From positions 1 through 39,138 of the IMG/VR virus record IMGVR_UViG_3300030118_006532: a stretch of 39,138 nucleotides of DNA. One strand, written 5' to 3'. The notes beneath the pieces were generated by a model. The model was not told where the DNA came from, made no database searches, and was given only the letters and a program-made list of their open reading frames with translations. Numbering within the stretch: position 1 is the stretch's first letter; each line of letters starts with the position of its first letter. Position numbers and translations under genes: made by a program. Shown here piece after piece: positions 1-39,138 of the stretch. Origin of the DNA: a virus.

Positions 1-1
1 T

Positions 2-283
2 TTATGGAAAAAAGAATTTTCTCTCGCAGAATTAGTCGCAAGTGATCAGTTTAAAACATATGATGAACTTAAAAAACGTCTTGAGTCCGTGCTTCGTATT
101 TCAAATCCTGCAAAACAAGCAGAAGATTTTGAATTAGAGGATGAAGGTGAAGGACGTGGTTCTTTTAAATCAAATACTAGAGATTATGTACAAGAATCTA
201 AACCAGAACCAGTTTCTGTAAGTAATTCAGTAGATGAGGATGATGAAACGTTATCTTATTTTGCTCGACTCGCAGAAGAATAA
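2..283 (+). CDS. 32: Single-stranded DNA-binding protein gp32, C-terminal fragment
   Basis: The reading frame is open from base 2, so the gene begins upstream of the window and only its last 93 or so residues are present. The fragment carries a DQFKTYDEL stretch like the end of the T4 gp32 core domain (FKSYDEL-type), then a low-complexity linker and an acidic tail ending DEDDETLSYFARLAEE. Acidic C-termini of gp32 proteins recruit replication, recombination and repair partners. The protein coats single-stranded DNA during replication. A GTG at 89 is in frame but is internal, because the homology continues upstream of it. The gene is followed directly by a hairpin terminator and meets the convergent gp53 gene. 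The assignment is from remembered family pattern, and the DNA-binding OB core itself is outside the window. Confidence 0.8.
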   Translation, partial: LWKKEFSLAELVASDQFKTYDELKKRLESVLRISNPAKQAEDFELEDEGEGRGSFKSNTRDYVQESKPEPVSVSNSVDEDDETLSYFARLAEE

Positions 284-286
284 TTT

Positions 287-313
287 TAGGGGGGGGGTCA
301 AACCCCCTTTTTT
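287..313 (+). terminator. Rho-independent terminator after gp32
   Basis: A run of nine G (289-297), a short TCAAA loop and CCCCC (303-307) are followed by six T (308-313). This is a G/C stem with a U tail, five bases downstream of the gp32 stop. It works for rightward transcription. Read leftward, the stem is followed by CTAAAATT, which is a poor U tail, so it probably does not end the minus-strand transcript efficiently. The T tail runs into the stop codon of the convergent gp53 gene. Confidence 0.8.
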
Positions 314-977
314 ATGGCAATGTAATTGATGTATTTTCTGTTTCAATCATGTTGTCATTAATAAATTGTGAAGAAGAATCATATACCATAAGATCTCGAA
401 AGTCATTTAAGAATTGTTGTAAGAATTCTGGTTTAAGAACAAAAATATTTCTTTTCTTATCATTTAACAATGTCTCATATTCGTAATTTGAAACTGAGGT
501 TCTAGCTTCAGAACCAGATTTTGTAACGTTAATTGATAAACTACTGTCATAAAAAGTTATTGAAAAATCAGGATCAACAATATTATCTTTTGCCATTATC
601 AATTTTCCCTTACTATCTTTAATTTCTTTTGTGACCCAATATCTTGGATTATCTAAATCTGTACCATATTTGTCAAGAGAATAATCATAAACCTCTTTAC
701 TTGATAATGGCCATTGATTTCTTACATTTGTAATTCCCGCTGTAATTAAAACAACCCAATCTAATTCATCACTTCCGTATAGTCCTTCAGCAACTGTATC
801 TGGTCTTAAACCCTCTGGTATTTCAAATCTATCAAATAAAGTAATAATATTTTTAAAATCATCTCTAAGTTTTATTCTGCGAAATAAATTTTTTGTTTCG
901 ACAAATTCAAGGGATGAATTTTTGTCGGGCAAAAAAGAAGGATAACGCATATTTGGTAGTTCTCTGAAATATCCCAT
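312..977 (-). CDS. 53: Baseplate wedge subunit gp53
   Basis: A 221-residue protein resembling T4 gp53, which joins the baseplate wedge late and helps wedges associate around the hub. The N-terminus (MGYFRELPNMRYPSF) and the central block with DELDWVVLITAGITN and NQWPLSS (roughly residues 68-92) fit the conserved DWVILL...NP..WP core of gp53. It is slightly longer than T4 gp53 (about 196 residues). Its ATG overlaps the stop of the upstream gp48 gene (TAATG, 975-979), which indicates translational coupling. It is the last gene of a four-gene minus-strand unit and converges with gp32. No transmembrane or signal sequence is seen, as expected for a cytoplasmically assembled virion part. The call rests on sequence pattern and gene context. 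Confidence 0.8.
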   Translation of the reverse strand: MGYFRELPNMRYPSFLPDKNSSLEFVETKNLFRRIKLRDDFKNIITLFDRFEIPEGLRPDTVAEGLYGSDELDWVVLITAGITNVRNQWPLSSKEVYDYSLDKYGTDLDNPRYWVTKEIKDSKGKLIMAKDNIVDPDFSITFYDSSLSINVTKSGSEARTSVSNYEYETLLNDKKRNIFVLKPEFLQQFLNDFRDLMVYDSSSQFINDNMIETENTSITLP

Positions 978-1996
978 TAGTATCCAACTCCTCCTTGTCC
1001 TTGCTCAGAATCATAATCCACATCATATACTGGTTCAAGTTCTTTGAATGATAAGTCTAGAATCATAGACACTGGTGTTGCGTCTTCATAAGTTGCATAT
1101 ACACCTTCTCCAGTATAATTAACAGATACATCTGTAAGAAAACATTGTTTAAACTTATGTAAAAATGGATGATCTTGATTACCACTTCGATATCTAAGTT
1201 CAAATATATTAGGTGACTTTAAGAAGAAATTACCTCTTGATCCAGATTTTGCAGATGCCTCACCAGTTTTGGGTGCCATATTTCTTTTAAATGATCTTAT
1301 GATTAATTTAACTTGTTCTGCCTCGGCACTACTTCTTGGAGTCATTTTAAATGAAAAACGAAAATTTCTAAGTGTCGGACCATTGAAAAGAAGTTCCATA
1401 TTTGGATTAAATATCTCTCCACTTTGTCTTGCTAGTAATTGATTGACTGAAACATTACCACCAAGAGCACCCACAGCTTTTGAAGTCATAAATTTAGTTG
1501 CGATATCTGAAATTCCTTCTGTACCACCAACTCCCTTCATGGCAGTGCTTCCAGTATCTTTAAGTTTATTTCCAACAGCTTCAATTGATCCCTTCATATC
1601 ATCAAATTTGATACCTTTCATTATATCTGTTGCTCCTTGTGCTGCAGCAGCTACAAGACCATTCATTTTACTATCACCGTAACTAGCACTATTACCATCT
1701 TGAACTTGTGATGGAATTTGAAGCAAAATTGTTCCAGTATCTTTTAACACACGATTTGTTAATCCTCCAATAGATCTATATCCAACTCGGTTATTTAAAC
1801 TATTTCTTCGACTTCCAGGACCACTTACTAAACTACCAGTTCCACTTGTATTCTGACTATTTTTTGACACAGGAACATACTCTAAGATATCAATCTGCAG
1901 ATAGTCAGTGACAGAAGAAAGTGCTTCATAAGGGTATCTTAGTATATTACTACCACCACCACCACCTTGATATAAATTTTCTAAAAATTTAGGCAT
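977..1996 (-). CDS. 48: Baseplate tail-tube cap gp48
   Basis: A 339-residue protein resembling the gp48/gp54 baseplate tube-associated family. The N-terminus has a glycine run and then RYPYEALSSVTDYLQIDILEY. The middle (about 75-200) is low complexity. The C-terminal half has the tube-like fold signature: LFNGPTLRNFRFSFKMTPRS (about 204-223), then FELRYRSG and, near the end, ATPVSMILDLSFKELEPVYD. In T4, gp48 sits on the hub and, with gp54, starts tail-tube polymerisation. The length is close to T4 gp48 (about 364). A gp54 identity cannot be excluded, but the tube-fold protein at 2841 is a better gp54 candidate. A CTAAATA box lies 26 bases upstream of the start, so it may have its own late promoter. 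Confidence 0.75.
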   Translation of the reverse strand: MPKFLENLYQGGGGGSNILRYPYEALSSVTDYLQIDILEYVPVSKNSQNTSGTGSLVSGPGSRRNSLNNRVGYRSIGGLTNRVLKDTGTILLQIPSQVQDGNSASYGDSKMNGLVAAAAQGATDIMKGIKFDDMKGSIEAVGNKLKDTGSTAMKGVGGTEGISDIATKFMTSKAVGALGGNVSVNQLLARQSGEIFNPNMELLFNGPTLRNFRFSFKMTPRSSAEAEQVKLIIRSFKRNMAPKTGEASAKSGSRGNFFLKSPNIFELRYRSGNQDHPFLHKFKQCFLTDVSVNYTGEGVYATYEDATPVSMILDLSFKELEPVYDVDYDSEQGQGGVGY

Positions 1997-2016
1997 TTAC
2001 TAATTTTAAAAATTTT

Positions 2017-2364
2017 TTAATTATTTAGTCCAATTTTACCATAAGGTATTGAAATAAGATCTTGTAACTCATCAGAATTAACGATGTGTAGAGATCCGAC
2101 TACTTCTTGCCATGTATATTGTCTACTTTGACCCCAATGAAAATTAATTCCACGGAAACCCCATTGAAATATATCACTTACTGCAACTAAAGGGTGAGCA
2201 TCATATTGAAGATTTGGTGTTTTTGGTGCATAGACAAAAGTATATATGCTACCAACATCAGGAATTGTTGTTGTGCTTGATAAAACTTCTAAAATTTGAG
2301 CCATTAAATCATCAGGATCTTCGATTCCAATCAGTTTATCTCTTATTGTGTTGATACGACTCAT
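2017..2364 (-). CDS. Small conserved protein between gp4 and gp48
   Basis: A 115-residue protein with no function I can name. It has an aromatic-rich middle: YTFVYAPKTPNLQYDAHPLV, then FQWGFRGINFHW and YTWQEVVGSLHIV. I believe similar small proteins occur next to gp4 in other marine T4-like phages, but I cannot confirm this here. It is soluble-looking, with no signal or membrane segment. Its ATG overlaps the gp4 stop (ATGA, 2361-2364), so it is translated together with gp4, and gp48 follows 20 bases later. The setting suggests a minor virion or assembly protein of the head-tail or baseplate region. That role is inferred from position only. Confidence 0.7.
   Translation of the reverse strand: MSRINTIRDKLIGIEDPDDLMAQILEVLSSTTTIPDVGSIYTFVYAPKTPNLQYDAHPLVAVSDIFQWGFRGINFHWGQSRQYTWQEVVGSLHIVNSDELQDLISIPYGKIGLNN
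2022..2028 (-). promoter_or_regulatory. CTAAATA box upstream of gp48
   Basis: Minus-strand CTAAATA, placed 26 bases upstream of the gp48 ATG and overlapping the end of the preceding gene. It resembles the T4 late-promoter core TATAAATA, and the same box recurs before gp4, gp26 and the 2053-residue fibre. Promoter function is inferred. Confidence 0.45.
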
Positions 2365-2798
2365 TTAATTCCTAATTCGTGTTCTGTTAATACTTGAAAT
2401 TTCCATAATCGATCCTTACAAAATTCATCACCAGCTTTCCATTTTGCCATATTTTTCGCATATTCACGAACCTCATAGATATATCCCTTAGTTTGTCTTT
2501 TTGGTTTTTTTGGAGGTGTAGTTTGTTTAGATGGTTTAACTTCAATTAATTTATGAACTATTTTTCCACTACTTTCTTTCACTTTTACATAAAAATCTGG
2601 AAAGTAACGATGAACACGATTATCGATTGGAGACTTGTATGGAATTGCGATTTCTTCAGATGACCATTTTAATATAGATGGTGTTGTATCACAATATTTC
2701 ATGAATTTTAATTCCCACAAAGACCTATAGATAATGTTCGTTGGATCACCCTTATACTTGTAGGGACATCTCGGTCTATATTTACCTTTGTATGACAT
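2361..2798 (-). CDS. 4: Head completion protein gp4
   Basis: A 145-residue protein matching the T4 gp4 (gp50/gp65) head-completion family, which stabilises the filled head before the tail joins. The family has an endonuclease-like core. Here it appears as YRSLWELKFMKYCD (about 24-37), KWSSEEIAIPYKSP, then VHRYFPDFYVKV, where the D of PDF would be an active-site-type acid, and LIEVKPSKQT, the E-x-K half of the motif. The C-terminus FCKDRLWKFQVLTEHEL is also typical. The length is normal. It is the first gene of the minus-strand unit. A CTAAATA box on the minus strand lies 35 bases upstream of the ATG, and the start is 42 bases from the divergent tube-like gene. Confidence 0.85.
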   Translation of the reverse strand: MSYKGKYRPRCPYKYKGDPTNIIYRSLWELKFMKYCDTTPSILKWSSEEIAIPYKSPIDNRVHRYFPDFYVKVKESSGKIVHKLIEVKPSKQTTPPKKPKRQTKGYIYEVREYAKNMAKWKAGDEFCKDRLWKFQVLTEHELGIK

Positions 2799-2806
2799 CT
2801 AAATAG
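2799..2806 (+). promoter_or_regulatory. CTAAATAG late-promoter-like box for the rightward unit
   Basis: CTAAATAG begins directly beside the gp4 start codon and 42 bases before the GTG of the tube-like gene. It resembles the T4-type late-promoter core that is read by a gp55-type sigma factor with no -35 element. Identical octamers stand before gp26 and the large fibre at 28362. Confidence 0.6.
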
Positions 2807-2832
2807 ATAATAATACAATAATTTATATAAGG

Positions 2833-2839
2833 TATTTAG
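2833..2839 (-). promoter_or_regulatory. CTAAATA late-promoter-like box for gp4 unit
   Basis: Minus-strand CTAAATA, 35 bases upstream of the gp4 ATG and touching the GTG start of the divergent gene. It faces the plus-strand box at 2799, so the two promoters would fire towards each other with overlapping 5' leaders. Confidence 0.55.
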
Positions 2840-2840
2840 A

Positions 2841-3521
2841 GTGGCAGAATCCTTCGCAAGAAAAATTACAATGACACAAGCCAAACAAACGTTTGGTAAT
2901 GTCGCATTGAATAATCATTATATTGTGAATTTTTCCTCATTAAAACCTACAATCATGAGATATCTTGAGAGATCAACTGGATTCAATGATATTAATGAAT
3001 TTATATCAAGAACTTCTGGACTCCTTTGTAGTGATGCTTCCTTACCAGCATCAGCATTTGCAACAGCAGAAGTGAAAGATAATTTTATGGGAGTTCCTCA
3101 AGAGTTTGCACATACTCGTTTATATACTGATATTGATTTTACTTTCTATGTTGATAATAATTATACAATGTTAAGGTTTTTTGAGGGTTGGATGGATTAT
3201 ATTTCAAGTGGTTCTGAGAGACAAGGAGTGACTGATCGTGTGAAACCATATTATAGAAGAATGAAATATCCAGATGATTATAAAGTAGATACAATGACAA
3301 TTACAAAGTTTGAGAGAAACTATGATCAAGAAATACAATATCAGTTTATGAACGCATTTCCAAAATCAGTTACTCCAATACCAGTTACATATGGAGCAGC
3401 TGAATTATTAAAAGTATCTGTAAGTTTTAATTATGACAGATATATAATAAAAAGAATTAATGAATCACAATATGATTTACTTTTTAGTAATTTATTTGGT
3501 TCAATTTCAAATCTTTTTTAA
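2841..3521 (+). CDS. Tail-tube-fold baseplate protein (gp19 family; gp54 candidate)
   Basis: A 226-residue protein with the sequence signature of the T4 gp19 tail-tube family: LCSDASLPASAFATAEV (about 61-77), then DIDFTFYVDNNYTMLRFFEGW, a block in which tube proteins pack into hexameric rings. The C-terminus VSVSFNYDRYIIKR is also strand-like. It sits beside the baseplate hub genes and not beside a sheath gene. I therefore read it as a tube-like ring between hub and tube (the T4 gp54 role) and not as the main tube subunit, but both are possible. The GTG start is chosen because AAGG (2829-2832) is eight bases upstream and the next in-frame ATG is ten codons later. A late-promoter-like box lies at 2799. 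Confidence 0.7.
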   Translation: MAESFARKITMTQAKQTFGNVALNNHYIVNFSSLKPTIMRYLERSTGFNDINEFISRTSGLLCSDASLPASAFATAEVKDNFMGVPQEFAHTRLYTDIDFTFYVDNNYTMLRFFEGWMDYISSGSERQGVTDRVKPYYRRMKYPDDYKVDTMTITKFERNYDQEIQYQFMNAFPKSVTPIPVTYGAAELLKVSVSFNYDRYIIKRINESQYDLLFSNLFGSISNLF

Positions 3522-3525
3522 CTCC

Positions 3526-3533
3526 CTAAATAG
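3526..3533 (+). promoter_or_regulatory. CTAAATAG late-promoter-like box before gp26
   Basis: CTAAATAG lies in the 38-base gap between the tube-like gene and gp26, 26 bases upstream of the gp26 ATG. AGGA at 3551-3554 follows as a ribosome binding site five bases from the start. It is the same octamer as at 2799 and 28321. Confidence 0.6.
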
Positions 3534-3559
3534 ATTTACTGAATTGTAATAGGATTATT

Positions 3560-4282
3560 ATGCCTTTACCAAAAATTAATACCCCAACATATGAGTTGGT
3601 ATTACCATCTAATAATAAAAAAATTAAATATCGTCCTTTTCTAGTTAGAGAAGAAAAAATTCTGATTATCGCACTAGAATCTCAGGATATGAAACAAATT
3701 ACTGATGCGATTATTGACATATTAAATTCTTGTGTTATGACAAAGGGGGTTGAAATTACAAAATTAGCAACTTTTGATATTGAATATTTGTTTTTAAATG
3801 TTCGTGCTAAATCTGTTGGAGAGACAGTTGATGTCAATGTAACTTGTCCTGATGATGGTGAAACTTCTGTTGAAATGGAAATTCCAATTGATGCGATTAA
3901 AGTTAAGAAAACAAAAGGTCATCAAAATATTATAAAATTAGATGATCAGTATTCAATGAAACTTAAGTATCCTGAGTTGAGTAAATTTGTTGAAAACAAT
4001 TTTGAGGTTGGTGGCGACACAAGTGACGTGTCAAAATCACTAAGTATGATCACCTCATGTATTGAAATGATTTATGATAATGAGGAAAGTTGGGATGCAA
4101 ATGATTCTACGACAGAAGAATTAGAGGAGTTTATAGAGCAATTGAACACTAAACAATTTAAAGAAGTTGAAAAGTTTTTTGATACAATGCCTAAATTATC
4201 TCACACTGTAAAGGTTAATAACCCAAAAACAAAAGTTAAGTCAGACGTTGTATTGGAGGGTTTAGCTGCTTTTTTCACTTAA
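3560..4282 (+). CDS. 26: Baseplate hub assembly protein gp26
   Basis: A 240-residue protein resembling the T4 gp26 family, which acts in baseplate hub assembly. The N-terminal block YELVLPSNNKKIKYRPFLVR followed by EEKILIIALES is characteristic. The middle has strand-rich segments including CPDDGETSVEMEIPIDAI, and the C-terminal part is helical and acidic. The ribosome binding site is AGGA, five bases before the ATG. The last codons are GCT TTT TTC ACT TAA. They contain a T TTT TTC slippery heptamer (4270-4276), and the -1 frame continues without a stop into the gp51-like gene. Thus gp26 may be made both alone and as a 300-residue fusion, as described in the frameshift entry. The family call is firm; the exact biochemical role is not known to me. 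Confidence 0.82.
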   Translation: MPLPKINTPTYELVLPSNNKKIKYRPFLVREEKILIIALESQDMKQITDAIIDILNSCVMTKGVEITKLATFDIEYLFLNVRAKSVGETVDVNVTCPDDGETSVEMEIPIDAIKVKKTKGHQNIIKLDDQYSMKLKYPELSKFVENNFEVGGDTSDVSKSLSMITSCIEMIYDNEESWDANDSTTEELEEFIEQLNTKQFKEVEKFFDTMPKLSHTVKVNNPKTKVKSDVVLEGLAAFFT

Positions 4283-4313
4283 GTATGGCTCATACTGACC
4301 TTGAGTCATACTT
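4270..4313 (+). other. Candidate programmed -1 ribosomal frameshift signal (gp26 into gp51)
   Basis: The slippery heptamer T TTT TTC (4270-4276) is in the correct phase for X XXY YYZ slippage in the gp26 frame. After a four-base spacer (ACTT) comes a stem. Bases 4281-4291 pair with 4303-4313 in 11 base pairs, including one G-U, around an 11-base loop. After slippage, reading continues CAC TTA AGT ATG into the gp51-like frame with no stop. The gp51 ATG (4285-4287) lies inside the stem and no Shine-Dalgarno sequence precedes it. An alternative 6-bp hairpin (4282-4287 with 4291-4296) also exists. Heptamer, spacing, structure and frame all fit the G/GT tail-chaperone type of signal. Function is inferred. 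Confidence 0.65.
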
Positions 4314-4461
4314 TAAAATTAATTTTGCGTTGATGCAGCATCATAAATATTCATTGACAGAGATTGAAAATATGATTCCTTGGGAAAGGGAAGTGTATCT
4401 TTCTCTATTGAGACAACATGTTGAAGAAGAAAACTTAAAGGCACAGCAAAGCAATGGATGA
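4285..4461 (+). CDS. 51: gp51-like baseplate hub assembly protein
   Basis: A 58-residue protein, beginning MAHTDLESYFKINFALMQHH and containing YSLTEIENMIPWEREVYLSLL. Short proteins of this pattern are called gp51 (hub assembly catalyst) in marine T4-like phages. It is much shorter than T4 gp51, so homology across the whole length is doubtful. The YSLTEIENMIPWERE..Y..LL pattern also recalls the T part of GT tail assembly chaperones. The ATG lies two bases after the gp26 stop, has no Shine-Dalgarno sequence, and is predicted to be paired in a stem. Synthesis is therefore probably by coupling to, or frameshifting from, gp26. The end overlaps the next gene by eight bases. Confidence 0.75.
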   Translation: MAHTDLESYFKINFALMQHHKYSLTEIENMIPWEREVYLSLLRQHVEEENLKAQQSNG

Positions 4462-6091
4462 GTCATCTCCAGTATATGAAAATTTTAGCAATAAAATGGC
4501 TGCCATGTCTGGTAGGCCAAAATTAAATGTGAGAAATATGAAATCTCCATTCAGTGGTAGTGGAGGTATTGTACCGAAAATTTCTGGTAGTGGACTAATT
4601 CCTACAGGTTCAAAACGCATATCTATAGACAATGATACTATTATAGATGGTGGAAGAAAGGCAAGAAAAAGAAGAAGTGATGCAAAATCATTCGGACAAA
4701 TTAAGGCAGAAATTGATTTAAAAGAGGAAAAGAAAAAATCTAAAAACGTATTTAAGATGATGGCAAACCTCAAAGAGAAGGTTGCCATTAACTCGAAAAA
4801 AATTACTTTACTAAAAAATATATTACAAGCTAAAGATAGTTATGGTGGGAAGGAAGATCCATTAGAGGAAACTAATAAGACAATTGAAGATATTGGAAAA
4901 ATAATAGAGAGAGATTACAACTATAGAATTTCTCAAGAGAAAGAGGAAAATGACAGATTAAGATCAGATAAGGCAGAAGAAAGACAAGATAAATCAGAAT
5001 CTAAATTAGAAAATGTTAAAAAGGTTGGAAAAAAAGTAGGAGAAAGTATTAATCAAGGAGTATCTAAAGTAACTTCTCCAATCGGAAATATTTTTTCAGG
5101 TATTGCCGAATCATTAAAATTTATTGGTTTTGGTATTTTAGCAAACAATGCATTTGATTGGTTAAAAAATGAGGAAAATCGAGAAAAACTAAGTAATTTC
5201 TTTAAGTTCATCGCAAGCAAATGGAAGTGGGTATTGGGAATTGGTGCTGGATTAGTAGGTCTTAAAGTTTTAGGAACAATCATTGGTATCGTAAAAACTG
5301 TTGGAACTGTAATTGGAATTTTAGCAAGTCCATTGGCACTAAAAGCAATTGCTGCGATTGCTGCGGGTGTGTTAGTATATAAAGGTGGTAAATTCTTGAT
5401 AACTCAAATAAGAGGAGGAAAGGATGCTCAAGAGGCAAGAGAAAAAAACAGAGAAAAATTAAAAGAGTCAAATGTTGTAAAAGTTGTGGGTGATAGAGGT
5501 GCTGATGTAATGCGTGATGGTAAAAAAGTATTTGTTAAAACTGAGGATTTGACTGAATCAGAAAAAGCTGCTGTTGACGCATTTAAGGCAGAAGACCAAC
5601 GTATTAAAGACATTACTAAACAAAAAAATAAAGATATAAGAGAAACTTTTGATAGAGTTACAAAAGAAAGAGAATCTATGGATAATCCTGAGTGGGCAAA
5701 AATTATGTCTGTCAAGGATCTAAAAAAAAGAAAAAAGTTAATAAAAGAATTTAGAAAAGAAACCCAACAAATAGTTAATGCTGAGAAAAAACGTTTAAGA
5801 AAAGAGGCAAAAACTAATTATTCGGGTTCAACAGGTGATATGAGTAATATTACTCCTGTATCCGCAGATAAAAAGACTACTGATACAAATGTTAAAGATA
5901 TAACACCAATTAAAACTTTTTCAGTTCCTTCCATGTTAAATATGGATTTAGGAACAGAGAGAGAGGTTGATACTGTTGGTGATATAGATCCATCAGGTGG
6001 AGAAGTTAATGAAATTGAAGTTGTAAACTCTATTAACAGACTGAATGATTATATGTTTGAAACACCAAAGATACATCAGATAATAGAATAA
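4454..6091 (+). CDS. Tape-measure-like protein 1
   Basis: A 545-residue lysine-rich, strongly helical protein with no clear named homologue. The N-terminus (1-80) is Gly/Ser/Arg-rich. Residues 90-200 look coiled coil. Hydrophobic segments at about 209-237 (IGNIFSGIAESLKFIGFGIL) and 257-314 (Gly/Ala/Ile-rich, several membrane-like stretches) follow, then a charged helical region and a loose C-terminus. This architecture, and the place between the hub chaperone genes and gp27, suggests a tail tape measure (T4 gp29 role): it sets tail length and may enter the cell membrane. The start overlaps gp51 by eight bases, with AAAGG some 10 bases upstream. It has a shorter, similarly built neighbour downstream. 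The function is inferred. Confidence 0.55.
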   Translation: MDESSPVYENFSNKMAAMSGRPKLNVRNMKSPFSGSGGIVPKISGSGLIPTGSKRISIDNDTIIDGGRKARKRRSDAKSFGQIKAEIDLKEEKKKSKNVFKMMANLKEKVAINSKKITLLKNILQAKDSYGGKEDPLEETNKTIEDIGKIIERDYNYRISQEKEENDRLRSDKAEERQDKSESKLENVKKVGKKVGESINQGVSKVTSPIGNIFSGIAESLKFIGFGILANNAFDWLKNEENREKLSNFFKFIASKWKWVLGIGAGLVGLKVLGTIIGIVKTVGTVIGILASPLALKAIAAIAAGVLVYKGGKFLITQIRGGKDAQEAREKNREKLKESNVVKVVGDRGADVMRDGKKVFVKTEDLTESEKAAVDAFKAEDQRIKDITKQKNKDIRETFDRVTKERESMDNPEWAKIMSVKDLKKRKKLIKEFRKETQQIVNAEKKRLRKEAKTNYSGSTGDMSNITPVSADKKTTDTNVKDITPIKTFSVPSMLNMDLGTEREVDTVGDIDPSGGEVNEIEVVNSINRLNDYMFETPKIHQIIE

Positions 6092-6092
6092 T

Positions 6093-7184
6093 ATGAAAAC
6101 AGCAAGTATTAAAAAACTAAAATTAAATGTTACTAATATTAAGAGTACACTTCTTAAAAGTAATAAAAAATTAATTAAAATTCAAGCATCAAATAGAAAA
6201 ATAATGGATGCTGATTTAAGACAAAAAGAATTATCAAATAAAGAAAAGAAAATTGAAACTCCTCTTGTATCTAAATTTAAATCAACTGGAAAAAAAATAT
6301 CTCAAAAGACAGGAAGTATGTTTTCTCGAATCTTTGAAGTTTTAGGATTAATTACTGCTGGAATTATAATTAATAATATCAAAACCATAATTGATAAAGT
6401 CAAGGCAATATATACAGATTTACAGGAAAAAATTAATAAATTTTATGAAGATAATAAAGGTATATTTGATTTACTTGGAAAGTTTGTAAATGTTTTAAAA
6501 GATGGTGTTATGGGTTTACTATCTTTGATTGGTAAGGTTAATGTTGAAAAACAAGAGAAGGATCAAGATAAAACTAAAAAGATGGTGTCTGAACTTGATA
6601 GTAGTAAGTTAAAAAAGATAGTAGAACCGATAACTGGATTGATAAAAAAAATTAAAGAGGCACTACAAGGTAAAAAAAAGTTAGATAAACCAAACGTAAA
6701 AGAATCTGATGATGAAAAGTCCCTTGAATTTGATAAAGATACGGATCAATTAAAAAAAGAAAGTGATAACGTAGAAAAAAATGAAAAGAAAGAATTATCA
6801 AAATCACTAGATGAACAAATAATTGATGACAAAAAATCAGATAATGTAACTACTACCACAAATAAAAAAATTTCAGTATCAAGAACAGTCAGTGGTAGAT
6901 TTGATATGAAAACTGGTAAAACATATATCAATGAAAAAGAAGTTTCTACTGATGAATACAATACGTTTGCTAATATGTCAGAAAAAGAAAAAGTACAAAA
7001 ATATGGACAGATTAAAGAATTAAGTTCAAGTGTAAATACTATTAAAGGTGTCATGCCACAAAAAAATGAAATTTCTTCAAATAATTTAAAGTATGATTCA
7101 AATATTACTGAGGGTAGACAAATTATAGTTCTTACAAAAACCAAGGAAAAAACAAAAGTCGTACCAGTAACCGTAGCAGTTTAA
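6093..7184 (+). CDS. Tape-measure-like protein 2
   Basis: A 363-residue, very lysine-rich protein built like a short version of the preceding gene product. It has an N-terminal helical part (TNIKSTLLKSNKKLIKIQ, about 14-31), a GKKISQKTGSMFSRIFEVLG turn into a hydrophobic segment (about 77-102), a second hydrophobic helix (123-149), then a highly charged, probably disordered region (155-255) and a more ordered C-terminus ending VVPVTVAV. I see no catalytic motif. The gene begins one base after the previous stop with no Shine-Dalgarno sequence, so it is probably coupled. It is likely a second internal tail or hub protein. A scaffold or a membrane-active ejected protein are alternatives. Confidence 0.5.
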   Translation: MKTASIKKLKLNVTNIKSTLLKSNKKLIKIQASNRKIMDADLRQKELSNKEKKIETPLVSKFKSTGKKISQKTGSMFSRIFEVLGLITAGIIINNIKTIIDKVKAIYTDLQEKINKFYEDNKGIFDLLGKFVNVLKDGVMGLLSLIGKVNVEKQEKDQDKTKKMVSELDSSKLKKIVEPITGLIKKIKEALQGKKKLDKPNVKESDDEKSLEFDKDTDQLKKESDNVEKNEKKELSKSLDEQIIDDKKSDNVTTTTNKKISVSRTVSGRFDMKTGKTYINEKEVSTDEYNTFANMSEKEKVQKYGQIKELSSSVNTIKGVMPQKNEISSNNLKYDSNITEGRQIIVLTKTKEKTKVVPVTVAV

Positions 7185-7187
7185 ACC

Positions 7188-8486
7188 ATGAGTGCATCAG
7201 CTTCATCAAAATATTCTCATTTAGTCATCAATAAAGATGGTAAGACAGCAAATATTCAGGCGAAAACAATTCAATTTAATTATTATGAGAGTTTATATTC
7301 TCCAATAGTTACTGCTACTTTATCATTTATAGATTCTGGAGGATCAATTAAAGCTGATAAAGAGCAAGATTCAAATGAAAGATTAACTAATATACATGAT
7401 GGATTACCAATCACTGGGTTAGAGAATGTTGAAATCAAAATTGAATCTAAATTTGGAACTTTAGATTTTAAAAAAAATCCATTAAAAATAAATTCAGCAC
7501 CAGTTATATCTCAAGAATCAAATAGACAAACAGTTTTTTTATCCATGAACTCAGCATCTGCTATTACAAATAATGATTCTCCAATCGCAAGAAAATTCAA
7601 AGGAGTTATAAGTGAGACAGTTACTAAAATATTAACTAATGATCTTAAAATAACTAATAATAGAATTAAAATTGATAAAACTAAAAATTCTTATTCTTTT
7701 GTAGGTAAAAGAAGAGGTGGGTTAGATATAATTAACGATCTTTGTCGAAGATCAGTACCAGAAAATGGTGATGCTGGTTATTTCTTTTACGAAACACAGG
7801 ATGGATTTAATTTTAGATCTATTGATAAATTGATTGAAGAAGGTATTGACAAAATAAAATCAGATGCATCATATAAAACAAGTCATACTTATTTCTATGA
7901 TGGTGTTTTAACAAACTCTGCAGAAAATGATTTTAAAATTTTAATTGAACCAAGATTTACAAAAGATCAAGATGTTCTTACCGCATTAAAAGAAGGGCAC
8001 TATTACAGTCATAATATATTTTATGATCCAAGAACACAAAAAAAGGATGAAAGAACATTTAAATTAGAAAAGGGTGGTTTGAAAAAAACTTTAGGTAAAC
8101 CTAAACTTTCTTTAGAAGATAGAATTAAAAGTTTCACAAAAGTAAATATGCATATTTTAGATATTGGTAGTCAAGAACCAGGAGTTGATGTTAATCCAAA
8201 TAATGATCCAAGAGAATGGTTAGCTACTTCAAGAGCAAGGTATAATCTTTTACATACTCAAATGATGTTTATTCAAGTTCCATGTAATCTTGAGTTAAAG
8301 GCAGGTGAAGTTATTCGATGTGAAATTGAATTTCCTGGTGAAAAAAAGGAGGAGGGATCTGTGAGTCAACAACAAAGCGGAAATTATTTAATACTTCATT
8401 TGTGTCATAGTTTTAATACTGATAGGTCTTTTACATCTATGACCGTTGTTCGTGATACTTATGGACTACATACTAATAAAGGTTAG
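7188..8486 (+). CDS. 27: Baseplate hub subunit gp27
   Basis: A 432-residue protein matching the T4 gp27 family (T4: 391 residues). Gp27 is the trimeric torus at the centre of the baseplate that carries gp5 and accepts the tube. Signature stretches are the N-terminal IQFNYYESLYSPIVTATLSF and IDSGG, a central domain with FVGKRRGGLDIINDLCRRSV (about 170-190), and FFYETQDGFNFRSIDKLIEEG. The C-terminus has MMFIQVPCNLELKAGEVIRC, typical of the hub domain that binds the next ring. It begins three bases after the upstream gene and is followed two bases later by gp5, the canonical 27-5 pairing. Confidence 0.85.
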   Translation: MSASASSKYSHLVINKDGKTANIQAKTIQFNYYESLYSPIVTATLSFIDSGGSIKADKEQDSNERLTNIHDGLPITGLENVEIKIESKFGTLDFKKNPLKINSAPVISQESNRQTVFLSMNSASAITNNDSPIARKFKGVISETVTKILTNDLKITNNRIKIDKTKNSYSFVGKRRGGLDIINDLCRRSVPENGDAGYFFYETQDGFNFRSIDKLIEEGIDKIKSDASYKTSHTYFYDGVLTNSAENDFKILIEPRFTKDQDVLTALKEGHYYSHNIFYDPRTQKKDERTFKLEKGGLKKTLGKPKLSLEDRIKSFTKVNMHILDIGSQEPGVDVNPNNDPREWLATSRARYNLLHTQMMFIQVPCNLELKAGEVIRCEIEFPGEKKEEGSVSQQQSGNYLILHLCHSFNTDRSFTSMTVVRDTYGLHTNKG

Positions 8487-8488
8487 AT

Positions 8489-9529
8489 ATGAACAATAGT
8501 AAGCAAAAATCAACTTTTTTTGGTGAGGACGTTAAATTCTGGTTAGGTCGTGTCGTCAGTTATGAAGCACAGGAAGAACAAGCAAGTGGTACTGGATCAT
8601 GGGGGTGGAGATATAAAGTTAGAATATTTGGTGCCTATGCTGATGATGAGATTACAGATAGTGATGTTGTATATGCAACTTGTATGATTCCAAATACAGC
8701 AGGAACTGGAGCAGCAGCTGGATATAAAACTTTGAGAATATCACAAGGAGATACTGTTTTTGGATTTTATATGGCACCCGATGATGGATTCCCAGTAATT
8801 ATAGGATCATTAGGACGCACTGATGCTACAAAAGATAATCCGCAGGTATTAAGTGGTTTTACATCTGAAAAGAAACCAGGATTAACTGGTCGTCAAGAAG
8901 CAAATGAAAAAGATGGTCCAAATATACCAGCGTTAGATGCTTCAACTGCGTCTAAAGGATCTGGAAAAGGGAAATCTGTAAATACAAGTGCTATGAGTGA
9001 TCAGTTAGGAATTGATCCTAATGAAGAACCAAAAGTTGACGCAATTAAAGATCCCCCAACTCCTATAACAGATAAAGGTCAAGAAATAATTGACAGTGGA
9101 CAAACTTCAACTTCAACAAAACAAACTGTTGCTGATAGACGTGCAGCAAGAAAAAAATATGAAGAAGAAGTTGAAAAATTGAAAGAGAGTCAAGGTGGTG
9201 TTATATTTCATGATCAAGATGAAAAATTGAGGGAAGATATATTATTTAAATCTAGAGGTGAAAATAGTAATTTTATTAATCAAGTCGCAGAAAAAAATAA
9301 TTTAAATGCTAAAGAAGTTAGTCAAATTATCACAAGCACAGAGAGAGAGGATCAATCTGTTAAAAAAGAATTACTTTATAGTATTGGAGACAGTGCTCAA
9401 GAAAATATTGATTATGATCTTGACACTGATTTTCAAATTACACCAAAATATCTTGAAGATGGGGTTAGTATCAATCCAAAATGGTCTGAAGAAAGAATCA
9501 AAGATCAAGAGTCTTTCACTCTTTTCTAA
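8489..9529 (+). CDS. 5: Baseplate central spike protein gp5, OB-fold part
   Basis: A 346-residue protein. Residues 12-115 are the gp5 OB-fold domain: FWLGRVVSYEAQEEQASG, then WRYKVRIFGAYADDE, CMIPNTAGTGAAAGYKTLRI and FGFYMAPDDGFPVIIGSLGR. This domain sits on gp27 and starts the needle. In T4 it is followed by a lysozyme domain and a triple beta-helix. Here the remainder (120-346) is a charged helical linker with no lysozyme motif and no octapeptide beta-helix repeats. The rest of a longer spike seems to be supplied by the next two genes. The start follows gp27 by two bases, with AAAGG upstream. The OB call is strong; the absence of lysozyme is seen directly. Confidence 0.8.
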   Translation: MNNSKQKSTFFGEDVKFWLGRVVSYEAQEEQASGTGSWGWRYKVRIFGAYADDEITDSDVVYATCMIPNTAGTGAAAGYKTLRISQGDTVFGFYMAPDDGFPVIIGSLGRTDATKDNPQVLSGFTSEKKPGLTGRQEANEKDGPNIPALDASTASKGSGKGKSVNTSAMSDQLGIDPNEEPKVDAIKDPPTPITDKGQEIIDSGQTSTSTKQTVADRRAARKKYEEEVEKLKESQGGVIFHDQDEKLREDILFKSRGENSNFINQVAEKNNLNAKEVSQIITSTEREDQSVKKELLYSIGDSAQENIDYDLDTDFQITPKYLEDGVSINPKWSEERIKDQESFTLF

Positions 9530-9535
9530 TAAATA
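9528..9535 (+). promoter_or_regulatory. AATAAATA late-promoter-like box
   Basis: AATAAATA overlaps the gp5 stop and lies 22 bases before the next start codon. It is one base from the T4 late core TATAAATA. No Shine-Dalgarno sequence is visible between it and the ATG at 9558. Confidence 0.4.
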
Positions 9536-9557
9536 ACTAACAAAGCAAATTCTCCTA

Positions 9558-11444
9558 ATGTCTGAAATACGGGAAAACGAAACTACTGAAATTTTTAGAG
9601 GCAAAAGTTTACCTCCAGAATTTTTATCTGGACGCACATTAGATTATGCTGTTAATATGATTAAAGATAATCCTTTAGATGATACGAGTCAGAATATAAT
9701 TTCTAGATTTCAGGAGGACTATCCTCAATTAAAAAGTATTTTTCCTCGTACATCTGAAGAACTTCAAAATTTATCAGAAAAGGAAAAAAAAGAACGTAAT
9801 CGAAGATTTCAAGAAAATTACAAAAGAAGTGGTAAGGAAAATGTAGGATCAGCTTCAGAGACTACAGGACAATCAATTATTATGGCTGACGCTTCTGGAA
9901 ATGGATTTTATGATCAAGTAGAAGCTGATATGGGTAATTTTTTTGATAGAGTTACAAAAATCGGAACCTCTGGACTAAATCTTTCATCTGAAATTAATGA
10001 CATAGTTAGTAAAGTAAGTGCGTCTTCAAATCAATTCATAGGTCAAATTGGTAACGGGTTATCAGATTCAATGGTTGGATTTATGAAAAGTGGTATGGCC
10101 GCACAAGCAACCCAAATATTTGCCTTATACCCTACAAATCCAGCTTTGGCAGTCAAAATAATAACCTCCATACAAAAAAGTTTAATCCCTCCAGCAAAAA
10201 GTTTGTTTAATGGGATGGATTGTCTGACATCTAAAGTTGGAAACGCATTAGTTTCAACAATTAAAGATATGATTACGGGTATGATGAAAAATGTTATTAA
10301 TGCTGCATCTTGTGCTGTCCAACAATTTGTTGGTGGATTAGTTGGGAAGATAACAGGATTGATTGACGGTTTAATAGGACCTCTTTTAAATCCAATATCA
10401 TCAATACTTAAATCTTCATTTAATGTTAAACAGGCAATATTTGGTGGATTAAATACGATGAAAAAGGTTGGCAGTTTATTCAGTTGTGGTGAGCAATCAC
10501 CTACAAACGCAACTAGTAAGTTTGTGATTGATGCTGGTCCAAAAGCAAGTAAAAGTGAAATTGAAAAAAATAAAAAAATAAATGCAGCAATCACTGCTGC
10601 TAATTCAGCTACAAGTGCTTTAGATGGTATTTCTAGTGGTTTAAGTAATTTTGAAAAAAACTATGGACAATGGAGTATTTTTGGATCTAAAATTAATGAA
10701 GCTGGTAATCACGGTATAGGTAATTGTTATACTGGAAATGTTTTTGCTTGTGGAGCACCAAAAGTTGAAATTTTTGGTGGTGCTGGTGGTAGAGGTGCCA
10801 CTGGTGAGGTGATACTTGGAAAATTTGTTGATAATTTAGATAAAGATGACATTTATGGAGATATTAAAAGAACTGGTAGTATTTTAGGTGTTAACATCAC
10901 ATCGCCAGGTGAAGGATATACTGAGGCTCCATTAATATCATTTTCGGATAATTGTAATCAGGGGTATGGGGCATATGGTAAAGCAGTGATTGATACAAAT
11001 CAAAATTCTCCCACCTATGGTCAGTTAATTGATATTATCATTACATCACCTGGTACAAATTATCCGACGGATGGATATTCTATAGTTGACGAAGAAAATG
11101 TAGATGGTGTTACTATTTTAGATAGTAATAACTCTGAGGTATATGTTGATAAAGTTATAGTTGATAATGGTGGAAGTAATTTCAATCCTGAAGAAGATGA
11201 TTTAGAGAATGATGACATGTCTTTAATAATTAATAATGATATTAATAGTCCTAATTTCGGAACTATTACTGGTGTAGATATTATCGAACAAATTGGTTAT
11301 GATGATCTTCCTACTTTAAACATAAAATCAAAAACTGGTGTAAATGCTGTTCTTCGTCCAGTATTGAAAGTTAGAAAAAGAGTTGTATCTGAACAAGTTT
11401 TACAAAGAGTTCAGTGTGTTGGTAATTTCCCAAGGACAAATTAA
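9558..11444 (+). CDS. Hub-associated virion protein, likely gp5 continuation
   Basis: A 628-residue protein. The N-terminus (1-110) is charged. Residues 115-320 are small-residue-rich helices with CAVQQFVGGLVGKITGLIDG and MKKVGSLFSCGEQS, stretches that I associate with the C-terminal part of long gp5 hub proteins of marine T4-like phages. The C-terminal part (about 440-560) has strand repeats of the type ITSPGEGYTEAPLISF and ITSPGTNYPTDGYS, a module also found in the 2053-residue fibre. I see no peptidoglycan hydrolase motif. It is probably a separate polypeptide that extends the gp5 spike or hub. The start lacks a Shine-Dalgarno sequence but has its own late-promoter-like box. Confidence 0.55.
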   Translation: MSEIRENETTEIFRGKSLPPEFLSGRTLDYAVNMIKDNPLDDTSQNIISRFQEDYPQLKSIFPRTSEELQNLSEKEKKERNRRFQENYKRSGKENVGSASETTGQSIIMADASGNGFYDQVEADMGNFFDRVTKIGTSGLNLSSEINDIVSKVSASSNQFIGQIGNGLSDSMVGFMKSGMAAQATQIFALYPTNPALAVKIITSIQKSLIPPAKSLFNGMDCLTSKVGNALVSTIKDMITGMMKNVINAASCAVQQFVGGLVGKITGLIDGLIGPLLNPISSILKSSFNVKQAIFGGLNTMKKVGSLFSCGEQSPTNATSKFVIDAGPKASKSEIEKNKKINAAITAANSATSALDGISSGLSNFEKNYGQWSIFGSKINEAGNHGIGNCYTGNVFACGAPKVEIFGGAGGRGATGEVILGKFVDNLDKDDIYGDIKRTGSILGVNITSPGEGYTEAPLISFSDNCNQGYGAYGKAVIDTNQNSPTYGQLIDIIITSPGTNYPTDGYSIVDEENVDGVTILDSNNSEVYVDKVIVDNGGSNFNPEEDDLENDDMSLIINNDINSPNFGTITGVDIIEQIGYDDLPTLNIKSKTGVNAVLRPVLKVRKRVVSEQVLQRVQCVGNFPRTN

Positions 11445-11447
11445 AAT

Positions 11448-11993
11448 ATGTCAGATCAAGCTAGGCAATATGAAATATTTGGTCAAAAATTATTGATCGA
11501 AACTGGAGGTAATAAAGTAGGTTTTCCTGGACCTTCTGCATATATCTTAGAGTCTATAACAGATGATGGTGTTCGATATAATCAATCATTACATGATGGT
11601 AGTGGTTTATCAAGAATCTACGCTGAAAAAAGACTTCAAGTAGAATGTGGAATAAAAAATAATGTAAATGACATTAGTTATCAATTAGTTTCTCATAAAG
11701 GAGAAATAGCGATAAATGCTGAAGGTAGTTGGGTTAGAATTAAAGGTAAAAACATTTGTTTAGAAGCAACAGATCAACTTGTGTTACAGGGTGGTAAAGT
11801 AAGAATTGGTTATGAACAGAGGGGAAGAACCGATAAAATTGATCTTGTCGCTCAAAAAATTAATGCTAGTTGTCGTGGAGGTAATATTGGAGATCTCCTT
11901 CGCACTAGTAATATATTTCAGGCATTTAGTGGTAGTTATGTAATTGATAGTTTAGTGAGTGGTGTCACTAAAGGTGTAGGAAAATTCGGATAG
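11448..11993 (+). CDS. Small beta-rich spike-like protein
   Basis: A 181-residue protein I cannot name. Residues 80-140 alternate short strands and turns: GEIAINAEGSWVRIKG, then KNICLEATDQLVLQGGKVRI. This resembles the repeats of triple-stranded beta-helix spikes at the end of gp5/VgrG-type proteins. The N-terminus YEIFGQKLLIETGG and PGPSAYILESITDDG also look like fibre or spike sequence. It follows the hub protein by three bases, with AAGGA upstream, and precedes the first large fibre gene. I infer a tail-spike needle or baseplate part. No metal-binding HxH tip motif is seen. Confidence 0.5.
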   Translation: MSDQARQYEIFGQKLLIETGGNKVGFPGPSAYILESITDDGVRYNQSLHDGSGLSRIYAEKRLQVECGIKNNVNDISYQLVSHKGEIAINAEGSWVRIKGKNICLEATDQLVLQGGKVRIGYEQRGRTDKIDLVAQKINASCRGGNIGDLLRTSNIFQAFSGSYVIDSLVSGVTKGVGKFG

Positions 11994-12002
11994 GATAGTA
12001 TT

Positions 12003-14561
12003 ATGTCTCAATTTCCAATAGAAAATTTAAATGTAAATCAAGGAGATTCTGTATTTGAAACTTTATACATTACAAGTAAATTATTTTATGATTTTAATGA
12101 AGACAATGTAAAGGCAAAAAATTTAATTACGGATGGATTTTTATCTGTGGGATCAACTGCCACATTTTCATCAGATGTGAATATTTCTGGAAAATTAAAT
12201 GTTTCTAATTTTGAGGCAAGTGGAAGCATATCTGCTGATAGTTATGAAAATTTTCAATTATTTGATTTACCAGTTGGAATAGAAAATGAATCATCTTTTG
12301 CTCCTAATAGAATTATAAGAGTTAATGAGGAAGGAACTGGATATGAGTTAATCGATAGTATTGAAATTACACAATCACCCGCAAGAAGTCTTGGAATAAG
12401 TAATGATGGCACAATTTATGAAGGAACTGCCTCAACTGTAGATGGTAAGTTACAAATAACGGGTGTTTCAACATCATTATTTAATGTGAATGATAAGGTA
12501 AAAATATTTGGTGTTACTAATACAAGTATTGGATCCACTGTTCCTTTAGCAGCAGATACAATGACTGTTACTTCAATTCCTACAGAAGGTGGTTCAACTG
12601 CTAGAACATATTATTATTGGGTGTCTGAATATAATTTATCAACAGGTCAAGTTGGTGCTGCTGTATCGATGACACCAATATCTGGAACAAAAAATACCAC
12701 TCTTGATAATATGAATGATGTAACTCATATTTCTTTAACTTTGAGTAGAAGTTCCACTACTAATGGTTTACTCATTTACCGTCAAGAATTTGTAGGTAGT
12801 GGTGATGTTACAAATAGAAATACTGCGGATGGCAAATTAATCGCAATTTTAGGTAGAAAAGAATTAGGAACTTCAACTCTTAATTTAATTAACTATAAAG
12901 ATTTTGGTAATTATGATCAAACAGCATGGGCTGGTAAAGGAGAAAGTAATGAATTTATTGGATCTGGAACCACAACTAATCAAATTCATTTTCCTTTGAC
13001 TCCATCAGGACATAAAAGGGGATGGGCAATTGATACTGTAGTTTCTCTTGGTTCAAGTGTAATTAATTTATCTGAAAATTACAATCTAAATTCTGATAAC
13101 TCTGTAAAAATAGTTCATGATAACACTTTTGCTTTCTCATCTGTGATTGATACTCTTTCTGCTACTGGTGGTAATACACTCGTATTGAGTGGTGGAACAT
13201 ATATAACAAATAAATTAATTATCCCTACTGGATTTACACTTCAAGGTAGTGGAAAAAATACAATAATTAAAAGACAATATTTTGGTAGTGATTTAACTGA
13301 TGGTGGTGGAAATAATTTATCTGTTGATGGTAATTTTGTTGGAATTGGAACTACAAATGGATCTGATGTGACAATTTCAAATATTACATTTGATGGTAAT
13401 AATGTTAACAATGTTAATTTTGAAGATGATAGTGATAATTATCTCCTATACTTCAAAGGAATATCTTCTTCTTTGTTTAAAGATATTGAAATTAGAAATT
13501 CATCAGGTTCTGGTTTATATTTGAGAGAATCTCAAAGAGTATCTGTTGAAAATAGCACTTTTGTTGATGGATCTTTAACTGATAGATTTTATTATCAACC
13601 TATTGATGCTCAAAGTTCAAAAGTTTTTAGATTAAATGATTGTTTGATTGAAAATTTTCCAGGATCAGTTGACATTTCTGTAGTTGAAGTTGCATCGACT
13701 GGTGGTAATATTATTCGTAATTGTGGAACTGGTATCGATGTATATGCTACAGGTAAAATTACTACAAGTAATAATATTATTTTAGGACCTGCTGATGAAT
13801 GGTTCCCATCACCAGACATTTATGATAGTGATTGGGATGGAATAAATATCTACATTACTAGAGGTAATACTTTTGAAGGTCCTGTTCTACAGTACCTAGA
13901 AGATGGTAATCCGAAGGATATCAGTTCAACTCAATTAAGTATGTTGAGTGCTGGAATTGGTACAATGGTTGGATTGGGTGGAACAAATGCTAGTCAAGTA
14001 AGTCTTGGTGCGACATTCTTACCTTTCAATTTCCTAACTCCAAATTCAGGAACATTTGGAAGAGAAAATGGTTACATTCAAGTTGGTTTAACATCAGATC
14101 AAACAGCTACTCTTGGAATATCTTCTAGTATAGGATACCAAATTATAGCTGCTGAATTTCAAAATGTTCCAACTGGTCTTTCAACTACTGTTGGTATTGC
14201 TACTGGATATTGGGGAGGTGATGGTGCGTTTACTGGTAATCTTGGTGGAGGAACTAAAATTGGTTCAGGATGCACTAACTATGTTATTCGATTATCCGAT
14301 AGTAACCAAGTATCAACATTTGCTGAAGGTGATGTTGTTAAACTAGTAGGACATGAACTAACACCTGATCCAAGTACTCTTGAATTTACTGTTGGTAAAA
14401 TTCATGATGGAGCACTCAAACATTTAGAGTTAAGGTTCAATCCGAATCCTGGAACCACCACTATCGATACGACTGGTGGATCGAATGCAACTCCTAATAC
14501 GGGATTTATTTTCAAGAAAAAAGTTTTTTTAATCGCTAAAGGAAGAGTAGGAGTGACTTAA
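12003..14561 (+). CDS. Large virion fibre protein with right-handed beta-helix
   Basis: An 852-residue protein. The N-terminus (40-85) has shaft-like repeats such as VGSTATFSSDVNISGKLNVS. Residues 185-290 look like an Ig/FN3-type beta domain (YYYWVSEYNLSTGQVG). Residues 385-585 form a pectate-lyase-like beta-helix: LVLSGGTYITNKLIIPTGF, GFTLQGSGKNTIIKR, VTISNITFDGNNV and GSGLYLRESQRVSVENSTF, one strand triplet per turn. The C-terminus is a further beta region ending FLIAKGRVGVT. Such helices often bind or cut polysaccharide in tailspikes, but I see no catalytic residues to assign. The start has AGGAT upstream. It opens a run of five tandem fibre genes with one- to three-base gaps. Confidence 0.6.
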   Translation: MSQFPIENLNVNQGDSVFETLYITSKLFYDFNEDNVKAKNLITDGFLSVGSTATFSSDVNISGKLNVSNFEASGSISADSYENFQLFDLPVGIENESSFAPNRIIRVNEEGTGYELIDSIEITQSPARSLGISNDGTIYEGTASTVDGKLQITGVSTSLFNVNDKVKIFGVTNTSIGSTVPLAADTMTVTSIPTEGGSTARTYYYWVSEYNLSTGQVGAAVSMTPISGTKNTTLDNMNDVTHISLTLSRSSTTNGLLIYRQEFVGSGDVTNRNTADGKLIAILGRKELGTSTLNLINYKDFGNYDQTAWAGKGESNEFIGSGTTTNQIHFPLTPSGHKRGWAIDTVVSLGSSVINLSENYNLNSDNSVKIVHDNTFAFSSVIDTLSATGGNTLVLSGGTYITNKLIIPTGFTLQGSGKNTIIKRQYFGSDLTDGGGNNLSVDGNFVGIGTTNGSDVTISNITFDGNNVNNVNFEDDSDNYLLYFKGISSSLFKDIEIRNSSGSGLYLRESQRVSVENSTFVDGSLTDRFYYQPIDAQSSKVFRLNDCLIENFPGSVDISVVEVASTGGNIIRNCGTGIDVYATGKITTSNNIILGPADEWFPSPDIYDSDWDGINIYITRGNTFEGPVLQYLEDGNPKDISSTQLSMLSAGIGTMVGLGGTNASQVSLGATFLPFNFLTPNSGTFGRENGYIQVGLTSDQTATLGISSSIGYQIIAAEFQNVPTGLSTTVGIATGYWGGDGAFTGNLGGGTKIGSGCTNYVIRLSDSNQVSTFAEGDVVKLVGHELTPDPSTLEFTVGKIHDGALKHLELRFNPNPGTTTIDTTGGSNATPNTGFIFKKKVFLIAKGRVGVT

Positions 14562-17500
14562 ATGGCAGACAATACTAATGTTAATAATAATGCGGCTGTT
14601 GTAGTTGTAGGTAGAACTGCTCCAGTTCCTCCTGGTCAACAAAAATCTGAAAAATCAATTCCTGTTGTTATAGCAAATGACCAATCAACAATTCCCGTTG
14701 CTGAACAGAATAAAGTTCAGTCGGAAGTTGCTCTGTCTCTCTTAGGAATTCCAAGATCTGAGGTTGCTCTTGGTATTTTTGCGGATGTTAACACTTATGA
14801 TGTAAATCCAACAGAATGGACATCAACACCAGAGCAATATGGAGAAGTTTCAGCAGGAACAACGACTGTTTATACGGGTGCTGGATCAACAATCATGGGA
14901 TGGGGATTAACTCATGTTCCTGAAGAATCTGGTGCATTAATTGAAGCACCACCTGATAAAAATGCGGTCTTAACTTCAAAAAGATTTTTTAGATATCAAC
15001 CTGGTCGTGTCTCTGCTGCTACATTTGGTGTAAAAACCACAACTATTGCTAGTACAGGTGTGGGTATAGGAAATCCAGCAATTCGTAAATATGGTATATT
15101 TGATAATTATGATGGGTATTATTGGGAGACTAGAAATAGTGGAGAAGGAGATAATTTTTGTGTTGTTAGAAGAACTCAGTCAATTACACCAAGCAATCCT
15201 TTAGTATTTCCAACTCAACAGACAGATGATTATGGTGTTACAAATCCATTAGATCCAACTGCTCCTAGAGCATCTGAATCTCTTCCAGGCGAAGGCACTC
15301 CACCACTTCCAACAAATCCACCAACTCTTCCTGATGGATATAAAAATCAAGAATTTGGGCATTTGGTCATCATTCGAGATAGTTTATTGATGACTCATGC
15401 TGGAGTATATGATCCTTCAATACTACAACCAGAAAGTAAAGTCAGCATCAGTACAGTATCAGATGGATATGTTCTTGAAATTCCAAATGCTACAAAACAA
15501 ATAACACATACAACTTATGATATTCAAACTGGTTTGATGGTGATTACAACTAATGGTAATCATGAATTTCATCTAGGAAAATTTTTGACATTGTATGACA
15601 TTACTATGACATGTAATGTAACTGGATCTCCAGTGAATAAAGTATATCCAAATAGAAAGGATGGATATAATGTTGTTGGCATAAACTCAGCAACTCAATT
15701 TGTTGTCAATGTTGGTGTATCAACTGTTCCCACAACTTATGTTTCAGGTGGATGGGCAGTTGGATTATCCACAGGTCAATATGTAAGGTATACAAAAGGA
15801 ATTAATGAGAGTGTAATAGGTGGTTTAAATGATGATCAAATTTATAAACTTAATGGTATTACAGTAGATACTTCTAGTGGAATATGTACCGCAAGTTTAA
15901 TACAAATAAGCACTGGTTCAGATGAACAAGTTGTAACTGGTTTAACTAACAACACTAACTATACAAATCATAGTTTAGTTACTCCAGTTCCATTTTTATT
16001 ACCAGTTCGTCAAAATCTCACAACACTCGTTGGAAGAGGTAGCACGGTTACTTCAAATAGTCACGGTAAATATTCTACAATAGAAACAAATGATGCGAAT
16101 GTTGACTCTGCGGGCACAGGAATGTTTCCATATGTTTACGAAGATAGTTCTGGAAATACAGAAGGATACATCGATACAAGAGCATCTACTAATGCAGAAT
16201 TATCCACTCTAGCAACTGAAGTTGATAAAGTTAATAATGCATTTCATAAATGGGTAAATCAAAATGTTCATATTGATTTTTGGAATGTTTATGAATACCG
16301 AGTTCCAAGATCAAGATTTAGTGGAGATAGATTAGATGCCTTGACTGATACTCTACGATTTAGTGATGCTGTGGCTACCGATAAACCAGGAGCTATAGTT
16401 GTAGATTCAAATACAGGTGAAACTGTGACTGATACAAGTATATGGGATCTTGATTTTACAAAAGTTACCATGTATAAAGTTGAGTTCTCATGGTATGGTG
16501 CTGTTGGTGCCATGTTCCTTGCTTATGTTCCTGTTGGACCTGGTGAAGCAAGGTGGGTGCGTGTTCATCATTTAAGAGCATCTAACCAATTGAAAATCGC
16601 TTCTCTTGGTAATGCGACTCTTCCAATTACATATATGGTTTATGGTGGAGGTAATCCGAATTGTCTTGGATATGCTAATAATTTAAGAAAAGAAACTCAA
16701 TATAAGACATCTTCTGAACATATTGTTAAATATGGTGCTTCATATTATATTGATGGTGGAGATAGGGGAACTGTAAAATTATTCAGTCATGCCACAGATA
16801 CAACTATTGACGTATATGGGTCGAAAAGAACTTTTGTTGTTGGAACTGGATCTACTGAGGTTGGACTAACAACCGCAGCGAGCACAAGTGAACAACCATA
16901 CATTTATGCTAATTCAAACTCTGGATTATCAACAACTTTTTATGTTGGAGCAAAAGTAATTACAGGACAAGCTTTAGATCAAAACATAAGAATTGATCAT
17001 GTTGGTATTTCAAGTAATAGATTGTATTTAAATGCTCCATTATCAACTACAAGTTTAAGTACAATTACAATTGTACCAGATAGACCAGTATCTTTAATTG
17101 GACTTAAATGTAGAGATTTTATTCAAAGTAGTACTGGACAATCAGTGAGAAATAGAACTCAAGTTTATCCAACTCGATTATCAACTGGATCAACTGGACA
17201 AATTGTTAAAGTTGATTTACTTAAAACTCCAATTTTTCAAACAGACCATATTATTACAAATAACACAGGTCCAGTTATTCCAACACTTACAAATATTGGT
17301 AGAAGAGGAAAACCCACAAAAGTTGGTCTTGGATTAACTGCTTACATTGGAACTCATATTTTTAAACCTGCTTTAAGTTCACTAACAGATGCTATTAAGG
17401 TTGTAACCAATGGTGGTGGAACTGCATCTGCTGGTGATACTCCTGATATAGCAAACAATGCGAATGGAGCAGTTTATGATTCTTCCACTGGAATAATTAC

Positions 17501-18323
17501 GTTTACAACTGCTACTCATGGTTTAGCTGTTGGAGCAACAATCAGAATTAAAAAAGAATCTTTAACATATACATGTAGTCTTGATAATCACGCTACAAAC
17601 CATTCATATCCTCGTGAGACTGATCCAATTTTCGATAATATAATTGATTCAACTGGGGGAAGTGCTGGATATGGTGGATCAATCGATGGTGATTATAGTC
17701 TTATCGTAACAGTTCTTACAGTTCCAAGCACAACTACATTTACAGTTCGTATAACAAACGCTAGTGCAGACGCACCATCTCTTGCTGAATATATTCGAGA
17801 TATTGGAAAAGGAACTTATGGATGGTTTAGAGGATTTTTTGATGGTGATCCTGCTGAGAAAAAGTTTGGTGTTTTAGGATATCTTGAAAATAGAGGTTCA
17901 GATAGAACTAAGGGAATTGAGGATGATGGATATTATTTCTACGCTTTAGATGCCACTGAAGATTCAATTGTATTAATGGCACTTGAACCTTTCTTGCGTG
18001 AAACAGATGTGAGTCCTGTTGGTGTACCATTAACACCATCTGTAAGTGAGTTTACATTGGATTCTCTTTCATCAATTTTAGTTAGTGAAGAAAATAGAAG
18101 TCCTATTCCTGATACAGGAACAATTATAGCAACTCTATTCATACCTGCCACTGGAGAAGAATTTGACCTTTCTTCCTATTTTGATTATAATAAAGAATAC
18201 CTTTCTTTTCCTTTAACAAATAAAATTGAAAGTTTATATCTCATGGCATCATGTTCTAAAAATTATGAGGCAGAAGATCCAGCTGCTTCAACTGCTGCGA
18301 GTCTTACATGGGAGGAGCAATAA
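14562..18323 (+). CDS. Large virion structural protein A (RYQPGR paralogue)
   Basis: A 1253-residue protein, one of two tandem paralogues. Shared landmarks are SLLGIPRSEVALGIFADVNT (about 60-79), TSKRFFRYQPGRVSAATFGV (138-157), VTMYKVEFSWYGAVGAMFLA (about 633-652) and KYGASYYIDGGDRGT (about 722-736). I recognise this pattern from virion structural proteins of marine T4-like phages, but no function is established to my knowledge. The region about 975-1030 has an ATHGLAVGATIRI module and a CSLDNHATNHSYPRETDP motif common in such fibres. The whole chain looks beta-rich, with no signal or membrane segment. AGGAG lies nine bases before the ATG. It is likely a baseplate-periphery or fibre component. 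Confidence 0.6.
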   Translation: MADNTNVNNNAAVVVVGRTAPVPPGQQKSEKSIPVVIANDQSTIPVAEQNKVQSEVALSLLGIPRSEVALGIFADVNTYDVNPTEWTSTPEQYGEVSAGTTTVYTGAGSTIMGWGLTHVPEESGALIEAPPDKNAVLTSKRFFRYQPGRVSAATFGVKTTTIASTGVGIGNPAIRKYGIFDNYDGYYWETRNSGEGDNFCVVRRTQSITPSNPLVFPTQQTDDYGVTNPLDPTAPRASESLPGEGTPPLPTNPPTLPDGYKNQEFGHLVIIRDSLLMTHAGVYDPSILQPESKVSISTVSDGYVLEIPNATKQITHTTYDIQTGLMVITTNGNHEFHLGKFLTLYDITMTCNVTGSPVNKVYPNRKDGYNVVGINSATQFVVNVGVSTVPTTYVSGGWAVGLSTGQYVRYTKGINESVIGGLNDDQIYKLNGITVDTSSGICTASLIQISTGSDEQVVTGLTNNTNYTNHSLVTPVPFLLPVRQNLTTLVGRGSTVTSNSHGKYSTIETNDANVDSAGTGMFPYVYEDSSGNTEGYIDTRASTNAELSTLATEVDKVNNAFHKWVNQNVHIDFWNVYEYRVPRSRFSGDRLDALTDTLRFSDAVATDKPGAIVVDSNTGETVTDTSIWDLDFTKVTMYKVEFSWYGAVGAMFLAYVPVGPGEARWVRVHHLRASNQLKIASLGNATLPITYMVYGGGNPNCLGYANNLRKETQYKTSSEHIVKYGASYYIDGGDRGTVKLFSHATDTTIDVYGSKRTFVVGTGSTEVGLTTAASTSEQPYIYANSNSGLSTTFYVGAKVITGQALDQNIRIDHVGISSNRLYLNAPLSTTSLSTITIVPDRPVSLIGLKCRDFIQSSTGQSVRNRTQVYPTRLSTGSTGQIVKVDLLKTPIFQTDHIITNNTGPVIPTLTNIGRRGKPTKVGLGLTAYIGTHIFKPALSSLTDAIKVVTNGGGTASAGDTPDIANNANGAVYDSSTGIITFTTATHGLAVGATIRIKKESLTYTCSLDNHATNHSYPRETDPIFDNIIDSTGGSAGYGGSIDGDYSLIVTVLTVPSTTTFTVRITNASADAPSLAEYIRDIGKGTYGWFRGFFDGDPAEKKFGVLGYLENRGSDRTKGIEDDGYYFYALDATEDSIVLMALEPFLRETDVSPVGVPLTPSVSEFTLDSLSSILVSEENRSPIPDTGTIIATLFIPATGEEFDLSSYFDYNKEYLSFPLTNKIESLYLMASCSKNYEAEDPAASTAASLTWEEQ

Positions 18324-18326
18324 TAT

Positions 18327-21300
18327 ATGACAAATGGTGGCAAGGATGTATTTATTGGTCATGATAAACGTCCAGTTTCTATTGTCCCAAAATCTGAACA
18401 AGTTTTAATAAACTTTAGAAATGGACAAATATTAACTGATGAATTTGGAAATCCTTTAATTGTTGAAGTTGATACTTTTTTCTTACCTGATGCGAGTGCT
18501 AAAAGATCAACATCTGTAACTTTACCATCAGAAGCTGATGGATTCACTAGAGTTGAGTATGATGCTGTTGGGATTGTAACAGCAACTTATGGTAATTCAA
18601 ATAATACAATTGTTTTACAAGCTAGTAATACTGGAGTTAATGTAGGTGATAAAGTTAGTGGTGATCATATACCTGATGGAACAATTATATCAAGAAAAAT
18701 ATCAAATACTGAATATAGATTATCAGAAAATTCAACCCTTTCTGGAAGTACAGTAACAGAATTAATAAACATTCAAAGAAGAATTATTGTACAAAAAAAA
18801 TCGGATCCTGTTCTTAAAATTAGAGAACAATTCCCAACTCAAAGTGAAGTTAGTAGTACATTACTTGGTGTTAATCGTGCGGAAACTCAATTGAGTTTAT
18901 TTTCTGATGTTTCATCATATGGACTTGATAATGATGAATTTGAATTTTTTTCAACTTCTGGAGGCACTAGTGATTCAAATTGGGAAACAAGAATTAATCA
19001 AATATATGGTGAGAGATACAGAGGAAAATTATTTGAAGAAACTCAAGAATCTGGAATTCGTATTGGAGTTTTTCCTGTAGCGTTTTCATTTCCATTTGGT
19101 CCTCGTCTTGAAAGACTAGGATTATATAATCCATCGTTTTATTTAAACTACATAAGTTTTATACAATTAGGAAATGATTTACATGAGTATTACAATGGAC
19201 CTGCTGGTGCCTCATATCCAGATTCTTGGAAGAGATCTTTTTTAAATCCTGGTGATGTTTTTGTAAATCCCAGTGGTTTTGGTGGAAATGAAGTTGAGTA
19301 TGCTGCTGGAATTATTCCCTCATTTGCTAGAATAGATACGTGGACTGAAACTTTCAGAGACATAATTGGTAAATCATTAAGAGATCCAGTCACTAATTTA
19401 GAGTTTGGTTTTGAAGATGTACAGGAATTAATTTTGCCTGGTACATCTGAAAAATTTTCAACAATATATCCAGTAGCTGGAGATTTGAGACCTGGATATA
19501 ACACCACTGATTCAATATACGCTTTACTTCAATCCAGAAGAACTTTTAGATATCAACCTGGTAGAATAAGCGGATTTACATTTGGTGTAAGAGCATCAAC
19601 AGAAAGTAAAATTGGATATATTACAGAATGGGGAATTGGAAATCCCACTGATCACTATGTTTTTAGAATAACTAAAGGAAATTTATCAATAGTTCGAAGG
19701 AGTACAGTTGCTTTAGGTTCCGTAGCTTTGGCAAGAAGTGGACTCAAACTTTCTGACCAAGTACCACAAACTTCAGGTAATAGATTTGATATAGATCCTG
19801 ATACAAATGATTTACAAATATATCAAACTATTGAAGTTCCTTCTGACAATTTTAATGGTGATCCTTTAAATGGAAATGGTCCTTCAGGTTATAATTTGGA
19901 ACCATCAAGGGTTACAATGTGGAAAATTGAATTTGGATGGTATGGTGCGATTGGTGCAAGATTTTATGCCTATATTCCAGCAGGAAATGGAGAAGCAAGA
20001 TGGGTTGTGGTTCATACATTTGTCATTGAAAACTCTCTTGGAGAACCATGTTTAGAAGATTCTTATTTTAAATTAAGATATTCAATATCTGTCTCTGATA
20101 GACAAAATATAAGAGAACCAATATTCATATACAAGTACGGTTCCTCATACTACATTGATGGTGGTGATGAAGGAACCACCACTATAAATTCTAATTTTTC
20201 AGGAGAAAAACAAGTTAGATCTCAAAATGAAGAAACATTAATGGGAATTTCATCTAAAAGTTTAATTTTTAATAGTCTTGGTCAGGGAGTAATTAATAAG
20301 AGAGCAATTTTTCCGATAAAAACATCTTTTAGCTCAGATATTTTATCCGAAATAAAAGTAAAACAATGTGATGGATGTCCAGGATTCGGTCATGTATATA
20401 CGCCAGGTTTGAAAACAGGTTCTAATGGTAAAATAGTTAGAGTATCATTTATAGGATCAGATAAAATAGTTGGAATTGATACAACATTTCATGAAACTGA
20501 TAGAGGATCAAAATTAATTGCTCCAACTTTATGGAATACATACTTAGAACCTGTTGATCCAACTGGAAATGATGATGAATTTGATTCAGCAAATATTGTG
20601 GGTTATCCTGGTACCAGAGGTTTAAAACCAACAAATTATCAAAAAACATCCAGAGAAATAGCTGGATTAGGATTTGTATATCAGGATGTGATTCAAAACT
20701 CGAATGTTGAGATAAATTTTGATGCTGAAAAAGGTGAAGAATATCCTCATGAGGTTAGATTAAGTAACCCTAATAATGCTGTTGCTTCAAGCATTGTAAA
20801 ATTAACAGGATCTAGAATTGATATTCAATTTGTTAGTCCAAATACAAAAGACTCTTTTGCTCATTTTGCAGATTATATAATTGGAGTTACTTCAATTGAA
20901 CCAGATATCGATTCAGCAACACCAACAATTTTAGATGGATGGAAAGTTGCGGGTGTAACAACCTCTATATTACCTGATAAATTTATTTTGGGTGGAACAC
21001 ATTCTCATAGATTTAGTAATATCACACCATTAGGTGTAGAAACAGGTGAAGTATACGGTGCTAGTGATCCACAGCATGACATGGTAATAGATCAACGAAT
21101 TCCTGAACTTTCAAATCCAGGTGGTGGTAGATGTGCGTTGATTACAATTACAATTGGAGATCCTCAAAAAATAGAAGGAGTAGAATATATTACATCAAAT
21201 CCATTGACTTCAGTGGCAGGACATTTTTTACAAAAAACAGGGACATTTTCTGCTTCTATCAATTTTTCTGGCGGTCAAGTTGCGGTTTCTGACACTTATG

Positions 21301-21980
21301 ATACAGGATTAAAAGTTATACTACCTGTAGATGATGAGGGTAATCCTATCATTTATGTTTCAGAACAAGAAACATATCAAGATGGAGAGGGAAATAATAT
21401 TAGTTTTATTGAAATTAGTTCAAACATCACCGTTGGAGGTATTCCTTCAACAGATATTTGCCTTCTAATAAGACCTTTAAGACTTGTTAGCTCTGTTCAT
21501 GATGTAACTAGAATTTATAATTATAATCCATATCCCCTTTACTTTGTTGCTAAGTTAGGAGATAATGCTGTAATTAATAATATTTCAGTAAAAGAAGAAA
21601 TAGGAACTTTTACAAGAACTATTTCTCCAGTATTTGCTGTAACTCCAAATGTTACTGTAGATAGATATGGTAATCTAGCTGAATCAGATGGATCACCTCC
21701 AACTAATTTTAAAGAAATTGATAGATTATCTTCTGCTCTTATTGATACTCAAAATACTCAACAATTGAGACCATCTATTTTAAAGGATGTATTTTATGTT
21801 GGTGAAAATGAATCAAAAACAATTGACATGTCCACAATTTTTGGTCCTGATCGAACAGCTATTACACCAAATTTAGTTAATACACAAGCAACTTTTTTTA
21901 CAGCAAAAACATTTAAAGATGGTAATAATCAAAATACATCAGGCACAATTGAAATGGGAATTAATTATGGAGAACAATAA
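18327..21980 (+). CDS. Large virion structural protein B (RYQPGR paralogue)
   Basis: A 1217-residue paralogue of the preceding gene product. Matching blocks are LLGVNRAETQLSLFSDVSSY, SRRTFRYQPGRISGFTFGVR (about 402-421), VTMWKIEFGWYGAIGARFYA (about 529-548) and IYKYGSSYYIDGGDEGTT (about 601-618). It differs by an N-terminal insertion (70-150) that contains a fibre module ending in NTEYRLSENSTLSGSTV, by a CDGCPGFGH stretch around 681 that could bind metal, and by a different C-terminal third. A strong GGAGGAG lies nine bases before the ATG. The stop overlaps the next ATG by one base. It is probably a structural partner of protein A in the baseplate or fibre base. The role is unproven. Confidence 0.6.
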   Translation: MTNGGKDVFIGHDKRPVSIVPKSEQVLINFRNGQILTDEFGNPLIVEVDTFFLPDASAKRSTSVTLPSEADGFTRVEYDAVGIVTATYGNSNNTIVLQASNTGVNVGDKVSGDHIPDGTIISRKISNTEYRLSENSTLSGSTVTELINIQRRIIVQKKSDPVLKIREQFPTQSEVSSTLLGVNRAETQLSLFSDVSSYGLDNDEFEFFSTSGGTSDSNWETRINQIYGERYRGKLFEETQESGIRIGVFPVAFSFPFGPRLERLGLYNPSFYLNYISFIQLGNDLHEYYNGPAGASYPDSWKRSFLNPGDVFVNPSGFGGNEVEYAAGIIPSFARIDTWTETFRDIIGKSLRDPVTNLEFGFEDVQELILPGTSEKFSTIYPVAGDLRPGYNTTDSIYALLQSRRTFRYQPGRISGFTFGVRASTESKIGYITEWGIGNPTDHYVFRITKGNLSIVRRSTVALGSVALARSGLKLSDQVPQTSGNRFDIDPDTNDLQIYQTIEVPSDNFNGDPLNGNGPSGYNLEPSRVTMWKIEFGWYGAIGARFYAYIPAGNGEARWVVVHTFVIENSLGEPCLEDSYFKLRYSISVSDRQNIREPIFIYKYGSSYYIDGGDEGTTTINSNFSGEKQVRSQNEETLMGISSKSLIFNSLGQGVINKRAIFPIKTSFSSDILSEIKVKQCDGCPGFGHVYTPGLKTGSNGKIVRVSFIGSDKIVGIDTTFHETDRGSKLIAPTLWNTYLEPVDPTGNDDEFDSANIVGYPGTRGLKPTNYQKTSREIAGLGFVYQDVIQNSNVEINFDAEKGEEYPHEVRLSNPNNAVASSIVKLTGSRIDIQFVSPNTKDSFAHFADYIIGVTSIEPDIDSATPTILDGWKVAGVTTSILPDKFILGGTHSHRFSNITPLGVETGEVYGASDPQHDMVIDQRIPELSNPGGGRCALITITIGDPQKIEGVEYITSNPLTSVAGHFLQKTGTFSASINFSGGQVAVSDTYDTGLKVILPVDDEGNPIIYVSEQETYQDGEGNNISFIEISSNITVGGIPSTDICLLIRPLRLVSSVHDVTRIYNYNPYPLYFVAKLGDNAVINNISVKEEIGTFTRTISPVFAVTPNVTVDRYGNLAESDGSPPTNFKEIDRLSSALIDTQNTQQLRPSILKDVFYVGENESKTIDMSTIFGPDRTAITPNLVNTQATFFTAKTFKDGNNQNTSGTIEMGINYGEQ

Positions 21981-24445
21981 TGTCACTTAGAAATCCCATA
22001 ATTTTTGGTTTAGAAGCACAAAGAAATTTAGCAGACATACCAAATAGTAATCTTGCATTACGATCTCTTAATCTTAATATTTTGGATTTAGATATTATTC
22101 GAGGATCAAAAAATGCAGGTGCTAATGAATTTGATTTTAGAAATTTATCTGGATTAAATGAACCAATCTTTAGAAGACTTGGGAGATATGTAGATGATTC
22201 TAAAAATTATGAACCTTTAATATCAGAAAAAGCAGGATATTCCTCTATTTTATTTGGTAATTTATCAATTAATGGTGCATTGGATGGAAACGCTGTCCGA
22301 TATCGTTATGTTGCCACAGATCCTGATACTGGAAGTAAATCAATCGCTATCGCTGATATTTCAACTTCAAGAATTAGTTCTTGGAGTTCATCAGATAATC
22401 CAGTAATATCAACATCTCCAATATCATATGGTGCACAAGTTGCTCTTAATACTGGGGGTGAATTAAGATTTGGAACACAATCTGGTACAACTGGTACTAG
22501 GTTAAGAACCACGATCATACCAGAAGCAAAGGAATTTCCCTCTGAGTTTCCCACTCATAAAATTCAAGCAACGATTGATGGACAAACTAGATTTTTATAT
22601 GCGATGAAAGGTATTCCTCTTACATTCAGAGGATATTTTAGAAGAGTAAATGCTGAAATTAGATTAAATTCACTTATTCAAGATACTCCTGCAAGTTGGA
22701 AAATATCTGGAATTGATGGTAGCGGAGTTACAAAATTTTTGAGAAGGGGTGGAACAACTACCACCATCAATTATGTGTCATCAGTTTCAAGGGAGAGGTT
22801 TATTCAATTTTATTATAATCCTGATAATATTACTTTTATTGAAATACCTAACGCACAAATTTCAGAACTACCAACTTCAAAATTTATTAGATTAACTACC
22901 TTTAACTTTCAAAATAATGATTTAAAAAATTTTCCAGATCTTACTGACATTGCTCCAAGTCTTATAAATTTAAATTTAAGTAAAAATCCATTTAATCAAT
23001 CCGATAATTCAGATGAGAGAAGAATTAATGAAACTATAATTAATAAAATACCATCTAGTATTTTATCATTAACATTAGGTGGAACTTTTGGTCGTGATAT
23101 ACCAAAAGATATTTTGGGTCGTTTTACAAATCTTACAACTTTAATTTTATCGCATGCAGGTGGAGGATCACCAAGATTTGTTTCTTCTACAAATCCAGGA
23201 GTTTGTACTTGTCCAAATGTATCAAACACAGTAACAACTTATAATATAGTTGATAATGGTTTTACTGGGTTTGATTCAGCTCCAGGAACAGATGATAATG
23301 GTGATCAGTTAGTATCTGTTAAAACTTCAACCTCAATTGTCAACTTAAAGTTGCAAGATAATGGTTTACTTCAAGATAATAGTTTTAGTATTGCTTCAGG
23401 CAATAATTCAATACAAGATATTGATATTAGTCGAACAAGATTGCCAATACCAAATTTAAATGGTAAGTCAAATTTAGTTAGCTTTAGGGGTGTATCTATA
23501 AGAAAAGAAACTCAAAATCTAAGTTTGTTTGATGGTAGTACATATAAATTCAATAATTGTAATTCATTGGAAACCTTAATTCTTCAATCAACATCTGTAA
23601 CAGGAGCATTTCCACAATTTAATAATACAAGTTTAGTTCGTATTGATTTATTAAATACCTCAATCGAGGGTGGAGAGCATAATGGGAGCACTGATTTTGT
23701 TCTTCCTGAATTAACTTTTCAAAATACATCATCATTAGAGGTATTTAGAGTAACATCTGGTAGATTTTTAAAAGATAAACCAATACATCCAAACGCATTT
23801 ACATTTACCCCTAATTTAAAAGATATATGGTGGAATAGTGGAGGTAGAACTAATGGAGAAATTAAAGACATCTTTAACCAATGCCCTGTTTTAAGTCAAC
23901 TTAGACTTTATTCAAATGCTTTTACTGGTAATTGTCCTAATTTTCAACAACAAAAAAATTCTATTAACTATGTTCATTTAGCTTTTAATAAATTATCTGG
24001 AGATATTCCAGCTTTTTCTAATTTAAGTCAATTAAATCAATTAAGACTATATAATAATAATTTTACAGGACTTAATCAATTTACCAATTTACGAAGTTTG
24101 AGATATTTTTGGTGTCATAATAATCAAATCGCAGGTCAAATACCTGATTTTAGCGAATGTCCAATCTTATATTATTTGGTTATGTATAATAATAAATTTA
24201 CAACATATAAATCTGGTTCATTTAAATCTATTACACAAATAAAGTATATTGATGTTGGTCGTAATTCGTTAACTCAAACATCAGTAAATCAAATAATTTC
24301 AGATTTATATGAAAACTATCTTTCAGCACCCCGTAGAAATGTTGTTATAAATCTCGCTGATGGAAACAACGCTGCTCCAAGTGGAGACGCTCTTGATCTT
24401 ATTACTATATTAGAATCTAATAATTGGGATATTAGGAGTAATTAA
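21980..24445 (+). CDS. Leucine-rich-repeat virion protein
   Basis: An 821-residue protein. The N-terminus (QRNLADIPNSNLALRSL, about 14-30) shares a motif with two neighbouring fibre proteins, suggesting a common way of attaching to the virion. Leucine-rich repeats begin near 285 (LTTFNFQNNDLKNFPDL, LINLNLSKNPFNQ). A second block (about 640-790) has plant-type repeats: LSQLRLYSNAFTGNCPNF, HLAFNKLSGDIPAF, LRLYNNNFTG and NNQIAGQIPDF. LRR proteins form curved binding surfaces, so a receptor-binding or adhesin role is likely. AT-biased codon use matches the neighbours. GGAG lies seven bases upstream of the start, and the start codon overlaps the upstream stop. Confidence 0.65.
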   Translation: MSLRNPIIFGLEAQRNLADIPNSNLALRSLNLNILDLDIIRGSKNAGANEFDFRNLSGLNEPIFRRLGRYVDDSKNYEPLISEKAGYSSILFGNLSINGALDGNAVRYRYVATDPDTGSKSIAIADISTSRISSWSSSDNPVISTSPISYGAQVALNTGGELRFGTQSGTTGTRLRTTIIPEAKEFPSEFPTHKIQATIDGQTRFLYAMKGIPLTFRGYFRRVNAEIRLNSLIQDTPASWKISGIDGSGVTKFLRRGGTTTTINYVSSVSRERFIQFYYNPDNITFIEIPNAQISELPTSKFIRLTTFNFQNNDLKNFPDLTDIAPSLINLNLSKNPFNQSDNSDERRINETIINKIPSSILSLTLGGTFGRDIPKDILGRFTNLTTLILSHAGGGSPRFVSSTNPGVCTCPNVSNTVTTYNIVDNGFTGFDSAPGTDDNGDQLVSVKTSTSIVNLKLQDNGLLQDNSFSIASGNNSIQDIDISRTRLPIPNLNGKSNLVSFRGVSIRKETQNLSLFDGSTYKFNNCNSLETLILQSTSVTGAFPQFNNTSLVRIDLLNTSIEGGEHNGSTDFVLPELTFQNTSSLEVFRVTSGRFLKDKPIHPNAFTFTPNLKDIWWNSGGRTNGEIKDIFNQCPVLSQLRLYSNAFTGNCPNFQQQKNSINYVHLAFNKLSGDIPAFSNLSQLNQLRLYNNNFTGLNQFTNLRSLRYFWCHNNQIAGQIPDFSECPILYYLVMYNNKFTTYKSGSFKSITQIKYIDVGRNSLTQTSVNQIISDLYENYLSAPRRNVVINLADGNNAAPSGDALDLITILESNNWDIRSN

Positions 24446-25393
24446 ATGGCAATAGCAAATCAAGGTTATCGAAGAGATTTAAATTTATTAGAAACTCCAA
24501 ATGATTTTGACGCACTTGATAATATAGGTGGTGTTGGTATTTCTTTTGATTTACAGATAATCCAAAATAATTTACGAAATATATCAACAATTGGATTTAG
24601 TACTTTAACTGATGGTTTTTTTGATTTTGGAACTTCCTCAAATTTTATTTTTACTAATGACGATCCAATTAAATTCGAATCATCAGTATCTTTTGGAGTA
24701 ACTACTTTCAATACAACTGATACTTTTTTTGTATGTAATTCAAATGGAGAAAATAAATTTAAACTTTCAACAACATCTAGCACTTCTGTCACTGGTGTAA
24801 ATACTATATCAATTACAGGAACTGCCAGCACAAATATATTTAATTTTATTAGAAGTGATGCTGTTTCACAAAATAATATTCTTAATTTAATTGATCCAAT
24901 ATCACTACAAGATGATAGTTTTAGCACAATTAATACTGTTGCAAACCCATTAATACTTAATTCTTTTGAATTTATTCAGGACAATATTGAAAATGCTGAA
25001 TTTTTTATATCTAGAAAATATAAGAAAAATGCTGACACTGAAGCAGATACTGATATTAAAGTTGAAGGTGTAATTAAAGTTGATGATCCAGTTAGTTTTA
25101 ATGATAGTGTATCTGATTTAGATGATCCTAAATCTCCAGGAGTTTTTATTAATAGCACCCGTGCGTTTTCAAGTGATAACAATCCTTGGGAAGAACTAGG
25201 AAGTGCTGACGGAACTGGAACTTTATCTACAGATAGTCTTGAAGTCTCGGTAGCAGAACTAACTCTTGTGAATAGCATATCAATCGGAGGAACATCTACG
25301 AATGCAGAAACTTCATCAAATGTTACTTCTTTTACACATAAATTCCCAGTTATAATTAATGGTGAAACATATTCTTTATTATTAAAAGAATAA
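24446..25393 (+). CDS. Short fibre protein with shared N-terminal motif
   Basis: A 315-residue protein. The N-terminus YRRDLNLLETPNDFDALDNI (8-27) aligns with the NLAD..N...AL motif of the LRR protein upstream and the PA14 protein downstream. The rest is Ser/Thr/Asn-rich beta sequence with short repeats (ISTIGFSTLTDG, VTTFNTTDTFF). It ends FTHKFPVIINGETYSLLLKE, a C-terminus common in small tail-fibre proteins. AGGAG precedes the start. Its stop codon directly abuts the stop of the convergent gene, with no bases between. It is probably a fibre or fibre connector; no enzymatic motif is seen. Confidence 0.55.
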   Translation: MAIANQGYRRDLNLLETPNDFDALDNIGGVGISFDLQIIQNNLRNISTIGFSTLTDGFFDFGTSSNFIFTNDDPIKFESSVSFGVTTFNTTDTFFVCNSNGENKFKLSTTSSTSVTGVNTISITGTASTNIFNFIRSDAVSQNNILNLIDPISLQDDSFSTINTVANPLILNSFEFIQDNIENAEFFISRKYKKNADTEADTDIKVEGVIKVDDPVSFNDSVSDLDDPKSPGVFINSTRAFSSDNNPWEELGSADGTGTLSTDSLEVSVAELTLVNSISIGGTSTNAETSSNVTSFTHKFPVIINGETYSLLLKE

Positions 25394-27613
25394 TTACTCA
25401 CACATAATTTTAAACAATCCTGTAGGTGTTGTTATACCAAATGATCTTGTAGAATTTTCACTTAAGTCAGAACTTAATGCTGTAATTGTAGAAATACCAG
25501 TAATAGTTAAAGAATCAAATTTTAAATTACCATCGGCAATTTGTAAGTTTGGTCGAATCGTTTTAGTCGATAGTCCATTTTCAGTTGGTGTAAATGGTGG
25601 AGATGTATCCTTTGGTGGACAACATAGAACTCTTTCATTAATATCACTAGATTCTTTTGTAACGGTAACTTTTTCATTCACTAAGAGTTTTGCTGTTGTG
25701 GCATTATTGATTACAATATTATTAGTATTAATTGTGGTTATTTGAGTATTGGCCGCAAATTGAGATCCAAGAACCCGATATGTAGCAGAATTATCTAATG
25801 CTGCTGTTCCTGAAACTGGAATGGTGGTATTTGCTGCATTTGTTTGTGTTGTGACGACTAAACATTCAGTACTTACTGGTGTACAGAATGCACTTAAAGA
25901 ATCATTAATTAAACCTTGATCTTGATAAAAATACAACTCCGTGCTAGTCATAGTTTTACTAGAAGAAAGTGTGACCTGTGTAGAACTTCCTGTGGTTGTA
26001 ATTCCAGTATATGAAGAAAAATTACCATTAGTCCCATCATTTCCAAGCACAATCATACCAGTTCTTAAGTTAGTAGTATTACCACTTGATATTGTGAGTG
26101 TGGTTCCACTACTACTTCCAGTTACTTTTTTTACAAATCCACGATGATCTATGAATGTTAGTGTATTTGTTGCTGTTGTAGTTGCACTATTATTCATAAT
26201 AATAAAACTATTAGTTAAAATATCTTCTACAACAGTATCATTTGGAATACCTGTTCCAAAAATAATATTTCCAACTTCAATATTATTTGTATTACTGATA
26301 GAAAGAACTTTTGAATTGTTTGTTAAATCACAACCAATGGTTGCTCTTACAATATCACTCACTGAAGTTTTTGGTTGATACTTCACATCAATTTTTTTAG
26401 TTGTTTTAACTTTAATATAATCATCTTTATCTGTTTCTCCACCGAGAGCAGACACTAAAGTTGTTCCTCCAAATTTAATTGAATTGTTGATAAAATTCTC
26501 AAAGGTGCTTTCACTAAAAACATAATCAGTAGCATATAAAAAAGTATATCTTAAATCTCCAGATCCTCCTGTAGGTAGAGTGACATTAATACCAAACTGC
26601 TTCTCAAAAGGTTCATTATTAGGATCAGTAGATGGACTGACAGAATTTGGAATAAAATATTTTATTCTTATACAATACTTTTCTAATTTGTTTAAAACAT
26701 ATGGTATAGTAATACTATCACTCGTTGATTGACCCATCTTTTTAAAGAAAGTTACATTGTTAGATCCACTAAAACTACCTGTAACTGCATTTCCAGAATC
26801 AACCTCAAACGTAATGACACCTGTGTTTGAATTTATCTGACTAACCACAGCTGTGTCTGATATTCGATTTGTTCCACTAGTGCTTGCACTCATTCCAATA
26901 GACACATTTACTGTATCAGATGCTGTGGTAAGAGTGATTTGTGATCCAGCACCAGAAGCAGATCCAGATACGGTTTTTGTTAAATTACATCTCGCTAACT
27001 CTTCATACTTATCACCTGTGCCACTTGTATGATGAGATTCTTTTTCAAATTCAAAAGTATAACAATTAACACTATTCAAACTAAAAGTATGAGTACCAGT
27101 TATGGTTGAACCAAAAAATCCCTCCCATAAAATACCACCATCACCATCGATTGATGTTGGATCTAATTTACCAGAGTATTGAAAATCACCATCTTCCCAA
27201 AAAGTATCAACTTTAAAAGGAGTTCCTGAAAAAATATCTTGACTAGTCTCATCAACATTATCGTTAGAATAATAATTAGCTGTCAATCCATTTCCACCTC
27301 TAGTGGTGGAGGATGTAAATAAAGAAAAAACATCTAAACGATTTTTAAAAGTAATTAATGGACTACTTGTAAATGTATTTCCATCTTCATTTGTTTCTTG
27401 AACTGCGGTATTAACAATTTGTCGATATTCAGTGGTTGTTATTCCACTTGTATATAAATCTCTAATTACATCTAAATCTTCTGATATGAAACTTCCACCA
27501 GAAATATTCGATAACCCATTAAGTAAATTATTTAATGCTGAAACAGGATTTGAAGTATCTGCTAAATTTTGATCTCTTCTTAAACCAATTCTTTTGTATA
27601 TCTTTAAAGGCAT
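25394..27613 (-). CDS. PA14-domain fibre protein on the minus strand
   Basis: A 739-residue protein transcribed against the other fibre genes. Residues 8-30 carry the shared motif RRDQNLADTSNPVSALNNLL. A PA14-like domain starts at about 109 (GLTANYYSN) and continues ILWEGFFGSTITGTHTFSL and CYTFEFEKES. It is interrupted by a Ser/Thr-rich module (about 195-285) and resumes at YVLNKLEKYCIRIKYFIP. PA14 domains commonly bind sugars, so host-surface binding is likely. The region about 405-620 holds further copies of the module (GNIIFGTGIPNDTVVEDI). The C-terminus is LKFDSLTITGISTITALSSD. A minus-strand CTAAATA box lies 15 bases upstream of the start. Whether its strand reflects separate control or a past inversion is unclear. 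Confidence 0.6.
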   Translation of the reverse strand: MPLKIYKRIGLRRDQNLADTSNPVSALNNLLNGLSNISGGSFISEDLDVIRDLYTSGITTTEYRQIVNTAVQETNEDGNTFTSSPLITFKNRLDVFSLFTSSTTRGGNGLTANYYSNDNVDETSQDIFSGTPFKVDTFWEDGDFQYSGKLDPTSIDGDGGILWEGFFGSTITGTHTFSLNSVNCYTFEFEKESHHTSGTGDKYEELARCNLTKTVSGSASGAGSQITLTTASDTVNVSIGMSASTSGTNRISDTAVVSQINSNTGVITFEVDSGNAVTGSFSGSNNVTFFKKMGQSTSDSITIPYVLNKLEKYCIRIKYFIPNSVSPSTDPNNEPFEKQFGINVTLPTGGSGDLRYTFLYATDYVFSESTFENFINNSIKFGGTTLVSALGGETDKDDYIKVKTTKKIDVKYQPKTSVSDIVRATIGCDLTNNSKVLSISNTNNIEVGNIIFGTGIPNDTVVEDILTNSFIIMNNSATTTATNTLTFIDHRGFVKKVTGSSSGTTLTISSGNTTNLRTGMIVLGNDGTNGNFSSYTGITTTGSSTQVTLSSSKTMTSTELYFYQDQGLINDSLSAFCTPVSTECLVVTTQTNAANTTIPVSGTAALDNSATYRVLGSQFAANTQITTINTNNIVINNATTAKLLVNEKVTVTKESSDINERVLCCPPKDTSPPFTPTENGLSTKTIRPNLQIADGNLKFDSLTITGISTITALSSDLSENSTRSFGITTPTGLFKIMCE

Positions 27614-27627
27614 ATTGACTTTTTAGT

Positions 27628-27634
27628 TATTTAG
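27628..27634 (-). promoter_or_regulatory. CTAAATA box upstream of the PA14 gene
   Basis: Minus-strand CTAAATA, 15 bases before the PA14 gene start, within an identical CTCTAAATA context to the gp4 promoter box (2833-2841). The short distance would give a very short leader. Function is inferred. Confidence 0.45.
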
Positions 27635-27672
27635 AGTATAATATAATATATAAGGTACATTTTGATAAAAAT

Positions 27673-27867
27673 ATGAGGCAAAAAGAATTACTTCAAGATC
27701 TTTTAAAAAAGAGGGAGGAACTTCAAAAAGAAATTATTGAAATACAAAATCAATATAATAATAAAAAAGATCAGTATCTTAGATTACAAGGATCAATAGA
27801 TGTCATGGATCTTCTTCTACGTGAAGAGGAAGCAGGTAAACCGTTGGACGATGACACTTTATCATGA
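27673..27867 (+). CDS. Small coiled-coil protein
   Basis: A 64-residue protein, MRQKELLQDLLKKREELQKE and onward, which is one continuous amphipathic helix with heptad-like Leu/Ile spacing to about residue 50, then an acidic tail DDDTLS. No family is recognised. The gene stands 59 bases from the divergent PA14 gene. The leader contains a TATATAAGGTA stretch similar to the one before 2841, but no strong Shine-Dalgarno sequence is present. It may be a small assembly or chaperone-like protein. The role is unknown. Confidence 0.55.
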   Translation: MRQKELLQDLLKKREELQKEIIEIQNQYNNKKDQYLRLQGSIDVMDLLLREEEAGKPLDDDTLS

Positions 27868-27868
27868 C

Positions 27869-27879
27869 ATAAATAAATA
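27869..27879 (+). promoter_or_regulatory. ATAAATAAATA late-promoter-like box
   Basis: Two overlapping ATAAATA cores directly after the coiled-coil gene stop, 19 bases before the TTG start of the next small ORF. It resembles the T4 late core. Function is inferred. Confidence 0.35.
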
Positions 27880-27898
27880 CAATTAAATAATTACTATC

Positions 27899-28021
27899 TT
27901 GGACAAAACAAAGGAAGCGTTAGAAAAACTTCATGATGATTATCGTCTTCAATTACTAGAAAGAGATAATGATGATGAAATAGTTCGTATACATACCGAA
28001 GAAAATAACGATGGTTGTTAA
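27899..28021 (+). CDS. Small acidic protein, probable TTG start
   Basis: A 40-residue ORF read as LDKTKEALEKLHDDYRLQLL and ending TEENNDGC. No ATG is available: an in-frame TAA at 27884 closes the frame upstream, leaving TTG at 27899 as the most likely start. It is predicted to be helical and acidic. It fills the gap between two other small genes in the same direction, three bases before the next start, and its ordered amino-acid composition is unlike random AT-rich sequence. No Shine-Dalgarno sequence is visible. No function is known. Confidence 0.45.
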   Translation: MDKTKEALEKLHDDYRLQLLERDNDDEIVRIHTEENNDGC

Positions 28022-28024
28022 TCC

Positions 28025-28324
28025 GTGTATAAAATTTCCATTAAATATTGTTGGTTTGAGGATGGTACTAGAATAGTAAAAATGTACTTCATTAATGAAG
28101 TACCATTTACTTTTGATGATTTACCAGAAGGACATTTATGGGATGATGATCTTTGTAGATCAGCAGATGCGAATCGACCATATAGTCCAGAGGACATGTA
28201 CAAAAGTTTTGGATATTTAATATCCGAAGAAGTCCACCCTTTCTATTTTCCCGTAGAACTAGAAAATCCCGAAGATATGCCCGATGATATCGAGTATTAT
28301 TATGAGGAAGATCTACGTAACTAA
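28025..28324 (+). CDS. Conserved small protein of unknown function
   Basis: A 99-residue protein starting at GTG (28025), rich in acidic and aromatic residues: MYKISIKYCWFEDGTRIVKM, then FDDLPEGHLWDDDLCRSADA and a C-terminal run ending IEYYYEEDLRN. It begins three bases after the previous stop. No Shine-Dalgarno sequence is visible before the GTG, and no upstream ATG is possible in frame. The coding region contains a perfect 20-base palindrome. The stop codon overlaps the CTAAATAG promoter-like box for the large fibre. I do not recognise the family. The position suggests a fibre-related accessory gene. Confidence 0.55.
   Translation: MYKISIKYCWFEDGTRIVKMYFINEVPFTFDDLPEGHLWDDDLCRSADANRPYSPEDMYKSFGYLISEEVHPFYFPVELENPEDMPDDIEYYYEEDLRN
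28084..28103. repeat. Perfect 20-base palindrome inside a small gene
   Basis: The half-site GTACTTCATT is followed immediately by its exact reverse complement. The right arm overlaps a second inverted repeat: ATGGTACT at 28062-28069 and AGTACCAT at 28099-28106. The two hairpins are mutually exclusive in RNA. No function is known. Confidence 0.7.
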
Positions 28325-28328
28325 ATAG
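28321..28328 (+). promoter_or_regulatory. CTAAATAG late-promoter-like box before the giant fibre
   Basis: CTAAATAG overlaps the stop codon of the upstream small gene and lies 33 bases before the ATG of the 2053-residue fibre. It is the same octamer as at 2799 and 3526. Confidence 0.55.
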
Positions 28329-28361
28329 AACATAGTATTAATATTTTGTGTAGAATAAGCG

Positions 28362-31300
28362 ATGCCTCTTAATAAACTAGAGAATTTTATAAAGAACACT
28401 GAGGGTAAAATTCTCTATGTCAACCCAAATGATATAGACGCAACTGATAGTATATCTAATCAGGGAAATTCCTTAACTCAACCGTTTAAGACGATTCAAA
28501 GAGCTCTTCTTGAGTCTGCTAGGTTTTCATATTTGGGTGGAAATGATAATGATATTATTGAGAAGACAACAATATTGATATATCCTGGTGATCATACGAT
28601 TGATAATCGACCAGGTTTTGGAATTAAAGTAGATCCAGGCAATTCAAGTGCAGCACAAGTTGTATCTCCATCTGGTGCACTTGCTTCAGCATCTGAATTA
28701 TCCTTAACACTCAGTTCAAATTTTGATTTAACAGAAGAAGATAATATACTTTACAAATTTAATAGTATAAATGGTGGTGTAATTATACCCCGTGGAACGT
28801 CATTAGTAGGTTTAGATTTAAGAAAGACAAAGATAAGACCTAAGTACGTTCCAAATCCAACAGATCCAGATGCACCATATAGTTCTCTGTTTAGAGTCAC
28901 TGGTACTTGTTACTTTTGGCAATTTTCAATGTTTGATGCTGATGAAAATGGATTAGTATACACAGATAAGAGTGATTTCGGTACAAGTAATCAGTCAAAA
29001 CCAACGTTCTCCCACCATAAATTAAGTTGTTTTGAGTATGCGGATGGTGTAAATGTTCCTGAAGGATATACATTGACAGATTTGGGTCAATATTATGCTA
29101 AATTATCAAATGCTTATAATGTATCATCGACTCGAAATATTTTAGATGCTGATAGATATCCTACAAGTGAGACAGGTTTCGCACCACAAAGACCAGAATT
29201 TGAAATTGTTGGTGCTTTTGCCAACGATCCAATCGCTATGGCATCCATTAAATCTGGTGATGGTGCGACTCCTTCTACTACAATTACTGTCACAACAACG
29301 ACTGCTCATGGATTAAATACAGGTACTCCAATTAAAATTAAGGGTGTTCCAGTCCCTGATTATAATATATCCACAAAAGTTTCAAGTGTAATTAGTGCGA
29401 CTGAATTTACATATATTTTACCATTTGTTCGAAATAATTTACCACCAGACCCAAGTGCTGCTACAGGAACAATAACGATTGAGACTGATACCGTATCTGG
29501 TGCATCTCCATATATCTTTAACTGCTCTTTACGTTCTGTGTGGGGCATGAATGGTATGCTTGCTGATGGAAACAGAGCAACTGGATTCCGTTCAATGGTT
29601 GTTGCTCAGTTCACTGGTATATCACTACAAAAAGATGATCGTGCGTTTGTTAAGTATGACAAGTCTAATAGAACTTACGAAGGTTTAAATGTTACTTTGG
29701 TTAGAGGTTCTTCTCTATCAACTCAATCATCATCCACAGATAGTGCGAGTGTTTACCATTTAGATTCTGATGCTGTTTATCGAGAAGGATGGGGAACAAC
29801 TCATATTAAGATGGATAATGATGCCATCATGCAGATAGTTTCCGTGTTTGCGATAGGTTATCAACAACATTTTGATGCAAATGCTGGTGGTGACGCTTCG
29901 GTTACAAACTCTAACTCAAACTTTGGTCAAATATCACTATCATCAAAAGGATTTAAAAAAGCAGCGTTTGTTAAGGATAATAATGCATTTGTAACTTCGA
30001 TAATAACTCCAAGAGCAATTACAGGAAGTGATGCGAATATTGATTTCCAATCAATTGATGTCGGTGTTACAACTGCTGTTGGTATTTCAAGTCACCTTTA
30101 TCTATTTGGATTTACAAATCAGGATGATCCACCTCCAACATCAATACAGGGTTATCGAATTGGTGCTAGGCAAGATGATAAATTATCTATAAGATTTGTC
30201 GCAAAGAATGGAGCTATTGATTTTAATTCTGAAGCGTCCATTTTCATGACGGACAATTCTTTAGGAGTAGGTGCTACGGTTATTCAAGGCACATCATCGA
30301 AGCAAAAAAAATATGTTGTTCAATCAGGACCAACAGCTAATAAATTAGCTCTAGGATCTCATGAGATTCAAACTGGTGAAAAAATTAGAATATTCAGTCA
30401 CGATGGTGATTTACCAGAGAATATTGAGGATAACAAACTTTATTATGCGATTGATTTAGGTAATAATAATGAAATTAAATTGGCATCTTCCGCTACAAAT
30501 GCTAGTAACGGAACTGAAATTATAATTTTTGGTGGAACAAATCTTTATATTGAAAGTCGAGTTCATGATAAAGAAGCTGGAGACATAGGACATCCAGTAC
30601 AATTTGATACTAGTGTTAATAATTGGTTCTTACATGTTAATACTAATAATTCAATTTATACAGGTATATCAACACTTGGTGTTGGTGGCGATATTGGTCT
30701 TGGTCCGAAAACAGCTGTTACAACTATTAAGAGAATTGATGATCCACGAGGTCTTGATGAAAAAGTTTATAAGTTACGTGTAGTAATTCCGAAAGAAACA
30801 ATTCAGGGTAAAAATCCAGAAGAAGGATTTATTATTCAGGAATCAAGTAGCACAGGAGCAATTGACGATGCTGATCTCACGCTTACAACATTAGAACCAG
30901 CTGCGAGAACTAAGTTCAATGTCAATAAAAACTTAAGATTAATTGATAATGCCACAGTTTCGGGAACTACAGTTACTATTGAAACAGAACTTCCACATAA
31001 CTTAAAAGTGGGTGAAAACATTAATGTTAGGAATATTACAGATACTTCTAACACTGCTGGAACATTTGATGTTGGATATAACGGAACATTTGAAGTTAAT
31101 GGTATCACTGATGAAAAAACATTTACATATTCAAGAACTGATGTAAATGGGGTAACTCATACAATTCCTAGTTCACTTCAAAATAATATTTCTAATAGAA
31201 CTAAACTTTCTCCTAGATTTGAAAGAAATGATATTAAATCAAACTACTACATCTATCGAAATGAAGTTATAACACCTTATATTCAGGATATTCAGGATGG

Positions 31301-34300
31301 AGTATATCATCTTTTTGTCATAAAAGCAGATAATACTGTTACTGAGGAATTTGTAAATAACTCATACAGTCAGAGAGTTGTTGACTTATATCCACAAAGA
31401 GATAGAGATAACATTGAGGACAATCCTCCAACAGCAAAATCTTTTGCTCTTAGAAATCCTCTAGGTGATGTCGTTACAAACGAACTAAAAAATAGTATTA
31501 CTAGAGAATCATTAAACCAATTAGTCCAAGATTTTGGTCAAGGTCTTCGAATTTCTGGTGTATCTACAACAGATACTCTTGCCACTCTAACTTTTGATAG
31601 AAGACATAATCTTGGAGGACTTGTAACTGGTTCCATTACTCCTGGTTCTGGATATACAAATGGAACTTATCATAACGTTAAAATTTTAGAGGGTAATCAA
31701 GCTGGAACATGGTCTGGAGCTCTCGCAAAAGTGGTTGTCGCTGGTAATAGCGTATCAACTGTTGACATCACATCTGGTGGATCTGCCTATGCTGCTGGAA
31801 CATATTACTTTGAACAGGCAAAAATTAGTAATGGTAATGCTGATGCAAGATTTGTAGTTACTGCTGCTGGATTGTCAACAACTTCCGATTTAGATAATGT
31901 TCTACAAATTACAGGTCTTTCTACTTCAACTGATTTTTATGGAAGAATTACTTCAATTCCTTCAGCTACAACAGTTAGTCTTGCGAGAACAACTGGTGAT
32001 CCAGTTCCATCGATAGGTGAATTTGCGATAAATTTAGGTCCTTCACAGGTTGTTAATAGTGTTTATGAATCTACATCTGGAATTAGTACATTCACCACAT
32101 CCACAGGTCATGGTTTAGTTGCTGGTAATTCATTCCAAGTAGTTAATTCAAGTAATGTTAACTTAGGAGAATTCAACGTAAAAGGAGTTGAAAGTCCAGT
32201 TAAATTCAGTGCTTCCACAAGTCCTAGATTAACTTCAAATGTAACCGATGGTAGAATTTTACGTCATGGAATGGATGCTGCTGATGCTATATCTGATGCA
32301 GCAAATGAGAGTCTCGGTGCGAGAGGTATGTCATTCTATGATGGTGAAAATCTAAAATTAGTCGCCAATATAACCAATACAGCAACAGCACTTCGAGTCG
32401 ATGTTCCTAATGCTGGTATTGGAACAGCAAATCGTTTACCACTTGGATCCTATATTCAAATTGATGCAGAAATGATGAGAATTACCAGTTCTGTATTAAC
32501 AGGATCTCAAAATGATGAAATTACTGTAATTCGTGGTGTTTTAGGAACAATACAGAAACCACACACTGTTAATTCGGTAATTCGAAAGATTAAACCACTA
32601 CCAATAGAATTAAGAAGACCCTCGATTATTCGTGCTTCGGGTCATACGTTTGAATATGTTGGTTATGGTCCAGGTAACTATTCAACTGGTTTACCTCAAG
32701 TTCAGGTAAGAACACTTAACGAAAGAGAAGAATTTTTAGTACAATCACAAGAAAAATCATGCGGAACTGTTGTTTATACTGGTATGAACAACCGAGGTGA
32801 CTTCTTTATTGGTAACAAGAGAGTTAGTTCTGCTACTGGTCAGGAAAGAACATTTGATGCTCCGATTCCAACGATTACAGGTGAAGATCCCTCAAGATTG
32901 TCGGTTATTTTTGATGAGGTTGTTGTTAAAGAAAGATTAATTGTTGAAGGTGGTCGAACCAATAAGATTTTATCTCAGTTTGATGGTCCTGTAACCTTTA
33001 ATAAGGAAGTTAAAATTAATGATAGTCTTACGGTAACAGGTTCATTAAAACTTGAATCTGCTATTGAAGTTACTGCTGAGATTCAATCTACTAATAAAGA
33101 TACAGGTGCTTTGGTTATACAGAATGGTGGTCTTGGTGTTGAGAACAATCTAAACGTTGGTGGTATTACTACGATAACTGATTATCTTAATGTAACAGAT
33201 GGACACATCGCTATAGAAGCTGGCACTTCAAATGAAGGTTATCGAATTGATTCTGGTAGTGACATTGAGATGAATCTTCATAGATCTACTGTGTCTGGTA
33301 CACCAATAGTTCTTGATGTCATAGATGGTAAGAGACTTATTCTTGGTGCTAATGGCACTGCTAACGTTGAAATAGTTGATGATGTAAATGGTACTAACAG
33401 AGCAGTATTTACACAAAATGAACAGAAATTATATTGGGATGGAAATGAAAAATTCAAAACAGAACCTTCTGGTGTCTTAGTTACTGGAATTACTACAACT
33501 GGTAATTTAATGGTTGGAGCAGCTGCCACAGTTACTGGATTACTTAATGCCAAGGGTGATGTATCACTCGGAGATATATCAACTGACACAATATTAATTG
33601 GTGGAAGCATTAATTCAAATCTTCTTCCTAAAGATAATGATGCTAAGAATTTAGGTAGTCTGCAGAAAAAGTGGAAGAATCTATTCATATCTGAAAATAT
33701 CGATACTGTCGGTATAGTATCTGCTGGTTTTCTTGAAGGAAATAATTTAGATGTAAATAGAGTAGCTATCGTTGAAGCTGGCACTAATGCACCTAGAATA
33801 GTCACACATAGTGGATTACAGTATAATGCTACTGCTGGTGTATGTTCCGCAACCACTTTTGCAGGAAGTCTTCAAGGTAATGCCAATACAGCAGATGATT
33901 TAGCTATTACTGGTACAAATCAAATTGTATATCAATCATCAAATAATAATTCAGATGTTTTAGATGCTGGTTCTGATGGTCAAATACTAAAATCTAATGG
34001 TAGTTCTTCAAAACCCTCATGGACAAGTGACATTACTGGTAATGCTGCTAGTGCCGATACTGTAGATGTAACCGCAAATGACACAGATGCGGATCAATTC
34101 TTACTCTTTAAAGAAACTTCCAGCACTGAATCTGGTGCGACAATAAGAGTTGATGCTGGTGCTAAGTATAACCCTAATAGCAATCAACTTACCATTAATG
34201 GTAATATTATTGCTTTCGCATCAGATGATCGTCTTAAAACTAACAAAGCAGAAATTACAAATGCTCTAGATAAAGTTGTATCATTAAGTGGATTTACTTA

Positions 34301-34523
34301 TAATTTTAATGAAACTGCTGCTGAGTTAGGATTTAATACAGACATCACATATGTTGGTGTTTCTGCACAAGAAGTCAAGAAAGTATTACCTGAAGCAGTT
34401 GCTCCAGCTCCAGTTGATGGGAAGTACATGACAGTTCAGTATGAAAAAATTGTACCATTATTAATTGAGGCAATTAAGGAACTTAAAGCAGAGGTCGATC
34501 AACTTAAAAAACACACCCACTAG
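28362..34523 (+). CDS. Giant tail fibre with C-terminal S74 chaperone
   Basis: A 2053-residue fibre, the largest gene in the window. The N-terminus (15-95) resembles a pectate-lyase-like entry: GKILYVNPNDIDATDSISNQ, then QPFKTIQRALLESARF and TTILIYPGDHTI. The middle has fibre modules such as TTTTAHGLNTGTPIKIKGVP, GSITPGSGYTNGTYHNVKI and, late, shaft repeats (VKINDSLTVTGSLKL, LNVGGITTITDYLNVTDG). Residues 1954-2053 form a peptidase S74 intramolecular chaperone with the Ser1954/Lys1959 dyad in SDDRLKTN, a VGVSAQEVKKVLPEAV block and a terminal coiled coil. The family trimerises the fibre and then cuts itself off before the Ser. The mature fibre would then be about 1953 residues. It is a probable long or side tail fibre; the receptor is unknown. 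Confidence 0.75.
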   Translation: MPLNKLENFIKNTEGKILYVNPNDIDATDSISNQGNSLTQPFKTIQRALLESARFSYLGGNDNDIIEKTTILIYPGDHTIDNRPGFGIKVDPGNSSAAQVVSPSGALASASELSLTLSSNFDLTEEDNILYKFNSINGGVIIPRGTSLVGLDLRKTKIRPKYVPNPTDPDAPYSSLFRVTGTCYFWQFSMFDADENGLVYTDKSDFGTSNQSKPTFSHHKLSCFEYADGVNVPEGYTLTDLGQYYAKLSNAYNVSSTRNILDADRYPTSETGFAPQRPEFEIVGAFANDPIAMASIKSGDGATPSTTITVTTTTAHGLNTGTPIKIKGVPVPDYNISTKVSSVISATEFTYILPFVRNNLPPDPSAATGTITIETDTVSGASPYIFNCSLRSVWGMNGMLADGNRATGFRSMVVAQFTGISLQKDDRAFVKYDKSNRTYEGLNVTLVRGSSLSTQSSSTDSASVYHLDSDAVYREGWGTTHIKMDNDAIMQIVSVFAIGYQQHFDANAGGDASVTNSNSNFGQISLSSKGFKKAAFVKDNNAFVTSIITPRAITGSDANIDFQSIDVGVTTAVGISSHLYLFGFTNQDDPPPTSIQGYRIGARQDDKLSIRFVAKNGAIDFNSEASIFMTDNSLGVGATVIQGTSSKQKKYVVQSGPTANKLALGSHEIQTGEKIRIFSHDGDLPENIEDNKLYYAIDLGNNNEIKLASSATNASNGTEIIIFGGTNLYIESRVHDKEAGDIGHPVQFDTSVNNWFLHVNTNNSIYTGISTLGVGGDIGLGPKTAVTTIKRIDDPRGLDEKVYKLRVVIPKETIQGKNPEEGFIIQESSSTGAIDDADLTLTTLEPAARTKFNVNKNLRLIDNATVSGTTVTIETELPHNLKVGENINVRNITDTSNTAGTFDVGYNGTFEVNGITDEKTFTYSRTDVNGVTHTIPSSLQNNISNRTKLSPRFERNDIKSNYYIYRNEVITPYIQDIQDGVYHLFVIKADNTVTEEFVNNSYSQRVVDLYPQRDRDNIEDNPPTAKSFALRNPLGDVVTNELKNSITRESLNQLVQDFGQGLRISGVSTTDTLATLTFDRRHNLGGLVTGSITPGSGYTNGTYHNVKILEGNQAGTWSGALAKVVVAGNSVSTVDITSGGSAYAAGTYYFEQAKISNGNADARFVVTAAGLSTTSDLDNVLQITGLSTSTDFYGRITSIPSATTVSLARTTGDPVPSIGEFAINLGPSQVVNSVYESTSGISTFTTSTGHGLVAGNSFQVVNSSNVNLGEFNVKGVESPVKFSASTSPRLTSNVTDGRILRHGMDAADAISDAANESLGARGMSFYDGENLKLVANITNTATALRVDVPNAGIGTANRLPLGSYIQIDAEMMRITSSVLTGSQNDEITVIRGVLGTIQKPHTVNSVIRKIKPLPIELRRPSIIRASGHTFEYVGYGPGNYSTGLPQVQVRTLNEREEFLVQSQEKSCGTVVYTGMNNRGDFFIGNKRVSSATGQERTFDAPIPTITGEDPSRLSVIFDEVVVKERLIVEGGRTNKILSQFDGPVTFNKEVKINDSLTVTGSLKLESAIEVTAEIQSTNKDTGALVIQNGGLGVENNLNVGGITTITDYLNVTDGHIAIEAGTSNEGYRIDSGSDIEMNLHRSTVSGTPIVLDVIDGKRLILGANGTANVEIVDDVNGTNRAVFTQNEQKLYWDGNEKFKTEPSGVLVTGITTTGNLMVGAAATVTGLLNAKGDVSLGDISTDTILIGGSINSNLLPKDNDAKNLGSLQKKWKNLFISENIDTVGIVSAGFLEGNNLDVNRVAIVEAGTNAPRIVTHSGLQYNATAGVCSATTFAGSLQGNANTADDLAITGTNQIVYQSSNNNSDVLDAGSDGQILKSNGSSSKPSWTSDITGNAASADTVDVTANDTDADQFLLFKETSSTESGATIRVDAGAKYNPNSNQLTINGNIIAFASDDRLKTNKAEITNALDKVVSLSGFTYNFNETAAELGFNTDITYVGVSAQEVKKVLPEAVAPAPVDGKYMTVQYEKIVPLLIEAIKELKAEVDQLKKHTH

Positions 34524-34528
34524 GAATT

Positions 34529-35713
34529 ATGCCAATACAAGGTTCTGGACAAATCAGTATGAGGGATATAAAGGACGAGTTTGGTCCTAATCCTGGAAAT
34601 AATATCGGTCCAGTAAGTATGGAGGACTACCGATTACAGGAAGAAGACATTGATGGTCTTACTGATTTACCACTAGATGAAAATGCTGGTCCTTCTAGTA
34701 ATACTGACATACCTAGAACTGGTTCACTTTCTTTTGAAAATTTTTACAATGCCAAGTTAAATGTTGTTGTAAGAATGACATCACAACCTGGTGATAATCC
34801 TTCACAACAAAATGCGAGAAGTATATATAACGGAAACACAAATCAAACTGTGGTTAGATGTGTTGGAAATTTAAGAACTAGGCCAGCAGCTACCAATATG
34901 AATGGACGTAGAGTTATAATTGATGTAAATAAACAGATTAGTAGTGGATCAAATCAAAATAATAAAAATACTAATAGACAACAATGTGCGATGAGAACTG
35001 GTGAATGGGTAACGGGAACACAGTTAACAGTTCATATTGGTGCTTCTGGTTCAATTTATGGTGCTGGTGGTGATGGTGGTGATGGAAATGCGGTTAGTGG
35101 AAAAGCTGAAAGTGGAAGTACAGGAACAAGTGCACTGGGAATAGATTATGGAACAACTAGTATTCCGACACAAATTATTAATAAAGGATATATTCAAGCA
35201 GGTTACGGTGGCGGTGGCGGTGGCGGTGGTCTTACAGAAGACCAAGAAAAAGACGCTGAAGATGACCAGTACCTAAAAGGTGGTGGAGGAGGAGGTGGTG
35301 CTGGCGTACCAGCTGGAAAAGGTGGTATAAGTGGAGAAGGATATGATGGTAATGACAATAGAAATTATATAGATGCTGAATTTCCTGGAGGAGATGGAAC
35401 AGCAACTGAAGGTGGTTCAAGAGGAGATCATCAGGTGTCTAGAGAATTTGATGGCATAAGTGGTGAAGGTGGAAGAGGATGTGATCCACAAGAACCTGTA
35501 GATGAGGGAGAGGAAACTGGAGGTCAAGAACCAGTTGATGATATGGAGAAAAATGGAACAAGTCCAGGTGAACCTGGAGAAGCAGGAACACCAGGATATT
35601 CTATTATAGTTGAAGGAGCAGCAAACACAGTTAATATCACGGAGTCTGGTAGTGGTGCTATTGCTGAAGAAAACGCTAGAATTGTTTACTCTACAACTGT
35701 TATAAGTAGTTAA
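34529..35713 (+). CDS. Glycine-rich tail fibre adhesin, partly collagen-like
   Basis: A 394-residue protein. The N-terminus SGQISMRDIKDEFGPN and VSMEDYR is a short fibre-attachment motif common in marine T4-like tail proteins. Residues 175-340 are extremely Gly-rich, with runs of eight G, GGDGGDGN, and KGGGGGGGAGVPAGKGGISG. This recalls the glycine-rich loops of T-even gp38 adhesins. Near 345-360 is a short Gly-X-Y stretch, GEPGEAGTPG, like collagen. TAGGA lies four bases before the ATG, five bases after the giant fibre stop, so the two are co-expressed. It is a likely receptor-binding tip. Whether it acts as the gp38 equivalent or as a separate fibre is open. Confidence 0.6.
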   Translation: MPIQGSGQISMRDIKDEFGPNPGNNIGPVSMEDYRLQEEDIDGLTDLPLDENAGPSSNTDIPRTGSLSFENFYNAKLNVVVRMTSQPGDNPSQQNARSIYNGNTNQTVVRCVGNLRTRPAATNMNGRRVIIDVNKQISSGSNQNNKNTNRQQCAMRTGEWVTGTQLTVHIGASGSIYGAGGDGGDGNAVSGKAESGSTGTSALGIDYGTTSIPTQIINKGYIQAGYGGGGGGGGLTEDQEKDAEDDQYLKGGGGGGGAGVPAGKGGISGEGYDGNDNRNYIDAEFPGGDGTATEGGSRGDHQVSREFDGISGEGGRGCDPQEPVDEGEETGGQEPVDDMEKNGTSPGEPGEAGTPGYSIIVEGAANTVNITESGSGAIAEENARIVYSTTVISS

Positions 35714-35735
35714 TATATAATATTATATAATTTTT
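35714..35735 (+). terminator. AT-only dyad with T-run after the adhesin gene
   Basis: A perfect 16-base palindrome (TATATAATATTATATA) directly follows the adhesin stop and is followed by ATTTTT. It could form a weak hairpin terminator between the fibre unit and the accessory cassette. The stem has no G/C pair, so it may be chance in an AT-rich gap. Confidence 0.25.
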
Positions 35736-35738
35736 ATC

Positions 35739-36107
35739 ATGAATATAATTTTTAGAATAGATGAATATCTACCTGAAACAAATCAGATAGTTATTCAACT
35801 TTGTAAAGAGACTTCGAGAAATTCTATTCTTTCTCATGAAAAGGTAGCAATTAATTGTGAAACCTTAGATTTATATGATGCCGAATCTTTTAGTCATACT
35901 TTATCTGCAAAGTATGGATCAGGTATTATTGCCGAGGAGAATAGAAATGAACCAATATTAGACGATAATAAAAATTCTGAAATTATTAAAGGTGATTTAA
36001 ATTTAGAAAAATTAGTGGGTAAAGTCATTAAATATGATTTTTATGATTTACAAAAACATGAATTTAAGTCACGTTTTCGTTTAAATGCGAGAAGGGTTGA
36101 ATTATGA
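35739..36107 (+). CDS. Conserved protein of unknown function, first of accessory cassette
   Basis: A 122-residue protein. The N-terminus MNIIFRIDEYLPETNQIVIQ is a two-strand hairpin, followed by LCKETSRNSILSHEKVAINC. The C-terminus NLEKLVGKVIKYDFYDLQ and FRLNARRVEL is basic. I believe related proteins occur near fibre genes in marine T4-like phages, with no known function. No Shine-Dalgarno sequence is visible. The stop shares bases with the next start (ATGA), so it opens a translationally coupled cassette. A cytoplasmic soluble protein is expected. Confidence 0.55.
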   Translation: MNIIFRIDEYLPETNQIVIQLCKETSRNSILSHEKVAINCETLDLYDAESFSHTLSAKYGSGIIAEENRNEPILDDNKNSEIIKGDLNLEKLVGKVIKYDFYDLQKHEFKSRFRLNARRVEL

Positions 36108-36592
36108 CAAAATCGTATGCTAAGAGATATCTAAAAAGGTGTGAAGAATTTATTCTTTGTGCCGAACTTGGTGGAAAAGATTTCATAGGAATTGAACGTT
36201 CAAAATTTAGATACACATTATATCAATATTTCATACATGGCTCGGCATCATTTTATGAAATAAGTGATGATGATGGTATTGGTTCCAGAACTATTGCAAA
36301 AGAAAAACAGTTAATTAATGTTAAAAAATATCTTAACAAAAATGTTCTTTGTCAAGCTCATGATAATTTTTATGTTGCGGGATTCAATCCTCTAGATAAA
36401 AATGACGATTGGGATGGAAAAATAATAGAGGAGTCTTTTCGTGGTGATGATCACTCTTGGTTAATTTGTTTTGATGGAAATCCAATTGTTAATGGAAAAG
36501 AATTAAAACTCTTTGATTATGCCAAATTAAAAGATAAAGAATATGATGTTAATCTTAATGGTGGGGTTATAGTGATGTTTACGAAATTATGA
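36104..36592 (+). CDS. Unknown protein, possibly cupin-like C-terminus
   Basis: A 162-residue protein I do not recognise. The N-terminus is basic and helical (YAKRYLKRCEEFILCAELGG). The C-terminal half alternates strands: SWLICFDGNPIVNGKELKLF, then LKDKEYDVNLNGGVIVMF, which could be a jelly-roll or cupin-like half, in line with the oxygenase genes that follow. No complete metal-binding HxD or HxH motif is clear; GDDHSW is the only candidate. ATGA overlaps on both sides couple it to its neighbours. A role as substrate-binding or accessory protein for the oxygenases is speculation. Confidence 0.45.
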   Translation: MTKSYAKRYLKRCEEFILCAELGGKDFIGIERSKFRYTLYQYFIHGSASFYEISDDDGIGSRTIAKEKQLINVKKYLNKNVLCQAHDNFYVAGFNPLDKNDDWDGKIIEESFRGDDHSWLICFDGNPIVNGKELKLFDYAKLKDKEYDVNLNGGVIVMFTKL

Positions 36593-37197
36593 TAGTCAAT
36601 GAATTATTAAAAAATAAAGATAAAGTCCAGAACTTTTTAGATAATCTAAATTGTGATGCTGATAAATGGTTTGTATATAACTGTGATACGGGAGATAACC
36701 CAACTTTAAGAAAGTTCTCCCATAGAATGAGTTATCGCATTATGAATAATAATACGGAAATGTTTAAATGTAGATTTTTATATTTAAAGGTAAAAAAAGA
36801 TATGAGAGTAACTTGTGAACATTATGATGCGATAGAAGTGGATGGTATGGATATTGAGATAGATAAGTATGAGGATATTGGTAGTGGGTATGTACGATCA
36901 GATATATTTGGAGAATTGACTAAATTATTTTCCGATGATAGAATATATACTGTACACTACATAGAAGCATTAGGACCAGTGGATCCTCATCGAGATCCGT
37001 GGACTTATGATAAGGATTATAGAAATATTATATTCTATGACAATATCCCAAAAGATGCTATACTAAAGATTGAAGGTAAAGAAGTTCCTATTAATTCACC
37101 TCAATTAACTAATTTTGGTAATGAGGAACATACATATCAATTTTCTACTAGACCATTTCCCTTAAAAATATTACATATTGACTATGAGTTATCTTGA
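36589..37197 (+). CDS. Putative 2-oxoglutarate/Fe(II) oxygenase (HxD type)
   Basis: A 202-residue protein. The C-terminal half looks like a double-stranded beta-helix oxygenase: GPVDPHRDPW supplies H134-x-D136, strands NIIFYDNIPKDAILKIEG follow, and H181 with R188 (EEHTYQFSTRPFPLKILHID) are placed where the distal Fe-binding His and the 2-oxoglutarate-binding Arg would be. The N-terminal half (1-120) is not recognised. Enzymes of this type hydroxylate protein side chains or small molecules. The gene overlaps the previous one by ATGA and the next by 14 bases. The motif spacing fits, but the family call is moderate because overall similarity is not obvious. Confidence 0.5.
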   Translation: MIVNELLKNKDKVQNFLDNLNCDADKWFVYNCDTGDNPTLRKFSHRMSYRIMNNNTEMFKCRFLYLKVKKDMRVTCEHYDAIEVDGMDIEIDKYEDIGSGYVRSDIFGELTKLFSDDRIYTVHYIEALGPVDPHRDPWTYDKDYRNIIFYDNIPKDAILKIEGKEVPINSPQLTNFGNEEHTYQFSTRPFPLKILHIDYELS

Positions 37198-37894
37198 TAC
37201 ATCTAAGTATGAAGTTTGTAAAATACTAGAAGATAATTATTTAACTATTCTTGATGAATTTAATAAATTCAATTTTGTTGATGAAGTAAATAATGATTAT
37301 GATGAAAATGCCGTATTCTGGACAAAAGGGCATGAAGCATCTTTAAAGATGTTAAGGAGTAAAGATACTCCTGTGAGTAAATATGTTGAAAACTTAGATA
37401 GAATGAATGAATGGTTAGAGAATGATGATTTTGGTATATACAAGAAGTCTCATAGTTGGTATGGAATGTATATGAATAAAAAAAGTATATGGGAATCTGT
37501 TTTATTAGCAACTAAAATATTTTATCCAAAGTATGCTTCATTCCATAAAAGAAACAAGGAAGAAATAAAAAATAATTTGAAACTTACACCAATATGTACT
37601 AAATTCTTCAATAAAACTATAAAATTTTTTGAGGATCGTTCTGAAGTCATATCAATTCAAATCGCTAAGTTACCTGCTGGTCGTTCTTTACCATTACATA
37701 GAGGAGATAGAAAGATTAGAAGAATTCATTTGGGGTTAGATGTTCCTAAAGGTGATATTAAATTTTGTGTTAAAGGTGAAGAGAGGGAGTGGGAAAACGG
37801 CAAATGTTTAGGTTTTAATGATTTTTTTGAGCATCGAGCATGGAATAATACAGATAAAGATCGTATTAATTTAATATTGGATATAAAACGATGA
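37184..37894 (+). CDS. Aspartyl/asparaginyl beta-hydroxylase-like protein
   Basis: A 236-residue protein (from the ATG at 37184; a TTG two codons upstream is less likely). The C-terminal region matches the aspartyl/asparaginyl beta-hydroxylase fold: LPAGRSLPLHRGD (H172, D175), RRIHLGLDVP (R180, H182), then EWENGKCLGFNDFFEHRAWN with H217 and R227 in DKDRINLILDI. In this family two His ligate iron and the Arg and His hold 2-oxoglutarate. The N-terminal half is helical and not recognised. The protein substrate is unknown; virion or host proteins are both possible. It overlaps the previous gene by 14 bases and the methyltransferase by ATGA. Confidence 0.72.
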   Translation: MSYLDTSKYEVCKILEDNYLTILDEFNKFNFVDEVNNDYDENAVFWTKGHEASLKMLRSKDTPVSKYVENLDRMNEWLENDDFGIYKKSHSWYGMYMNKKSIWESVLLATKIFYPKYASFHKRNKEEIKNNLKLTPICTKFFNKTIKFFEDRSEVISIQIAKLPAGRSLPLHRGDRKIRRIHLGLDVPKGDIKFCVKGEEREWENGKCLGFNDFFEHRAWNNTDKDRINLILDIKR

Positions 37895-38652
37895 ATAATT
37901 CTAAAATTATGTTTGCTAGGGAAAGTGTAAATAAATTCTATGATGATACTTCACCCGAAATATGGAAAAAAATCATAGGGGATGATTTACATTATCATGT
38001 GGGTTGGGGTGATGGAGATATTTTTTATAATTCAATCGAGTATTTGTATAAATTTATCCCCGAAAAATCAACTGTATTAGATTGTGGATGTGGATGGGGT
38101 GGTACAGGAAAGGTAATTAAAAGAGATTTAGAATGTAAAACCAGTGGAGTTACAATCTCTAAAACTCAATTTGATTATATTAAAAACAATAATATATTTG
38201 ATGTTTTTCATAATGACCTACATGAATTTAAACCCAATAAACAATATGATATTTGTTTATTCATTGAATCATTTTGTCATCTTGAAAATCCATCAAAAGT
38301 CATATCTAATTTATCAAATTTTTCAGATAAAATAATATTAAGAGAATACCACTTAAAAAATAGTATTCACCACAAAAAATATTCTGATGCTTGGATGATG
38401 AATATGTATGGTAAAAACACTATCATTTCAATGTTTAATGATTATGGTTTTAATCTGACATATCAAGATGAACATTATGATTATGGACTAGAACCAACGT
38501 TAGATCTATGGTTGAAGAATCTAAAAAATATTGATAAAAAAGATAAAACACCACATATTCGCACACTTGAAATAAGTGCAAAATATTTAAAAAAGAATCT
38601 AAAAAATATTCTAAATGATATTGGATTGGCAACTTTTGTATTTGAGAAATGA
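37891..38652 (+). CDS. Class I SAM-dependent methyltransferase
   Basis: A 253-residue protein with a Rossmann-type methyltransferase core. Motif I is VLDCGCGWGGTGKVI (62-76), which binds S-adenosylmethionine. SGVTISKTQFDYIK (85-98) is the acidic-loop/post-I region as in cyclopropane-synthase-like small-molecule methyltransferases. YDICLFIESFCHLENPSKVI is motif IV and the following helix. The N-terminal LHYHVGWGDGD is also typical of that group. No DNA-methylase NPPY/DPPY motif is present, so DNA modification is unlikely. It sits between two oxygenase genes, coupled by ATGA on both sides. The substrate is unknown; a small molecule, lipid or glycan is likeliest. Confidence 0.75.
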   Translation: MNNSKIMFARESVNKFYDDTSPEIWKKIIGDDLHYHVGWGDGDIFYNSIEYLYKFIPEKSTVLDCGCGWGGTGKVIKRDLECKTSGVTISKTQFDYIKNNNIFDVFHNDLHEFKPNKQYDICLFIESFCHLENPSKVISNLSNFSDKIILREYHLKNSIHHKKYSDAWMMNMYGKNTIISMFNDYGFNLTYQDEHYDYGLEPTLDLWLKNLKNIDKKDKTPHIRTLEISAKYLKKNLKNILNDIGLATFVFEK

Positions 38653-39138
38653 CATTAAAAATTTCTGACAATGACAATATAATCAAAAATGAAATACTAA
38701 ACGGACAGTTTAGTAATAATATGTCTGACCACATATTATATCTTCCATCGTTTATTGATAAAGATATTTGTAAGAGTGTAGTAAACTCTTTAAATAATCT
38801 TGAAAAAGATTACTCTACACCCTACACAGATGGATTATTAAATGATAATGCTGACACTTATTTTGATCCTGATATAGAGTATATTGATAGAGTAAAAGAC
38901 AGAATATTTGTAGATGGTCTCAAAGAATATGCCGATAAGATTAGAGCATTTAACTGGTCATATTATGATACAAAATCATTTCACTGTTCTGAAATGATTA
39001 TTCGTAGATATAATCAAGGTTCTGAATTTAAATATCACCATGATGATATTATTGGAGAAATGTTCCAACATTGGTTCATAAGAAGACAAAACATATTAAC
39101 TTGTAATTTTTATTTTAGTGATGCTAAGAATTATGAGG
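38649..39138 (+). CDS. Prolyl-4-hydroxylase-like 2OG/Fe(II) oxygenase, truncated by window end
   Basis: The first 163 residues of a gene that continues beyond the window. ILYLPSFIDKDICKSVVNSL (29-48) is the typical N-terminal helix of prolyl-4-hydroxylase-like enzymes. MIIRRYNQGSEFKYHHDD (116-133) gives the iron-binding H-x-D (H130/D132 or H131/D133) after the conserved RY.G..F..H pattern, and NILTCNFYFSDAKNYE is the following strand leading to the usual EGG motif. The distal His and Lys/Arg lie outside. Such proteins are common in marine T4-like phages. The start overlaps the methyltransferase stop (ATGA). The nearby collagen-like adhesin is a conceivable substrate. Confidence 0.75.
   Translation, partial: MTLKISDNDNIIKNEILNGQFSNNMSDHILYLPSFIDKDICKSVVNSLNNLEKDYSTPYTDGLLNDNADTYFDPDIEYIDRVKDRIFVDGLKEYADKIRAFNWSYYDTKSFHCSEMIIRRYNQGSEFKYHHDDIIGEMFQHWFIRRQNILTCNFYFSDAKNYE

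Follow-up and report, generated by a model that had tools for sequence, protein, structure and literature searches.

We analyzed a 39,138-nucleotide stretch of viral DNA (the window; IMG/VR record IMGVR_UViG_3300030118_006532) and propose that the genes from position 36104 to past the window end are inherited together as a single chemical-tailoring module in T4-like marine phages, acting on one acceptor that is most likely a peptide or protein; we assign this reading a probability of roughly 0.45. Across relatives, the module consists of a constant frame (P2, P6, and two downstream genes, X and D161) and an optional middle (P3, P4, and P5). Gene order, families and predicted folds, catalytic-residue conservation, and the position of the block apart from a Gly-rich fiber gene were computed.

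Results

From position 35739, six genes overlap in series (Table 1), the last running past the window end at 39138 and leaving the cassette unfinished inside the window. An earlier, sequence-only reading had described every junction as an overlap, and re-reading the sequence gave the same result: four are ATGA junctions (P1/P2, P2/P3, P4/P5, and P5/P6) and one, at the ATG start of P4, is a 14-base overlap with the end of P3 (ATGAGTTATCTTGA). An alternative TTG start for P4 lies at 37178. The cassette encodes three 2OG-Fe(II) oxygenase-type proteins and one small-molecule-type SAM methyltransferase.

Table 1. Genes of the cassette and of the fiber region upstream
Feature	Coordinates	Strand	Length (aa)	Assignment	Basis
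Long tail-fiber gene	28362..34523	+	2053	Tail fiber	Matches to annotated fiber genes; context only
Gly-rich gene	34529..35713	+	394	Adhesin-like fiber protein	Homology to L002 Gly-rich protein; context only
P1	35739..36107	+	122	Unassigned	Fiber-associated by position in L008
P2	36104..36592	+	162	First gene of module	Alignment; fusion in L029
P3	36589..37197	+	202	AspH-like 2OG oxygenase, HxD...H (H134, D136, H181)	Predicted fold and motif
P4	37184..37894	+	236	Aspartyl/asparaginyl beta-hydroxylase family (PF05118), HxG...H two-histidine type	Profile match
P5	37891..38652	+	253	SAM methyltransferase, small-molecule type	Profile matches
P6	38649..39138	+	163 in window, cut by its end	2OG-Fe(II) oxygenase, PKHD/PiuC/prolyl-4-hydroxylase type	phrog_61; homologues

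The order P2-P3-P4-P5-P6 was retained in 10/10 contigs bearing P3. Since P3 identity to the window copy ranged from 47 to 89% across these contigs and the junctions were mostly overlapping, the shared layout is not due to chance. In the 188-kb cyanophage contig L008, P2 through D161 lay together as a block about 19 kb from P1 (165369-165698), which adjoins the Gly-rich gene (166339-167316). The separable unit therefore begins at 36104 and not, as first read, at 35739; P1 is probably fiber-associated and outside the module, judging from this one contig. For the same reason, P1 was set aside as a candidate RiPP precursor peptide.

P6 immediately precedes X in 18 of the 22 contigs that carry X. 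Among the four without an upstream P6, three (L014, L021, and L049) start within X or no more than 29 bases from it; L050 has X without P6, among small genes. D161 immediately follows X in 20/22. P3, P4, and P5 are all absent from L019, L047, and L048. The same enzyme kinds recur in a different order in L051 (two AspH-like genes, P6, X, and two other methyltransferases), where the set adjoins a gene that we named fiber-like by eye. Sulfotransferases occur at varying positions (L017 and L018, Sulfotransfer_2, 2.3e-10 and 2.7e-9; L003, Sulfotransfer_1, 1.1e-4, at its cut-off). Relative to L002 and L006, dN/dS (Nei-Gojobori; some dS near saturation) was 0.06 to 0.33 for P2 to P6 and 0.32 to 0.48 for P1. 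Between the window and L002, dS was 0.38 for P3 and P4 and 1.1 to 1.6 for P5, P6, P1, and P2; the low value suggests recent exchange of P3 and P4 between lineages.

Upstream, parts of the long tail-fiber gene match, at the nucleotide level, genes annotated as "fiber protein" in S-M1 and as "tail fiber protein" in B23; homologues of the long gene were found in L003, L007, L019, L023, L027, and L029. In L030 to L033, a methyltransferase of the P5 family is located about 35 bases ahead of a 3284- to 3304-aa long-fiber homologue. PHROG and Pfam searches with the Gly-rich protein gave zero matches; its L002 homologue has a weak PHROG tail-fiber match (phrog_11439, 1.9e-4).

Two of the three oxygenases, P3 and P4, are AspH-like. 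The predicted P3 model (pLDDT 85.7) has a double-stranded beta-helix fold with HxD...H: in the VIA structure comparison, rows 1 to 11 were all human AspH (Z 9.7 to 10.9, 146 to 147 residues, 2.9 to 3.0 Å), with AlkB present and ranked below AspH, and Foldseek placed free-proline hydroxylases at ranks 1 and 2. The three motif residues are present in 10/10 copies; a search of 10 members at E 0.1 gave no match to PF05118 or another Pfam oxygenase family. P4 matches PF05118 well above the curated cut-off (E 1.7e-25; 90.2 bits against 22.6) and AspH by phmmer (5.9e-9). It had been read as an HxxD-type oxygenase, and the letters H-R-G-D are indeed present, yet D occurs in only 5/14 copies; we rejected this assignment in favor of HxG...H, as in human AspH (H and G 13/14, distal H 14/14, aligned Arg 14/14; L027 departs at the first H). 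AspH binds iron through two histidines, and 2OG halogenases have an HxA/G...H pattern as well (available text of PMC10947486), so P4 is not necessarily a hydroxylase.

P6 stands apart as PKHD/prolyl-hydroxylase-like, so of the "different subfamilies" first proposed for the three oxygenases, this distinction holds and that between P3 and P4 does not. The truncated window copy of P6 matches phrog_61 (3.1e-7) and no Pfam family, and the full-length L002 homologue matches PF13640 (4.1e-13) and PiuC (2.3e-10); against NCBIfam PiuC/YbiX, homologues reached 4e-11, under the cut-off. HxD is conserved in 14/14 copies and the distal His in all 13 that are long enough, the window copy stopping before it.

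P5 matches PF13489 (5.7e-9) and CMAS (7.9e-8), and its nearest solved structures are small-molecule N-methyltransferases and cyclopropane synthases. The families listed among its profile matches were general, small-molecule, or weakly rRNA methyltransferases, with no DNA-methylase family among them, in agreement with the sequence-only reading; weak matches included PHROG "tRNA methyltransferase" (4.7e-5) and the rRNA methyltransferase TlyA (2.9e-4). Searched against the PDB, the P5 profile also matched BpumL (5.2e-6), a peptide N-methyltransferase. P2, aligned across 13 sequences, had no Pfam, NCBIfam, or PDB-sequence family match and looks cupin-like by eye. In L029, it is fused to a methyltransferase in a 404-aa open reading frame (ORF) matching both profiles.

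Relatives carry X and then D161 after P6, and we infer that both lie beyond base 39138 in this phage. X (217 to 256 aa in complete copies) is predicted to adopt an ABBA prenyltransferase (PT-barrel) fold, an assignment resting on its model (pLDDT 87.9) and on conserved basic residues that may line the active site. All 50 matches listed by VIA were ABBA prenyltransferases (Z 9.7 to 11.1, rmsd 4.0 to 4.8 Å), among them PatF (4bg2; Z 10.4, rmsd 4.1, 198 aligned), as were Foldseek ranks 1 to 9 (TM-scores 0.44 to 0.52, 7 to 10 Å rmsd). Seven candidate diphosphate-binding residues (R104, K113, N167, K217, K219, K229, and Y231) are invariant in 16/16 sequences. By sequence, six members gave two chance-level Pfam matches, neither a prenyltransferase, and two members had no NCBIfam family. 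D161 is another AspH-type oxygenase with HxD...H, 49% identical to the P-HM2 "D/B-b-hydroxylase DiO." The prenyltransferase-fold gene and this fourth oxygenase, both past the window end, had escaped the earlier reading.

Discussion

From these data we infer the activities, the reaction order, and the acceptor. The AspH-type oxygenases P3, P4, and D161 and the PKHD-type P6 would hydroxylate the acceptor, P5 would methylate it using SAM (a step that a sulfotransferase may replace or join in some relatives), and X would add a prenyl group from the host DMAPP/GPP pool. The conserved order and active-site residues, the joint location of P2 to D161 in L008, and the P2-methyltransferase fusion in L029 suggest that the genes serve one pathway. 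To this extent, the ordered modification pathway proposed in the sequence-only reading stands; that P3, P4, and P5 can be missing counts against it.

A peptide or protein side chain is the most likely acceptor, given that amino acid residues are modified by some members of three enzyme kinds found here: AspH, prolyl hydroxylases, and small ABBA enzymes like those of cyanobactin clusters. The cyanobactin enzymes attach prenyl groups to peptides at Trp, Tyr, Thr, or Ser (available text of PMC7253389). The leading candidate would be a virion host-recognition (fiber or adhesin) protein, for which adjacency is weak evidence, since L008 and L050 show module genes away from fiber genes. Against a protein acceptor are the below-cut-off resemblance of P4 and D161 to OlsC/LpxO and that of P5 to cyclopropane-lipid synthases and small-molecule methyltransferases. 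The broader idea is unlikely as a whole: that T4-like marine (cyano)phages diversify their own host-recognition proteins by natural-product-style tailoring (hydroxyl or halide, methyl or sulfate, and prenyl) with a viral ABBA family and diverged AspH-type oxygenases, the capping enzyme being swapped between lineages and altering receptor binding.

A pathway that hydroxylates, methylates, and prenylates a diffusible aromatic or amino acid-derived metabolite (a signal, siderophore-like, or host-directed) is somewhat unlikely. The nearest structures to P5, the free-proline hydroxylases matched by P3, and the capacity of the module to sit far from structural genes (L008) fit such a product, as do the many ABBA matches of X whose names refer to small aromatic substrates. 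However, we noticed by eye no scaffold-making gene (peptide synthetase or polyketide synthase) among the listed neighbors, and a lytic phage would hardly be expected to invest in a metabolite burst.

It is quite unlikely that these are unlinked accessory genes of a hypervariable tail-fiber island, their shared order reflecting common descent and selection to keep late transcription compact. Metaviromic islands of marine phages are known to include Fe(II)-dependent oxygenases (8/390 genes in Table 1; available text of PMC3909814), TauD and P4H-like oxygenase genes are gained and lost among relatives, P3 and P4 look recently exchanged, and L050 has X without P6. Nevertheless, the L008 block stays together apart from the Gly-rich gene, P2 is fused to the P5-type enzyme in L029, and these kinds of enzyme turn up again, differently ordered, in L051.

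Modification of lipids or surface glycans, altering the envelope of the infected host (for example, in superinfection exclusion), is very doubtful. P4 scores against OlsC (1.6e-13) and LpxO (5.6e-12) and D161 against LpxO (5.2e-4), all far under curated cut-offs; P5 matches cyclopropane fatty acid synthases; and sulfotransferases can act on glycans. P3, however, most closely resembles AspH, a protein hydroxylase, and we know of no ABBA prenyltransferases acting on lipids or glycans. DNA or RNA modification or repair is highly improbable, as P3 and P4 are AspH-like, P6 is PKHD-like, and no role in DNA is known to us for the ABBA prenyltransferase fold. It would draw on AlkB in the P3 fold list, on UvsW-type helicase-like and DNA methyltransferase-like genes downstream in relatives (by eye), and on the proposal, from nearby uvs genes, that cyanophage 2OG oxygenases, scattered in S-SZBM1, serve DNA repair (available text of PMC9146016).

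The proposed tailoring module resembles cyanobactin/RiPP clusters (PatF/PagF/LynF/TruF), in which a small ABBA-fold protein, an oxygenase, a methyltransferase, and other tailoring enzymes share one operon. Unlike in those clusters, X has no NCBIfam or Pfam match in the members searched, the carriers are T4-like phages, and no precursor peptide or cyclase was recognized among ORFs of at least 50 aa. P4 shares the two-histidine pattern and aligned Arg of human AspH; P3 and D161 have a related fold or profile but HxD...H. Unlike human AspH, the phage proteins (161 to 238 aa) have no TPR domain or EGF-like substrate evident by eye, and several diverged copies lie within one operon. Homologues of P6 resemble PiuC/YbiX by sequence, but P6 sits in a tailoring operon.

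Among the literature titles listed as matches, none concerned a module of this kind or an ABBA prenyltransferase from phages, a weak absence with subscription papers and preprints outside the scope. Cyanophages carry 2OG-Fe(II) oxygenases as accessory genes (phrog_61 and phrog_81; P-HM2 DiO), to which P6 and D161 are related. Multiple copies per genome are known, with nine in S-SZBM1 (available text of PMC9146016). Through gene order, fusion, and joint location, several such oxygenases are here tied to a methyltransferase and a prenyltransferase-fold family, giving concrete chemistry (hydroxyl, methyl, sulfate, and prenyl mass shifts) and a defined gene set. By contrast, the stretches examined from P-HM2 (20 kb) and MED4-213 (16 kb) contain the D161 relative but not P6, X, or P5.

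An overlapping gene series follows the fibre genes

The window spans an entire virus record (39,138 bases), and its phage is T4-like: its baseplate, head-closure, tail-tube and other tail genes matched PHROG families. Nucleotide matches to window bases 20000-39138 numbered six (75-84% identity; Prochlorococcus phage P-SSM5, Synechococcus phages and marine single-cell viruses), all inside the long-fibre gene, with two annotated as fibre proteins. An ORF of 739 aa runs on the minus strand amid the plus-strand structural genes. Six genes, P1 to P6, lie 3' of the long-fibre gene and a Gly-rich, adhesin-like fibre gene, and the sixth is interrupted by the window end. The sequence-only reading had described an overlap at every junction from 35739 onward, and four ATGA overlaps and one of 14 bases were found as claimed.

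Coordinates of features in the window and on related viral contigs (L numbers)
Feature	Position	Strand	Remark
739-aa ORF	25394-27613	-	No PHROG match at 1e-3
Long-fibre gene	28362-34523	+	2053 aa
Gly-rich fibre gene	34529-35713	+	394 aa
P1-P6 junctions, ATGA	36104, 36589, 37891, 38649	+	Overlap
P1-P6 junction, 14 bases	37184-37197	+	Overlap
P3	36589-37197	+	AspH-like by predicted fold
P4	37184-37894	+	PF05118, E 1.7e-25
P3-P4 pair in L002	L002:5405-6701		Compared with window 36589-37894
TauD-type dioxygenase	L002:4482-5408		phrog_24590, 2.7e-63
Sulfotransferase-like	L002:9318-10028		Under Pfam cut-off
Sulfotransferase-like	L024:4794-5549		No Pfam match at 0.01
Sulfotransferase-like	L017:765-1415
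Sulfotransferase-like	L055, contig ~164.6-165.3 kb		By eye only
P2-P5 fusion	L029:6137-7351		One 404-aa ORF
Distant P5 relative	L030:2798-3544		Before long-fibre homologue
X among small genes	L050:6484-7137		No P6 before
Rearranged cluster	L051:102-6775
P1 region of L008	~167-164.6 kb		188-kb contig
Module block of L008	~146-141 kb		188-kb contig

The module has a constant frame and a variable middle

Relatives were gathered by scans of viral contigs and collapsed to distinct contigs. Second copies or parts of counted contigs (L001, L004, L005, L009, L012, L013, L020, L022, L028, L044, L045 and L046) were left out of the contig counts, and the first nine of these, up to L028, out of the fibre-adjacency tally. 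Several contigs looked closely related by eye (L002/L003, L014/L015, L016/L017/L018, L019/L047, L024/L025 and L030/L031), so the counts overstate the number of independent events. The ordered cassette proposed from the window recurred in relatives: P2-P3-P4-P5-P6 was the order in 10/10 contigs with P3 (window, L002, L003, L006, L007, L008, L023, L024, L025 and L027), with P4 duplicated in L024. Apart from the window, each of these contigs continued into X, a gene with a predicted ABBA prenyltransferase fold, and D161, an AspH-type oxygenase gene (X is in two copies in L008, and D161 of L007 is interrupted by the contig end). By analogy with these relatives, we infer that the window phage carries X and D161 beyond the window end.

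X was present in 22 contigs, directly preceded by P6 in 18 and directly followed by D161 in 20. Three contigs without P6 before X lack upstream room (L014, L021 and L049), and L050, where X lies among small genes, is a true exception; on the other side, L050 ends 142 bases after X, and L051 has AspH-type genes upstream. Shorter arrangements were P2-sulfotransferase-P4-P6-X-D161 (L017 and L018), P2-P6-X-D161 only (L019, L047 and L048), and a fusion of P2 with the methyltransferase P5, then P6, then the contig end (L029). Given these gene orders, the module keeps a constant frame, P2...P6-X-D161, around a variable middle slot. L051 holds the same kinds of enzymes in a different order: a fibre-like gene (by eye), a 237-aa unknown, a 437-aa methyltransferase, two AspH-like genes, P6, X and a 383-aa methyltransferase. 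Sulfotransferase-like genes were seen at varying positions near module or fibre genes. A TauD-type dioxygenase gene lies between P2 and P3 in L002 and is absent from its close relative L003.

In the L008 contig, the Gly-rich gene, the end of a P4H-like gene (P6-profile match, 2.5e-6), P1 and a sulfotransferase-like gene (by eye) lie together, and P2-P3-P4-P5-P6-X-X-D161 form one block elsewhere. P1 is thus separable in this one case, and the remaining module genes can stand as a block; the cassette had been drawn from 35739, and on this single contig its first gene falls outside it, staying with the Gly-rich gene. The carrier was taken as a cyanophage because the contig has a photosystem reaction-centre gene (PF00124, E 3.5e-88), an assignment that applies to the L008 contig and not to the host of the window phage. 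P1 and P2 gave no usable family match. A MuDR hit to P1 (5.5e-4; 20.1 bits against 20.8) was sub-threshold and taken as chance. P1 was also considered as a RiPP precursor; by eye, its C-terminus is conserved, not variable, and in L008 P1 adjoins the Gly-rich gene.

Between the window and L002, dS was 0.38 for both P3 and P4, far below the 1.1-1.6 of P1, P2, P5 and P6 (values near saturation), suggesting that the P3-P4 pair was exchanged recently. Against L006, dS was 0.94 for P3 and 1.79 for P4.

Oxygenases, methyltransferase and a predicted prenyltransferase-fold protein

Motif counts refer to aligned subsets of the copies found (A14-A16, A18 and A19, with 10, 16, 14, 14 and 16 rows). Key residues expected of HxD-type oxygenases were conserved, with P3 H134, D136 and H181 invariant (10/10) and HxD...H of D161 kept in 16/16. 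P3 had no oxygenase match in Pfam, and its profile comparison was negative with P4 (Prob 0.1) and weak with D161 (Prob 26.6 and 16.6; E 0.0007 and 0.0015), and its family assignment comes from the predicted fold. In the P3 model (pLDDT 85.7), human AspH took the first 11 VIA matches (Z 9.7-10.9; 146-147 residues at 2.9-3.0 A), and Foldseek placed L-proline cis-4-hydroxylase first (E 1.9e-4, TM 0.45), with cupins and AspH lower. D161 belongs to PF05118 (L002 copy 24.3 bits, cut-off 22.6) and is 49% identical to P-HM2 'D/B-b-hydroxylase DiO'.

P4 had been read as an HxxD oxygenase. Its H-R-G-D aligned to AspH H-T-G-P; H and G were kept in 13/14 copies and D in just 5/14, and that reading was rejected. 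AspH binds iron with two histidines (part of PMC10947486), so P4 is better classed with AspH-type two-histidine oxygenases. An HxA/G...H pattern also occurs in 2OG halogenases (same paper); the motif would allow P4 to be one, but its nearest family disfavours this. P6 groups with PiuC-type PKHD hydroxylases and cyanophage phrog_61 oxygenases. P5 is a SAM methyltransferase that comes closest to N-methyltransferases and cyclopropane synthases.

Complete copies of X are 217-256 aa and matched no family in PHROGs (L002 copy), Pfam, PDB sequences or NCBIfam beyond chance-level Pfam hits. In the X model (pLDDT 87.9, pTM 0.86), Foldseek ranks 1-9 were all ABBA prenyltransferases (E 3.3e-5 to 1.4e-3; modest TM-scores, 0.44-0.52), as were all 50 VIA matches listed (Z 9.7-11.1; 192-232 residues at 4.0-4.8 A), including PatF, a cyanobactin enzyme (Z 10.4), and DciF, an arginine prenyltransferase (Z 10.2). 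Seven residues were invariant in 16/16 copies (R104, K113, N167, K217, K219, K229 and Y231), as would be expected for a putative diphosphate site. Three uncharacterised proteins from named cyanophages matched the X model in BFVD by structure only (A0A1D7SG87 of S-RIM44, A0A1D8KGK9 of S-CAM1 and A0A1D8KJE1 of S-CAM3; E 1e-3 to 4e-3); they are a lead as possible X relatives, and the X profile gave no hit in the records of S-CAM1 and S-RIM44 (NC_020837, KU594607).

A proposed tailoring pathway on one acceptor

The best-supported reading is that the module is a tailoring pathway, in which P3, P4, P6 and D161 would hydroxylate an acceptor, P5 would methylate it or an exchangeable sulfotransferase sulfate it, and X would prenylate it, all on the same acceptor. 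Prolyl hydroxylases act on residues. AspH (part of PMC10947486) and the small cyanobactin ABBA enzymes (part of PMC7253389) do so too. These parallels favour a peptide or protein as the acceptor, and the strongest rival is a small molecule. A lipid acceptor is kept open, since P4 resembles OlsC and LpxO (below cut-off). A role in DNA repair, suggested for other cyanophage 2OG oxygenases in part of PMC9146016, fits poorly.

Evidence on a link between the tailoring module and the fibres points both ways. In 11 contigs (window, L002, L003, L007, L018, L019, L023, L024, L025, L027 and L029), module genes lie downstream of the Gly-rich gene. In L030-L033, a distant relative of P5 sits ~35 bases ahead of the gene for a 3284-3304-aa homologue of the window long-fibre protein; this P5 relative is preceded by a 2OG oxygenase gene in L030 (PF13640, 1.2e-7) and L032 (by eye) and by none in L033. 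The rearranged enzymes of L051 adjoin its fibre-like gene, and part of PMC3909814 places Fe(II) oxygenases with the 'host recognition' genes of marine-phage islands. However, the L008 block stands apart from the Gly-rich gene, X of L050 lies among small genes, and three fibre queries matched nothing in the DNA around ten further P5 relatives (L034-L043).

Occurrence among phages

Each enzyme superfamily is already known, and 2OG oxygenases are common in phages. Among the matches listed in open-access PMC, no title concerned an ABBA-fold family in phages or a conserved phage operon that combines such a fold with AspH- and PKHD-type oxygenases and a methyltransferase, and a review of natural products and phages (PMC12360287) contains no word beginning 'prenyl'. 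The module is alike in kind to natural-product tailoring operons, but its carrier, a T4-like phage, is unexpected. X had no match at 0.01 in 50,697 phage records (tblastn, two queries), and none of 135 pattern stretches from bacterial genomes was confirmed as a relative, in a scan that detects patterned relatives only. P3, P5, the incomplete window P6 and the L002 sulfotransferase likewise matched no phage record. P1 of L007 matched one single-cell virus record, P4 matched Pseudomonas phage Itty13 only (two records, 36% of the query), and full-length P6 of L002 matched 90 phage records, mostly at <30% identity among the matches listed.
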